From a virus: a DNA stretch of 48,420 nt. This document shows positions 1 to 48,420 of this stretch, piece after piece. Within the stretch, counting starts at the first letter, position 1. Each line of letters begins with the position of its first letter. Made by a program: the position numbers and the translations under genes. The stretch covers positions 1 through 48,420 of IMG/VR virus record IMGVR_UViG_3300042988_000468; one strand, 5' to 3'. Under the pieces are notes generated by a model that had not been told where the DNA came from, searched no databases, and worked only from the letters and a program-made list of their open reading frames with translations.

Positions 1-58
1 CACCACATCACGCGCGGTAATCATATATCACCACCATACTGTTCAGCCATGCGAGTCT

Positions 59-115
59 TCACCTCGCGTGCCACGTCAATCCACGCATCGGCGTCAATCG
101 TTTATTCTTAGACAT
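59..115 (-). pseudogene. Frameshifted left copy of the 48072-48317 gene
   Basis: The start codon and first eight codons (MSKNKRLT) are identical to the intact gene in the right repeat copy. The 151-bp deletion, which is not a multiple of three, then shifts the frame, and it closes at a TGA at 59-61 after 18 codons. If the two repeat copies both exist in the virion, only the right one can make the full 81-residue protein. If the window is a circular assembly, this is a deletion variant of the same locus. Confidence 0.7.
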
Positions 116-156
116 TCCACATCTCCATTTATTCGAGTTAGACAATTGTAACTACC

Positions 157-176
157 CCACCGGAACTGTCCGGTGG
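157..176. repeat. Small hairpin next to gene 230-493
   Basis: CCACCGGA and TCCGGTGG form a perfect 8-bp stem with an ACTG loop. The same hairpin is in the right repeat copy at 48359-48378. It lies between two minus-strand genes, downstream of 230-493 and upstream of the 48072-48317 gene. No T tract follows on either strand, so it is not a classical intrinsic terminator. Confidence 0.6.
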
Positions 177-179
177 TGT

Positions 180-208
180 GGTGATAGGGTGCCGCGCACC
201 CTATCACC
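180..208. repeat. 13-bp perfect hairpin after gene 230-493
   Basis: GGTGATAGGGTGC pairs perfectly with GCACCCTATCACC around a CGC loop. It lies 22 bases after the stop of the minus-strand gene 230-493, immediately beside the hairpin at 157-176, and is repeated at 48382-48410. It could stabilise the 3' end of that mRNA, attenuate transcription into the next gene, or be a protein site. There is no adjacent T run, so calling it a terminator would be a guess. Confidence 0.6.
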
Positions 209-229
209 ATAGTAAACAAAACTAGTATA

Positions 230-493
230 CTATTTCGCATTCTTTAGATTGCACTTACCGGTGCGTTGATTGCAGACCATTTCGACCGGTTTACAGGCGA
301 GAATTTCATCTGCATCAGCATTCATACCACGCTTGAACGCTTCCACCGCGTCGAGGCGTTTACCAGTCTTAGCCTCGACGTATATCGTCTTGATGTCGCC
401 ACTATCGAGACGTGCCGCGTATGCACGGCAACCCCATAGCTGACCGACGATACCGATACCGAGAACGATAAGGGCATTAATAAAGGTTTTCAT
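230..493 (-). CDS. Small secreted protein of unknown function
   Basis: This 87-residue protein starts with a typical Sec signal peptide: MKT, a hydrophobic core over residues 5-20, then a CRAYA|A-like cleavage site near residue 26. The mature part is about 60 residues, soluble, with three cysteines. The start is supported by AGGAG about 8 bases upstream. It is the first of a group of small minus-strand envelope-targeted genes that continues, across the repeat, with 48072-48317 and 47860-48075. I do not recognise a family. Envelope modification, superinfection exclusion or lysis support are possible, but none is shown by the sequence. Confidence 0.75.
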   Translation of the reverse strand: MKTFINALIVLGIGIVGQLWGCRAYAARLDSGDIKTIYVEAKTGKRLDAVEAFKRGMNADADEILACKPVEMVCNQRTGKCNLKNAK

Positions 494-613
494 CTGTAGG
501 ACTCCTTAGTTGTCCCGACTTAATTGCCGGTGACACTGAAGTACCATTGCATTCACCATGCCACGCGTCGTGCTTGATTTAATTCGATTTGAGGCGTTTT
601 CCCCTGTATAACT

Positions 614-641
614 CGTTTACAGTGACTGCAAATTGTGTCAA
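614..641 (-). promoter_or_regulatory. Possible leftward promoter for gene 230-493
   Basis: On the minus strand TTGACA (641-636) is followed after 16 bases by TAAACG (619-614). The -35 is perfect but the -10 is poor. It is the only good -35 found upstream of gene 230-493, with a leader of about 110 bases. Confidence 0.3.
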
Positions 642-708
642 CTCATTTTGTTTATCTATAATACCGATAGGATCCAGCCAGGTCCTCTTGTATTCCCTCG
701 TATTCCAA

Positions 709-734
709 GGGGTGCAGAGCTTGCTCTGCACCCC
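709..734. repeat. Perfect 12-bp inverted repeat
   Basis: GGGGTGCAGAGC is followed, after TT, by GCTCTGCACCCC. As RNA it would fold to a stem of about 11 bp with a tetraloop; as DNA it is a near-perfect palindrome. No T tract follows on either strand. It could be a factor-assisted terminator or a protein-binding site at the left edge of the control region. Confidence 0.5.
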
Positions 735-789
735 GCCCACCCCAGGACCATGTGATAATGTTGGGCAAAAATTTTTTTCGCATTTTCCC

Positions 790-866
790 GCCGCGCGCGG
801 CGCGCTGCGTCATTATACAATGTTTGGCAAAATTCGTCAATCCATTGTTTATACAATGTATTTTAT
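790..866. repeat. Direct repeat R1 (77 bp, partner at 915-991)
   Basis: This stretch aligns at a constant offset of 125 bases with 915-991. The shared core runs from a GC-rich patch through TACAATGTTTGGC, then TCAATCCATTGTTTATACAA, and ends in TGTATTTTAT, with only scattered differences. Inside it, CATTGT and ACAATG (843-848, 853-858) form a perfect dyad with a 4-base spacer. This looks like a duplicated operator or replication-iteron module. Confidence 0.75.
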
Positions 867-914
867 ATAATCCAAAGTAAATAAATACATTGTAATATGT
901 AATCCATTGTTCGC

Positions 915-991
915 ACCGCAAGCGGCGCACCGCGTTATTGTACAATGTTTGGCGAAATTTGTCAATCCATTGTTTATACAATGTATTTTAT
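915..991. repeat. Direct repeat R2 (77 bp, partner at 790-866)
   Basis: Second copy of the repeat described at 790-866. The dyad CATTGT-TTAT-ACAATG is conserved at 968-983, while the flanking GC-rich patch has diverged more than the AT-rich core. Conservation of the dyad over its surroundings suggests that it is the functional part. Confidence 0.75.
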
Positions 992-1174
992 GCAAAATAC
1001 ATTGTTATTCGTGCCAATGTACTGAAATGTATATGAAACGATACAAAATTAAACAATGGATGCATTTGTATCGAAAAGTATATAAACAAGTTCAATCAAT
1101 CTTGTTTACAAAAAATCGCAATGCGTCACAAAATTTCTCAATAATTTCGCACACTTGACGCGCCGCTCGTTTTA

Positions 1175-1203
1175 TTGACAAACGATTCATTCCATGCTAG
1201 ACT
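1175..1203 (+). promoter_or_regulatory. Sigma70-like early promoter
   Basis: TTGACA (1175-1180) is followed, after exactly 17 bases, by TAGACT (1198-1203), with TGC just before the -10 (extended -10). This is the best promoter-like sequence I found in the window. It points to the early operon starting at 1414, leaving a leader of about 200 bases. The -10 lies in the outer arm of the large inverted repeat, so the start of the transcript would contain that structure and promoter melting could compete with cruciform or protein binding. Confidence 0.65.
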
Positions 1204-1322
1204 TAGTCTGTACGTCTGAATAGTACCCGGTACAATGGATATTATTTTTTTAAGAGGCTGTTCGCTTCTTAAAAAAATGAATATCCATTGTACCTCGTAC
1301 TAGCAGACACGGACTAAGTCTA
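1198..1322. repeat. 125-bp nested inverted repeat (cruciform or leader RNA hairpin)
   Basis: Outer arms TAGACTTAGTC (1198-1208) and GACTAAGTCTA (1312-1322) are perfect complements, followed by GTCTG/CAGAC (1214-1218, 1304-1308) and GTAC/GTAC (1223-1226, 1297-1300). The inner arms GGTACAATGGATATT (1229-1243) and AATATCCATTGTACC (1280-1294) pair over 15 bp, then TTTTTTTAAGA pairs with TCTTAAAAAAA (1245-1255, 1267-1277). Each inner arm carries one TCCATTGT box. It could be an origin structure, an operator for a dimer, or an attenuating 5' leader of the early transcript. Confidence 0.8.
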
Positions 1323-1350
1323 GGTCCAATAACCCCCCGCGTCATACGAA

Positions 1351-1380
1351 TCCATTGTACTAATCTAAAATCCATTGTAC
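1351..1380. promoter_or_regulatory. Two TCCATTGTAC boxes upstream of the early operon
   Basis: TCCATTGTAC occurs at 1351-1360 and 1371-1380, a spacing of 20 bases, or about two helical turns, in the same orientation. The same 10-mer is in the right inner arm of the inverted repeat (1284-1293), with its complement in the left arm (1230-1239). Regular spacing and position between promoter and first gene suggest an operator array or iterons. Confidence 0.5.
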
Positions 1381-1413
1381 TACTCCGCCGGAACTCTAAA
1401 CAAAGGATAGTCA

Positions 1414-1635
1414 ATGGTTACTAAGGAACAAGCTCAAGCTCTCACCTACCGCACAGAGCTTTACCACAAGACTCTCAAAGACTCCCGCAAGGCACCGCTT
1501 AGGGCACGGGTCAATGGTCAGTGCAAGACTTGGAAGACACGTCCAGACGAGTGGCAATTGCCTATGAAGCATGGTCTGCGCACCTGCTTCTACATTACTC
1601 AAAGCAACGCGCACGAGTGGAGCATTGAGCCATGA
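1414..1635 (+). CDS. Hypothetical early protein
   Basis: First gene of the plus-strand early operon, 73 residues, preceded by AAAGGA about 7 bases before ATG. It is basic and rich in Lys, Arg, Thr and Trp, with no signal peptide or membrane segment. The stop overlaps the next start by 4 bases (ATGA), so translation is probably coupled. I do not recognise the family. Its position first after the promoter and operator region fits a takeover or regulatory role, but this is an inference from location only. Confidence 0.75.
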   Translation: MVTKEQAQALTYRTELYHKTLKDSRKAPLRARVNGQCKTWKTRPDEWQLPMKHGLRTCFYITQSNAHEWSIEP

Positions 1636-1844
1636 GATATAAGGCATTGGCTTATCAGGGAGTCTATTGGCTTAAGGACCTTGGCACCTTTGATACTTTC
1701 GACGAAGCTCAACAAGCGTTATTTGATAATGAAGAGAAGTATTGCGGACCTTTGGACTCTGAAGAGTACGAGATTAATCACGAAGCATATTGGTTTGATT
1801 CAAGAATAGAGGAGATTACAGATGTTAATTCTCAAGCTCCATAG
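1632..1844 (+). CDS. Hypothetical acidic early protein
   Basis: 70 residues, strongly acidic, with the N-terminal MRYKALAYQGVYWLKDLG resembling a small beta-strand start and the rest rich in Asp, Glu and Tyr. It overlaps both neighbours, and its last 23 bases also encode the start of the next gene in another frame. No catalytic motif or transmembrane segment is visible. Small acidic early phage proteins often bind host enzymes as DNA mimics; that is a family-level possibility only. Confidence 0.65.
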   Translation: MRYKALAYQGVYWLKDLGTFDTFDEAQQALFDNEEKYCGPLDSEEYEINHEAYWFDSRIEEITDVNSQAP

Positions 1845-2079
1845 TGACGCCGCCCATGGCTGGCTTAAGGTTCCGCACCCTATCGTTGAGCTACTCGGTA
1901 TTGGTAAAGACATAACCTCATATAGCTATATGGATGTAAACTTTGCTTATTTAGAGGAGGACTGCGACGCGCATTTATTTGACGTAAGCATGAGAGAGAA
2001 GGGATTGGATTACGAGACTAAACAAATTTACGACGGCGAGCACTCGCCGATCAGAAGGAAGGACAGATACAAATGCTAG
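1822..2079 (+). CDS. Hypothetical early protein
   Basis: 85 residues, mildly acidic, starting MLILKLHSDAAHGWLKVP. It begins 23 bases inside the preceding gene after a GAGG-containing stretch and ends 7 bases inside the next one. No known motif is seen. It reads like a small cytosolic protein of the early operon that varies between phages. Confidence 0.65.
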   Translation: MLILKLHSDAAHGWLKVPHPIVELLGIGKDITSYSYMDVNFAYLEEDCDAHLFDVSMREKGLDYETKQIYDGEHSPIRRKDRYKC

Positions 2080-2606
2080 ACACAACTAAGGCACTATTTA
2101 ATCACGCAAGTAAGGACCAGACAAGGTACAGGCTTTGCGGAGTCTACTTCGATGGTGAGAAGCTGGTTGCTACCGATGGGCATAGGCTTATCGCCGTTGA
2201 TGCGCACAAGAGTCACATCCCCATTGGTCAATTGAAGCCTGGTACAATTATGGAGGTTAAGGCTTGGAAGGTTGGTGGGATAAACCTAATTGATGGTCAA
2301 TATCCACCTTGGAAGGAGCTAGTCTGCAAGCCTGACGATGCGGACAAGATCACCTTGACGCTTCCCTCATGGCTTGCAGACGTGAAGCGAAGCAAGGGAC
2401 TACTGACTCCCATTGGTATTACAAAAGACGGTCATTTGAGCACTAACCCTAAAGCAGTAAAGGCTTGGTTTAACCCGCATTACCTTGGTGCTTATGCCAG
2501 AGAGGAGGTCAACGTCTATATTAAAGACAATACCGCCCCTATGTATATTGAACCTGTTAATAAACAAGACTGGTTTGCAGTCTTAATGCCTGTTGTGAGG
2601 AATTAA
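2073..2606 (+). CDS. Half-length sliding-clamp-like protein (DnaN family resemblance)
   Basis: 177 residues with two stretches typical of bacterial beta clamps. FDGEKLVATDGHRLIAVD (about 26-43) matches the conserved ATDGHRL loop, and the C-terminus APMYIEPV...AVLMPVVRN (155-177) matches the end of clamp domain III, where cellular proteins have a MPMRL-type tail. A cellular clamp is about 370 residues in three domains. Here there is room for roughly one and a half, so a ring would need more subunits or the protein may only bind clamp partners. The likely role is processivity for the family B polymerase encoded at 14466-16430, or interference with the host clamp. The motif match is clear; the mechanism is inferred. 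Confidence 0.7.
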   Translation: MLDTTKALFNHASKDQTRYRLCGVYFDGEKLVATDGHRLIAVDAHKSHIPIGQLKPGTIMEVKAWKVGGINLIDGQYPPWKELVCKPDDADKITLTLPSWLADVKRSKGLLTPIGITKDGHLSTNPKAVKAWFNPHYLGAYAREEVNVYIKDNTAPMYIEPVNKQDWFAVLMPVVRN

Positions 2607-2607
2607 A

Positions 2608-2895
2608 ATGGCTACATTTTATGGAACGATGAAAGCAGAAGGTAAGAAGTACAACACCAAGATAGGTAGGTCGCACATCACATCGCACACTAGAGGGTGG
2701 GACCATGGCATTGAAGTGACTTACCGGGTCCATGGCAAGACTGGCGCTGTGTGTGAGGTTTGGCAAACTGGTGGCAGCAATAACCCGGAGAGGAAGAAGC
2801 TCATTAAAACCATCAAGCTAAAAGACATATCGAAGCGTAGGCCCGGAAGTATGTACTACGGTCATGCGTTTGGCGGCGCGGAGGTAAAGTCATGA
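2608..2895 (+). CDS. Hypothetical basic early protein
   Basis: 95 residues, basic, starting two bases after the clamp-like gene ends and overlapping the next gene by ATGA. It alternates short hydrophobic and charged stretches (ITSHTRGWDHGIEVTYRVHG), suggesting a small beta-rich fold, and has a basic C-terminus. I do not recognise it. A nucleic-acid-binding role next to the clamp gene is possible but not shown. Confidence 0.7.
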   Translation: MATFYGTMKAEGKKYNTKIGRSHITSHTRGWDHGIEVTYRVHGKTGAVCEVWQTGGSNNPERKKLIKTIKLKDISKRRPGSMYYGHAFGGAEVKS

Positions 2896-3053
2896 GCAGA
2901 GAGTATACCAACAAGCTGTTAGAAATGGTCGAGGGAGGATTGCTCGACTCATATACCGTCATCGTAGCTTGCGTAAATTACATGAGTGAAGACGAGGTCA
3001 AGGACATGATGGAAGCAAATGAGTTTGTAACCGATAGTGAAGAGGAGGAGTAA
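2892..3053 (+). CDS. Small acidic conserved-type phage protein
   Basis: A 53-residue frame beginning MSREYTNKLLEMVEGGLLDS, with VACVNYMSEDEVKDMMEANEF in the middle region and an acidic Glu-rich tail. It starts within the preceding stop (ATGA) and is followed by GGAGG, which serves the next gene. Short helical acidic proteins of this pattern are common in phage early regions and lack assigned function. The codon pattern and tight packing support it as real even though it is very short. Confidence 0.7.
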   Translation: MSREYTNKLLEMVEGGLLDSYTVIVACVNYMSEDEVKDMMEANEFVTDSEEEE

Positions 3054-3058
3054 ACAAA

Positions 3059-3328
3059 ATGAAGCTAAATGCTAAAATCAAGAGTTACATCGACAAAGGT
3101 CTAACTCTCAAAGAGATCATCGAAAAGATGGAAGGTCCGGACGTGACAACAGGTATGATAACAGGCCGGTACTACCGGCTACGACCGAAGCCTCACCATG
3201 GTGTTCTTCCAAAGGCGCACAGACCGAAGCGTAAGAAGACCGCAATCGACGCTGTGCTGGACGCTGATATGAGTGATCGGGAGAAGGTGCGACTCATCAA
3301 ATTGCTGCGTCAAGGTGGTGGAAGATGA
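3059..3328 (+). CDS. Putative small DNA-binding protein
   Basis: 89 residues, very basic in the middle (RPKPHHGVLPKAHRPKRKKT). Residues 5-40 read as a helix-turn-helix-like unit (IKSYIDKGLTLKEIIEKMEG ... GMITGRYYRLR), and the C-terminus (MSDREKVRLIKLLRQ) is a second helical segment. It is preceded by GAGGAGG seven to eight bases upstream and overlaps the next start by four bases. A transcriptional regulator or nucleoid-type protein is the likeliest role. No closer family is recognised. Confidence 0.6.
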   Translation: MKLNAKIKSYIDKGLTLKEIIEKMEGPDVTTGMITGRYYRLRPKPHHGVLPKAHRPKRKKTAIDAVLDADMSDREKVRLIKLLRQGGGR

Positions 3329-3525
3329 GCATAACACCAAGGCAAAAGCTAAGGGATGAGTGTGAGGAGATGGTCAGGGAGATGCTCTACCGCTTCCCTG
3401 AGCTGATGAGTGACGAGGATGACGCGCCGATAGACGGTGCAGACTTTGTGGACCAATTCATTGGCCTGCTTTGGAAAGCTACGGAAGTCCGGCGGATGTA
3501 CCGCATAAGTGACTGGGGGAAATAG
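3325..3525 (+). CDS. Hypothetical early protein
   Basis: 66 residues, acidic and probably all-helical (MSITPRQKLRDECEEMVREM...). It overlaps the preceding gene by four bases, and its TAG stop overlaps the GTG start of the following gene by one base. No motif is recognised. The middle LMSDEDDAPIDG acidic stretch is the only notable feature. Confidence 0.65.
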   Translation: MSITPRQKLRDECEEMVREMLYRFPELMSDEDDAPIDGADFVDQFIGLLWKATEVRRMYRISDWGK

Positions 3526-3734
3526 TGGCGAGGTATCATTTCTCAAGCATGGTCACGGTTCCAGTCGTCATGCGGCTGACAGTAGAAGCCGAGAGTGAGG
3601 AGGAAGCACGGCTTAAAGCCATTGGTCCTGAAGACTCGGACAAATGGGAGTCGGCATTATGGGATGACGGAGAACCTTACATTCTATGGAGTGAAGCCGA
3701 GGGGCTTGATGATGTTGAGATAAAGAAGGGGTAA
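3525..3734 (+). CDS. Hypothetical early protein, GTG start
   Basis: 69 residues. The start is GTG, sharing its first base with the stop of the upstream gene (TAGTG), so re-initiation is likely. The N-terminus ARYHFSSMVTVPVVMRLTVEAESEEEARLKA resembles a small alpha/beta fold whose strand VVMRLTVEAES is followed by a helix with alternating acidic residues. I cannot assign a function. Confidence 0.65.
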   Translation: MARYHFSSMVTVPVVMRLTVEAESEEEARLKAIGPEDSDKWESALWDDGEPYILWSEAEGLDDVEIKKG

Positions 3735-3736
3735 AT

Positions 3737-4096
3737 ATGTTAACTATACCTAAGGTAGAAGACCCGAAGACAAAAGAAGGAACAAGGGCAGATTTGCTCA
3801 AAGACGGCGAGGTAATCGCGGAGGGGCAATATGCTATAACCATGGCCGTTGCCGCTATTGTTCTCTCCCAATTGATGCCTGACCATAGTTGGATTGTCAG
3901 ACATTACACCGTTGGCGAGAACAAGCCCACGGCTAAGGAGAAAAGAGCGATGCAAATAGAGCGCGAGATCGCGCAGATTGAGAAGGAGGAGCAAGGCGAG
4001 GTAGAGCCAGTTTACAACACTCACGAGGAGCACTTGGACGCGCTCTTTGAGGAGCTAAAGCGCAAGAAGGAGGGACGTAATGCGGTACAAGAATAG
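3737..4096 (+). CDS. Hypothetical early protein with charged C-terminal helix
   Basis: 119 residues. The first half contains short strands and a hydrophobic helix (QYAITMAVAAIVLSQLM); the second half (about 65-119) is a highly charged helix or coiled coil with many Glu and Lys. It overlaps the next gene by 17 bases. The hydrophobic segment is too short and mixed to call a membrane span with confidence. No family is recognised. Confidence 0.7.
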   Translation: MLTIPKVEDPKTKEGTRADLLKDGEVIAEGQYAITMAVAAIVLSQLMPDHSWIVRHYTVGENKPTAKEKRAMQIEREIAQIEKEEQGEVEPVYNTHEEHLDALFEELKRKKEGRNAVQE

Positions 4097-4637
4097 ATAC
4101 GACAATGGTCTGTTCATTAACTTGAGCGTTGCCATACCTAAGCCGGTGTTTGACGTGCTGGCTAAGATTGCGGAGGAGACCGACAGGCCGAAGTCATGGC
4201 TCATCATCTCCGCCATTTGCAATGAGATAGAGCAGTCGAGTAAACCGTTTGAGTATAGCATGAGCTTACCCAAAGATGAGCCTTTCGATGAGCTGGAACA
4301 TACGGAGAATGCCAAGAAGATCAGCGCGTTTTTTATCAAGCATTTTCAGCATGCCACCATTGCCAAGATACACTTGGTTATGTTGCGCGAGATCATCGGC
4401 ATACCGGACAAGAAGGAATTCCTGCAAGCCTATAAGACCCTGATCTTTATTGGTAAGCTGCAAGAGGTTGCCATGGTGTCGAAGTACAACGAGAAGCCCA
4501 TGGGCGTCGGTGTGCGCCTGGTATCGCTCCCACACGAAAGGAAGCTCAAGCAGATCAGACGGCATGAGGCTAAGAAGCGCATTGCAGAGAGACACATTCA
4601 ACGCATAAGTGAAGACTTGAAAGGGATTGACGAATGA
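4080..4637 (+). CDS. Putative ribbon-helix-helix DNA-binding protein
   Basis: 185 residues. Residues 12-50 fit a ribbon-helix-helix pattern: a short strand (LFINLSVAIPKPV), a first helix (VFDVLAKIAEETDRP), a turn, and a second helix (SWLIISAICNEIE). The remainder is helical with a very basic C-terminus (HERKLKQIRRHEAKKR). Such proteins are usually dimeric repressors that bind short inverted repeats, so this is one candidate for recognising the CATTGT/ACAATG dyads upstream of the operon. That link is inference. It overlaps both neighbours. Confidence 0.55.
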   Translation: MRYKNRYDNGLFINLSVAIPKPVFDVLAKIAEETDRPKSWLIISAICNEIEQSSKPFEYSMSLPKDEPFDELEHTENAKKISAFFIKHFQHATIAKIHLVMLREIIGIPDKKEFLQAYKTLIFIGKLQEVAMVSKYNEKPMGVGVRLVSLPHERKLKQIRRHEAKKRIAERHIQRISEDLKGIDE

Positions 4638-4828
4638 CAAAGGAACAATTGAAAGACTGGATTGTAAACCACGGCATGACCAATGACCAATTCGCCCGGT
4701 TTATCGGCGTGACTCAATCGTGCGTGATGCACTGGCTCTTTGGTCGAAGGAGCATTCCCATTACCGCTCAAAGGGTCATGCGGCTCATTGACCGCTATCC
4801 GGAGATGCAAGAGGAGTTTGGCAAATGA
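4634..4828 (+). CDS. Cro/C1-type helix-turn-helix regulator
   Basis: 64 residues, almost entirely a helix-turn-helix domain. MTNDQFARFIGVTQSCVMHWLF (about 15-36) has the usual pattern of a helix, turn with Gly-Val-Thr, and recognition helix ending in a Trp, followed by GRRSIPITAQRVMRLID as the supporting helix. It overlaps both neighbours by four bases. It is likely a dimeric repressor or activator of early transcription, and it is another candidate to bind the upstream operator dyads. Confidence 0.8.
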   Translation: MTKEQLKDWIVNHGMTNDQFARFIGVTQSCVMHWLFGRRSIPITAQRVMRLIDRYPEMQEEFGK

Positions 4829-5130
4829 TCGCGTCATTCATTGCCCGGCTTAGGGGAAGGTCCGGGCAATGGCCCGCGCTCCGCAAGGCATGGTTAGCGG
4901 AGCATCCCTACTGCGCGGTCTGTGGTGGGTCTAAAAAGCTAGAGGCTCATCACATTGTCCCGGTCCATCGGGCTGCGGGTAAGGCGGCAGAGCTTGACCC
5001 TGGTAATCTCATCACCCTTTGTCGGACTCATCATTTTTGGTTCGGGCATTTGGGCGACTTCTCTAGCTTTAACCTTCACATTGAGAGGGATGCGGCAGTA
5101 TGGGCCGAGAAGATCAGAACAAGACCATAA
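4825..5130 (+). CDS. HNH endonuclease
   Basis: 101 residues with a complete HNH pattern: CAVCGG (zinc knuckle start), EAHHIVPVHRA (the HH pair), DPGNLITLC (Asn strand) and CRTHH (final His). The zinc ligands are Cys from CAVC and a later Cys-x-x-His. The small size with no extra domains fits phage HNH proteins that either nick DNA near cos sites or act as free-standing mobile nucleases. Its place in the early operon, away from terminase, favours a mobile or host-DNA-degrading role, but this is inferred. Confidence 0.85.
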   Translation: MIASFIARLRGRSGQWPALRKAWLAEHPYCAVCGGSKKLEAHHIVPVHRAAGKAAELDPGNLITLCRTHHFWFGHLGDFSSFNLHIERDAAVWAEKIRTRP

Positions 5131-5396
5131 TCAAGGGCTGGCGGGCTTTGGAGGACCTGGTAGGCTTAAAATCCCACTACATCAAGCGGGCCATGGGGCT
5201 TTACGGCTTCCCTAAGCCCGTCTGGGGCTTCACTCCGCACGCTGACGGCAGCGGCAGGGGAACACCGGCCAGGGTGTGGGATAGGGCAGCCGTGGAGCAA
5301 TGGCTTGTTGATGCTCGGGGCGACGGGCGAGGGGGGTTTTACTGCTCCCGCCCGTCTGACCCTGTGATGACAAACACTTTGCCGCCTGAGACTTGA
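5100..5396 (+). CDS. Putative excisionase/MerR-like DNA-binding protein
   Basis: 98 residues. The N-terminal half (IIKGWRALEDLVGLKSHYIK ... YGFPKPV) looks like the winged helix-turn-helix found in excisionase-type regulators, followed by ARVWDRAAVEQWLVDAR, the usual closing helix of that fold. It overlaps the HNH gene by 31 bases, and its last 58 bases overlap the end of the convergent PrimPol gene (5339-7255). No integrase is present, so it is more likely a transcription regulator than a true excisionase. Confidence 0.6.
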   Translation: MGREDQNKTIIKGWRALEDLVGLKSHYIKRAMGLYGFPKPVWGFTPHADGSGRGTPARVWDRAAVEQWLVDARGDGRGGFYCSRPSDPVMTNTLPPET

Positions 5397-7255
5397 TCGG
5401 GGTTTGCAACCGACTTCACAAACTCGCCCATGTGGCCATCAATACTCAAGATAGAGACCGCACGTTTGACCCGCTCCGCTGAGAGCGGGTCGCCGCAGGC
5501 TTTGAAGTGGGCGATGAGGAAATTCTGATTCGGGAATTTGTTCTCTTGCCGCTTCTCTTTGATGACACCAAAGACTCGCTCAATGTCAGAGAGCTTTTCT
5601 TCTTCTTCCCGCGCCTTGGCTTCGGACAACGCTTTCCTGGCAAAAAGGAAGCCGTCGCGCACGATGAGAAACGGCTTGTTGTAGAGAGGAGAGCCATCGG
5701 AAAACTTGTTCACGTTGCACATCATGGCGGATTGCTTATCGCCCAAGGTTGCGCCACCTGTAAGCTCCGCGTACTCATCATCGAACACTGGCCGCAAGGC
5801 CCGCGATACCCTGGCGTGAGACGGAAGTCCTGTGCCGCCCCGGCCTGCAAATTGGGTCATGTCTTTTTGTCCGGAGGAGACTTTACCCATGTGGTTGATG
5901 AGATGAACGCAAGCGCCGGATTGATGGACAAGCTCCGCGCATAGTTTAGTGACGGCCTTGGCCATGTCATTGAGCGCAGCTTCCGAACCCCAGAACGAGG
6001 AGATCGGATCAAGCACAATGAGCTTTGGTCTTATGTCCTCGACGGCTTCAAGCATTTTGCGAAGCGCATCCATGTTGGGATGTAGGAAGCCGTTTCGATC
6101 TTTGACAACCAAACAAAGGTCCGGATCTTTCTTGACCACAATGGAGTCGAGAACCCGGTTCACTTCCTCGTTGTACCTTGGGTCATCAAGGAGTCCCAAT
6201 TGCCGGAGGATTTGACCTATGATGGCTGCAATCTTCTCCGCTGTGTCCTCGCCGGTAATGAAGAGTGTTCTCCCTGGAGTGATGCAGCGGAAGCCGAGGA
6301 ACCGCTCGCCCAATGCCAGGCAAACCGCCTCATAGACTGCGAGGGTGGTCTTACCAGTGCCGCCGTCTGCGGTGGTCAGGGTGATGTCCTCGGTGGACCA
6401 ATGCTCAAAGAGCTGGGGTTTACGGAGCTTTGACGTGTCCATGATCGCCTCTCTTGTCAGTCTCGGCGGCGTCCACCGGGCAATGGTCGGCGGCGGCGGG
6501 ATGGAGATGACAGGTTGAGGCGGTGCGTTGTCAAAGGGAGAGGTCAGCGGATGCCGGAGACCACCGTCAATACCGGAGCGGATGGTGGCGATGGCCTCAG
6601 GACGCGGCTTATTGCGCTCTAGCGCAGCCGTCAGCAGCCCCGCCTCTGCGTATGCCCTGGATACTGAGCCTGCGGCCACGAGCTGCCCAAGGCGGTAGGA
6701 TTGGACGTTAAGGACGTTGTTCGACTCGCCTGCCGGCGCTTCGCGGATGGCCGTCAATGCCTCTTCCACGACGCGCATAGCTACCTCGCCGCTGACACTC
6801 GCCGGGACTCCGGACGTGTCGGGGTCTGCTTTTAGGCTTGCGTCGAGAAGCCACGAGGGAGCGTCGGCAATGGGTCGCTCGTCGGCTCCGTAGTAGACGA
6901 TGTAACCACCCTCCGCCCGGATGTCGAGACCGGGGAGGAATTTGACCCGGTTGCCATAGTGCCGGCCATCGGTCGGAAGTCGGAAGATGTAATGCCGACC
7001 ACCGCTTGGTGTCGCTTGCGCCTTGGTTTCCGGGAAAGCCGGAAGCTGTTTGAGTGTCTCATATCCGTTCCCTTTCATGTCTACGTCGAGCACGATAATG
7101 CCGTTGACGGTGCCAGTTGGAAGGCACCAATGCTTTATGCCGTCGCCGAAGTGAGCTTTCCACTCGGCTATTTTCGCCGGGTCTTTACTGCATTCTGTTT
7201 TCCACCGCACCAAGGGCCGGTCCTTAGCCGCGGCGGGGAAAAGATTGAATTGCAT
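5339..7255 (-). CDS. PrimPol-helicase (AEP primase/polymerase fused to RecA-like ATPase)
   Basis: 638 residues from ATG at 7255, which overlaps the upstream stop as TAATG after GGGGCGG; a start 11 codons earlier is open but less likely. The N-terminal archaeo-eukaryotic primase-type domain (about 1-150) shows LDVD (D57, D59), SGGRHYIF (H88) and GLDIRAEGGYIV. The C-terminal RecA/RepA-like ATPase has Walker A DGGTGKTT (297-304), GED (335-337), Walker B KLIVLDPIS (411-419) and a helicase-type HLINH. It probably primes synthesis and unwinds DNA for the phage polymerase. It is translationally coupled to the VRR-NUC gene, and its 3' end overlaps the convergent gene 5100-5396. Confidence 0.88.
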   Translation of the reverse strand: MQFNLFPAAAKDRPLVRWKTECSKDPAKIAEWKAHFGDGIKHWCLPTGTVNGIIVLDVDMKGNGYETLKQLPAFPETKAQATPSGGRHYIFRLPTDGRHYGNRVKFLPGLDIRAEGGYIVYYGADERPIADAPSWLLDASLKADPDTSGVPASVSGEVAMRVVEEALTAIREAPAGESNNVLNVQSYRLGQLVAAGSVSRAYAEAGLLTAALERNKPRPEAIATIRSGIDGGLRHPLTSPFDNAPPQPVISIPPPPTIARWTPPRLTREAIMDTSKLRKPQLFEHWSTEDITLTTADGGTGKTTLAVYEAVCLALGERFLGFRCITPGRTLFITGEDTAEKIAAIIGQILRQLGLLDDPRYNEEVNRVLDSIVVKKDPDLCLVVKDRNGFLHPNMDALRKMLEAVEDIRPKLIVLDPISSFWGSEAALNDMAKAVTKLCAELVHQSGACVHLINHMGKVSSGQKDMTQFAGRGGTGLPSHARVSRALRPVFDDEYAELTGGATLGDKQSAMMCNVNKFSDGSPLYNKPFLIVRDGFLFARKALSEAKAREEEEKLSDIERVFGVIKEKRQENKFPNQNFLIAHFKACGDPLSAERVKRAVSILSIDGHMGEFVKSVANPDQVSGGKVFVITGSDGREQ

Positions 7256-7641
7256 TACCGCCCCAAGATCGCCCGGAAGGATTCCCAACTATTCGCAAAG
7301 CCCGCAATCCCGCCCTTGGCTTTAACCCAGTCAATGAAAGCCCGCTGTGCTTTCTCTCGCTTGTCGGTGGGCGATGGCTTCCAGTCTTTCTTTTTACACT
7401 CGATGGCGGTGAAGATGGCGAAGGTCTTACCCACGTCTTCCGGAGCAATGACCTTGGTTGTGAAGCCGATGAGGTCGGACGACTTGATGCGACTGCTGAC
7501 CGCTTTTGAGTCATTGTTGAGACCAAAGCGCACAAGCCGCCCGGACTCATCCTTGAAAGCTCCGCTGTTGTTGCGCATGAGAATGGAACCAAAGGTTGGA
7601 GCATTTGCTCTAATGTAATCTTGGATGTCCGACTCATTCAT
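7255..7641 (-). CDS. VRR-NUC domain nuclease
   Basis: 128 residues that are essentially a single VRR-NUC domain of the PD-(D/E)XK superfamily. NNSGAFKDESGRLVRFGL leads to SSDLIGF (D56), then FTAIECKKKDW with the E81-x-K83 catalytic pair, and KAQRAFIDWVKAKGG (Q99) as the following helix. Stand-alone domains of this kind cut branched DNA such as Holliday junctions or flaps. It lies between an SF2 helicase and the PrimPol and overlaps both by a few bases, which supports a shared role in recombination-dependent replication or in resolving DNA before packaging. Confidence 0.88.
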   Translation of the reverse strand: MNESDIQDYIRANAPTFGSILMRNNSGAFKDESGRLVRFGLNNDSKAVSSRIKSSDLIGFTTKVIAPEDVGKTFAIFTAIECKKKDWKPSPTDKREKAQRAFIDWVKAKGGIAGFANSWESFRAILGR

Positions 7642-10289
7642 CGAATACCTTCCTCGTTAAGACGTTCAATCATTTGTTGCATGGCTGCTCTCGGTTCTCC
7701 GAGTTTCTCTGTGATAGTACCGTCGAAATCGAGATAGAATTTCTTGTGGATCATGCGGTCGGTGAGTCCGGTTTGACGTTGTCTTCCCGCCCACTTCGCA
7801 ATGAGATGGACCAATTGCTTCTGGGTCTCGATGCGTTTCTGGTGGTCCTTCATGGCCTTCTGTGCCGCCGCCGGCCCCGCCGCCATGCCTACCCGCTTGG
7901 CCACAATAGCGGGGTCATCGAGCTGTGCTTTCAATTCAAGCTCGTGCAGCGTCTCCGGGTCGATAAGCTCGAGGTCTCCGTCCACCATGACAGGAGGAGT
8001 CCGACCACCGTTCTCGCCCCTTGACTGCGTGATCGCCTCAGTACCACACCAAGGGCACTCAGTTAGAAGCCGGTCATAGGGAGAGTTACATTCTATGTTC
8101 GAGCAGATGCGAATGAAGTTAGTCTTCTCCGTTCGCTTGGTGTAGCGGTCGAGGGTCCAGGATCTTGTGGAGTCGGGGAGTCCATGCCTGGTGACGTTGC
8201 CCACATGGTCGATCAAAATAAGATGAGGCTTGTCATCCGCGGTTCTTAAACCCCGGCCGACCATTTGCAAAAATTTACTCAAGCTCATGGTGGGCCTGGC
8301 CATGATGACACACTCAATTCCCGGCACGTCGAGACCCTCGTCAAAGAGGTCCACGTTGATGAGCACCTTGATCTTCTTAGCTCTGAAGTCGAGCATCCCC
8401 TCAAGCCTCTCCTTGTCGCTGCTCTCCCCGGTCAAGGTGATGGCTTTGATGCCAGCGTCGTTATAGCGCCTCTCCATGAGCCGTGCGGTGGCGATGTCGG
8501 TGGCGAAGAGGATCGCTTGCTTTCCATTAGCGAAGCGTTGGTAGTTTGTCACCACGTCGCCGACGATGTGTGACTTCTTAGAAGCCGCGGCCATGGCTTC
8601 CTTCGAGTAGTCGGAGTTAGCGCCTGCTCGCTTTAGAAATTGTTGATAGTCGGAGGGTGGGATGGCAATTTTATATCGGCATAGGTAACCATTTTCGATG
8701 AGCCATCGAGTGCCGGGACCTTCGACAAGCGTATCGAATATCCCATCGGCATGTCGTCCGAGACCTTTTTTATCCAGTCGGCGAGGTGTAGCGGTAACTC
8801 CAAGTGCGACGGCATTAGGAAAATAATCGAAAGCTCGTCCCCATTTGTTTTCTTTGAGCACATGCGCTGCTTCGTCAATAATGGCCAGACGAATCTTCTG
8901 GGTCCAGTTTTGGTGGTGTTTGATGCGCGCATGGAGCGTGTCCACTGATAGTACAGAAATAGGAGAGTGATAGTCGTAATACTGACGCCCAAGAACACGT
9001 CGATGAGCGGCCACAATGCCGAGGATTGTTGGTCGAGGGGCGATGATGTTGTGAACAAGTCCTTCCTCCGCAAGTGTTAAACTAATTTGCTGTACCAGTT
9101 CCTTCCTGTGTACCATGATGGCAGTAGGAAGAGAGCGTGTCGAGTCGAATGCTTGCTCCTTAGCAATAGCGCAGAAGGTCCGGGTGTTGTGAGTAACGGT
9201 AAAATCACCGAGCAAAAATCTACCGTCTCCGTCTAGTTCAAAACCGTAATACTCGCCTTCACCCAAAGACGCCACTGAGAATCCGGTTTTTAGAACGTCC
9301 TTTTTCTGAAGTCTCGGCGCAGCTTTTTTTCTGTTCACTTTGCAAGGGATGCGGTTGACGTTTCCGCTAATACTTATGCGATAATATTCACCACTAAACC
9401 CGCTTGATTTAATTGTCGCAGTTTTCCTTCTGGAATATGCCGCGAAACCTAGACTTCTGGCCAGGAAAAGAATGTCCCTATTCAATGAATCATATTTAGT
9501 TGTGATTTCATAAAAACCATTATGGAGATGTCCGTCTCCGTCAAGTAACCCGGCCAATAATTCAAGTCTAGTTGTCTCGTCGTTTATCAGATAGTCTCTC
9601 GGTATCCATCTGTCGTCTTGATTGCAGCAAGATTGCGCCAATCTTTTCATTTTGTTTTTGTACCAAGCACGAATATGATCGGAGAAGTAAAGCATGGCGC
9701 ATCCTCTTCCTCCTTGAACAGTTATTTTCATCCCGTTTATTTTTGCCCATTCCACCAAGTAAAAGATGATCGCCATGTCTGGGGTGGTAATACAAGGCTG
9801 GTCCCATGTACCTTCAGCTAGATAAAGACCTACGAGGTACGGATCGAAAGACCTCGGTCGTGAAGGGAAATTTACTCCGGTTCTGAATTGCTTGAAGATG
9901 TGTTTGAACCAATTCGTTTCTTTCAGATATTTGTCGAGAGGTATATCTATTATCGCACCGTTTTCTGTATGCTTTAGTGTCAGCATGTGGACATCGTTGC
10001 ACACCCAAGGATCGCCCTTGATCGGGGTTATCTGAAATAATTCGGATTGACCGGATGTAGTCCCTAGTACGGTTCTCGGTTTGGAGTCTGGACCCATGAG
10101 TGAGTCGCCTACTTTTATTTCTTCGACTGACTTCACTTGTCCGTCATACATTAAAACCGGAGTCCCTTTGCCTAGACACTTCCCTCCGCCTGTTGGACAA
10201 ACGGCCAGCACGTTCTTGAAGCCGGATTCCCATGCTTCATATATCTTCCGGCGAAGCTCTAACTGGTAGTCACGCAAAACTATTGCCAT
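7638..10289 (-). CDS. SF2 DEXH-type helicase containing an intein
   Basis: 883 residues as translated, 552 after removal of the 331-residue intein (residues 38-368). The N-extein ends CPTGGGK and the C-extein resumes TRTFCAI, so splicing rebuilds Walker A as PTGGGKT. Later motifs are IIDEAAH (Walker B, D472-E473), GVTATPRR (motif III), LINVDLFDEGLDVP (motif V) and QMVGRGLR (motif VI). A zinc-ribbon-like pair (CSNIEC ... CPWC) follows the core. It resembles the COG1061-type phage helicases used in replication, recombination or transcription. Because the intein interrupts the ATP site, the precursor should be inactive until splicing. Confidence 0.92.
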   Translation of the reverse strand: MAIVLRDYQLELRRKIYEAWESGFKNVLAVCPTGGGKCLGKGTPVLMYDGQVKSVEEIKVGDSLMGPDSKPRTVLGTTSGQSELFQITPIKGDPWVCNDVHMLTLKHTENGAIIDIPLDKYLKETNWFKHIFKQFRTGVNFPSRPRSFDPYLVGLYLAEGTWDQPCITTPDMAIIFYLVEWAKINGMKITVQGGRGCAMLYFSDHIRAWYKNKMKRLAQSCCNQDDRWIPRDYLINDETTRLELLAGLLDGDGHLHNGFYEITTKYDSLNRDILFLARSLGFAAYSRRKTATIKSSGFSGEYYRISISGNVNRIPCKVNRKKAAPRLQKKDVLKTGFSVASLGEGEYYGFELDGDGRFLLGDFTVTHNTRTFCAIAKEQAFDSTRSLPTAIMVHRKELVQQISLTLAEEGLVHNIIAPRPTILGIVAAHRRVLGRQYYDYHSPISVLSVDTLHARIKHHQNWTQKIRLAIIDEAAHVLKENKWGRAFDYFPNAVALGVTATPRRLDKKGLGRHADGIFDTLVEGPGTRWLIENGYLCRYKIAIPPSDYQQFLKRAGANSDYSKEAMAAASKKSHIVGDVVTNYQRFANGKQAILFATDIATARLMERRYNDAGIKAITLTGESSDKERLEGMLDFRAKKIKVLINVDLFDEGLDVPGIECVIMARPTMSLSKFLQMVGRGLRTADDKPHLILIDHVGNVTRHGLPDSTRSWTLDRYTKRTEKTNFIRICSNIECNSPYDRLLTECPWCGTEAITQSRGENGGRTPPVMVDGDLELIDPETLHELELKAQLDDPAIVAKRVGMAAGPAAAQKAMKDHQKRIETQKQLVHLIAKWAGRQRQTGLTDRMIHKKFYLDFDGTITEKLGEPRAAMQQMIERLNEEGIR
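9186..10178 (-). mobile_element. LAGLIDADG intein in helicase Walker A
   Basis: The 331-residue insert begins with Cys (CLGKGTPVLMYDG, block A) and ends FTVTHN followed by Thr, the standard C-terminal His-Asn and +1 nucleophile. The splicing block B is DVHMLTLKH-like. Two LAGLIDADG helices, LVGLYLAEGTW (intein 115-125) and LLAGLLDGDGHLH (about 207-219), each keep an acidic catalytic residue, so the homing endonuclease may be active. It is AT-richer than the surrounding gene. Insertion exactly between Lys and Thr of the P-loop is a frequent intein site because that sequence is highly conserved. Confidence 0.93.
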
Positions 10290-10429
10290 AGGTGAGTCAG
10301 GTTCCTATTCGTTTGTGAGAAACGTCAACTCGTGACGCTGAAAAAAATTGATTGATTGATTTATTTCTTTTCTCTTGATCTTTTATTCCACTGTGCTAGT
10401 CAAGATGAATTGACCGAAAGGAGAATACA
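10290..10429. promoter_or_regulatory. Divergent intergenic region with candidate promoters
   Basis: 140 bases between the minus-strand helicase operon and the plus-strand gene at 10430. It is AT-rich, with a run of ATTGATTG repeats near 10347. Rightward, TTGATC near 10376 followed by TAGTCA with TGC before it (16-base spacing) repeats the TGCTAG form of the -10 at 1198. Leftward, TTGACT and TTGACG are present but without good -10 partners. GAAAGGAG lies just before the ATG at 10430. Confidence 0.4.
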
Positions 10430-11167
10430 ATGTTTCGAGTCGCAGTTATGGCCAGGTCCATGAAGGAGTTGAGAGGTCAGCTCTTGGAGATGGCGAATGC
10501 AATTACGTTAGATACCGATGTGAAGCCCAGTCAACCCAAGGTTCAAGCGCCTGTCGCTGTGCCCAAAGTTGAGGCACCAGTTGTCGCACCTGTTCCGGTG
10601 CCGCCCGGTCCCGCGCCTGTCGCAAAAGGTAATGATTTCGGGGTCGATGCCAAGGGGATGCCGTGGGATGAGCGTATCCATTCCGCGACCCAAGGCTTCA
10701 ATAAAGATGGCACATGGCGCTATCGCCGTGGCGTCGAGGATTCCATTATCGAGCAGATCGAAGCCGAGCTGCGGGGTCGCGTTGGTGGTGCTGTCGTGGC
10801 TGCGCCTGTAGCTCCGGCTGCTCCGGTGGCTCCTGTCCCAAACGTACCCGCGCAGCCCGCGTCTCCTGCGCCGGCTGCGGTTGCGACACCTACGGTCCCA
10901 CAGACGGTCGCGCCGTCTACTGCTACGAGTGCGGCCCCGCCGCCGATGCCCGCCCCCTCGACATTGGCGGCGCATACGCCGGATACGTTCTTCGCCAACC
11001 TCGTCCCGACCCTGGCGGATCTGGTCAAGCAGGGTAAGCTCAACCAGCCTTACGTCCAGCAACTCGCGCAGCACTTCGGCGTCGATGAGATTTACAAGAT
11101 CACCAAACCGCAAGCCGACGAGATGTTCGAGCAGTTCGTTCAGTACGGTATTTTGGTGAGGGCGTAA
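10430..11167 (+). CDS. Phage protein with Pro/Ala-rich linkers
   Basis: 245 residues, starting after GAAAGGAG. It has three parts: an N-terminal helix (about 1-30); a central conserved block with VDAKGMPWDERIHSATQG and DGTWRYRRGV (about 75-105), a pattern I know from many phage proteins of unknown function; and a C-terminal helical domain (about 185-245). Two long Pro/Ala/Val linkers separate them. It opens the operon containing the PD-(D/E)XK nuclease, ssDNA-binding protein and DNA polymerase, so a replication or recombination accessory role is likely but unproven. Confidence 0.75.
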   Translation: MFRVAVMARSMKELRGQLLEMANAITLDTDVKPSQPKVQAPVAVPKVEAPVVAPVPVPPGPAPVAKGNDFGVDAKGMPWDERIHSATQGFNKDGTWRYRRGVEDSIIEQIEAELRGRVGGAVVAAPVAPAAPVAPVPNVPAQPASPAPAAVATPTVPQTVAPSTATSAAPPPMPAPSTLAAHTPDTFFANLVPTLADLVKQGKLNQPYVQQLAQHFGVDEIYKITKPQADEMFEQFVQYGILVRA

Positions 11168-11328
11168 TGGGGTCATCACGCATCTACAAAGCTCTGCGCA
11201 AGCAGGCGAACTACGACCCGAGCGAGGATACAATTGCTCGCCGGGTTTTTAAGAAGAACACGCAAGGCACGATGATGTGCGTGGGCGACCGTGCCTTGTA
11301 CCGTGCTCTCAAGAAAGGATTGAAATAG
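11167..11328 (+). CDS. Small basic protein
   Basis: 53 residues. The ATG shares a base with the upstream stop (TAATG), and the gene ends directly before the next ATG. It is very basic (RIYKALRKQANY, ARRVFKKN, ALKKGLK) and probably helical. Such composition suggests nucleic-acid binding, but no family is recognised. Confidence 0.7.
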   Translation: MGSSRIYKALRKQANYDPSEDTIARRVFKKNTQGTMMCVGDRALYRALKKGLK

Positions 11329-12414
11329 ATGGAAGTCCATTGCTCACAGCTTGCCCGCCCCATGGTGTGCGCGGGTTATCTGTCGTTCGAGGGTCTTGAG
11401 CGGCCACCGGCAGGGCAAGCCGCGGAGGAAGGAACAGCCGCGGCCGAGCTGCTCGAGCGCCTGCTTCTTAACCAAGAGATTCCGGATCAAGCTCGGAACG
11501 GCGTGTACTTCGACAACGATATGCACTTCTGGGTCAAGCCTATCGCTGACCAATTAAGGGAGGAGTCCGGTGGCGAAATCTCATGTGAACAACCAATCGA
11601 CTGGCGAACAGATTCCGGCGTCTGGATTCGAGGTCGCTACGATGCTGCTTTCGTTCGGGAAGGAAGGTTGTACGTTGACGATCTCAAATACGGATGGGGA
11701 ATCGTTGAGGTTCGAGAGAACTGGCAACTCATTGGATATGCAATCGGCGAGGTTATTCGTCGTAACATGGTGTTTGAGGAAATTGTTCTTCGTATCATCC
11801 AACCTCGTCCGCACCACGAAGACGGACCGATCAGAGAATGGCGACTGAGCTACAACGAACTGCTTGAGTATCGGAAGAAGATCGAAGAGCGGTTCGCCGC
11901 CATTGTCTCAGGTCTCAGCACTCTCGAGACGGGCAAGCATTGCAAGTATTGCGTTGCCGCGGGCGAAGCGTGTCCTGCTTTCAACCGTCTGTTCTATCGT
12001 GCGCTTGAGGTCTCAACTGAGTTCACTCAAGACAAGATCGACGAGACGGAACTGGCGCACCAGCTCGACCAAGTGAACCGAGCGCAAGAGGTCTTGAAGA
12101 TCAAGCTCGACTCGCTGAATGAGCTGGCCACCAATCGCATGAAGGAAGGCAAGATCATCCCCGGCTACATCAAGGAGGAGCGTTACAGCGAGCGCAAATG
12201 GAAAGGTGGGATCACACCCGATGTCATCGAGACCTTGACTGGTAAGAAGGTGACGGAGACCGTCATGCTCTCGCCCGCCAAGGTGGAGAAGCTCGGTGTC
12301 CACAAGGACTTTGTGAACAAGTTGGTCGATAGGTACTTCCTTGGGACCAGACTTGTGAAGAAAGACCATGGTGGTGTGGCCGATAGGATCTTCGGAAAGG
12401 GTCCGCCGGCATGA
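11329..12414 (+). CDS. DUF2800/Cas4-like PD-(D/E)XK nuclease
   Basis: 361 residues. The nuclease core is visible as GRYDAAFV (D105), YVDDLKYG (D118, K120), and NWQLIGYAIG (Q133 and the Tyr helix), with an acidic residue in the early EEGTAAAE helix. Three cysteines (C205, C208, C215: CKYCVAAGEAC) lie in the position of the Cas4/AddB-type iron-sulfur cluster. The C-terminal third is helical. DUF2800 proteins usually pair with a DUF2815 ssDNA-binding protein, as here at 12674-13504. The probable function is an exonuclease producing single strands for annealing-type recombination or replication. Confidence 0.82.
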   Translation: MEVHCSQLARPMVCAGYLSFEGLERPPAGQAAEEGTAAAELLERLLLNQEIPDQARNGVYFDNDMHFWVKPIADQLREESGGEISCEQPIDWRTDSGVWIRGRYDAAFVREGRLYVDDLKYGWGIVEVRENWQLIGYAIGEVIRRNMVFEEIVLRIIQPRPHHEDGPIREWRLSYNELLEYRKKIEERFAAIVSGLSTLETGKHCKYCVAAGEACPAFNRLFYRALEVSTEFTQDKIDETELAHQLDQVNRAQEVLKIKLDSLNELATNRMKEGKIIPGYIKEERYSERKWKGGITPDVIETLTGKKVTETVMLSPAKVEKLGVHKDFVNKLVDRYFLGTRLVKKDHGGVADRIFGKGPPA

Positions 12415-12662
12415 GACTCAAGCGCCAAGCCAAAGTCGAGAAGAAGGAATTTCCCGAAGTGGTCGGTTGCTTGATTCACAACTCTCGAGTGGCGGAGACA
12501 GTTCACATCGCTCGGGAGAAGAAGGGTCCGCTGGCTGTGCGCTATGGGCTTTGCCGGGAGTGCGAGCTTGCGTACCAACAGGACAGGGAGAAGTTCGCTC
12601 CGTACCTGGATCGCATGTTGTGTAAGAGAATGAGAGAACTAGAAGACTTGCAAAAACTGTAG
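12411..12662 (+). CDS. Hypothetical protein between nuclease and SSB genes
   Basis: 83 residues, basic, overlapping the nuclease gene by ATGA. It contains four cysteines in loose pairs (CLIHN, CREC, C near the end), which might bind a metal, but the spacing is not a standard zinc finger. Its conserved place between a DUF2800 nuclease and an ssDNA-binding protein suggests a recombination accessory function. Confidence 0.7.
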   Translation: MRLKRQAKVEKKEFPEVVGCLIHNSRVAETVHIAREKKGPLAVRYGLCRECELAYQQDREKFAPYLDRMLCKRMRELEDLQKL

Positions 12663-12673
12663 GAGGTAAAGCA

Positions 12674-13504
12674 ATGTCAACGACTGAAGGTAAGTATGTT
12701 CTTGTTCAAGGTCGCATCGTGTGGGCGAGCGGCGACTTGTTCAAGGGCAAGAAGGTGACGGAATTCGGGACGCAAATCCTGAAGAAGAACGCACAAGGGG
12801 AAGACATCATTCAGTATGGCTTCGGTCTTGCCGTTCCCAAGGAAGCACTGACTCAAACCGGTCCCGGTCAGCCGGGCGAGATTTGGGCAGCGATGTACGA
12901 GGAAGCATTCAAGCTCTATCCCTCGCGCCAATTGCCGCCGAGCTTCGCTATGAAGTTCAAAGATGGCGATGGTATCGACGACCAAGGACGCCCGTTCAGC
13001 CAACGTGAAGGCTACGCTGGTCATATCGTGCTGGCCCTGACCACCAGCTTGCCGATCAAATGGTTCAAGTTTGAGAACGGCCAGAACGTCATGGTGAATG
13101 AGGGGATCAAATGCGGCGACTACGTCCAGGTCCAAGTCGGCGTCAAAGCCCACGGTGCTGTCGGCCAGGGTAAGCCGGGTCTGTACCTGAACCCGGTTGC
13201 TGTGCGCTTCCTCGGTTACGGTAAGGAGATTGTCAACGCTCCGTCTGGTAACGACATCTTCGGCAACCAAGCTCCGCCGCTACCCCCTGGTGCGTCGGCT
13301 ACTCCGCTGGCTCCGGCTGCTGGCTTCCCGATGCAAGCCGCGGCCCCGGTCCCTGGCGCTCCGCAAGTGGCTCCGCCAATGCCTGGCGCTGCTTCGGTGC
13401 CCGCGGCTACTCCGCACTATGGAGTGTTGCCTCCGCAGCATCAGCCGCCCGCTGGCGGTGCTCCGATGCCGCCGGTAGCTGGCGGTATTCCTGCTCCGTT
13501 TTAG
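12674..13504 (+). CDS. DUF2815-like single-stranded DNA-binding protein
   Basis: 276 residues, preceded by AGGAGG about 8 bases upstream. The first 190 residues form a beta-rich domain like DUF2815 (phage SSB): GRIVWASGDLFKGKKV, IIQYGFGLAVPK, and the diagnostic end KAHGAVGQGKPGLYLNPVAV with FLGYGKEI. The last 85 residues are a flexible Pro/Ala/Gly-rich tail ending in a hydrophobic APF-like tip, analogous to the protein-interaction tails of cellular SSBs. The acidic tip usual in SSB is absent. It probably covers ssDNA made by the neighbouring nuclease and by replication. Confidence 0.82.
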   Translation: MSTTEGKYVLVQGRIVWASGDLFKGKKVTEFGTQILKKNAQGEDIIQYGFGLAVPKEALTQTGPGQPGEIWAAMYEEAFKLYPSRQLPPSFAMKFKDGDGIDDQGRPFSQREGYAGHIVLALTTSLPIKWFKFENGQNVMVNEGIKCGDYVQVQVGVKAHGAVGQGKPGLYLNPVAVRFLGYGKEIVNAPSGNDIFGNQAPPLPPGASATPLAPAAGFPMQAAAPVPGAPQVAPPMPGAASVPAATPHYGVLPPQHQPPAGGAPMPPVAGGIPAPF

Positions 13505-13611
13505 ATGTTGGCATTGAACTAGCTATGGTCTGTTAGTTCACAGCTTGAGTCGAGAAGCTAACCGCCGGCCGGAGGCGTTCAAGCACCGGCACTTTTGAGG
13601 AGACGTGAGAC
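13505..13611 (+). promoter_or_regulatory. Short intergenic gap before the coiled-coil genes
   Basis: 107 bases with no gene. It contains partly complementary stretches (GTTAG ... CTAAC and CCGGCCGG), but no convincing terminator with a T run. GAGGAG lies just before the ATG at 13612. I see no clear promoter. Confidence 0.3.
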
Positions 13612-14136
13612 ATGAGTGAGCCGAATGAGCTATTTATCTACAAGGTCGATCATTGCGGTGAGATTTACGAGTGCGTGGAAAAAACCGAATACGATAACGC
13701 CATCAAGGATCGCGACTTCTGTAAAACCCAGTGGGACATGACCAGTAGTCGATGGCAGACGCGGTATATGAATCTTGCCACCGAGCGAAACGCGCTGAAG
13801 GCCGAGGTGGAGCGGTTGAAGGATGAAAAGCAACGCCACTATGAAGTGGCTTTATCCGCCGAGACTCGTCGAGACCTGCTGGCAAAAGAAAGAAACGAAT
13901 TGCGCGCCGAAGTTGAGCGGCTCAAGGCCGAGGTGGAGCGGTTGAAGGTCGACAATCGCTTAGTATGCGAACTGCAAGACGCTGCCGTAAAGGACTACAA
14001 CAAAGAGCGCGAGATCAACCGGGTGTTGGTGGAGGCGCTGGAGCGCTTTGCCAAAGCCAAACATTCCTATGGCGACAGCATGCAAATGGCCCGCGAAGCA
14101 CTGGCGAAGGTCGAGGAGATGCGCAATGGAGGGTGA
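13612..14136 (+). CDS. Coiled-coil protein, copy 1 of a tandem pair
   Basis: 174 residues. After a 40-residue acidic N-terminus, most of the protein (about 55-160) is a long heptad coiled coil with repeated LKAEVERLK units (three copies). The C-terminal motif EREINRVLVEALERFAKA...ALAKVEEMRNGG recurs in the next gene. The leader GTGAGACATGAGTGAGCCGA is also repeated before the next start, so the two genes arose by duplication. Function is unknown; it may be a scaffolding or tethering protein of the replication region. Confidence 0.75.
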   Translation: MSEPNELFIYKVDHCGEIYECVEKTEYDNAIKDRDFCKTQWDMTSSRWQTRYMNLATERNALKAEVERLKDEKQRHYEVALSAETRRDLLAKERNELRAEVERLKAEVERLKVDNRLVCELQDAAVKDYNKEREINRVLVEALERFAKAKHSYGDSMQMAREALAKVEEMRNGG

Positions 14137-14139
14137 GAC

Positions 14140-14478
14140 ATGAGTGAGCCGAGAGAAGCCTGCACGGCTGATATGCCAACCGATGAGATAACTGCGACCA
14201 ATGGGTGTGTTTACGTCCGCCAGACCATTTACGACGCGCTCAAGGCCGAGGTGGAGCGGCTAAAGCAATCACAGAAGGGCTATGCTCCCGGCATTTTACA
14301 CGCGCTTGAGCGCGAGCGCGAGATCAACCGGGTGTTGGTGGAGGCGCTTAAAAGCTATGTCGATGGTCAGAGATGTCCTTACGCAAAAGAGACACTGGCG
14401 AAGGTCGAGGAGATGCGACAACCAAAGCCTACCTTTGGTCCTGACATTGGTGAAGATGGGGAGATATGGCAGGACTGA
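14140..14478 (+). CDS. Coiled-coil protein, copy 2 of a tandem pair
   Basis: 112 residues, a shortened paralogue of the preceding gene. It keeps the start MSEP, one LKAEVERLK unit, EREINRVLVEALK and ETLAKVEEM, but lacks the central coiled-coil repeats. The nucleotide identity in the shared blocks is high, suggesting a recent duplication and contraction. It has three cysteines not found in copy 1. Its end overlaps the polymerase start by 13 bases, so the pair is probably co-translated with the polymerase. Confidence 0.75.
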   Translation: MSEPREACTADMPTDEITATNGCVYVRQTIYDALKAEVERLKQSQKGYAPGILHALEREREINRVLVEALKSYVDGQRCPYAKETLAKVEEMRQPKPTFGPDIGEDGEIWQD

Positions 14479-16430
14479 TTCCTTACACTTATGACCTGGA
14501 GACGTTCTCGGATTGCTTTTTGTTTATCGGAAAGTTTCCGAAACGAAATTGCGAGGTGTATGAAATCTCCACGCGCAAGAACCAGCGCCAGGAGTTACTG
14601 CAACGGCTGTCGTACCTTCAAGCCCTTGGTGTCACCATGGTCGGTTACAATAACCTCGACTTCGACTATCCGATCATTCACAGCCTACTCCATGAGCCGT
14701 ACATATTTGACGCCAACAAAGCCTACCACCTGGCTCAGGCCATCATTGGTGGTCAACGCTTCAACCGTCCGCAGATTCCATTCAAGGAGCGCATCCTTCC
14801 GCAGCTCGACTTGATGAAGCTCCACCACTTCGACAACACAGTGAAGTACACAAGCCTTAAGTCCCTTCAGTTCGCCATGCGCCTGCCGTCCGTCGAGGAT
14901 CTGCCCTACGACCCGCACTCGCATTTGACCTCGGAGCAAATGGACAACCTTGTGGCTTATGGTTGTCACGACGTTGAGTCCACCGAGATGTTCCTCTACA
15001 AGTCCGAATCCATGATTAAGATGCGCCAGGACCTCATCGAGAGCGGCGTTCTCTTCGGTGATGTGCTGAACTACTCCGATGTCAAGATCGGCATTGAGTA
15101 CCTTTGTAAGAAGATCGGAAGAAATAAGTGCTTCATCTCGGGGTCAAACCCCCGTCAAACGCTCCGTAGCCAGGTGACTTTCAAAGATATTGTGTTACCT
15201 AAGATCAACTTCAGAACGGAGCCGTACAGTTCGACGCTCGACTGGTTCAAGTCTCAAGTCGTCTACGCAGCCAAGGCTCAGAAACCTAAGCTCGAAGCTA
15301 CTCTCTCTAATCTCGTTTTCCATTTTGGTGTTGGTGGAGTTCATGCTTCTGTTGAGTCTCGCGCCTTTAGAAGCACAGACGAGTATATCATCCGAGATGT
15401 TGACGTTGGCGGTATGTACCCTGCTATCGCCGTGGCTAACGGATTTGCTCCGGAACACCTTGGAGTGTCTTTCGTTCAAGCCTACCGACAGCTCAAGGTA
15501 GACAGAGACCGATACCCCAAAGGTGCGTCAATGAACCTGACTCTCAAGCTCGCCAACAATGGTGCGTTTGGGAACATGGGAAACCCCTACTCTTGGTTGT
15601 TCGATCTCAAGTGTCTTTACTCCATCACCATCAACGGTCAGCTCCAAATCCTTCAACTCGCTGAGATGCTTGCGAGTATCCCTGAGACACGACTTATCCA
15701 AGCCAATACTGATGGCATTACCCTCTACATGCGCCGTGATATGGAGCCGTTCTTCCTTATGTGGTGCGAGGAGTGGGAGAGGCAGACCAACCTCAAGCTC
15801 GAGCACAGTGTTTTTGAGAAGATGTGGATACGAGACGTGAACAATTACCTGGCGGTGGACACCAAGGGTAAGGTGAAGCGCAAGGGTGCCTACTGGTATC
15901 CGATCACAGACGAGGATTACCAAGGGTCGAGCGGGTCCAATTGGAACAAGGACTTCTCGAACCTCGTCGCACCAAAGGCCGCGGAGCTTTGCATGATTTA
16001 TGGTTACTCCCCTAGTGAAGCTGTGCGAGTGTTCTCGAACCCCTTCGACTTCATGCTGCGCTATAAGACTCCGGCCGGGGCCAAGGTGTTCATCGGTGAT
16101 GTCGAGCAGTCTCGCACCACTCGGTATTACGTCTCGCTCAAGGGTGAGAGAATGAAAAAGGTATCTATTCCCAAAGGGGAGATTGGCACATATAAGAGAG
16201 CCAACAAGATACCGGACGAGCTTTGGCAGAGAGTGATGCAGGAGATTCCGCCCGGTACTTGGGATTCCCGTGTACACACTAAAAACAAGTCGAAGTACAC
16301 CGAGGTCACAACCGGCATTGAGAGCGGACGGCTGGTGAAGAATTGCAACCGTGCGAGTGACTTCGACTGGCGTGATTTGGACTGGAACTACTACGAAAAA
16401 GAAATCGAAAAGCTAGTCATTGGAGGCTAA
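14466..16430 (+). CDS. Family B DNA polymerase with 3'-5' exonuclease
   Basis: 654 residues. The exonuclease motifs are YDLETF (D10, E12), NNLDFDYP (D65, D67) and YGCHD (Y165, D169). The polymerase motifs are DVDVGGMYP (A, D311/D313), KLANNGAFG (B, K361) and ANTDGI (C, D416), where the first Asp of the usual DTD is Asn, a variant seen in related phage enzymes that keeps the second, metal-binding Asp. The length is typical of compact phage family B enzymes. It is the replicative polymerase, probably primed by the PrimPol at 5339-7255 and possibly supported by the clamp-like protein at 2073-2606. It starts inside the previous gene. Confidence 0.93.
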   Translation: MAGLIPYTYDLETFSDCFLFIGKFPKRNCEVYEISTRKNQRQELLQRLSYLQALGVTMVGYNNLDFDYPIIHSLLHEPYIFDANKAYHLAQAIIGGQRFNRPQIPFKERILPQLDLMKLHHFDNTVKYTSLKSLQFAMRLPSVEDLPYDPHSHLTSEQMDNLVAYGCHDVESTEMFLYKSESMIKMRQDLIESGVLFGDVLNYSDVKIGIEYLCKKIGRNKCFISGSNPRQTLRSQVTFKDIVLPKINFRTEPYSSTLDWFKSQVVYAAKAQKPKLEATLSNLVFHFGVGGVHASVESRAFRSTDEYIIRDVDVGGMYPAIAVANGFAPEHLGVSFVQAYRQLKVDRDRYPKGASMNLTLKLANNGAFGNMGNPYSWLFDLKCLYSITINGQLQILQLAEMLASIPETRLIQANTDGITLYMRRDMEPFFLMWCEEWERQTNLKLEHSVFEKMWIRDVNNYLAVDTKGKVKRKGAYWYPITDEDYQGSSGSNWNKDFSNLVAPKAAELCMIYGYSPSEAVRVFSNPFDFMLRYKTPAGAKVFIGDVEQSRTTRYYVSLKGERMKKVSIPKGEIGTYKRANKIPDELWQRVMQEIPPGTWDSRVHTKNKSKYTEVTTGIESGRLVKNCNRASDFDWRDLDWNYYEKEIEKLVIGG

Positions 16431-16431
16431 G

Positions 16432-16668
16432 ATGTTTTCCCCAGATGAGACCAAGGTACTGAAAATCCTCCGCAACCGTAAGATGACCATAGCGGCACTT
16501 GCGGATTTCTTCTACGATGGAAAGCACACACTCATCGAGCGCAACTACCTTGGCGGTGTCGTTCGCCGCATCAACCTCAAGTGCGAAGTGAACAGGCTTC
16601 CATGGACGTTGAAGGGTGAGGGTGGTGGTCGCAAGGGTCGAGTGATTTGGAAGGGGAAGAGAAGATGA
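16432..16668 (+). CDS. Small winged-helix-like protein
   Basis: 78 residues from ATG at 16432, chosen because GGAGG lies six bases upstream and overlaps the polymerase stop; a start four codons earlier is possible. The sequence ETKVLKILRNRKMTIAALAD with LIERNYLGGVVRRINLK reads as a helix-turn-helix or winged helix, followed by a basic tail. A DNA-binding role is likely. Similar small proteins often follow phage polymerase genes without assigned function. Confidence 0.65.
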   Translation: MFSPDETKVLKILRNRKMTIAALADFFYDGKHTLIERNYLGGVVRRINLKCEVNRLPWTLKGEGGGRKGRVIWKGKRR

Positions 16669-16769
16669 GGTTCACTTATTTGTTCTTCACTGGCGCGTCG
16701 GTGGGATTTGCGCTTGCCTTAGTCTCAGTTGCGATTATGAAATTGGTCATCGAATGGATTCCGAAATGA
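16665..16769 (+). CDS. Single-span small membrane protein
   Basis: 34 residues: a short N-terminus, one hydrophobic segment (FFTGASVGFALALVSVAIM), and a short end with Lys and Glu. It starts within the previous gene's stop (ATGA) after AAGAGAAG and is followed by GGAGGG for the next gene. It could be a membrane anchor, a holin-like peptide or a toxin; size and one span do not decide. Confidence 0.6.
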   Translation: MRFTYLFFTGASVGFALALVSVAIMKLVIEWIPK

Positions 16770-16779
16770 GGGAGGGATA

Positions 16780-17016
16780 ATGAAAGTAAACTTACAGAAA
16801 CCAAGCATTGGCCGCATTGTATGGTACATGCGGTATGGATCTCCGGGTGGTGAGCACAAGCCGGAGCCGAGTCCTGCGATCATCACGCAGGTCTACGATG
16901 AAGCCACAGGAGAGTGTCAGTTGTTTGTGATGAACCCGAACGGGACATATCACAATCGCACTCCTTACTCCGACGAACTCAAACCCGGCCATTGGTCTTG
17001 GCCTCCGAGGGTCTAA
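16780..17016 (+). CDS. Conserved-type phage hypothetical protein
   Basis: 78 residues, preceded by GGAGGGATA. The pattern GRIVWYMRYGSPGGEHKPEPSP ... NGTYHNRTPYSDE ... HWSWPPRV (the two runs are separated by AIITQVYDEATGECQLFVMNP) resembles a short beta-barrel-like phage protein common in many genomes, with the diagnostic ending in Trp-Pro-Pro. Its function is not known to me. Its stop overlaps the next start (TAATG). Confidence 0.7.
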   Translation: MKVNLQKPSIGRIVWYMRYGSPGGEHKPEPSPAIITQVYDEATGECQLFVMNPNGTYHNRTPYSDELKPGHWSWPPRV

Positions 17017-17261
17017 TGAACGGCACAGTTCAATTCGTCAGTCTCGAGAGCGAGCATGAAGGGAAGAAGGTCTTCTCTCCCGCCATCTTGTTTGTTGGTG
17101 GCATGGGTGAGAAGATTCCTCAAGTCGTGTTCCATTCCAATATCGAGTTCGAGAGCATGGAAGACTCTGAAACTTTCACGCAATTCGTTCACGACATTTT
17201 GATGAGCAAAGGCGTGACCCTGACGGAGATGAAAGTAACCCCTCCGTCCGATCTAAATTAA
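17016..17261 (+). CDS. Hypothetical protein
   Basis: 81 residues. An upstream start at 16914 is open but would overlap the previous gene by 100 bases; ATG at 17016 gives the TAATG coupling seen elsewhere, so it is preferred. The protein is acidic, with strand-like N-terminus and a helix near the end (TFTQFVHDILMSKG). It is not recognised. Confidence 0.65.
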   Translation: MNGTVQFVSLESEHEGKKVFSPAILFVGGMGEKIPQVVFHSNIEFESMEDSETFTQFVHDILMSKGVTLTEMKVTPPSDLN

Positions 17262-17277
17262 AGCAAGAGGAAATCTC

Positions 17278-17358
17278 ATGGCTGAGATGTTGCCCTTTTT
17301 CTGGTTCGTTCTTTTGATCCTGGTCCTACTTTGGATCAATCGAGAATTGCAGGGTTGA
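17278..17358 (+). CDS. 26-residue single-span membrane peptide
   Basis: MAEMLPFFWFVLLILVLLWI is a nearly complete hydrophobic span followed by NRELQG. AGAGGAAAT lies just upstream of the ATG. Its last 23 bases overlap the end of the convergent metallopeptidase gene. It closes the plus-strand operon. It may be a holin-like or regulatory membrane peptide; it is short enough that chance cannot be excluded, but the ribosome binding site supports it. Confidence 0.5.
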   Translation: MAEMLPFFWFVLLILVLLWINRELQG

Positions 17359-18007
17359 ACCAGCACTTATTCCGCGGAAGACCATCCGTCGCCCCGAGCA
17401 TCTCATTGAGACGGCATTGAGCGGGAGGATGGTCTTTCATTACTCCATTGTACGGCGGCAGTTTTGGACCGGGGATTGTAGGCGGATCCTCGGAACCCAT
17501 GGCCGCCAATACTTTGGACAGCATTAAGCCCGCCGCCCGGTGCGTGGCCCGACTGTACCCGATGCTCCTCATGCAGCGCGCAAAAGCCCAATGGTCAGCC
17601 TGACCCTCGACACTCATCGGCTCACCAGGGTAGCGGGGAGACCCGCCCAAGGAGTGCCCTAGCTCGTGGCAGGTAACCGCAGCGTAGGCACTGACTGCAT
17701 TCATGCCGGGATACCGGGCAAGCCCGCCATAGGCCGCTATGATGATCCTATTGCCCTCCTGCCAAGTCTCCGCGTTCACCGTAGAGTCAGACCACAGCCG
17801 CCGGATCTCGAGCTTCCAGCCGTTCTTGGAGAGGTTCGGGGCGTAGGCCCGGTAAACCATGTCCAAGGCTTTGTCGTAGGATTGGCGTTGTAATGCGTCG
17901 GCAACCGGGTCGAGGTCCGGGTAAATCTTCATGTCGTTGAGCGGACCAAAGGTCGCCGCGGCAGCGGGGATACAGACCAGGGTTATCAGTATGCAGAGTA
18001 TGCGCAT
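17336..18007 (-). CDS. Secreted HELGH zinc metallopeptidase
   Basis: 223 residues. A Sec signal peptide covers about residues 1-18 (AAAATF cleavage region). The zinc motif HELGH is at 114-118 in CHELGHSLGG, followed by MSVEGQADHW (E134, D138), which may give the third ligand, and a conserved-looking HPPAQCRL near the C-terminus. The mature protein has four cysteines. From memory, the combination of HELGH, a following GG, EGQAD and HP..QCR is like secreted proteins of Bdellovibrio-type bacteria. It is the last gene of the late operon, so it would be made during lysis and could cut envelope or exported proteins. It converges with the small peptide at 17278. Confidence 0.8.
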   Translation of the reverse strand: MRILCILITLVCIPAAAATFGPLNDMKIYPDLDPVADALQRQSYDKALDMVYRAYAPNLSKNGWKLEIRRLWSDSTVNAETWQEGNRIIIAAYGGLARYPGMNAVSAYAAVTCHELGHSLGGSPRYPGEPMSVEGQADHWAFARCMRSIGYSRATHRAAGLMLSKVLAAMGSEDPPTIPGPKLPPYNGVMKDHPPAQCRLNEMLGATDGLPRNKCWFNPAILD

Positions 18008-18010
18008 AAC

Positions 18011-18229
18011 TTACCTCCTGCGGCGCAGCCGCATAAATATGCGATATGGGGCACTGTCCGGCATTGATGTGAACGCTCCGCCCGGTGGCGGAAAATACCA
18101 GGCGTTGTAATAGCGAAGCGGGTAGAACCGATGAGCGAAGTAACCTTTGCCCGGCGTGACGACAGGTGTGGCGCTGGTGAAGTAACGAGGGGCAAAATAC
18201 CTGGCAGCAAAGTACCTCCCGGCAAACAT
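18011..18229 (-). CDS. Aromatic RYF-repeat protein
   Basis: 72 residues with repeated aromatic-basic units: GRYFAARYFAPRYF near the start, then HRFYPLRYYNAWYF, and an Arg-rich end. Phages often encode short proteins of this kind in or near the tail module; their role is unknown. It starts within the stop of the preceding (upstream) gene and ends just before the metallopeptidase start. It may be a small structural glue protein. Confidence 0.65.
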   Translation of the reverse strand: MFAGRYFAARYFAPRYFTSATPVVTPGKGYFAHRFYPLRYYNAWYFPPPGGAFTSMPDSAPYRIFMRLRRRR

Positions 18230-18960
18230 TAAGTTACGTCGTGAACGACTGCTGTTCTATTACCGTCAGTGTCCACGGTCGCCGTGATGCGGTTCTTGGT
18301 GTCGGTAGCATCTCGGATGGTGACTGTCGTGGTGGCCGCACCGGAGAGCTTACCGGCGAGAGCAGCAAGCATGAGCCGCATGGACTGCTTGAGCGTGTAG
18401 CCCGTCTCAATGGCTTCCGCCACAACCGCCGCGGCAACGGTGCTCGCCGATGGGATGTCTCCCGTCGCAGCCGGAGCTGCCGGCAAGTTGTCAGTCTTGG
18501 CTTTGATCGCTGCGATCTCGGTGTCGAGGAAGTCGTCGATGGTGTCGAGCTTGGTGTTTACAGTTGTAAACGAGGAGGCGATGTCGCTAGCATCCGCGGG
18601 GTCCGCGGGTAAGTTGTCGGTCTTGGCTTTGATGGCTGCGATCTCGGTGTCGAGATACGCGGCGATGTCATCGGGTAGCGCGACCATGACCTGGCCAACC
18701 CTCGTATCGAGCGGGTCGGCACCTGTTCCGGTAACGTGCAAAGCCAAGTCACCAATGGTGTCGGTATGACTTGTCGTCAACGCCAGCTTGTACCAACCGT
18801 TCACAAGTTCGGTGACGGTGGGTGTGATGCTGGCAAACGCCGCTGCCGCTTTCGATGCCGTAATGGTAAGCGTGAGACCTGTCTTGCCGGTGATATGGTC
18901 GGCCGAGTCGGTCATAAAAATCACGATGTCTACGGCTGTGCTTTGCTTCAGAAGTCTCAT
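18229..18960 (-). CDS. Putative tail or virion accessory protein with internal repeat
   Basis: 243 residues. An N-terminal beta domain (about 1-95) is followed by two copies of LDTEIAAIKAKTDNLPA (about 102-118 and 143-159) and a C-terminal part with AALAGKLSGAATTTVTIRDA and an end in DGNRTAVVHDVT, a pattern common in phage structural proteins around baseplates or collars. The repeats predict a trimeric coiled-coil stalk. It lies between a lectin-fold-like protein and the RYF protein and overlaps both. It is probably exposed on the virion. Confidence 0.7.
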   Translation of the reverse strand: MRLLKQSTAVDIVIFMTDSADHITGKTGLTLTITASKAAAAFASITPTVTELVNGWYKLALTTSHTDTIGDLALHVTGTGADPLDTRVGQVMVALPDDIAAYLDTEIAAIKAKTDNLPADPADASDIASSFTTVNTKLDTIDDFLDTEIAAIKAKTDNLPAAPAATGDIPSASTVAAAVVAEAIETGYTLKQSMRLMLAALAGKLSGAATTTVTIRDATDTKNRITATVDTDGNRTAVVHDVT

Positions 18961-19697
18961 GCTGCCCTTCTTGCCGGACCATAGCCGCCATTGGATTGAA
19001 CCACGTCAACGTAGGCTGAACGGCTCGCACCGTTGAGTGAGCCGGAACCGCTCGTGAGAGTGACGCTGGTCGGGTCGATGATGCTGTCCCAGATCACGAA
19101 CTCTTCGATTTTGATGCGCGTCTGGTTCTGCGCGCTTGAGTTCTGAATACCGAGTCCGATCATGGTGCCGATACTGCTCGACAGCGACGAGCGCGTGGCC
19201 GACGTGTTGCTTGTCACCACGAGCGAACCATCACGGTAGGTCTTCACGGCACTAGTCGTGAGTGAGCCGTCAATCAAGTACACGATGTCATAGTACGTCG
19301 CGGTCGTGTAGGCATAGGTGTAGGTCTGGTTCAGGAGTGAAGCTCCGGTATCCTTCTGCGCGACGGTGGCAACGATGGTACCCGCACCAGAAGCCCGCGC
19401 CTGATTCGCCCAGTGCGAACCCATGCCGCCAGCGTAGAACATCTGAAGTGCATTGGTCGTGTCACCGAACGCGCACCTGATGAGAATGGACATCTGTTGT
19501 CCCGTGGGCAGATTGCCTTGGCCGGGATATATCAGCGCCCGTTGACCAAAGGAACTCTGATCCAAGTTGAGGATGCTGCCACCAATGGTACCGCCGACCG
19601 AGTCAACGGTGACGGTACCGATCTCCGCTGCCACGCCCATGCCACGCGAGTAATACGCCTGCTTGGATGTTCCGCGAACAGCGAAGACAACGGCCAC
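18957..19697 (-). CDS. LamG/concanavalin-like putative receptor-binding protein
   Basis: 246 residues, beta-rich, with the typical pattern of a LamG or concanavalin A-like domain: GGTIGGSILNLD, QQMSILIRCAF, YYDIVYLIDG, VKTYRDGSLVV, and KIEEFVIWDSII near the end. These folds bind carbohydrates on phage tails and capsids. The C-terminus (SRSAYVDVVQSNGGYGP) is short. Its location among tail genes supports a host-recognition or capsid-decoration role. The fold assignment is from pattern only. Confidence 0.7.
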   Translation of the reverse strand: MAVVFAVRGTSKQAYYSRGMGVAAEIGTVTVDSVGGTIGGSILNLDQSSFGQRALIYPGQGNLPTGQQMSILIRCAFGDTTNALQMFYAGGMGSHWANQARASGAGTIVATVAQKDTGASLLNQTYTYAYTTATYYDIVYLIDGSLTTSAVKTYRDGSLVVTSNTSATRSSLSSSIGTMIGLGIQNSSAQNQTRIKIEEFVIWDSIIDPTSVTLTSGSGSLNGASRSAYVDVVQSNGGYGPARRAA

Positions 19698-20180
19698 CTA
19701 CTTGAACCTTTCCTTGATGGCGGCGATCTGCTCTTCCAGCTCTTTGAGCTGCGCTTCCTTCGCCGTGATCTCGGAGTCGAGAACCATGACCTTGTCGCTC
19801 ATGGCTTTCACTTCCTTCTCGGCCTCCGCGTAAAGCTCCTCCGCCTTGGCTTTGGTTTGAGCGGCGATGGCGTCGGCGGAAACAACCAGCTCCTCACCCT
19901 TCGCCATGGCTTCCTTGACGATGGCGGAAGCATCACTGTTGGCGGCGCGGAGGATTTGCGCACCTTCAGCTTTTACACTCTCGAGGTTGCGACCCATCTC
20001 TTCAAGCTCCGCGGCCTTCTTCTTCTCCTCGTCGAGCATGAGAGCCATTCGACCCTCGGCCTCTTTCATGGCTTGCTCGAGAGAACCCAAACGCTCCAGA
20101 TCCTCGGCCACAGCCAAGAACCCTTTGTACATGCGGCCGAACTTTTTGATGTCTTCGACAGCTTTTTGCTTCGTGTTCAT
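19698..20180 (-). CDS. Long coiled-coil protein
   Basis: 160 residues, nearly all helix with heptad repeats rich in Ala, Glu and Lys. It begins MNTKQKAVEDIKKFGRM and has no signal peptide or hydrophobic span. It is placed directly against the lectin-like gene and the beta protein at 20184, so it may be a tail stalk, a fibre chaperone or a virion spacer. There is no diagnostic motif. Confidence 0.7.
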   Translation of the reverse strand: MNTKQKAVEDIKKFGRMYKGFLAVAEDLERLGSLEQAMKEAEGRMALMLDEEKKKAAELEEMGRNLESVKAEGAQILRAANSDASAIVKEAMAKGEELVVSADAIAAQTKAKAEELYAEAEKEVKAMSDKVMVLDSEITAKEAQLKELEEQIAAIKERFK

Positions 20181-20183
20181 GTT

Positions 20184-20546
20184 TTACCCCTTGCTCGCCA
20201 TCACGGTGACTGTGAGGCTGGTTGTGCCGTCTCCGGCGGTGACTCGCGGGCGAATGTAGCGAGTGAGTTCCATGATCTGCTCGACCTTCGCCGTCGTGAT
20301 GTCGAGAGCGTTACCCTGCGGGTCAGTCAGCGCGGCATAGTTGGTGCCGTCGTTCGACCCTTCCAGGCGCACAGAACCGCCCGCACCAAAGGTACCGGTG
20401 ACTTGCACCGAGCGGTCAGCGTATCCAGGATTTTCAATCGGCGTTCCGACATCAGACCCGGAGTTGGTCATCGGCGTCCATTGAGCGACGAATGCTTGGT
20501 TGCCGAAGCCTCCGATTGTCGTCTTCGCAACTGTAATTGTGGCCAT
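20184..20546 (-). CDS. Small beta-rich virion protein
   Basis: 120 residues: NPGYADRSVQVTGTFGAG then VRLEGSNDGTNYAALTDPQG and RYIRPRVTAGDG, ending in a strand. The SNDGTNY core occurs in many small phage virion proteins with a galactose-binding-like or decoration fold. It probably decorates the capsid or tail. It starts four bases before the gene at 20549 ends. Confidence 0.65.
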   Translation of the reverse strand: MATITVAKTTIGGFGNQAFVAQWTPMTNSGSDVGTPIENPGYADRSVQVTGTFGAGGSVRLEGSNDGTNYAALTDPQGNALDITTAKVEQIMELTRYIRPRVTAGDGTTSLTVTVMASKG

Positions 20547-20548
20547 CT

Positions 20549-20857
20549 CTAGGCTCCTTCAGTGAGGTAAAGTTTTCCGTTCACAGACTCTTTGACAACC
20601 GAGACCCGACCCTTCGGCATGATGCTGAATATCTCAGGGTGGTTGGCGGGGAGGAAGATGCTCAACCCGTCGCTTGTCGCTTCCGGATGAATGCCGATGG
20701 CGATGAAGCAATCCGTTGTGGCGATCACCCGGACCTTGGTCGTGTCATCGCCCATGGGACGACTCAAGGTCGGACCCTTGTCGTACTCGACCACATGGCT
20801 GTCACCACGCGGAGAAGCCAGGCTTGCTGAGAAATCAATCAGTGACTTTTTATCCAT
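20549..20857 (-). CDS. Hypothetical virion-region protein
   Basis: 102 residues from ATG at 20857, with GGGAG five bases upstream; a start 12 codons earlier would run into the terminator region. It is beta-rich, with VRVIATTDCFIAIGIHPEAT and a strand-loop-strand end. It follows the terminator at 20912-20932 and may therefore have its own promoter or depend on read-through. It is not recognised; a decoration protein is possible. Confidence 0.65.
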   Translation of the reverse strand: MDKKSLIDFSASLASPRGDSHVVEYDKGPTLSRPMGDDTTKVRVIATTDCFIAIGIHPEATSDGLSIFLPANHPEIFSIMPKGRVSVVKESVNGKLYLTEGA

Positions 20858-20911
20858 GGGACTCCCGTCTCCCCGATGATAAGGCGGGCGCATCGCGCCA
20901 TCAATAAAAAA

Positions 20912-20932
20912 GGGGTCTCTATGAGAGACCCC
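20912..20932 (-). terminator. Intrinsic terminator on the minus strand
   Basis: GGGGTCTCT and AGAGACCCC form a perfect 9-bp stem with a 3-base loop, and on the minus strand the stem is followed by TTTTTTATTG. It lies 27 bases after the stop of gene 20959-21432, so it ends or strongly reduces transcription from the lysis region before the accessory virion genes. Confidence 0.9.
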
Positions 20933-20958
20933 TTCTCGGTAAGACCCAGAACAGGGAC

Positions 20959-21432
20959 TTACGGAACGTCTTCGGCCGTCAGCTCGACGATGACCGCTTT
21001 ACCGGAGACGACTTGGAACTCGATCTCACCGATCAGTTCTTCCACGCCATCCGGGGTCATGTCGGCGTCGGCGACCACTTGCACCTTGAACACGCCAAGG
21101 GGAGCGGCGTCGAGAACGACCATCTCGCAGCTCAGGCCATCAGCGGCCGGGGCGAGAGAGACAGCGCCTTCGACATTGGCCTGCCATTTGGGAGCGCCAT
21201 CAACCACAGCATCGCGGCCGGCGGCATCTTTGTACTTCACTTTCAGGAGCTTTTTCATTCCGCTCTTGATAGCTTCCATTTTGGGTAACCTCACTTCCCG
21301 CCGGTCAATTACTTCATAGAACTCGACACTCACGGCCTTGCCTGGCGGGGGTGTGGCTTGGACGAGCTTGCCGAGTTTGTCATCAATGTTCTGAAGAAGC
21401 CCGAATAGAGCTTCTATGTCGCGACTATTCAT
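20959..21432 (-). CDS. Hypothetical protein with immunoglobulin-like pattern
   Basis: 157 residues: an N-terminal helix (about 1-25), then alternating strands (KAVSVEFYEV, VRLPKMEAIK, KLLKVKYKDAAG, GVFKVQVVADAD, EIEFQVVSGKAVIVELTAED) that resemble an Ig-like fold. It starts five bases before the endolysin ends. A strong terminator follows it, often seen after abundant virion proteins, so a capsid decoration role is plausible. No family is recognised. Confidence 0.65.
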   Translation of the reverse strand: MNSRDIEALFGLLQNIDDKLGKLVQATPPPGKAVSVEFYEVIDRREVRLPKMEAIKSGMKKLLKVKYKDAAGRDAVVDGAPKWQANVEGAVSLAPAADGLSCEMVVLDAAPLGVFKVQVVADADMTPDGVEELIGEIEFQVVSGKAVIVELTAEDVP

Positions 21433-21436
21433 CCTC

Positions 21437-21784
21437 TCACACTAACTCCAGATGAGGTAAATCCCACCCTATAAACCGGACCTTAATCCCGAGACGGTCT
21501 GCTGTTTTCTGAAACACTTTGCGCATCTCGTAGAACCTGGCGCGGGCTTCCCAGTTGATGGGCATGGGACAAGCGTCGAAGGCCATAGCCGGAGTCTTGT
21601 TGTGTTTGGACTTTGGCCAACGGAGTTTTGACTTGCCTTCGCGGTAGGCGCGGTTCTGTTCGGCCTCGCCGCGGAAGCCGCAGATCACAACGAAGTCGAA
21701 CTCCTTGATCGCCTCATGTGCGATCTTCTGAAGGTCGGGATGACATTGCTCGAGATTCTTCAGGCTGCGCGGACTGAGCTTCAT
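21437..21784 (-). CDS. Endolysin, M15-type L-alanyl-D-glutamate/carboxy peptidase
   Basis: 115 residues from ATG at 21784, with GGAGG seven bases upstream and overlap with the preceding stop. The zinc-peptidase pattern is SKHNKTPAMAFD (H61, D70) and DLPHLEL (H111), with the CGFRGEAEQNRAYREG segment typical of phage M15 lysins. It has no signal peptide and no cell-wall-binding domain, so it depends on a holin for release. It should cleave the peptide stem of peptidoglycan. Gene order with a lipoprotein and membrane proteins immediately upstream defines the lysis cassette. Confidence 0.88.
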   Translation of the reverse strand: MKLSPRSLKNLEQCHPDLQKIAHEAIKEFDFVVICGFRGEAEQNRAYREGKSKLRWPKSKHNKTPAMAFDACPMPINWEARARFYEMRKVFQKTADRLGIKVRFIGWDLPHLELV

Positions 21785-22299
21785 TTTTCCTCCAGAGAGG
21801 GTTTTAGTCTGTGTAATTTTTTGGCGTTTGACAAGTGTTGCAGGACCTCTTCCATACAAGCCTTATCATTCTGACACACCTTCTCCATGATGTCCTCGTA
21901 GTCCCTTTGTCCAGGGTCTTTGAGCTTCTCTTCCACCTTGGCTTTGAGCCATTTGCGTCTCTCCTCTTTGGCTTGGTCGGCCACCTGGCGGATGCGCGCC
22001 ATGGTCTTTTTGATCTCCTGGCGCGTAACATAATCGCACAGCTTCGAGGTCTCGCAGAACTGGTCGATGGCTGTCTCGGTGTCGTTGAAGCCCTCGGCGT
22101 CCATGCACAAGTAGCCGATGCGTTCCACGTCCCATTGCTCCTTGGGGATGTCGCGCTTTTGCTCAGTGAGGGTGTGAGCGCAATGAGCACCGAACGGACC
22201 AAGGTCTCCGCACACTTCCTTGTTGTAGATTTTCGTTCGAGGGATGGCGGAGCAGCTACTTAGAGCGATTAACCAACCGATCAATAGCTTTCTTGGCAT
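21781..22299 (-). CDS. Outer-membrane lipoprotein of the lysis cassette
   Basis: 172 residues. The N-terminus ends in a lipobox (IALSSC, Cys16), so it should be lipidated. A conserved-looking head domain follows: KEVCGDLGPFGAHCAHTL, then RDIPKEQWD and GYLCM, with several cysteines that may form disulfides. The second half is a long charged helix. Its position before the endolysin suggests an outer-membrane spanin or other lysis lipoprotein, though it is longer than typical o-spanins. Gene 22256-22621 overlaps its first 44 bases. Confidence 0.75.
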   Translation of the reverse strand: MPRKLLIGWLIALSSCSAIPRTKIYNKEVCGDLGPFGAHCAHTLTEQKRDIPKEQWDVERIGYLCMDAEGFNDTETAIDQFCETSKLCDYVTRQEIKKTMARIRQVADQAKEERRKWLKAKVEEKLKDPGQRDYEDIMEKVCQNDKACMEEVLQHLSNAKKLHRLKPSLEEK

Positions 22300-22621
22300 T
22301 CTCCAAATCCTCCGGCTTCATGTAGAAGATGAGTTCCCTAATGGCTCTCTCGTAGTCGTCTCGTCGCAAGTTATTCTGGAAGCGGATCACAAGTACCGCG
22401 GTGTAATTGTATGCTCTCTCGTCGATCACGGCCGCTATGGTTTGAACAAGCCATTTGAAAAGGGACCGGATGACAGGGAGACCAAGCCAGGGGAATTTGG
22501 CTGTGGCGGCGGTTATGGCGAACTCCACTCCCAAGCCTTTGATGAGTGCGTCGAGTACAATTTTGATTACACTCAGCACTCGATTGTCAGGCTTCGGGAG
22601 TGGAACGTCCTCGGTCGCCAT
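22256..22621 (-). CDS. Candidate holin or membrane-associated lysis protein
   Basis: 121 residues with two hydrophobic stretches, VIKIVLDALIKGLGVEFAIT (about 17-36) and IRSLFKWLVQTIAAVID (about 51-67), separated by a short Pro-rich turn, then a charged helical C-terminus. The start is coupled to the previous stop (TAATG). The first stretch contains charges and may be an amphipathic rather than a classical membrane helix. It is a reasonable holin candidate by context, but family assignment is not possible. Confidence 0.55.
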   Translation of the reverse strand: MATEDVPLPKPDNRVLSVIKIVLDALIKGLGVEFAITAATAKFPWLGLPVIRSLFKWLVQTIAAVIDERAYNYTAVLVIRFQNNLRRDDYERAIRELIFYMKPEDLENAKKAIDRLVNRSK

Positions 22622-22848
22622 TACGCCATTTGCATGATGCTGGCTTTGAGCACAGCCAAGACTGCGTCATCCAGCGTTCCGGGGATGGCGGCAGACAGCT
22701 TGTCGAAGAAGTACGAAGCGTCTTCCGACACGCTCATCATCACTTCACCGCTCGCATGCTTGTGCGAGACTGCAACCAAGAGCTTACCCTTGACGATGCT
22801 GATGGTAACGTGGCCTTCCGTACCGAGGGGTTGCTTGACTAATTCCAT
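22621..22848 (-). CDS. Hypothetical protein in the lysis region
   Basis: 75 residues, with strands (HVTISIVKGKLLVAVSHK) and a C-terminal helix (TLDDAVLAVLKASIMQM). AAGGAGTG precedes the ATG. It lies between a TM/coiled-coil protein and the holin candidate. No signal peptide is present. It might be a lysis regulator or antiholin, but there is no motif to support this. Confidence 0.65.
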   Translation of the reverse strand: MELVKQPLGTEGHVTISIVKGKLLVAVSHKHASGEVMMSVSEDASYFFDKLSAAIPGTLDDAVLAVLKASIMQMA

Positions 22849-22849
22849 G

Positions 22850-23143
22850 TCACACTCCTTTTAATTCGAGTCTTTCGACCCGATGGTTTACTGCTTCAAG
22901 ATCGGACTTCACTTGTCCGATGCGGTTTGCTTGCTCTTTGAGATCATTCTTCACGGTCTCTCTGAGTTCTCTGACCTCTGCCGCCACATCTCTCACGGCT
23001 TTCTCCATGTCATGGAAGTGACCGGAGACCTTACGACCCATGACTTGCCAAACAACTCCCACGATGACGAGCTTACTTGTCAGATCCGCTTGCGCTGCTT
23101 TGGACAAGAAGCCAATCACATGGTTGAGTTCGACAAAATCCAC
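22850..23143 (-). CDS. Membrane-anchored coiled-coil protein (possible holin or i-spanin)
   Basis: 97 residues from the GTG at 23143, which overlaps the upstream stop as TAGTG; another GTG at 23167 would give 105 residues. A hydrophobic segment (LTSKLVIVGVVWQVMG) near the N-terminus is followed by a coiled coil to the end (VRDVAAEVRELRETV...). This topology matches class III-like small phage membrane proteins and also inner-membrane spanins. With the nearby lipoprotein, it could form a two-component spanin pair. That is inference from topology and neighbourhood. Confidence 0.6.
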   Translation of the reverse strand: MDFVELNHVIGFLSKAAQADLTSKLVIVGVVWQVMGRKVSGHFHDMEKAVRDVAAEVRELRETVKNDLKEQANRIGQVKSDLEAVNHRVERLELKGV

Positions 23144-23400
23144 TATTGACCTGCCATCTCTTCGCACAAGTCTTTGAGTAGACCAGTGGCCGAAGTGCAG
23201 CCGGACTTGATACGGTCCCGGCGCGACTTCGCCGATGTCTGCTTCGCCTTCTCGGACGCGATCCGGTTCGCATCAACCACGGCGTCGGCTTCCATCTTAG
23301 CGATCTCAGCTTCAGTCAGACAGATTTTCTTGTTGCTGACAATCTTGTTAGGGCACTCCTGCGCCAAAGCCAAGGACGCAACAAACAAAAAATACATCAT
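23143..23400 (-). CDS. Small secreted cysteine-containing protein
   Basis: 85 residues from ATG at 23400, with GGAG five bases upstream and ATGA overlap with the tail-fibre stop; the upstream extension lies inside the fibre gene and is not credible. Residues 1-15 (MMYFLFVASLALAQE) form a signal peptide. The mature part has four cysteines and a charged helix. It may be periplasmic and act in lysis or stabilise the envelope; the function is unknown. Confidence 0.65.
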   Translation of the reverse strand: MMYFLFVASLALAQECPNKIVSNKKICLTEAEIAKMEADAVVDANRIASEKAKQTSAKSRRDRIKSGCTSATGLLKDLCEEMAGQ

Positions 23401-24581
23401 GGTGTCTCCCGTAGTCCGTAAATTCTGAACCTGGCGTGTGCGATGTTGCCGGACGAAAAAGCGAACTTGATGCCGGTGATCGCACCCGTTCCACCGTCCC
23501 AAGTGCCGCCAGCTTTGCCGAGAACAAACGACGGCGTGCCAGAATAGTGACCAACGTCGCAGTAAAGCGTCTTGTATGTTGAATACTTCTGGTTAGCTGG
23601 ATCAGACAAGTGACAGAAGTAATCCCCTTGTTCGCCCCCCACGTTTCCGTGTGTGTTCAACTCGATCTCGGTGTCGCTTGCAGATCCAGTGGGGGTTGCA
23701 ACCCCGCCGTCTGCCGACGAGAAGCGCGCGTGTCGATACGACGTTGCCTTCCACGTTGCACCCGCATCATCCGAGAACGTGACAAGTAATTGCGCACCGT
23801 CTGTCTGTGGCTCAAGCGAACTGATGACGATAATGTAGTGCTCATAACTCGACGTGAGTTCAGACGTGAACGACACGCTTGCCGTGCTCGTCGCTGTCGT
23901 CTCCGCAAGCAGAACCATACCGGATGCAGCACTTGCGGCCGACCATGTCGGTACGCCTCCGGACACAGTCAGCACGTTGCTTGCGCTTCCAATCGGCAGC
24001 TTCGCAAGCGTGTTCGAACCACTCGCGTAAAGCAGATCACCCGTGGTCCAACTCGATTGTCCCGTGCCGCCATTGGCGTACCCGAGCGCGCCCGTCACGG
24101 CCGCTGCTTGCGCCAGGTTGACAGCACCGTAGCCAGGGTTTGCTGCGCCCATGGTGAGCACTTGGTATTGAGAGCCAGCAGCAAGAGAGCTTGGAGCAAC
24201 CCCTGCACCGCCGCCGATGACGAGCTGACTTGCCGTCAAAGCACCAGAGGAGGCGAGAGTCCCTGAGGCTGTGAAAGCCAGCACACCGCCCGAGGTACCG
24301 CTTGAAAGTCCAGTACCACCATTGGCGACCGCCACTTGACCGGAGCTGACCGCGCTGGCTGGGATGTTGCTCAAGGTGTTGGTTGAGCCGCTGATGCTCT
24401 TGTTGGTCAGTGTGTCCGTCGTAGCGCGACCAACGAGGGTGTCAGTCGAGGTCGGAAGGGTTAAGACTCCGGCTCCGTTTTTGAGGAACTGAGCGATGAC
24501 AGTCCGGCTACTCGATGGGCCAGCGATGGCCACGAGTGAGGCAAAGCCCAAGCTCAAGATGATCCAAATTTTACGAGACAT
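23397..24581 (-). CDS. Tail-fibre-like protein with a Sec signal peptide
   Basis: 394 residues. A typical signal peptide (MSRKIWIILSLGFASLVAIAG) is followed by fibre repeats: TNKSISGSTNTLSNIPASAV, ANGGTGLSSGTSGG and YANGGTGQSSWTTGD. The C-terminal 150 residues form a beta-rich head ending IYGLRETP, with EHYIIVISSL and FRIYGL strands like those of phage tip domains. A signal peptide on a virion protein is unexpected because phage particles assemble in the cytoplasm. The protein may be exported to bind debris or sibling receptors, or the peptide may act as a membrane anchor. It overlaps its neighbours. Confidence 0.78.
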   Translation of the reverse strand: MSRKIWIILSLGFASLVAIAGPSSSRTVIAQFLKNGAGVLTLPTSTDTLVGRATTDTLTNKSISGSTNTLSNIPASAVSSGQVAVANGGTGLSSGTSGGVLAFTASGTLASSGALTASQLVIGGGAGVAPSSLAAGSQYQVLTMGAANPGYGAVNLAQAAAVTGALGYANGGTGQSSWTTGDLLYASGSNTLAKLPIGSASNVLTVSGGVPTWSAASAASGMVLLAETTATSTASVSFTSELTSSYEHYIIVISSLEPQTDGAQLLVTFSDDAGATWKATSYRHARFSSADGGVATPTGSASDTEIELNTHGNVGGEQGDYFCHLSDPANQKYSTYKTLYCDVGHYSGTPSFVLGKAGGTWDGGTGAITGIKFAFSSGNIAHARFRIYGLRETP

Positions 24582-25567
24582 TACGCTCTCCTGTAGACTT
24601 CAGTCCAGTTGGTGCCATCCCAGAACAAAGCCAGCGTGTCGTCGGCTTCAAGGGTGCAGTCACCATTCAATGACAAACCGTTCCCGTTGACTAGAGTCAA
24701 AGTGTTGGTGTCGTTCCGACCGATGAGGAGGAGTTGCGATCCAACGGTGGTGCCGGCGTTGATCTGCGGGTTAGCCGAGATAGTAACCGCTCCGCCTGAG
24801 CCTTGGACGAAGTGAGCCTCACGCCCGTAGGCGTTGTAGGTGATACCCGTGCCGGCGACGATGTCTTGAGGCGTACCCCTGCTACCATAGACAGTGTACC
24901 CGGAAGCGGCAGCCGCCGCACTAGCCGCTGCCGCAGCCGCGGATGCCGCCGCAGCCGCCGCGGAAGCCGTAGCCGCCGCGGAGCTTGCGGCAGCAGCGGC
25001 CTCACTCGCAGCCGCGGCAACGCCCGCGTCAATGGCTGACTGGATGTCGGGGAAGGTAGGACCAAGGGCCAGACCATCCCCATCAGCATTGACGCCGATG
25101 ACAGCCTCAGGGTTTGACGCCATGTCCAAGGGGAGGGTGATGTCGAAGTCGTCAGGGTCGTCCACGTCGTCGAGCTTCACCGAGCGGGTCGTCTGGTAGG
25201 TCAGACGTTGGACAGCGCCAGCAATGCGATCCAGGGCCATCTCAAGCGCCCTGAGGGTGAAGCTAGAGAGGTTGTTGAACACCGAGGGTTGCGTCGGCTC
25301 GTCGTTGGCCAGGAGGAAGGTAATGGTGTAGTCGGTGTCCAGGGGGTCAACGAGATAGACCGTACCCTCGCCGTTGATCGGGTCGAAGTCCACACTCGAG
25401 ATGTAGGTCGTGTCGTCGCCGCGGACCTTCCAGACCTCATCACCTGCGGTGTCTTGGCAAAGGATCAAGAGCTGCGTCAACTCTTCGATTTTGAAGTCGA
25501 AGGTGAAGCTGTCCAAGGACCCATCGCCGACCCATTGTTCTTTTACGTTGTAGGTATCGCGTGACAT
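24581..25567 (-). CDS. Tail fibre with T7-like N-terminal domain
   Basis: 328 residues. The first 150 residues match the T7 tail-fibre attachment domain pattern: TYNVKEQWVGDGSLDSFTFD, FKIEELTQLLIL, VYLVDPLDTDYTITF and RALEMALDRIAGAVQRL. A long Ala/Ser-rich linker (about 180-220) follows, then a short beta C-terminal domain ending in LFWDGTNWTEVYRRA. It is shorter than T7 gp17, so the host-binding tip is probably provided by other proteins nearby. It should attach to the portal/tail tubular complex. It abuts the giant internal protein gene. Confidence 0.85.
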   Translation of the reverse strand: MSRDTYNVKEQWVGDGSLDSFTFDFKIEELTQLLILCQDTAGDEVWKVRGDDTTYISSVDFDPINGEGTVYLVDPLDTDYTITFLLANDEPTQPSVFNNLSSFTLRALEMALDRIAGAVQRLTYQTTRSVKLDDVDDPDDFDITLPLDMASNPEAVIGVNADGDGLALGPTFPDIQSAIDAGVAAAASEAAAAASSAAATASAAAAAASAAAAAASAAAAASGYTVYGSRGTPQDIVAGTGITYNAYGREAHFVQGSGGAVTISANPQINAGTTVGSQLLLIGRNDTNTLTLVNGNGLSLNGDCTLEADDTLALFWDGTNWTEVYRRA

Positions 25568-25579
25568 AACCTATCCTCT

Positions 25580-28500
25580 TTACTTGGTGTCCTTTTTGTC
25601 AATCAACGGGCGCACGAACTGGTCCAAATCCTCAACAGCCTTTTTCTCTTCCTCGGTCGCATCCGGAGGAGTGTATTCCTTCCAGTTGTCGATCATATTT
25701 TCGAGTTCATTCAATTTGGTTCGCTTGGCTCCTGGCATTCTCCATTTGTCAGCACCGATGATTTTCTTCCATTGCTCAACACCTTCCAATTGCCAAGGCA
25801 TTGCGTAGAGAAAAAGACCCCAAGTTTTATTGATGGCTTTTTCTTGAGTGTCGGTCGGAGGAACTCGATCATACATCCATTCCTTGTAATAGAAAACGGT
25901 CGTAGCTACGTCCGATGCGGATTTGGTTAAAGGTACGTCAATCCGCTTCGTGAGAGATTTCTGGTACACATTATTTATCGACCATTTAATCGGGCGACTC
26001 GCCCAATGGTCGCTCGTGTAGAGATCAAAAGGACCCTCAAGCATGTACTGAAGCATGTAATTGTAAGGCTCCGGCTTTGACCAATTACGCACTCTTCTGA
26101 GATCGGACACGACAGATTGTGGACTGCCATGGACCCATTCCTGATAAGCCCTCGTGACAGCCAGAAGAGTCAATACCCCGAGTAACCTACCGCCGACACG
26201 AGCTGCTGCTCGCCATGCTTTGTAATTTTTCTCGTACTCTTTTCGGATCTTCTCGCGTCTACCTTCGTCATCCGATGACGGTGGTTCGTCATCTCCTCCT
26301 GCGGGTGGTGGAGGTGGTTCGTCGCCACCACCAGATCCTCCACCGCCAATTCCGCCTCCTCTTTGACCAAGACCGATGACACCTAGTTTTACACCTTCAA
26401 TCACGTCTTTCGTGTCATACAAAGTGGATCTGTAGAATGAAGCCAGATTGTTGAGCATGTTCCGAGCGTCGTTGAAGTAGTAAGCAAGAGCCACATCGAC
26501 GATGGGAATTTTCTGAATAGGAGCTTGATCCTCTTTGCGACCATGGGTGAGCGATAGTCTGGAGATGCGGTAAGCCCATGCCTTGGCCGCGGCTACTCTC
26601 TCCTTGTCGCTCATCTTCGCAAGCTCCGCTTTCGACACCGGACCATCGCCGGCCATGTACTGAGAGTAAGCGGCGACAGCGTTGATGGTCTTGACGAGAA
26701 CATCAACAGCCATCATTCCAGCCATGGCGGGACGGACGGCATAGTTGCTGTAAAGCACATCTATGCTTCCGAAGATGCCGTATTTTTGTTTCTTCCTCGG
26801 GGTCAGTTTCATCACGTTACTGATGAGAGCGTTGTCCAAGCTCTCCATCCAATGACCAATGGTCGGATCAATTTCTACAGCCAACTCATAAGCCGCTTTC
26901 GTGAGCTTCGGATTGCGCATGAGTTTTTTGGCGGTGAAGCCCATGTGAAACAAGATCCCAGGTCCGGCGTTCATCACAACCTGAGACAGAGAAGAGAACT
27001 GAATCAACATGGTTGTCGCTTTGAAACCGAGGGCCTGAATGTCGAAGTTATTTTTCACATGACGAAGGAGATCCTTAACCATTCTCGTCGAGTCGGAGAA
27101 GTAATTGGCGTTCTCAGCCTGCATTCTTGTCGCAAGCTCGATGATGGTGCTCACGAGAATGTTGTACTTCGGACGACCGACAGCTCGGATAATTGCCGCT
27201 TTGATTTCTTTGTCTCTCAGAATCTTCAATGTGTCGATTGCGACTTCACGATAGCAAAGGTCGTGAATGACCTCTTCGTGTCCACGCACAAACCGCACGA
27301 AAGAGAGATCGAGAGGAGACCTAGAACCTTCACGCTGAATGAGGCGACCTTGTTCCGTCATCTCACCAGAGAAGCGTTTAGACAATTGACCGATGCCGCC
27401 TTTTTGAAAGAAGGCTGCTTTGGCGTCTTCGATCTCTCTGAGTGTCGAGTCAACGGCTTCTTTTTGAAAGTCGGTCACATATTTGGTCGGAACGTACCCG
27501 CCGCTATAGGCGACTCCTCTGTGGAAGTTAGGAATACCTTCGACGAAAACTACATCCTCACCCCTGGTGCGACGTTGAAGAGCCGCAGTCTCCGGTCGAT
27601 AGTCTTTGTACATATCGACCAATTTCTGCATGAGACGTACATCTTTGATCTCAAGCTCGCGGTCGAGAACCTTTTGAATCACCTGCAAAGAGACGCCACC
27701 TAAGTTGGTGGTTCTCTTAGGATTCAAATAAGGGTCACCACCGTAAGCCCATAAGACCATGAGCTGTGCCTTAGTCAGTTGTCCGTCGTTCAACTCTTTA
27801 ACGCCTTTGAATTCCGGTATCTCAATGATTTTGGAATCGAGGACTTTGAAATCGGCTTTTCCGTACTCCGCGATTAATGCTTCAAAATGCTCTTTGAAGA
27901 TTCTGGTCAATTCGAGTTCTCGAAGGTATCCACCCTTACCTTCCCATTGGCCGGATCCTCTGATGCGATCCCCGATGAGCTTCGCAAAAAAGCCATCCGT
28001 ATCTTCTATGTCTAGCTGACGCAAGACGTGATCTAAGTTACCGATCAAAGCGTCGAATGTTTGAAGACCGCGGATTCCCTTGCTGTACCAATCCGATACG
28101 GTATGGACACCACGTTCTTGAACAGGGTCGAAGTTGCGATCCTTGTTACCGGGATGATCTTTCAATTTCTCAGTCGCAGCTTCGCGGATGACTTCTATGG
28201 CGTCCACTTCCTTTTGGAGTCGCCATTTGTTTGACAGTCGATTCTTATAACCCGCCAGTTGATAGATAGCTCTGATCTTATCCGCCACGGTCAGGAATTG
28301 CTCGACGGTCATTTCAGTAAAATGCTGACGGAAATCGAGGAACTCAGCAGGCATTTCAAAGTCACCTTGACCGGAGCGCAAGAGCTTCTGAACAGTCTCG
28401 ATGTAAGCATCTCTGAGAGCGAGGTTGTTCTTGGTGGACGGATCGGTATTGAAAGCGAAAAGGCTCAATAGGAAATTGACCGAATCAACGTAAGTTTTTC

Positions 28501-31500
28501 CGGCCTTCCTCAAGCGACGTTGACCAGCAGGAGATTGAACTCGCATCGAGAAGCGCAAAGTGCGGTTGATTTGACCAATGCTACCCGCAGTCTGCTTTTG
28601 CATTTGAATAGCACGGGCTTGCTTCTCAAGCTCGGAGTAGGCTTTATCGGGCATACTTTTGAGCATGTTAGTGATGGCATTTTTTCGAGATACGTTCTCT
28701 GCCACCTTCCATTTTTGAACATTCAAATCTTTGATCGGTGTCTGAAGTACCGCTTCCCTAGCGTCGTATTTGATTTGTTTAACTTGAGGAGGAGGGAAGG
28801 AAATCCGCTTGATGCCCTTCTTCAGCTCGGTCCATTTATAGTCGCGGAGGTAATTCATCATGCGAGCTGCGAGGTACGTCTTGCGATCATAAGAACGCAG
28901 CTTCGCATGCCAATTGAGAGGTACCGAGTCCCTGATGCGAGACTGACGTTGCGCCTCTCCTGCTTTGACCCTGGCCGTGACCAATTGATCTCTGTCGGCA
29001 CCAAAGGATAAAAACTTGAGAAGCTCGTCACCATCAGTGACACCACCAATGAGTTCCGCGGCGTCTTCGAGTCTGTTACCTTCTCCTTTCTTACCGAAGA
29101 CCTGGCGCTTCTTCATTATCGGATTGTCCAGATAATGAAGCTGGTCATCGCGCAAGGACGCGGGGTCGATGAGATATATCGACCTTTTCCTTCCGTTCTC
29201 ACCTTCCATTTGATGAGCTGCGAATCTGTCGATAACCGCAAGGGCATTGGAGTTCTCGAGTCTTGAGTTCTCCTCCGCCGCCGCCGCTTCCTCGGCTATT
29301 ATATCGACTTCGTCGATGACCTTCTCCATCTCGTTTTGGAGAGTGTAGTCGATGTCCTCTTTGATGGACTTCTTAGCTTCCATCACAGCCGCTTCAAATC
29401 TGATTCTTTCTGTCTTCGGTATGATGTCCAAGAAGACCTGCGGATAAACGGTCGTGGACATATACTCTTCTTCAGCCGAGTTCGCTTTACCCTCAACGTC
29501 GAACTCCCAAGGACCAATCAGAAGATCGCCGTGGTTAGGGTCGAGATTCTTGAGCGTGGACTCAAGCTCTTGGAGCCTGGTGAAGTTCTCTTTTGCTTTC
29601 TTCTCACCGTAACCAAAGGTACCAACATAAGAGACAAGCCTCCCCTTGGCGTCGAGCGTGTACTCTCCGGCTTGGCGCAGGTACTCAAATTTGTCGGGAT
29701 TGTCGAGCACCTTCTCGAGCATGGACAGGTACATCTCTGCGTCGTCCCATCTCTTCTTTCCGAGAGCGACAGCCGCTTGTTGCGCCAGGTATTGAAGGCG
29801 GTTGTAAGGGGTGAGCTTCTTGTGCTCCTTGGCGTAGTTCGCAAGCAAGGAGTCGAGCTTCTTCTTGTACTCCTCGACGGTGGTCTTCTCACCCTTCTCG
29901 TTCAGGTAATCAACCTGCGCTCGGATATTCTCCTCATGCTCCTTAAGCCAGCCGTAGGAGTGCCTCAAAGTCGAGAGTGTCTTTCTGACCTTGTCCTCGA
30001 CGTTAACTCGACCAGCATTCTTTTGCGTCGGCATTTCAGCCATACGATGAGTAAGGTCTCCGACGTGCTCGACGAGGAAGCTCAACAATCCAGAGTGATG
30101 CTTCTGAATGGCACTCATCGCCGTCTCAGGCTTGCCTCTTTGTGAGTGAGCAAAATCATCGAACGCCTTTGAGACTTCTTCGGGAAGCTCCAATTTAGGA
30201 ACCTCTTTTATCTCACCGTCTCGATCCCACTTCTCCACAACCACAGGAGCCGGATGAGTGATGAGACCTTTCTTGACGGTACCGATCTCTTCCTTGATGC
30301 GCTTCTCAACGTAACCCGGTTGGAGGTCGCGCTCCTTTTTCAGCTCCTTACTTTTCGCAAGCCCGCTTTCTATTACAGGCTCAATCTCGGCGATCCTATC
30401 TTCAAGCCATTGTTTGCGATCTTTGTCGATACCAATGGCTCCACGCTCTTTGTCGATCTCGGTCATGGACTGAAGTTCGGTCTTCCATTCATCCATGACT
30501 TTTCGATTGTGAGCGACGGTCTTATCCACGTCCTCAATTGCGCGATTGAGACGACTCGTCTCTGACTCGAGATTGGGAGACTCCGGACGCTCCTCGGGTA
30601 TTTGTGTGACGTTGTCCGGACCAGTCTGACCCTCCATCGGCGTCTCAATACCAAGCTCTTTAAAGACCTTGATCCGTTGTACCTCTGCGTCTTGAATACC
30701 AGTCAGAAATTTCCGCGCTTGATCGACCGTAGGTCCATCGGGTCTGACCTGCAAAAGATCGCCCAACTCAGGATTAGTCATTGCGTATCGGACGAACCTG
30801 GCTATGGGTATTTCAACTGGTTGATTCATGTCTCGACCAGTAGCACCCGAAGGATCGAGAAGATCCGCAAACATCTGCTGATTCTTAGCAGACTTCGCTA
30901 AGGCTTCGACTTTATCCCGAGGAACGAAGAATTTAGTCAGACCGACTTTCTCGGCAATGTAAGCAATGGCGTCATCTACTCTCTCGGGAGCAAACCCTTC
31001 CATGACCATACTCTTGACGTGTTTGATGGTCAGCTCGAGCGCATCCTGTGCGTGAAGCACGTCGATGGATTTACGGATGTTCTGCTCACCTCTGGTACCT
31101 TGACCGAGGAGTTTTAAGCCACCACCGCCACCAGGAGGTGGAGGAGGTTTCGGACCAGAGGAAGCCGGAATCTCACGGGTAGGCGGAGGAAGCGCACGAA
31201 GGTTGTCGGGAGTTACGTCTCTCTCCATCGGAGGTTCAGGAGGAGGTTTCATATTGCGAAGTGCTTGCTCGCTTCTTCGTGCGTACTCGGCCTTCATGCC
31301 CGGATACATGAGAGCGTTGACACCAGTGGCTACAACACCAGTGGTGACAGCGCCCACAGCTCCGGCCTCCGCAACTCGACCCGCGTACTCTTTCGCCTTC
31401 TCCCCGGCCGCAATGAGTCCATTGGTGAAGCTGACCTCGGTCCCATCCCAAGTCTGGGCGATCTCGTTTGTCACAATGCGTCCGACTTCGATCAAAGCCG

Positions 31501-32419
31501 ACGCTCCTCCACCGACCGCCATGGCTTCGCCGATATTGTTCATTGCGCGAAACGTGGCGGCGTATGCCGGGTTTAGGATCAACTCCTTGGCCATGGTAGG
31601 GGTCACGAATTTGGACAGCCAGGGGGCCGTTTTGGTGAGTTTACCGCCCACTATACCGCTCAGTATGGCCGATCCGAATCCGAGACCGTTTGACAGCTTG
31701 CGTTTAGTGTCTTCGTCCAGGTCCACCGGGTTGCCGTCTTTGTCGGTGAATTGACTCAGCTCGTTATAAGTGAGCCCACGCATCTTGTCGTAGGTGTCAG
31801 TGGCGAATGCAGAAGCCACGCCCGTCGAGAAACCAAGTCCCGCCCCGGCCGCGGCCCCCGGCAAACCTCCGGTCGATCCAAGGAGTGCTCCTGACCCGGT
31901 AAAGCCTGCGATTAGCGGAGCATTCCTGCGCACAGTGCGAACAGTCTCCGCGACTCCTTCACCTACCGAGTCCAAAAAATCCGGCGGTTGATTTCGAGCT
32001 TTCTGCATGAGCTGATGACGCAGATCGAGTAGCTCAATCTCCTCGTCCCCGGTGAGTTGACCAGGATTATCCAGGCGCTTGAGGTTGAGCTTGATGAGAC
32101 GAGTCTCGTCGTTGTCACGGTTGAAAATGATGTCGCCAGCAAAAGTCCACGCCTTCTCAATACCGTTCAGAAGAGGAAGATCCTGCTGAGTCAGTGCGGT
32201 GTGCTCGGTTGATTGAGTACGATACTCGGCCACGATAGGTTCGGGGCTGACTTGTGGCTTGAGTCGCCTCTCCGCTTCTTGATCCAACTCCGGATCGGCC
32301 ATCTCTTTGTAGGAAGACGGATTAACATTGAACACCCCGGCGTTGAGGATGTTCTTTGCCGCTTCCTCCGGATTCGATTGGTCAGAAAAATTTACGAACG
32401 GGTTGAACTCATCGCTCAT
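25580..32419 (-). CDS. Giant internal virion (DNA ejection) protein
   Basis: 2279 residues. The position after two smaller internal core proteins is that of T7 gp16. Gly/Ala-rich hydrophobic segments at about 168-206, 245-265 and 355-375 could insert in the host membrane. A domain with VEIPIARFVRYAMTNPELGD (about 540) resembles one in large polyvalent phage proteins. Long coiled coils fill the centre, and a Gly/Pro-rich linker at about 2010-2045 separates a last domain with a hydrophobic segment (LLGVLTLLAVTRAY). No lytic transglycosylase motif was recognised. It is far longer than T7 gp16 (1318 residues). It probably leaves the particle first to make a channel through the envelope. Confidence 0.8.
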   Translation of the reverse strand: MSDEFNPFVNFSDQSNPEEAAKNILNAGVFNVNPSSYKEMADPELDQEAERRLKPQVSPEPIVAEYRTQSTEHTALTQQDLPLLNGIEKAWTFAGDIIFNRDNDETRLIKLNLKRLDNPGQLTGDEEIELLDLRHQLMQKARNQPPDFLDSVGEGVAETVRTVRRNAPLIAGFTGSGALLGSTGGLPGAAAGAGLGFSTGVASAFATDTYDKMRGLTYNELSQFTDKDGNPVDLDEDTKRKLSNGLGFGSAILSGIVGGKLTKTAPWLSKFVTPTMAKELILNPAYAATFRAMNNIGEAMAVGGGASALIEVGRIVTNEIAQTWDGTEVSFTNGLIAAGEKAKEYAGRVAEAGAVGAVTTGVVATGVNALMYPGMKAEYARRSEQALRNMKPPPEPPMERDVTPDNLRALPPPTREIPASSGPKPPPPPGGGGGLKLLGQGTRGEQNIRKSIDVLHAQDALELTIKHVKSMVMEGFAPERVDDAIAYIAEKVGLTKFFVPRDKVEALAKSAKNQQMFADLLDPSGATGRDMNQPVEIPIARFVRYAMTNPELGDLLQVRPDGPTVDQARKFLTGIQDAEVQRIKVFKELGIETPMEGQTGPDNVTQIPEERPESPNLESETSRLNRAIEDVDKTVAHNRKVMDEWKTELQSMTEIDKERGAIGIDKDRKQWLEDRIAEIEPVIESGLAKSKELKKERDLQPGYVEKRIKEEIGTVKKGLITHPAPVVVEKWDRDGEIKEVPKLELPEEVSKAFDDFAHSQRGKPETAMSAIQKHHSGLLSFLVEHVGDLTHRMAEMPTQKNAGRVNVEDKVRKTLSTLRHSYGWLKEHEENIRAQVDYLNEKGEKTTVEEYKKKLDSLLANYAKEHKKLTPYNRLQYLAQQAAVALGKKRWDDAEMYLSMLEKVLDNPDKFEYLRQAGEYTLDAKGRLVSYVGTFGYGEKKAKENFTRLQELESTLKNLDPNHGDLLIGPWEFDVEGKANSAEEEYMSTTVYPQVFLDIIPKTERIRFEAAVMEAKKSIKEDIDYTLQNEMEKVIDEVDIIAEEAAAAEENSRLENSNALAVIDRFAAHQMEGENGRKRSIYLIDPASLRDDQLHYLDNPIMKKRQVFGKKGEGNRLEDAAELIGGVTDGDELLKFLSFGADRDQLVTARVKAGEAQRQSRIRDSVPLNWHAKLRSYDRKTYLAARMMNYLRDYKWTELKKGIKRISFPPPQVKQIKYDAREAVLQTPIKDLNVQKWKVAENVSRKNAITNMLKSMPDKAYSELEKQARAIQMQKQTAGSIGQINRTLRFSMRVQSPAGQRRLRKAGKTYVDSVNFLLSLFAFNTDPSTKNNLALRDAYIETVQKLLRSGQGDFEMPAEFLDFRQHFTEMTVEQFLTVADKIRAIYQLAGYKNRLSNKWRLQKEVDAIEVIREAATEKLKDHPGNKDRNFDPVQERGVHTVSDWYSKGIRGLQTFDALIGNLDHVLRQLDIEDTDGFFAKLIGDRIRGSGQWEGKGGYLRELELTRIFKEHFEALIAEYGKADFKVLDSKIIEIPEFKGVKELNDGQLTKAQLMVLWAYGGDPYLNPKRTTNLGGVSLQVIQKVLDRELEIKDVRLMQKLVDMYKDYRPETAALQRRTRGEDVVFVEGIPNFHRGVAYSGGYVPTKYVTDFQKEAVDSTLREIEDAKAAFFQKGGIGQLSKRFSGEMTEQGRLIQREGSRSPLDLSFVRFVRGHEEVIHDLCYREVAIDTLKILRDKEIKAAIIRAVGRPKYNILVSTIIELATRMQAENANYFSDSTRMVKDLLRHVKNNFDIQALGFKATTMLIQFSSLSQVVMNAGPGILFHMGFTAKKLMRNPKLTKAAYELAVEIDPTIGHWMESLDNALISNVMKLTPRKKQKYGIFGSIDVLYSNYAVRPAMAGMMAVDVLVKTINAVAAYSQYMAGDGPVSKAELAKMSDKERVAAAKAWAYRISRLSLTHGRKEDQAPIQKIPIVDVALAYYFNDARNMLNNLASFYRSTLYDTKDVIEGVKLGVIGLGQRGGGIGGGGSGGGDEPPPPPAGGDDEPPSSDDEGRREKIRKEYEKNYKAWRAAARVGGRLLGVLTLLAVTRAYQEWVHGSPQSVVSDLRRVRNWSKPEPYNYMLQYMLEGPFDLYTSDHWASRPIKWSINNVYQKSLTKRIDVPLTKSASDVATTVFYYKEWMYDRVPPTDTQEKAINKTWGLFLYAMPWQLEGVEQWKKIIGADKWRMPGAKRTKLNELENMIDNWKEYTPPDATEEEKKAVEDLDQFVRPLIDKKDTK

Positions 32420-34236
32420 CGGTTACGCCGCCTTTTTTCAACAAATTCATACAACTCTTTTTGAGACGGACGACCTGTCTTGAGACCTTTCTCTTTACGC
32501 CACTCAAGTATGTACTGCATCTTGGTGGCATCATTCATTTGTCCGAACCAGGCGGGAACGAGATCAGTCGGATCTTTTTCCTTTTTCGTCTCCGTTTTCC
32601 TTTTGATCCGAAGATTCATCTTCGGAATCGTAGTGTCCTCATCAATCAATTTTTGTTTGACGAACTTCATCGCCTCAAGACGAATTTCGTTCGGCTTCAT
32701 GGCGTGGTCAGATGAATCCAAATGTTCCTGAAACTCAGACGCCCACTTGTTGAATTTGGTAGCGTTGTCTCCCTGAAACTTACCGTACATATTGGTACTA
32801 ATCAGATCATTGGCGATAACCAAACGGTTCAACTCTTTCAAACCTTGAGTGTATTGCTTGGCTATTTGATTGCCGTCCGGAGAGTGGGCTTTTCTCCATC
32901 GACCTTCCCATGCTCTCTTATCGACGGGAGCGAGCCTTGAGGTGTACATGCTGAGAGTTTCCCAGTCCATCGTCTCAAGTGTGTGGTTCGGATCTTGACC
33001 GGCTGAAATGATATTCAAGGAAGCAACAGCTTCCGGATCGCTGATTGTTTTCTTCTCGAGCTGAGATTGCAAACCTTTGTACTCTTGAGGAGACGTTACC
33101 GTAGATACTATTTTGACAAAATCCGGATCGGCTTCCGCTTCGGTCCAGCTCTTATAATCTCGCTCTTTCATCATTTTGAAAGCGGCCTTATAATTTTTCG
33201 TAGACCGGCGAGATTTCATGGCCTCCATTTGACTGTCGAAAGTGTTGGCGAAACTGACAGCCTTTTGTCTCACTTCCTCATCATCGGTACGCTTGAGTGC
33301 CGCCTCTAAACCAATACTTCTCGATAAAGCAGCAAGACCGAGGGCTTCCCTTTTAACAGCTTCAGCTCGAGCTTTACCCTTCATGTCTTTACGTTTACTA
33401 GCCGTCAGAAGCTCGCCGAATTGCTCTTCGATCATCTTCGCCTTGGCTGGTGCATCGGGAGCGTCTGAGTAGAGCACCGACTCCCACGCTTTGAAGACTC
33501 CGTCAGCCATGGAGGAACGCAGCTTTTGCTCGGCTACGGGTGTAAGCACCACTTTCTTAACCGTGCCGTCTGGTGCTTTATAGGCAAAACTACCAGACTC
33601 ATTTTCGCTAGCGGTGCCGTACTTCACCGCATGAGCAATCACAAGCTCATTGATGTCGTTGAGTTTGTCGCGAATCATTTGCGTTGAGGTAGCGTCCTCA
33701 GGATCGAGAAAACTCGCGGCGAAGTTCATCCCGTCTTGGGCGAGCTTAACACCTTTTTCTTGAACCTCATCATCGAACTTCTGCTTGCGGTTCCCCCATG
33801 CGGTGAGGGTCTGAATGTAGAGTTCTTGAGACCGCTTGTTGAGCCTGCGGTTGACGAGAGCTTGCGTCTCCGGAGACCAATTCTCATTCGCGCTCAACTC
33901 CTTGAGGCGGTCATTCATCTTGGTCTTTACGTCGGCGAAGTCTTTATCCGGGTCACCGAGCTTGTTCTGGAAGCCCGGCTTACCATTGGTCGGATCACCC
34001 TCCATGACCTCCTTGTGGTACATCTGGAGGTCATTGTCGGCTTGTGTGGCGATGCTGTCGGCTTCCTGGTGGGCCAAGGTATTCTGGTAGTCGATCAACT
34101 CCTTACCGACACCTTCGAGAGCGCGAGAGGCAGAGGCGAGACTGTTGTCACCGTGAAGCGCCGGAGCTTTGATCTCGGCGTTAGACACCGTTGACTGCGG
34201 CTCGATTCTGTTCAGTTCAGGGAGTTGAATGGGCAT
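32416..34236 (-). CDS. Internal virion protein (gp15-like by position)
   Basis: 606 residues, almost all helical and charged, without membrane segments or catalytic motifs. It starts MPIQLPELNRIEPQSTVSNA, a short Pro-rich leader often seen in core proteins of podoviruses. It overlaps the giant protein gene by four bases and lies after the gp14-like gene by one base. By gene order and helical composition it corresponds to T7 gp15, which lines the ejection tube in the periplasm. Confidence 0.75.
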   Translation of the reverse strand: MPIQLPELNRIEPQSTVSNAEIKAPALHGDNSLASASRALEGVGKELIDYQNTLAHQEADSIATQADNDLQMYHKEVMEGDPTNGKPGFQNKLGDPDKDFADVKTKMNDRLKELSANENWSPETQALVNRRLNKRSQELYIQTLTAWGNRKQKFDDEVQEKGVKLAQDGMNFAASFLDPEDATSTQMIRDKLNDINELVIAHAVKYGTASENESGSFAYKAPDGTVKKVVLTPVAEQKLRSSMADGVFKAWESVLYSDAPDAPAKAKMIEEQFGELLTASKRKDMKGKARAEAVKREALGLAALSRSIGLEAALKRTDDEEVRQKAVSFANTFDSQMEAMKSRRSTKNYKAAFKMMKERDYKSWTEAEADPDFVKIVSTVTSPQEYKGLQSQLEKKTISDPEAVASLNIISAGQDPNHTLETMDWETLSMYTSRLAPVDKRAWEGRWRKAHSPDGNQIAKQYTQGLKELNRLVIANDLISTNMYGKFQGDNATKFNKWASEFQEHLDSSDHAMKPNEIRLEAMKFVKQKLIDEDTTIPKMNLRIKRKTETKKEKDPTDLVPAWFGQMNDATKMQYILEWRKEKGLKTGRPSQKELYEFVEKRRRNR

Positions 34237-34896
34237 TTATCTATCCTCTACAGGATGGGATTTGGTCGGCTGATAGTACGGTTGTGGATCATATCCGAAC
34301 CACCAGTAAGGATGTCCGTTCTTCGTCACCTTCTTAGGGTCAGCAGGCTTTTGTTCATCCGGACCAAACTGAGGAGTCTCAGGAGTCCCGGACTTGCTGG
34401 AGTTGCCGGTACCTTGAGAGGCTCTTGCTTTCATCGCCTCAATACCCGTCTGTGCGGCAGCGAAAGTACCCTGACGGATGGCTGCGCCCGCGTCGATGTC
34501 GGCTTGAAGGCCGGTCATGTATCCTGAGAGTCGTTGGTTAATAGCTTGAATCTTGTGCTGGAAGGCTTGCTGTCTCCCGCGGCGCTGGAGTTCGAGGACG
34601 TTGAGCATCCCCATGGTTCTTGTGTCCGCATCGACAGCTCCGGCAGTACCGTAGCCAATTTGCACATCAGCTCCAGAAAACGCTGCATGTTGCTTTCCAA
34701 GGACATCGGAAACTTGAGTATCGTACCTGGCCGCTTCTCCTTGTGCATCTCCCATAGCCTCCCATGCGTTCAGTTCAGAGAACTCAGCGTTGATCTCGTT
34801 GATCCTCTGCTGAACTTTGGCCTGCTTCTGGATCATCTCCGCTTGCTGTGCGGCACTGATGACTTGAGCACCAGCTAAAGCTACATACGCCCACAT
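34237..34896 (-). CDS. Internal virion protein (gp14-like)
   Basis: 219 residues. It starts MWAYVALAGAQVISAAQQAE, a small hydrophobic N-terminus followed by long helices (QKQAKVQQRINEINAEFSEL) and an Ala/Gly-rich middle, as in gp14-type proteins that insert into the outer membrane during ejection. The C-terminal 60 residues are Pro, Lys and Tyr-rich. It lies between tail tubular protein B and the gp15-like gene, matching the conserved podovirus order. Confidence 0.78.
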   Translation of the reverse strand: MWAYVALAGAQVISAAQQAEMIQKQAKVQQRINEINAEFSELNAWEAMGDAQGEAARYDTQVSDVLGKQHAAFSGADVQIGYGTAGAVDADTRTMGMLNVLELQRRGRQQAFQHKIQAINQRLSGYMTGLQADIDAGAAIRQGTFAAAQTGIEAMKARASQGTGNSSKSGTPETPQFGPDEQKPADPKKVTKNGHPYWWFGYDPQPYYQPTKSHPVEDR

Positions 34897-37388
34897 TAGC
34901 GATCACTCCTGTAAAGAACTTCAACGTCCGGAATTACGGATAGGATCTCAAAATGCAAAGGGTCCACTTGTCTGAAGCAGATGCGCCCCTGGCTTTTCCA
35001 ATCTCCCGGCAAGATGATCTCCCTACGCTTTGTGTACTTCGGCTGCACTCGGTTCCCGATGACCGGCAGAGAGGACTCGTAGTCAACGTCCCATTGGGAC
35101 AGCGACACCATTCCAGACAAGCCATTACCAGAAGGCAGACGGTTCCCGACGTAGAGTCCTTGAGTGTCGAGGGTCTTGACCAGGACCTTGTTGACGGTCA
35201 TCGACTCGACCATGGTCGGCTTTTGCTCGACGGTGTCGATGTCCAGAGTCTCAATGTCGGCGACGATGGGACGACCGATCAAGATGATGGCCCCGTACAT
35301 GCCGTCAGGTAAGGTTACGGTTCCAGAGTCTACAGTGATCTCGCTGTAGCTCTCCTGGTCGTTGTAGGGAGAAGCCACAACAGCACCGTCAACAATCACC
35401 GAGATAGTCTCACCTTCGAGATGATCGAAATAAGTATCGACGCTACTGTGGGTAGCGTAAAGACGAGCGCCGGTTGCGTACTCCGAGTAAGGGAACTCAG
35501 TACCATCAGCCATCTCGACAACGATATTGTTCGAGTCGGTGCGAGAGACATAGTTGAGATCAATCGCTGTCCCTCGGTCATCGAAGAACCTTATAGGTTT
35601 GTCACTCCAGAGAGCAACCCAGAGAAGAGAGAAAACACCCGACGTTCCACAATTCAAGATCAGCTCGCCATCCCAAGTGTCAGCGAGAACGGGAGAGAAG
35701 GTGAAGGTGTCAGAACCAGCAAGTGAGTCATTGAACAGGTTCTCATACACTACCATGCCGTCCATGAAGCCGCAGACATCCTTCATGCCGATCTCAGGGT
35801 CATCGACAAGCGACTCGTTGGTGATATACCTCGGTACGGTATATTCAACCTGGCGCTCAACCGTACCGTCGTCATGTGTCTTTGCCACCACGAAGTAGGT
35901 GCGATCAGGAGTCACTGTCGGCGCACAACTCCTGATCGGGAGCGTTCCGTCAACGCGGGTCCATGCCCGCATTTGTTGGTCGAACTCGAAGGTGAACGCG
36001 GCTCCCTCACCGTCATCGAACACCGTCCACAGAAGGGGAACAGACCCTTCTTGGAATCCCCATGTGGTGATGTCTCGACCAAGGAACAGATGATTGGAGT
36101 AAATGGAAACCTCGGGGGCCATGAGGTTTCCAGTATTGCCGGTGTCGCCCCATGTGAGGTTACGAACGGTTCCGGTTGCAGCATCGACGAAAAGAGTGCC
36201 GCCGGGTACAGCAAGAGGAGGAGCATATAGATCCGAGATCCATTTACCCTTCTTTGCCATAGCGATATTGGCAACACCGAGCTGCCCTTGGTTGATGAAA
36301 ATTCCATTCGTGGTGAAAGCCACGAGTCCATCTGAGTCGAGAAGGTGAAGGATTTCAGCATAACCACTGGTTCCGCACTTGAACTTCAAAGACGAGTCGT
36401 CGTTGAGCGGGTAGTCCCTCCAGAAGTTGTTTTGAAAACCCGGACGACTCGCATAGAGAGCCTCACGGTCGGTGACAGCATCAGCGAGAATAAGACGCTG
36501 TTGATAAACAAGTCCGGTATTAGACAAGAAGGTAAGCGGATTGGCTTGTCTCAAGGTCACGGTCGAGGGAGGGTTATGCGTGTAGTCCGCATCTCCGCCC
36601 CAGTCGGTGAACTGACCAACCATGTAGCCACCAGACGAGTAGATATGCGAGCTGCTACCAATGTAGCCCCAAGCTCCATAGCCGGTTGTTGAGCTGGCCG
36701 GACGCCGGTAAATTTTGATCTCGGTGATACCTTCCGTTCCCGCGACATCGGCTTGCACAGCTATGCGGTTCCACTCACCTGTGGCGATAGGTAGAAGAAG
36801 AGGAGAGCCAGAGTAAAGAATGGCTTCAGCTGAAATCTCCGACTCCTCACCATCCTTCACATAGGTCGCAAGGTACTGTACTTGGTATCCGCTCGTAGCC
36901 GGGGCACCGCTGGTGGCCGCGGCATAACAAGAGATCGGAGCATTGGGGATGTCGAAGAAGCTCGAACCGAAGGTCATCGCATCATAGTCGAGCTTCGACA
37001 TCGCAGCGCCGTCTACGAACACATAGACGTAAGTGCCGCTTGTGTGGAATTGCATGATGTCGAGCTGCGCCTCAGTGTAGGAATGCGAAGCCTCACCGAG
37101 ATAACCAAGGGGGTACTCAAGTGTCGTGTCCCAGAACCGGACGTAATACGGACCCCACTCAAGTAGCACCGTAGAACCAGGAGGGGAGTAGAGGCGCACG
37201 GCTTCGTCGCGGTTCTTGGTTGTGAAGAAGTGCTTACGACCGGGGCGAGAGATGATGCTGCCGGTTTTCGAGACCACCACGTTGCGGGCCTTGGCGAGTC
37301 CGGTGTTGTACTTTTCGAGGGTTGTTCTCTCGTGGAGTGCCGGATCAAGCTCACCTGCGGAGAAGCTCGATTTTACCGCCAATCCCAT
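34896..37388 (-). CDS. Tail tubular protein B (gp12-like nozzle)
   Basis: 830 residues, beta-rich. The N-terminus SSFSAGELDPALHERTTLEK is diagnostic for this family, followed by KARNVVVSKTGSIISRPG. The central part contains TSGYAEILHLLDSDGLVAFT and tryptophan-rich blade-like strands. The C-terminus ends in VEVLYRSDR. The length is near that of T7 gp12 (794). Six copies would form the tail nozzle below the adaptor. It overlaps tail tubular protein A by one base. Confidence 0.9.
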   Translation of the reverse strand: MGLAVKSSFSAGELDPALHERTTLEKYNTGLAKARNVVVSKTGSIISRPGRKHFFTTKNRDEAVRLYSPPGSTVLLEWGPYYVRFWDTTLEYPLGYLGEASHSYTEAQLDIMQFHTSGTYVYVFVDGAAMSKLDYDAMTFGSSFFDIPNAPISCYAAATSGAPATSGYQVQYLATYVKDGEESEISAEAILYSGSPLLLPIATGEWNRIAVQADVAGTEGITEIKIYRRPASSTTGYGAWGYIGSSSHIYSSGGYMVGQFTDWGGDADYTHNPPSTVTLRQANPLTFLSNTGLVYQQRLILADAVTDREALYASRPGFQNNFWRDYPLNDDSSLKFKCGTSGYAEILHLLDSDGLVAFTTNGIFINQGQLGVANIAMAKKGKWISDLYAPPLAVPGGTLFVDAATGTVRNLTWGDTGNTGNLMAPEVSIYSNHLFLGRDITTWGFQEGSVPLLWTVFDDGEGAAFTFEFDQQMRAWTRVDGTLPIRSCAPTVTPDRTYFVVAKTHDDGTVERQVEYTVPRYITNESLVDDPEIGMKDVCGFMDGMVVYENLFNDSLAGSDTFTFSPVLADTWDGELILNCGTSGVFSLLWVALWSDKPIRFFDDRGTAIDLNYVSRTDSNNIVVEMADGTEFPYSEYATGARLYATHSSVDTYFDHLEGETISVIVDGAVVASPYNDQESYSEITVDSGTVTLPDGMYGAIILIGRPIVADIETLDIDTVEQKPTMVESMTVNKVLVKTLDTQGLYVGNRLPSGNGLSGMVSLSQWDVDYESSLPVIGNRVQPKYTKRREIILPGDWKSQGRICFRQVDPLHFEILSVIPDVEVLYRSDR

Positions 37389-38002
37389 CAGGTAGTCCTC
37401 TCCTCAACGAACTCGGACATCACGTCGTCGTCCTCAAAGCTCAAGCTCTCGAGCTTGTCCTGCTCACATGCTTCGGCTTTGAAAATCTTGTACTTCTCCT
37501 CAAGAGACTCTCTCAAGCCCTTGGCCCCTTTGCCGGCAATCAGTGGGGAGGCGAGGGATGCCAGGCGATGGGCGAGAGCGAGACCCGCGGCTGCGTTCAA
37601 AGCCGAGAGCGGAACCTCGGTGGAGATGTACTCACCAATGGCCGACTCGATGTTGCAAAAGATGACCTTCTGTCCGTCGTGAATTCCGATCTTCTTTGAG
37701 ATGTGAGTCGAGCGGGTGTCAGTGACCAAGGAGGACTGAATGCGCCGGAACTTGAGGCAACGAGTGGGGTACTTGTAGGCGTATCCCCAGAGGTCATTAG
37801 GGTCTTCCTCGACCAACTCAAGAGCCGCTTGAGTCGCTGTCGAGTCCATGTCCAGGTCGGACAGCGTGGCCCGTAGAGCCACGTCCCAGAACTGAAGCAG
37901 GACTTTACACTCGTTCGATGCGTCTGTGTCGGCGTCGGCGACCTGGCGAGAAAGGAGGAGCGCCCCTAGAGCAAGGTTAAAGATTTTGGTTTTTGAGTAC
38001 AC
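37388..38002 (-). CDS. Tail tubular protein A (gp11-like adaptor)
   Basis: 204 residues, helical. FNLALGALLLSRQVADADTD, then CKVLLQFWDVALRATLSD, and DPNDLWGYAYKYPTRCLKFR are typical of gp11-like proteins that join the portal to the tail nozzle. The C-terminal helices are charged. It is about the size of T7 gp11 (196). The order portal-capsid-adaptor-nozzle agrees. Confidence 0.88.
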   Translation of the reverse strand: MYSKTKIFNLALGALLLSRQVADADTDASNECKVLLQFWDVALRATLSDLDMDSTATQAALELVEEDPNDLWGYAYKYPTRCLKFRRIQSSLVTDTRSTHISKKIGIHDGQKVIFCNIESAIGEYISTEVPLSALNAAAGLALAHRLASLASPLIAGKGAKGLRESLEEKYKIFKAEACEQDKLESLSFEDDDVMSEFVEERTT

Positions 38003-38027
38003 TCTTCCCGCCTATCCCAGCGGGTAA

Positions 38028-38279
38028 TTACTCCGCCGAACGTCGAATGCGATCTTTCTTTTCACGCATGGCCTTTTGATGGAGAGCTTCGATCTCAGGG
38101 TCCACGCATTTCATCCAAAACCCGAGCTGTTCAAAGCTCTTCACGGTGAAGCGAGTACCTTCGGCAATCCGTAAAGGGGCCATGAATCCCGGCTGAAGGG
38201 CAACCACTTCGATGTCCTTCAGTTCCTTCTTTGCCGCCGGTTTCTCAACCGGCGGAGTTGGCATTTCATTTCTCGACAT
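38028..38279 (-). CDS. Hypothetical protein between Bbp16-like and adaptor genes
   Basis: 83 residues: a Pro/Lys-rich N-terminus, then VVALQPGFMAPLRIAEGTRF and KSFEQLGFWMKCVDPE, a small beta unit resembling short head-completion proteins, and a basic helical end. The family is not known to me. It probably helps connect head and tail. Confidence 0.65.
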   Translation of the reverse strand: MSRNEMPTPPVEKPAAKKELKDIEVVALQPGFMAPLRIAEGTRFTVKSFEQLGFWMKCVDPEIEALHQKAMREKKDRIRRSAE

Positions 38280-38292
38280 TCAATTCACCCTG

Positions 38293-38730
38293 TTAGGTCA
38301 CGTCAGCATCGACGACCTTGGTGAACGACTTGTACTTCGGAATCTCGTCGGAGGGAACCAAATACACGTCGAGGGAGACCGTCGTGGTACCGCCCGTGGA
38401 AGTGTTTTGGAAACCGAGGTACTGCTTCGTCATCGTTCCTTGCGGGAACTGAATCTCGAAGGCGTAACCAACCGTCAGGGTGGCGGCAACAATCGAGCGA
38501 GAAGCCAGGACATCCGGGCTGCTCAAGTTCGTGTTGGCCGACTGGATGGCGTCCATGGTGTGCGTGGAACCAGCGCCGGCAGCAGTCGTCACAATCCCGA
38601 GGATCGACAACCGGCGACCGATGCTGATGTCTTGAGCGGCGGATTGCTTCTTGTAGGCGTTGGTGGAAGCCGTCGCCGCGCCCGTGAAGGCTTGCGCCGA
38701 AGACAGTTGATTTTCGATGTCAAAACGCAT
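38293..38730 (-). CDS. Bbp16-like capsid-associated protein
   Basis: 145 residues, preceded by AGGAGGCGC. The pattern ENQLSSAQAFTGAATASTNA, DISIGRRLSI, and VGYAFEIQFPQG resembles Bbp16-type proteins of podoviruses, which lie directly after the major capsid gene and decorate or cement the shell. The C-terminus includes the SLDVYLVPSDEIP strand. The assignment rests on pattern and position. Confidence 0.75.
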   Translation of the reverse strand: MRFDIENQLSSAQAFTGAATASTNAYKKQSAAQDISIGRRLSILGIVTTAAGAGSTHTMDAIQSANTNLSSPDVLASRSIVAATLTVGYAFEIQFPQGTMTKQYLGFQNTSTGGTTTVSLDVYLVPSDEIPKYKSFTKVVDADVT

Positions 38731-38767
38731 GTAGCGCCTCCTAAAAAAAGGTCGAACACAAAACCAA

Positions 38768-38787
38768 GAGGGCGGTTGCCCGCCCTC
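38768..38787 (-). terminator. Likely terminator or attenuator after the capsid gene
   Basis: GAGGGCGG and CCGCCCTC pair over 8 bp with a 4-base loop. On the minus strand the stem is followed by TTGGTTTTGTG, a weak T-rich stretch. It lies 10 bases after the capsid stop, where many phages have a partial terminator that keeps capsid mRNA high compared with downstream genes. Confidence 0.65.
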
Positions 38788-38796
38788 GCCAGCCTC

Positions 38797-39846
38797 TTAG
38801 AAGCCGTCGTAACCGGGGTTCGTGCTGGTAACGCGGCTCTCAGTGTTGAGAAGAGCGTCGGAGCGACGAACCGGGAAGCCCAAGAACATGAGGACCTTCG
38901 ACCCTTGGTAGTTGTCGTAGGTCAGACCCGCGCCAGCTCCGACCTTGGTCAGAGCTTGCTTGTGCAGGAAGGCTTCGATGGTGCGGTTGACGTACCAGAA
39001 GCCAGGACCATTTTGCGGGTTGTGGATCTTGTAGTGAGCCGAGATCATCAGGTCGATGAGATCAGCAGCACTCGCGCCAGACACCAAGTTGTCCACGTCG
39101 ATGTTGCAGATGCGGGCGGCTTGGCGGTAATCCTTCACGACCAGACCATGGTCGATCTCGAATTGCTCTTCATAACCCCAGAAGTTGCCGGCGTTGCCGC
39201 TGGAATCAAGGGCGTTGATTTGCACTTGCTTGCCGCCGGTCGAGCGGTCGGTGCGCTTGAGACCAGCGGTCGTACCTTTCGGATAAATACCGAAGATCGA
39301 ACGCTCACCCCAATGGACCCGCAGGATCGACGTGTTGACCGACCCGGTACCGCCGCCGTCGATCACTTGCTTGGAAGTCTCTTCCGAAGTGTTCGTCGTG
39401 CAATAGATGTCCATGAAACCCGCAACCTTCAGGTTGGAGGTGTACGGAGATCCGTAGACAGTCAGGGAGGCGTGTTCTTGCGCGTGGGCTTGCAAGTGAC
39501 CCATCGCTTGGTTCCAGCGGTTGTACGGGATGCGGTCGAGACCGCCACGGCTGGCCACGGCATGGTCGATTTGGCTCTTCGACTCGAAGTGTGCGGCCGT
39601 GAAGGTGCGCTCTTCAGTGGTCGTCTTGCTGGCCGGAATTGCTTGGTTCGCTTTCCGGTAGTAGACCGCGGGCAGCGCCGAGCGGATCTCTTCTTTGTGG
39701 ATGGTTCCCTCGTTCATTTCCATGTAGGGAATGTCCATCAGCATGGGGTTCTCCTGAACGAGAACCTCGGCCACCTTGCCGATTTGTTTGTCTTTGCTTT
39801 TCGCAACATCGGCCAGAGTGACTAGTGTGCTACCGAGTACGCTCAT
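38797..39846 (-). CDS. Major capsid protein
   Basis: 349 residues, HK97-fold type of the Bbp17/GP7-like group by pattern: LGSTLVTLADVAKS at the start, VLVQENPMLMDIPYMEMNEG (start of E-loop region), then RTFTAAHFESKSQIDHAVAS, and a C-terminal domain with GFWYVNRTIEAFLHKQAL. ATG overlaps the scaffold stop (ATGA) after GGGGGAA. The flanking scaffold and Bbp16-like genes and the terminator behind it support high expression. It forms the icosahedral shell. Confidence 0.9.
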   Translation of the reverse strand: MSVLGSTLVTLADVAKSKDKQIGKVAEVLVQENPMLMDIPYMEMNEGTIHKEEIRSALPAVYYRKANQAIPASKTTTEERTFTAAHFESKSQIDHAVASRGGLDRIPYNRWNQAMGHLQAHAQEHASLTVYGSPYTSNLKVAGFMDIYCTTNTSEETSKQVIDGGGTGSVNTSILRVHWGERSIFGIYPKGTTAGLKRTDRSTGGKQVQINALDSSGNAGNFWGYEEQFEIDHGLVVKDYRQAARICNIDVDNLVSGASAADLIDLMISAHYKIHNPQNGPGFWYVNRTIEAFLHKQALTKVGAGAGLTYDNYQGSKVLMFLGFPVRRSDALLNTESRVTSTNPGYDGF

Positions 39847-40688
39847 TTAGGTTCCCCCATCGTGTAGAATGCGTAAGGACTGTCTTCGTCATCTTTCGAC
39901 TTCGCGGGAGCTGGCGGATCACCTTGCTGCAACCTCTCGGTTTTGTACAAGTGCTCGGCCAGCTTTGCCAAGTCACGCATAACGTAAGGAGGCAGCATCG
40001 AGCCACGTTCTGTCAACGCTTTTTTGGTCTGGGGCATGAACTCACCAAGTACCTTTTCCGCTCTCGAAACGTGGTAATCAAATTTCTCCCCGCCAAACGT
40101 CGAGTCTTCTTTCAACTCCTTATGCCAAGCTGCTCGCGTCCGCTGTCTTTCAAGCTCCGCTTCTTGTTCCATCTTCTTGGCGAAGTCTTGCGCTTCCTTC
40201 ATCTCTTGCTTGCGAAGTTCGGCGTAGGCTTTGGCCAGGTCCGCAACCGGCTTGTCCTTGTTCTCGGTGAAGAACTTCTTCGCCTTCTCGACATCACCCT
40301 TCGGAAGTCCCTCAAGGGCTTTGTCGAGGTCATCCGCGGGCGGTGCCTCCGGCGGCTTCTCGTCGGGTTTCGGCGGCTCCTTCACTTCCGGCGGCTTGTC
40401 TCCATATCCGGTAGCGGGTTGCTCGATTTTCTCGGGCGTCGGAGGGGTATCTTTCGGAGGGTTATCTCCGGGCGGCTTTTCGGTTCCTTCTTTTTTGGAC
40501 GGGGTCTCTTCGGCAAGCGCCTCGTACCCGAAGGGGTCGGTGGTATCCCCTTCTGCCGGAGTCTCCGGAGGTTTCTCTGCTGCCGGCTGTTGTTCCGGGG
40601 GCTTAGGTATGGGGGGTTTAGGGAATCCTCCTCCGCCGTCACCCTCAGACGCCTTGTCGAGAAGCCTGTTCAGCATAAAGTTTTTCAT
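39843..40688 (-). CDS. Scaffolding protein
   Basis: 281 residues: a long Pro/Glu/Lys-rich disordered N-terminal half (KPPIPKPPEQQPAAEKPPE) followed by coiled-coil helices (about 140-240) and a short C-terminal hook (DSPYAFYTMGEPK). AAGGAG lies before the ATG at 40688. Position directly upstream of the capsid gene and the helical composition are those of scaffolding proteins. The Pro-rich N-terminus is unusually long. It overlaps the Bbp19-like gene by 44 bases. Confidence 0.85.
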   Translation of the reverse strand: MKNFMLNRLLDKASEGDGGGGFPKPPIPKPPEQQPAAEKPPETPAEGDTTDPFGYEALAEETPSKKEGTEKPPGDNPPKDTPPTPEKIEQPATGYGDKPPEVKEPPKPDEKPPEAPPADDLDKALEGLPKGDVEKAKKFFTENKDKPVADLAKAYAELRKQEMKEAQDFAKKMEQEAELERQRTRAAWHKELKEDSTFGGEKFDYHVSRAEKVLGEFMPQTKKALTERGSMLPPYVMRDLAKLAEHLYKTERLQQGDPPAPAKSKDDEDSPYAFYTMGEPK

Positions 40689-40959
40689 GTTTCTCCTTCA
40701 TTACCTTCGCCAGAATATCGGCGGCTTGCACCGGATCTGCTTCAGCAACCATAGCGAAAATAGCGTTGGAGGCCCGCAAAAATCCGAGTTGTTCAAAGAG
40801 GATTTGACCCTCAACTCCGATCTCTGGCAACTCCGTAATGTTCAAGTGTTTGAAAAGGTATTTGAAAAGTCCGCGGCCACTATTCGTGGCCAGGACCGCC
40901 CGGATGTTCAGCAAAAGATCACTGTGCTCCGTAGCGGCCTCAAGCTCGTCTTGGGTCAT
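40645..40959 (-). CDS. Bbp19-like protein
   Basis: 104 residues from ATG at 40959, which overlaps the HNH stop (ATGA); a GTG at 40971 is the alternative. IRAVLATNSGRGLFKYLFKH (about 19-38) and GQILFEQLGFLRASN give the pattern of Bbp19-type proteins found between portal and scaffold genes in Bordetella-type podoviruses. Its function is unknown but probably in head assembly. The HNH gene just upstream seems inserted, and the coupling has been kept. Confidence 0.75.
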   Translation of the reverse strand: MTQDELEAATEHSDLLLNIRAVLATNSGRGLFKYLFKHLNITELPEIGVEGQILFEQLGFLRASNAIFAMVAEADPVQAADILAKVMKEKHEKLYAEQASRQGV

Positions 40960-41483
40960 GTCTTCATCCACTCATGCAGGAGTTTATTCGACTTGGAAGT
41001 ATTGCACGACCTACATGCTGCAACCAAATTGATCTCCATGTCAGGACCTCCGCGAGACAGCGGAATGACATGGTCCAGACAAGTCGCTTCATTCGTGCAA
41101 TAAACGCATTTGAATTCGAACTTTTTCAAAATTTCTTTCGGACAATAAGGTTCCGAATGCACCTGCAATTTCCTAGCGATGTATGTCATTTTATTGCGGC
41201 GCTTGGTTTCAGGATTTTGCTTATAACCCTTTTTGCGACGACCCTCCCTATAGGAAAGCCGTCTCTTTTCTAACAATTTCTCACGATTGGCTTCTGCGTA
41301 TTTTTTCTTGATCTCTTTGGACTTCTCTTTGTTGCGAGAAGTCCATTCACGAGATTTCAAATTCCATCTGTCTCGATTTTCTGCTCGCCATTCGGCGTGA
41401 TATTTGTCTCGACAAGACTTGCAACGGTAGTCTCCGAATTTGATTCGCTTTTCACCGCACCTGTCGCAAGTCATTGAAATCAT
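40956..41483 (-). CDS. Inserted HNH homing-type endonuclease
   Basis: 175 residues. An N-terminal zinc ribbon (CDRCGEKR and CKSCRDK) is followed by a long basic helical region, then an HNH module: CVYC, CLDHVIPLSRGG, INLVAACRSCNTSKSN. This layout is common in free-standing phage homing nucleases. It has no clear ribosome binding site, it is AT-richer and more Lys-rich than its neighbours, and it interrupts the normal portal-Bbp19-scaffold order. These signs indicate a mobile gene inserted between morphogenesis genes. Confidence 0.85.
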   Translation of the reverse strand: MISMTCDRCGEKRIKFGDYRCKSCRDKYHAEWRAENRDRWNLKSREWTSRNKEKSKEIKKKYAEANREKLLEKRRLSYREGRRKKGYKQNPETKRRNKMTYIARKLQVHSEPYCPKEILKKFEFKCVYCTNEATCLDHVIPLSRGGPDMEINLVAACRSCNTSKSNKLLHEWMKT

Positions 41484-41491
41484 TCAGGATT

Positions 41492-42271
41492 TCAATTCAC
41501 GTCCGTCCACGCACCATTCCCGACACCGATGGGTGCCCAGAGGTTTGCACCAACGGCTTCAAGCGTGATGCTCGAACCGATGTCGGTGCAACGAATGGCG
41601 TCTCCCGCGGACGGAGTGATGGCAGCGCCGGTACCACCGGCAACCGAGTTCAGAGCCGGACCAATCTGGTCCGTTCCATCGTTCGGATTGATGTCGAAGT
41701 CATCGGCCGTTCCACAGACGAAAGTGTATCTGCACCCGAGAGCAGTCGAAGCCTCAGGCAGCGTCAACACGTCCGCGCTGTTCGAGACGAACGTACTACC
41801 GCACTGAGCGATGGTTGCCGTCGTGGTCGTCGATGCGACTTGCGCTTGCAGGAAGCCACTCACCGTATCCCCGCCGTCACCCGTGATCCCGCCGGTCAGC
41901 GTGATGTCACCATCAGACGCGGCCATGGTCAGCTTGGCAACTTGAGACCCGCTGGTGTCGTTGGAAAGAGTGAAGGTGTTGCCGGAGGCGACAGAGGCCA
42001 ATTGCCAGTCATCGCCGTTGTCGTCGGACTCATCCGCTTTGATGGTCACGGTGGCGTCGGTGGCTTCCGCAGCACTCACACTCAAGGCACCAGTCGAGAC
42101 GGTGGGAGAGCTGACCATCGTCAACTTGTCCCCGACCTTGGTACAGGTCAGACCGGTTGAGCAGTTGATTTTGTTGAATACGCCAAGAGATGTCCCGGCG
42201 CTAAGACCTTGAACACCGGCATACACAGCCGTCGAGAACAGGATCAAGATAAGTGAACTGAAAAGCCTCAT
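41492..42271 (-). CDS. Secreted fibre/decoration-like protein
   Basis: 259 residues. A Sec signal peptide (MRLFSSLILILFSTAVYAG) precedes GTSLGVFNKINCSTGLTCTK, then Ser/Thr-rich beta strands of phage-fibre type and a C-terminal domain with FVCGTADDFDINPND and TLEAVGANLWAPIGV. It lies between portal and head genes, a normal place for virion proteins, yet its N-terminus would send it out of the cytoplasm. It starts inside the portal stop (ATGA). This is the second fibre-like protein in the window with a signal peptide. Confidence 0.72.
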   Translation of the reverse strand: MRLFSSLILILFSTAVYAGVQGLSAGTSLGVFNKINCSTGLTCTKVGDKLTMVSSPTVSTGALSVSAAEATDATVTIKADESDDNGDDWQLASVASGNTFTLSNDTSGSQVAKLTMAASDGDITLTGGITGDGGDTVSGFLQAQVASTTTTATIAQCGSTFVSNSADVLTLPEASTALGCRYTFVCGTADDFDINPNDGTDQIGPALNSVAGGTGAAITPSAGDAIRCTDIGSSITLEAVGANLWAPIGVGNGAWTDVN

Positions 42272-44013
42272 TGCGGTTGTCCCCCGTTTTGGTTGTTCAT
42301 TTGCAAGCCTACGTCTTTTGCCGCACCAGCCACCGCCGGCAGAGTCTCTTCGAGCATCCGCTGCTGTTGTTGCTGGCGCTGCTGCGCCTCGCGTATTGCG
42401 TCCACTTTATCCTGCGGTCTGTTCAAGCCCGCAGGCAAGAACAATCTGTCTTCGTAAAGGTCGCAGAGTTTGTCGAGGTTTACCTTGTCCCAAACCGCCG
42501 GATTGATTTGGCCGACGTTGCCGACCATGGCCATATATCGGTCGATCACCGGCAGGTCAGCAGCTTTTTGCGCCTGAGCGAAAACCGATATGAATACCGG
42601 ACGAAGGTACTGCCCGGCCAGCTCCCGCGGCATGGGCCAATTCTCCATCACCGGGTCGTCGAACATCACATAGTCGGCGACGAACTCAACGACCGGAATG
42701 TTGTACGTCCAGTTGAGAGACTGGAGCATGGGACCAATCACAAGCTGCTGCTCGCGCACGATGTTCTCGGTCTCGGTGGCGGTGCGGGTCTTCGGGTTCA
42801 TGCTCAGATAAAGCAGGAAGTCCGCATAGTAGAGCTTGTCCACCATTTGCCGAAGGTCAGTTACGTCCTGGACCAAAGCCGCGATTGCCGGGTTGACCTC
42901 AAACACCGGCCGAAGTCCGTTCTTAGAGATAGTGTGCGGGTCAAGCGGGATGTAGGAGTTAGCGGCAGTCGTGATGTACGACTTCTTCAAATTGGCAGGA
43001 CCTTGGAGCGGAGGCTTGAGCATCTGCTCGAGCGCCATGTCCTTGCTGATGGCCTTCTTGTTCAGGCTCTTGATGATCCCGAGGGCCATGAGCGTAGGGC
43101 CGGTCTCGCCGTACTCGAAGTTGTTGCCGGAGTCGGATTTGCCCACGATAAAGGGCTTCCTCCGTGAAGCCGACACATTCAAAAACTTATTACCCTTCTC
43201 CCGCTCGTCCAGTCCCTCGGTCAGCTCGAGAGCTGCGTACTCGGTACCAGAGGAGCCTGTCGCCCCAAGCTCGTAGGTGATCGACACCCATTTGCGGTTG
43301 AGAAGTGCTTGCGGCCCGGACGGGTTAAAGTCCGGGTTCTCGGTGCAAACATGGACGACCGTGATCGGCATGGTGTAAATGCCGTCCTCGTAGAGCTTGC
43401 GCGTTTGTCGGGAGATGTTCGACCAATCCCACCCACCACTTGCCGTGCGCTTACCATAGGTCTCAACCACGGCCTTCACCGTCATCGAGAACTCCCTGAC
43501 CATGGTTACGGCTTCGTTGTATCCATTGTTCAGGACGTAATAGGATCCGGGGACGAGCGTGTGGAAATAGAGCCTGCGGTCTACCTCCTCGATGTAGTGC
43601 GCCCCGGTGTTGAACACCCCGAAGTCATAGTAGAACTGGCCAGCAGCGTTATAGAAGTTGGACTCGGAGAGGATCGAGAACGTGCGCTGAGTGAAGCGGT
43701 CCAGCCACTCATGGCAGTTTGCCCTCATATTCAACTCAGGATCGGCTGTAGCGAACCGATACCAAGGACGGCTTGCCGAGGTATTCCCCTCAAGGAAGCC
43801 CGCAACGTAGGACCGTAGAGCGAGCAGGTGAGTGCCATCTACGATGTGCATGTTGGTGCGCTCACCCTCAGTTTGCGAGTTCATCCATTTGATGCGGTGA
43901 GGCGTTGCCCAACGTCCGCACTCGATCCAAGACGAGCGACAGCGATCAAACCGTTGCTTGGCGATCTGGCGGAGGTACTCGCATTTTTGCTGTGGGATTG
44001 GTGAGTCCATCAT
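42268..44013 (-). CDS. Portal (head-tail connector) protein
   Basis: 581 residues of the podovirus head-tail connector type: QRFDRCRSSWIECGRWATPH, then VDGTHLLALRSYVAGFLEGN, SESNFYNAAGQFYYDFGVFN, and LVPGSYYVLNNGYNEAVTMV. It has a Gln-rich C-terminal helix typical of the barrel. The length is close to that of T7 gp8 (536). Two starts one codon apart are possible (44013, 44010). It forms the DNA entry dodecamer. Confidence 0.92.
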   Translation of the reverse strand: MMDSPIPQQKCEYLRQIAKQRFDRCRSSWIECGRWATPHRIKWMNSQTEGERTNMHIVDGTHLLALRSYVAGFLEGNTSASRPWYRFATADPELNMRANCHEWLDRFTQRTFSILSESNFYNAAGQFYYDFGVFNTGAHYIEEVDRRLYFHTLVPGSYYVLNNGYNEAVTMVREFSMTVKAVVETYGKRTASGGWDWSNISRQTRKLYEDGIYTMPITVVHVCTENPDFNPSGPQALLNRKWVSITYELGATGSSGTEYAALELTEGLDEREKGNKFLNVSASRRKPFIVGKSDSGNNFEYGETGPTLMALGIIKSLNKKAISKDMALEQMLKPPLQGPANLKKSYITTAANSYIPLDPHTISKNGLRPVFEVNPAIAALVQDVTDLRQMVDKLYYADFLLYLSMNPKTRTATETENIVREQQLVIGPMLQSLNWTYNIPVVEFVADYVMFDDPVMENWPMPRELAGQYLRPVFISVFAQAQKAADLPVIDRYMAMVGNVGQINPAVWDKVNLDKLCDLYEDRLFLPAGLNRPQDKVDAIREAQQRQQQQQRMLEETLPAVAGAAKDVGLQMNNQNGGQPQ

Positions 44014-44375
44014 AGGCCGAGGAAGTCTCCTTGGTCAGACCCGCCCATGTATTGGTTGGCCCAATTTTTAGGCACTTTGGTTGTGTTCATCAGGTTGGCG
44101 TCGATGGCTTTGCCGGTGTCTTGCGCAGCTTTGGCGGCTTGAGAGGCGTTGATGTCGGCCTGCATGTCTTGCTCACGCTTCATGGCCAACTCCCATTTGA
44201 TCTTCTTCTCAGCCGCCGCGGTCTTGTCGTTGGCCTCATTCATGGCCCGACGTTGGAGGTTGCGCCCGGTCAACTCGCCGATACCCTCGTCAACGGGTTG
44301 AGTCCATCGCTTCATGTGAGTCATCACATCAACCGTCTGACCAAACACGTCGTCATTTGAACCTTGGCTACTCAT
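44010..44375 (-). CDS. Hypothetical protein between GNAT and portal
   Basis: 121 residues, highly charged and helical (QRRAMNEANDKTAAAEKKIK and KREQDMQADINASQAAKAAQ), with a short C-terminal end containing GGSDQGDFLGL. It overlaps both neighbours by four bases. Small helical proteins of this position occur in Bordetella-like podoviruses and may take part in head assembly. Not recognised further. Confidence 0.65.
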   Translation of the reverse strand: MSSQGSNDDVFGQTVDVMTHMKRWTQPVDEGIGELTGRNLQRRAMNEANDKTAAAEKKIKWELAMKREQDMQADINASQAAKAAQDTGKAIDANLMNTTKVPKNWANQYMGGSDQGDFLGL

Positions 44376-44821
44376 CGACCCCTCATGCAGTACACATCTT
44401 CAGTGCGCACGAACCCGAGCTTCTCAAGAGTGCGCCCTTTAACATTCGTGCGTTTCGTCGTCATGGTAAAGACCAAATCCGCATTCTCAACGCCAAAGGT
44501 GACGAAATGCTTCATCAACCTATACGCTGCCATACCGCTTGACTTCTGACAATACAGCAAGTCCTGAAAGAGCGTGATTTTATCCGGGTCCCAGAGGTTG
44601 CGGTACGCACGAGCGAGGAGCGCACCAACTGGCTTCCCGTCTCTACGCGCCACCCAAAAAAAGTGACGCTGCATGTACGTCTCCATCTCACAAGCGGCCA
44701 CGACTGGACGATAGTCGTATATCCCCTTGAACCGCTCGGTCAGGTCAAGGCTTGCGGTGGCGATGAAGTGACGAAGCTCAGGTGTCAGCTCGGTTACTCT
44801 CTCAATCGTACAGTCTCTCAA
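44372..44821 (-). CDS. GNAT-type acetyltransferase-like protein
   Basis: 149 residues from a TTG at 44821, preferred because GAGG stands six bases upstream; the first in-frame ATG lies far inside the terminase gene. FFWVARRDGKPVGALLARAY and QKSSGMAAYRLMKHF are the beta4-alpha3 acetyl-CoA region of the GNAT fold, and EKLGFVRTEDVYCMR is the typical C-terminal end. Such proteins are common beside the portal in podoviruses. Their substrate is unknown; host protein or virion modification is possible. It overlaps the terminase end by 20 bases. Confidence 0.75.
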   Translation of the reverse strand: MRDCTIERVTELTPELRHFIATASLDLTERFKGIYDYRPVVAACEMETYMQRHFFWVARRDGKPVGALLARAYRNLWDPDKITLFQDLLYCQKSSGMAAYRLMKHFVTFGVENADLVFTMTTKRTNVKGRTLEKLGFVRTEDVYCMRGR

Positions 44822-46394
44822 AGGTAGCCTCAATGTCGTCGTATGGTGAATTATGTTCCGGCATTTTGTAGGGCATCTGTCCTGTGAGCAAGTGATGTAC
44901 ACCATCACCGCCCATGTTCTCAGGTAGCCGCTCGAGTACTTGCATGGCTCCACATAGCACACAGCCATCGGCGATGTCAGGCGATGCACCGACTCGTGCT
45001 TTGATCTCAGTCTTCGGCTCGGCAATCTTCTTCTGTGTCACCTTATGCCGCCCGCCTTTGGTCCAGCAGAGTTGCTTCTCGACCATCTCCAACCAAGCGG
45101 GGTCTCTGACGGCCAAGGCACCGCCTTGCTGAAGCCAAGTCTCGGTCTCGTAGTACATCTGCGCCCTGATGTTGGCGTACTGCGAGTCCTTGCTCTCCGG
45201 CGCGTCGTTTGGTTTACCTGCGAAGGAGATAAGGAACCAATTGGTTTTGCCTGCGTTTTGGGCCATGGAGTAGATGGCGGTACCTTCCCCTTGGTCAATG
45301 AAGACAGCGTCGGCACCAAGATGCTGCTCCCAGTAGCAGAGCTTCTGGAAAGTCAGCGTGTGGTTCTCACCCATTGCTCTGTCGAGCTTGTACTTCTCAA
45401 TCAACTCCCTGTATGGTCCTTGCTGGTACCACACTGTTGTCTCATCGCCGCCCGTCCAAGCCGGGTCACAACCAATGACACAAGGGAGGCTTGATACCTG
45501 ACCCTTGTCGAATTTGCGCCCGCGCTCAAGGGCCGCTTTGACGGACTCTAATTTTATAATCGAGTCCTTCGATGTCTTCCGCGGAAGCCCTCTGACCCGC
45601 ACCCGGAAGTCATCGCTGTCCTCATCCCCTCCGGCCTCGATCAACCAGTCTTGTATCTGCTTTGGGTCGATGTGCTTGAGGGTGCGGGTGTCGATGCGTC
45701 TCGAGCGCCATAGCGGTGAGACCATGTTCTGCTCGAACTTACTCTCGGGGTCATCAGAGTTACCAAAGGCCAGGAATACTTTTATTGTCTCCGTCTCCGT
45801 AAAGGCACCGGCTGCGTATTGCCATATCACCGCCGGAATCCCCGGTGCCTCTTCAAAGACATAAGCCACGGCATTGCCCTTGTTGTGGAGTCCTGATATG
45901 GAAGCCGGCGCTTCCTCGCTCCATGTGACAGTATCAACCCGCCAAGTGTCGGCCAGCTTCTCATTCTTAGCCTTGATGCTCTTCCCGAACTTCTCAAAGA
46001 ACACGTCATGGAACCGAGCACTCTCAAACCATCTATGCCACTCAGGCCACACCACGGTATTAAGCTGCGGGTCTGTGTTGGCTGTTACCCTGGCCTTTAG
46101 CCTCTGCGTGTACATGAGCATGAGGATTATCATAGCCCCGAGCGCAGTCTTGGCCGCTCCGTTACCAGAGGACACAATGAGCCGGTATGTCTCGTACCTG
46201 GTCTTGGGATTCGAGAGGTGTTTGCTCAAGGCTTCCAGCTCCTCAACTTGCCAGTCGTAGAGATCAAACCTCTCAAGCTCCGTCCCCTCCTCACCAAAGG
46301 GCCAGATGATGTAGGCGAGTTTTACGAAGTCGTACCTGTTCTCGTCTATGAGCTTTTTGAACAGCTCAATATCCTCAGGCCTATAGTTACTCAT
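44802..46394 (-). CDS. terL: Terminase large subunit
   Basis: 530 residues. The ATPase has Walker A SSGNGAAKT (75-83), which has Ala where the second Gly of the P-loop is usual, and Walker B AVAYVFEEAPG (175-185). The nuclease (RNase H-like) domain has IGCDPAWTGGDET (D310), VFIDQGEG and SPDIADG. The length is typical. It packages DNA through the portal and cuts concatemers. It overlaps the NUMOD-like gene start by four bases, and the GNAT gene starts before it ends. Confidence 0.93.
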   Translation of the reverse strand: MSNYRPEDIELFKKLIDENRYDFVKLAYIIWPFGEEGTELERFDLYDWQVEELEALSKHLSNPKTRYETYRLIVSSGNGAAKTALGAMIILMLMYTQRLKARVTANTDPQLNTVVWPEWHRWFESARFHDVFFEKFGKSIKAKNEKLADTWRVDTVTWSEEAPASISGLHNKGNAVAYVFEEAPGIPAVIWQYAAGAFTETETIKVFLAFGNSDDPESKFEQNMVSPLWRSRRIDTRTLKHIDPKQIQDWLIEAGGDEDSDDFRVRVRGLPRKTSKDSIIKLESVKAALERGRKFDKGQVSSLPCVIGCDPAWTGGDETTVWYQQGPYRELIEKYKLDRAMGENHTLTFQKLCYWEQHLGADAVFIDQGEGTAIYSMAQNAGKTNWFLISFAGKPNDAPESKDSQYANIRAQMYYETETWLQQGGALAVRDPAWLEMVEKQLCWTKGGRHKVTQKKIAEPKTEIKARVGASPDIADGCVLCGAMQVLERLPENMGGDGVHHLLTGQMPYKMPEHNSPYDDIEATFERLYD

Positions 46395-46630
46395 GTGCCC
46401 TCAGTCTCAGTGGTGTCCTCTGTGGGTGTAGCGTCAGGTGGCGGTGTCTCAGCAAACCAACACTTGTAGCCTCTGACCTGATAGGTCTCCCCTCTACAAG
46501 TCTTGCTTATCTGACTCTGCTGCAACCCCTCCGCTCTGGCTGCTGCCATCTGACTCGGGTACTCGACTCTCTCCCCAGTCGGCCTCTGTATGACGACTGC
46601 TCTCTGCCAAGGCATTCCCTTGCGACTCAT
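46391..46630 (-). CDS. NUMOD-like small DNA-binding protein
   Basis: 79 residues, with AAGGAGG seven bases before ATG. The central PSQMAAARAEGLQQSQISKT ... GYKCWF matches the NUMOD-type helix-turn-helix usually attached to homing nucleases: an A-rich helix, a turn, Q-S-x-I-S helix, and a final aromatic. No nuclease domain follows, so it may be a remnant or an independent regulator. Its first 137 bases overlap the C-terminal coding region of the terminase small subunit in another frame. Confidence 0.6.
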   Translation of the reverse strand: MSRKGMPWQRAVVIQRPTGERVEYPSQMAAARAEGLQQSQISKTCRGETYQVRGYKCWFAETPPPDATPTEDTTETEGT

Positions 46631-47282
46631 CGTGTCCTCCTTGCGTCACATCGCGGGCCATCAGGGCCTTCCTCTCATCAGCCTTGCGTCTGCTTCCGAG
46701 TAGAATATCCGCCATGTTGCTTGTGATGTCGTGCTCGACTTTCTTAGTCTCTTTGAAGATGTTCTTCTCTCGTCCTAAAAGCTCAATGGACTTTAGCTTG
46801 TCCCAGAGTTCGACCTCGATCAACTGACCAATCACCGTGCGCATACCATTGGCATCCTCGCCGTAAATATTCTTAGCTTTGAATTTGCGTATGGCTCTGC
46901 GTACTCTAGGGTCTAGCTGGCTTAAGTGAGTCTTGAAGGTACCATCTGGATTCTCGAAGTCACCAAGGTCAACCTCGACAATCTCCTTCACTCTCTCGAT
47001 GACCTCGTCTGCTTCATAACCATACTTCATAAGCTGCTTTGCAGTCAGCTCTTTGATGGCTTCATATACATCAACTTTGTTTAGTAGGTTTGCGCCCTGA
47101 GAGTAAGTGAGGTCTGCTTTTTTCGCAGCCTCCGAGGTCAGACGACAACCAACATAGGCCAGGACAAAGCGCACAACCCTCGGGTCCTGGAAGTGCTTCG
47201 GGGTCAAGATGCGCTCTAATATAAGGACCTTCTCGTCATCATTGAGAGCACGAGGAGACGGAGGTGGAGGAAATCTACTCAT
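46494..47282 (-). CDS. terS: Terminase small subunit
   Basis: 262 residues. FVLAYVGCRLTSEAAKKADL followed by YSQGANLLNKVDVYEAIKEL is the N-terminal DNA-binding helix-turn-helix usual in this family. The middle forms helical oligomerisation segments. The last 60 residues are low-complexity, and their coding region is shared with the NUMOD-like gene in another frame. There is no clear ribosome binding site before the ATG. It recognises the packaging site and directs the large subunit. Confidence 0.82.
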   Translation of the reverse strand: MSRFPPPPSPRALNDDEKVLILERILTPKHFQDPRVVRFVLAYVGCRLTSEAAKKADLTYSQGANLLNKVDVYEAIKELTAKQLMKYGYEADEVIERVKEIVEVDLGDFENPDGTFKTHLSQLDPRVRRAIRKFKAKNIYGEDANGMRTVIGQLIEVELWDKLKSIELLGREKNIFKETKKVEHDITSNMADILLGSRRKADERKALMARDVTQGGHDESQGNALAESSRHTEADWGESRVPESDGSSQSGGVAAESDKQDL

Positions 47283-47452
47283 GCAGAGAAGCGTAAAAGG
47301 AGGGGATGACTAAAGTCTAGGTTTTTGTGTACACCATATATGGGTTTGTGCGGGCACCATATGCCTTGTCACCATAGACCTTGTCCGTTCACACTTTATG
47401 TGGGTGCCAGGACTCTGGTCTCGTTTAGCATTACCATGAGGGTCTCGTGTGG

Positions 47453-47498
47453 ATTCCGACCAAGGAGACCAGGGCAGGGCACCGGTCTTGGTCGGAAT
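47453..47498. repeat. Inverted repeat with 12-bp perfect stem
   Basis: ATTCCGACCAAG (47453-47464) and CTTGGTCGGAAT (47487-47498) are perfect complements around a 22-base loop that itself contains GAGACC and GGTC. No T tract follows. A stem this long, in a gap beside terminase, could be a terminase-recognition or regulatory structure. Confidence 0.65.
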
Positions 47499-47569
47499 GA
47501 ATCCTGCGTGTTGCCCCCTTCAACTCGTACTGTAACGAGGCTATAGGGGCGGTTGCTTATCGCTTTGTT

Positions 47570-47606
47570 ACCCCGTGAAGCAAGCGACCGTGATTATTAA
47601 CGGGGT
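47570..47606. repeat. Inverted repeat just before the 38-bp tandem repeats
   Basis: ACCCCGT (47570-47576) and ACGGGGT (47600-47606) can pair over 7 bp with a 23-base loop. It ends four bases before the first 38-bp repeat. The functional meaning is open. Confidence 0.45.
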
Positions 47607-47610
47607 CCTA

Positions 47611-47724
47611 ATTTACTACATTGTATTTCGTAAACTAATTTTGTGGAAATTTACTACATTGTATTTCGTAAACTAATTTTGTGTAAATTTACTACATTGT
47701 ATTTCGTAAACTAATTTTGTGTAA
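47611..47724. repeat. Three 38-bp tandem repeats with TACATTGTA box
   Basis: Units at 47611-47648, 47649-47686 and 47687-47724 are identical except for one base near the end of the first. Each contains CTACATTGTATTTCGTAA and then CTAATTTTGTG, and AT content is high. CATTGT also occurs repeatedly in the 841-1380 region. Perfect head-to-tail repeats of this size resemble replication iterons or late-operator arrays; they lack spacers and so are not CRISPR. Confidence 0.85.
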
Positions 47725-47807
47725 ATTTCCACAAGTTTGGGGGACGACCTTTTCATATTTCCCACACACTCGATTTTTGCTCCCCCACCCCCTCGAACAA
47801 AAAAAAA

Positions 47808-47829
47808 GCCCGTGGAGAAATCCACGGGC
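47808..47829 (-). terminator. Strong intrinsic terminator on the minus strand
   Basis: GCCCGTGGA and TCCACGGGC form a perfect 9-bp stem with GAAA loop. On the minus strand the stem is followed by at least nine T residues. It lies 30 bases after the stop of gene 47860-48075, so it ends the small minus-strand operon and separates it from the late operon. On the plus strand the A-rich side precedes the stem. Confidence 0.93.
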
Positions 47830-47859
47830 CTTAAGCGCACCTATCGTCGGTCCTACCGG

Positions 47860-48075
47860 TCAACGGCCGATGCACCTATCAATGTACTGTCTCACCTTAA
47901 ATACGCAATCGCTGTCTGTGTCGCATTGAAGGCCTTCAGTTGACTGCACCGCGCACCGAACCACTGCATCGGTGCGTTGACTCCACGCTATCGAGATCAG
48001 GTAACCGCCGTAATTACCGGCGCTCACTAGACCGGCGAATATGAAACCCGCCACCACATCACGCGCGGTAATCAT
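47860..48075 (-). CDS. Small membrane protein
   Basis: 71 residues: a hydrophobic segment (VVAGFIFAGLVSAGNYGGYL, about 7-26) near the N-terminus, then about 45 residues with four cysteines (VVRCAVQ, LQCDTDSDCVF, RCIGR). It may be a signal-anchored protein with the Cys-rich part in the periplasm. It overlaps the upstream gene by four bases and is followed by a strong terminator. It belongs with 48072-48317 and 230-493 to a set of small envelope-linked genes. The function is unknown. Confidence 0.72.
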   Translation of the reverse strand: MITARDVVAGFIFAGLVSAGNYGGYLISIAWSQRTDAVVRCAVQSTEGLQCDTDSDCVFKVRQYIDRCIGR

Positions 48076-48420
48076 ATATCACCACCATACTGTTCAGCCA
48101 TGCGAGTCTTCACCTCGCGTGCCACGTCAATCCACGCATCGGCGTCAATCAATCCATCACGCATCGACTCGCGAGTAAAGGTCTCATTTGACGTAATCTC
48201 ACGCGCGTATCGACCAATGGCTTCAATCACAAACGCTTGCGCGAGCGCACCACGGCGACTAAACTCCATCAGTTGAGTCACGAATTCCACATTCGTCAAT
48301 CGTTTATTCTTAGACATTCCACATCTCCATTTATTCGAGTTAGACAATTGTAACTACCCCACCGGAACTGTCCGGTGGTGTGGTGATAGGGTGCCGCGCA
48401 CCCTATCACCATAGTAAACA
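48052..48420. repeat. Right copy of terminal direct repeat, full length
   Basis: 369 bases corresponding to 1-218 plus an internal 151-bp segment (48151-48301). It includes the gene 48072-48317, the end of the gene 47860-48075's upstream overlap and both hairpins (48359-48378, 48382-48410). Sequence outside the 151-bp segment is identical in the two copies as far as I can compare by eye. Confidence 0.85.
48072..48317 (-). CDS. Small hypothetical protein in the terminal repeat
   Basis: 81 residues from ATG at 48317, chosen for GGAG seven bases upstream; an ATG ten codons earlier lacks a good ribosome binding site. It is charged and mostly helical (LTNVEFVTQLMEFSRRGALA and DADAWIDVAREVKTRMAEQ). 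The stop overlaps the start of the membrane protein gene (ATGA). The left repeat copy is frameshifted by the 151-bp deletion, so this is the only intact copy. No family is recognised. Confidence 0.72.
   Translation of the reverse strand: MSKNKRLTNVEFVTQLMEFSRRGALAQAFVIEAIGRYAREITSNETFTRESMRDGLIDADAWIDVAREVKTRMAEQYGGDI

What the first reader, a model, noticed from the sequence alone, without database searches (positions are those of the whole stretch)
1175..1322. Promoter embedded in a 125-bp nested inverted repeat
A near-consensus promoter (TTGACA, 17 bases, TAGACT) has its -10 inside the outer arm of a long inverted repeat whose inner arms pair over 15 and 11 bp and each carry the TCCATTGT box. 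The early transcript would begin inside this structure. It may be a regulatory cruciform, an attenuating leader RNA, or an origin with a primer transcript.
Basis: partly seen in the sequence, partly recalled or inferred. Interest (0 to 1): 0.62.

Follow-up and report, generated by a model that had tools for sequence, protein, structure and literature searches.

The report
Early promoter inside a DNA hairpin
In a family of uncultured tailed phages, the start signal of the early genes is built into one arm of a long DNA inverted repeat; the letters differ from phage to phage but the ability to pair is kept, which suggests that folding of the DNA helps to control when these genes are read.

Summary
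Window 1197-1323 is one near-perfect 127-bp hairpin (54 Watson-Crick plus 2 G-U pairs, 5-nt loop; RNA z about -15). A near-consensus promoter (TTGACA-17-TAGACT, extended TG) has its -10 at the outer edge of arm 1. In relatives (TerL 58-70% identical) the early promoter shows the same layout with unrelated sequences: arm 1 starts at the -10 and pairs with a segment 80-130 bp downstream. Own arms pair at 9.9 of 12 positions against 6.5 when swapped between phages (0 of 20,000 permutations). Direct repeats at that spacing are absent. Searching hairpins first gives the same link: promoter score of 10 or more at arm 1 in 8 of 46 hairpins, against 0.3% of random positions and 0 of 46 at arm 2. Most of arm 1 lies upstream of the start site, so an RNA leader alone does not explain it; mismatches show no G-U bias. 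The TCCATTGT box belongs to a separate family-wide repeat, A(A)CATTGTT, probably an operator; a conserved 64-aa Cro-like protein is a candidate binder. Best reading: a DNA-structure-gated early promoter in which self-pairing hides the -10. Function is inferred. Rivals are a leader RNA, a replication-origin element and paired operators.

The parts
1175..1180 (+). -35 element TTGACA of the early promoter, outside the hairpin
   Evidence: same placement in relatives
1198..1203 (+). -10 element TAGACT (TG at 1195-1196), inside outer arm 1
1197..1211 (+). outer arm 1, CTAGACTTAGTCTGT: the -10 down to about +2
   Evidence: pairs with 1309-1323 at 14 of 15, the exception being T-G
1309..1323 (+). outer arm 2, ACGGACTAAGTCTAG
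1197..1323 (.). whole quasi-palindrome: 54 Watson-Crick pairs, 5-nt loop at 1259-1263
1210..1210 (+). predicted transcription start (inferred from -10 spacing, not mapped)
   Evidence: inference
1230..1240 (-). ATCCATTGTAC box in the left inner arm
1283..1293 (+). ATCCATTGTAC box in the right inner arm
1350..1380 (+). two further ATCCATTGTAC boxes (1350-1360, 1370-1380) between the hairpin and the first early gene
815..1061 (.). left-hand cluster of (A/C)CATTGT boxes, both strands (815, 840, 851, 902, 940, 965, 976, 1051)
812..840 (-). leftward promoter TTGACG-17-TATAAT with a box at each element
937..965 (-). leftward promoter TTGACA-17-TACAAT, about 125 bp from a near copy at 812-840
1338..1344 (+). 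CGCGTCA motif just after arm 2, present at the same place in several relatives; inverted copy TGACGCG at 1156-1162
1414..1635 (+). first early gene (73 aa, no family)
4634..4828 (+). 64-aa Cro/lambda-repressor-like HTH protein, conserved across the family; candidate binder of the CATTGT boxes (binding not tested)

Best explanation
The feature is the early promoter of a podovirus-like phage, built so that the -10 element and start site form the outer arm of a 127-bp quasi-palindrome. Shown here: the layout (-35 outside, -10 to about +1 in arm 1, partner 80-130 bp downstream) recurs at the early promoters of most examined relatives with unrelated but complementary sequences. Inferred: the pairing works at the DNA level as a conformational gate. 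In relaxed or newly injected linear DNA the promoter is ordinary duplex and host sigma70-type RNA polymerase fires it. When the strands fold on themselves (cruciform under negative supercoiling, or hairpins on separated strands during replication) the -10 is cut off from the -35 and hidden, and the early promoter goes quiet. Also inferred: a Cro-like early protein binding the CATTGT boxes, two of which lie in the inner arms here, adds repression. When transcribed, the leader would itself be a very stable 5' hairpin.
For: Hairpin z about -15. Five relatives' early promoters were picked by promoter consensus before arms were looked for; arms then appeared in all five (L049 only 9 of 11, not significant alone). 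Arms of 9 or more occur only at early promoters among 114 strict promoter-like sites in 796 kb. No direct repeats at the same spacing. Whole-element scores for 14 early promoters against 250 control promoters: 12 of 14 at or above 14, against 12%. Hairpin-first test: promoter score 10 or more at arm 1 in 8 of 46, at arm 2 in 0 of 46, random 0.3%. Own against swapped arms 9.9 against 6.5 of 12, 0 of 20,000 permutations. Adding the untranscribed arm increases the folding z in every phage examined. Mismatches: G-U 23, A-C 20, so no RNA bias. Arm 1 starts within about 4 bases of the -10 in most well-scoring cases, as expected if its job is to split the -10 from the -35. Arm spacing is not a constant number of helical turns (read). 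Precedent: Horwitz and Loeb 1988, in which a cruciform represses an E. coli promoter, cited in PMC6060812.
Against: No experiment; host unknown; start sites not mapped. In several relatives (L023, L025, L049, L016) the interior pairs poorly, so spontaneous cruciform extrusion from duplex DNA would be difficult there; a hairpin on separated strands would be easier. L081's candidate early promoter has no hairpin, L041's candidate shows no significant arms, and L079's match may lie in coding sequence. Some relatives (L023, L047, L074, L090, L096, L100, L101) were recognised partly by their arms. A fold predicted on one strand is not proof of a structure in the cell.
Confidence: 0.4

Rival explanations
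1. The element acts as RNA: the early transcript starts at about 1210 with a roughly 100-nt hairpin that protects the mRNA 5' end, is cut by RNase III, or modifies elongation (as HK022 put sites do); complementarity upstream of +1 is a by-product.
For: Transcript-only folding z -12.4 in the window, -5.9 in L028, -3.4 in L029 and L047. Arm-1 mismatches in window, L016, L028, L029 and L025 are all G-T or T-G.
Against: Conserved pairing includes the untranscribed -10. Transcript-only z is weak in L016, L025, L023, L049 and L074 (about -0.8 to -2.1). No G-U excess overall. No U-run terminator and no Rfam family at gathering score.
Confidence: 0.22
2. It is a replication-origin element: the promoter transcript or the exposed strands form a hairpin or R-loop used for priming, with the CATTGT repeats as iterons for an initiator such as the conserved PrimPol-helicase.
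For: Largest intergenic region, divergent module boundary, repeated boxes on both strands; PrimPol-AAA helicase conserved; cumulative GC skew minimum near 1-2 kb. T4 oriF/oriG pair a promoter with an unwinding element (PMC3016281).
Against: GC skew is confounded by gene direction. Boxes also overlap promoter elements, which suits operators. An origin hairpin need not begin at the -10.
Confidence: 0.2
3. Arms are two operators for a phage-specific repressor whose DNA specificity varies between phages (an immunity-type system), one on the -10 and one about 100 bp downstream, possibly looped.
For: Overlap with the -10 is typical of operators. The window arm contains an internal palindrome, AGACT-T-AGTCT.
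Against: Inverted, not direct. No fixed helical phasing. Complementarity continues through the leader in the stronger cases. Arms of most other phages are not palindromic. The conserved HTH and box signals point to CATTGT instead.
Confidence: 0.1
4. The hairpin is a transposon-like or assembly artefact with no function.
For: Among the loci examined only this phage has such a complete hairpin; no near relative covers the region.
Against: Arms are not identical, so not a fold-back artefact. The layout recurs with unrelated sequence at the same promoter position in other assemblies.
Confidence: 0.03

Closest known systems
Cruciform-repressed E. coli promoter (Horwitz and Loeb 1988, cited in PMC6060812)
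   Same: Inverted repeat at a sigma70-type promoter; extrusion would block transcription.
   Different: That case is a single E. coli promoter; here the design is natural, recurrent in a phage family and asymmetric (-10 in arm 1, leader as the rest). Extrusion is not shown.
Phage N4 virion RNA polymerase early promoters (PMC4496689)
   Same: Phage early promoters in which a DNA hairpin matters and non-conserved stem bases only need to pair.
   Different: N4 hairpins are small, lie between -17 and +1 and are read by a virion RNA polymerase. Here the hairpin is 84-138 bp at a host-type -35/-10 promoter and no RNA polymerase gene was recognised.
Frpo/ssi single-stranded DNA promoters of conjugative plasmids (PMC11541004)
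   Same: Folded single strand with a -10 in the duplex part.
   Different: In Frpo the -35 and -10 both lie in the structure that mimics duplex; here the -35 is outside it.
T4 oriF/oriG type origins (PMC3016281)
   Same: Promoter plus downstream structured or easily unwound DNA near early genes.
   Different: No R-loop or origin activity shown; T4 origins do not need specific sequence or a long inverted repeat.
HK022 put antitermination RNA (from memory)
   Same: Structured RNA near the start of an early transcript.
   Different: put RNAs conserve sequence; here sequence is free and pairing includes untranscribed DNA.

Membership tests
Cruciform-gated promoter | Promoter core element inside an inverted repeat able to extrude | tested here: met
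   -10 inside arm 1; DNA-parameter hairpins on both strands, -45 and -42 kcal/mol
Cruciform-gated promoter | Pairing rather than sequence is conserved | tested here: met
Cruciform-gated promoter | Extrusion occurs under negative supercoiling and changes transcription | not testable with these tools
   needs probing and reporter assays
N4-type vRNAP hairpin promoter | Small hairpin between -17 and +1 (3-nt loop) | tested here: not met
   hairpin runs from -12 to about +114, with a host-type -35 and -10
N4-type vRNAP hairpin promoter | Virion-packaged RNA polymerase encoded | tested here: inconclusive
   2279-aa virion protein matches only phrog_9880 of unknown function; no RNAP hit in Pfam or PDB sequences
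Frpo/ssi ssDNA promoter | -10 and -35 both in the folded structure | tested here: not met
   -35 at 1175-1180 lies outside the hairpin that starts at 1197
Intrinsic terminator/attenuator | G+C-rich stem followed by a U-run | tested here: not met
   no terminator called at 1197-1340
Known structured RNA family | Match at Rfam gathering score | tested here: not met
   (only sub-threshold miRNA-precursor hits, as any long hairpin gives)
Transcription-primed replication origin | Primer transcript or R-loop and initiation at this place | not testable with these tools
   no replication data
Cro/lambda-repressor-like regulator (4634-4828) | HTH fold by profile | tested here: met
   phrog_4779 1.7e-5; PDB profile hit to a lambda repressor-like protein at E 0.001; conserved in relatives
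Cro/lambda-repressor-like regulator (4634-4828) | Binds the CATTGT boxes | not testable with these tools
   inference only

The most novel reading that the evidence does not exclude
A new class of phage early promoter, widespread in an uncultured podovirus lineage, whose defining feature is a sequence-free, pairing-conserved inverted repeat running from the -10 to about +80 to +115, so that DNA secondary structure and not a conserved operator sets early expression (or converts the promoter into a replication start).
Probability: 0.4. Interest if true: 0.8.

Novelty: new variant of a known kind. Interest (0 to 1): 0.62.

Why it matters
Natural promoters controlled by DNA secondary structure are rarely demonstrated outside N4. 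Here evolution supplies a natural set of pairing-preserving variants at the same promoter position, which makes the question directly testable with reporter plasmids. If confirmed, it would show that a phage lineage uses DNA topology as an early-gene timer, and it gives a sequence-independent signature for finding early promoters in metagenomic phages.

Tried and rejected
Close relatives covering the hairpin: none found; L003/L012 is identical in its genes but ends before the hairpin. Sliding-window RNA folding of all loci was too noisy and was replaced by arm and hairpin alignment; a BLAST self-search timed out. N4-type virion RNA polymerase: no support. Known RNA family: none. Terminator: none. 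The TCCATTGT box as part of the hairpin mechanism: rejected as the main point, because the box is a separate family-wide repeat also found outside hairpins. Mobile-element reading: disfavoured, since terminal sequences differ between phages. A promoter reading leftward from arm 2: weak in the window (ATGACG-17-TAGACT) and not supported across the family. A prophage relative in cellular genomes: only one metagenome-assembled contig (L079).

Full report
What is there. The window is a 48,420-bp virus record from a T7-like podovirus lineage: head-tail adaptor 42268-44013, major head protein 38797-39846, terminase genes 44802-47282, DNA polymerase 14466-16430, PrimPol-AAA helicase 5339-7288. The finding lies in the large divergent intergenic region between a leftward small-gene block (230-493) and the rightward early operon that starts at 1414.

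The observation. TTGACA (1175-1180), 17 nt, TAGACT (1198-1203) with TG before it is a good host-type promoter. The inverted repeats listed separately are one hairpin, 1197-1323, with a 5-nt loop. It folds far better than shuffles as RNA (-77.3 kcal/mol, z -15) and as DNA (-45.4, z -16). Arm alignment gives 54 Watson-Crick pairs with 4 gap positions and 5 mismatches. The arms are not identical, so it is not an assembly fold-back.

Relatives. No close relative spans the region, but terminase and primase alignments brought in about 90 loci, most of the same lineage. In one search relatives' early-side promoters were listed by consensus; reading the sequence downstream showed that the -10 is again the outer arm of an inverted repeat: L016 TAAACTTTACAT, L025 ATACTTGTGA, L028 TGGTAATATAGCT, L029 TAAAATGTTAGT, L049 TAACATGTGGG (9 of 11), each with its complement 80-127 bp downstream. 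The arm sequences are unrelated to each other.

Controls. (a) Of 114 strict promoter-like sites in 796 kb, arms scoring 9 or more are found only at early promoters: window, L028, L025, L016, L029, L023. With relaxed promoter criteria the background is 52 of 2,294 sites. (b) Direct repeats of the -10 region at the same distance are not seen. (c) Whole-element hairpin scores: 12 of 14 early promoters at or above 14, against 30 of 250 control promoters; some of those controls are the same element, as in L090. (d) Hairpin-first: among 46 strong hairpins in the intergenic regions, 8 have a promoter score of 10 or more at the upstream arm in the early direction and none at the other arm; random positions give 6 of 2,040. 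(e) Swapping arms between 12 phages drops complementarity from 9.9 to 6.5 of 12; none of 20,000 permutations reaches the observed sum. Selection caveat: L023, L047, L074, L090, L096, L100 and L101 were recognised partly through their arms. The unbiased subset is the five relatives, of which L049 is weak alone. L041 and one L047 candidate (7646) showed nothing, and L081 is a clear negative.

DNA or RNA. The conserved outer arm covers about -12 to -1, which is not transcribed from this promoter. Folding z of the full element exceeds that of the predicted transcript in every phage examined (L016 -4.4 against -1.7, L023 -4.5 against -0.8). Mismatches inside the arms are as often A-C as G-U on the coding strand (20 against 23), so nothing favours RNA. 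The spacing between arms (about 80-130 bp) shows no helical phasing, which speaks against a protein-bridged loop. I therefore prefer a DNA-level structure. Whether it is a cruciform in supercoiled duplex or a hairpin on separated strands cannot be decided; in the window, L028, L096 and L101 the hairpin is complete enough for extrusion, in L023, L025 and L049 it is not obviously so.

Mechanism. The upstream edge of arm 1 falls at the -10 in most phages. Folding therefore separates the -10 from the -35 and hides the start site. A promoter of this kind would be open on freshly injected, relaxed DNA and closed once the genome is supercoiled or replicating. That is the best explanation (confidence 0.4). 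The order of events, the extrusion itself and its effect on transcription are inferred.

The boxes. TCCATTGT is one form of a family-wide repeat: ACATTGTT occurs 92 times in 53 kb of relatives' noncoding sequence against 3.5 expected, in 19 of 29 loci (contexts). In the window, boxes overlap the two leftward promoters at both elements. A conserved 64-aa HTH protein encoded at 4634-4828, found in most relatives that cover that end of the early operon, is Cro/lambda-repressor-like and is the natural candidate to bind them. Two boxes lie in the hairpin's inner arms in this phage; I did not see this elsewhere.

Comparison. N4 early promoters and Frpo elements are the nearest structured promoters; each fails a defining feature here (hairpin size and position; the -35 outside the fold). 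An E. coli promoter regulated by cruciform extrusion (Horwitz and Loeb 1988, cited in PMC6060812) is the closest in logic. I file it as a new variant of a known kind: it works like a structure-gated promoter, but membership is not shown because extrusion was not tested.

Noticed in passing
window about 47730-47800 (minus strand); same block upstream of TerS in at least 15 other loci (e.g. L025 -1308, L041 -1362, L090 -1181 relative to TerL): A highly conserved block of about 65 bp, GAGGGGGTGGG(A/T)CAAAAAT...GTAAAGGTCGTNTCAAAAA, mostly single-copy near TerS; possible packaging site, genome end or late promoter.
   Followed up: partly
window 47610-47728: Three tandem 38-bp repeats, each with an ACATTGTAT box, upstream of terminase.
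   Followed up: no
window 1-218 and 48052-48420: The contig ends are the same sequence except for about 150 bp missing from the first copy, inside ORF 48072-48347; L003/L012 carries the short version. The genome is circularly closed or terminally repeated and two variants coexist.
   Followed up: partly
window 179-209 (= 48381-48411): Perfect 14-bp stem, 3-nt loop palindrome TGGTGATAGGGTGCCGCGCACCCTATCACCA, at which contig L003/L012 from another sample ends exactly.
   Followed up: no
window 7638-10289: The helicase gene carries an intein (Hom_end_hint plus homing endonuclease domain).
   Followed up: no
window 785-1005: Two near-identical leftward promoter units about 125 bp apart, each with boxes at -35 and -10: a local duplication.
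   Followed up: no
L016, L025, L049, L042, L096, window 1156 and 1338: GC motif GCGCCGCGTYAT recurs after arm 2 and, often inverted, upstream of the -35.
   Followed up: partly
L028, L017, L023 intergenic regions: Long arrays of a degenerate TCTCTACA octamer repeat.
   Followed up: no
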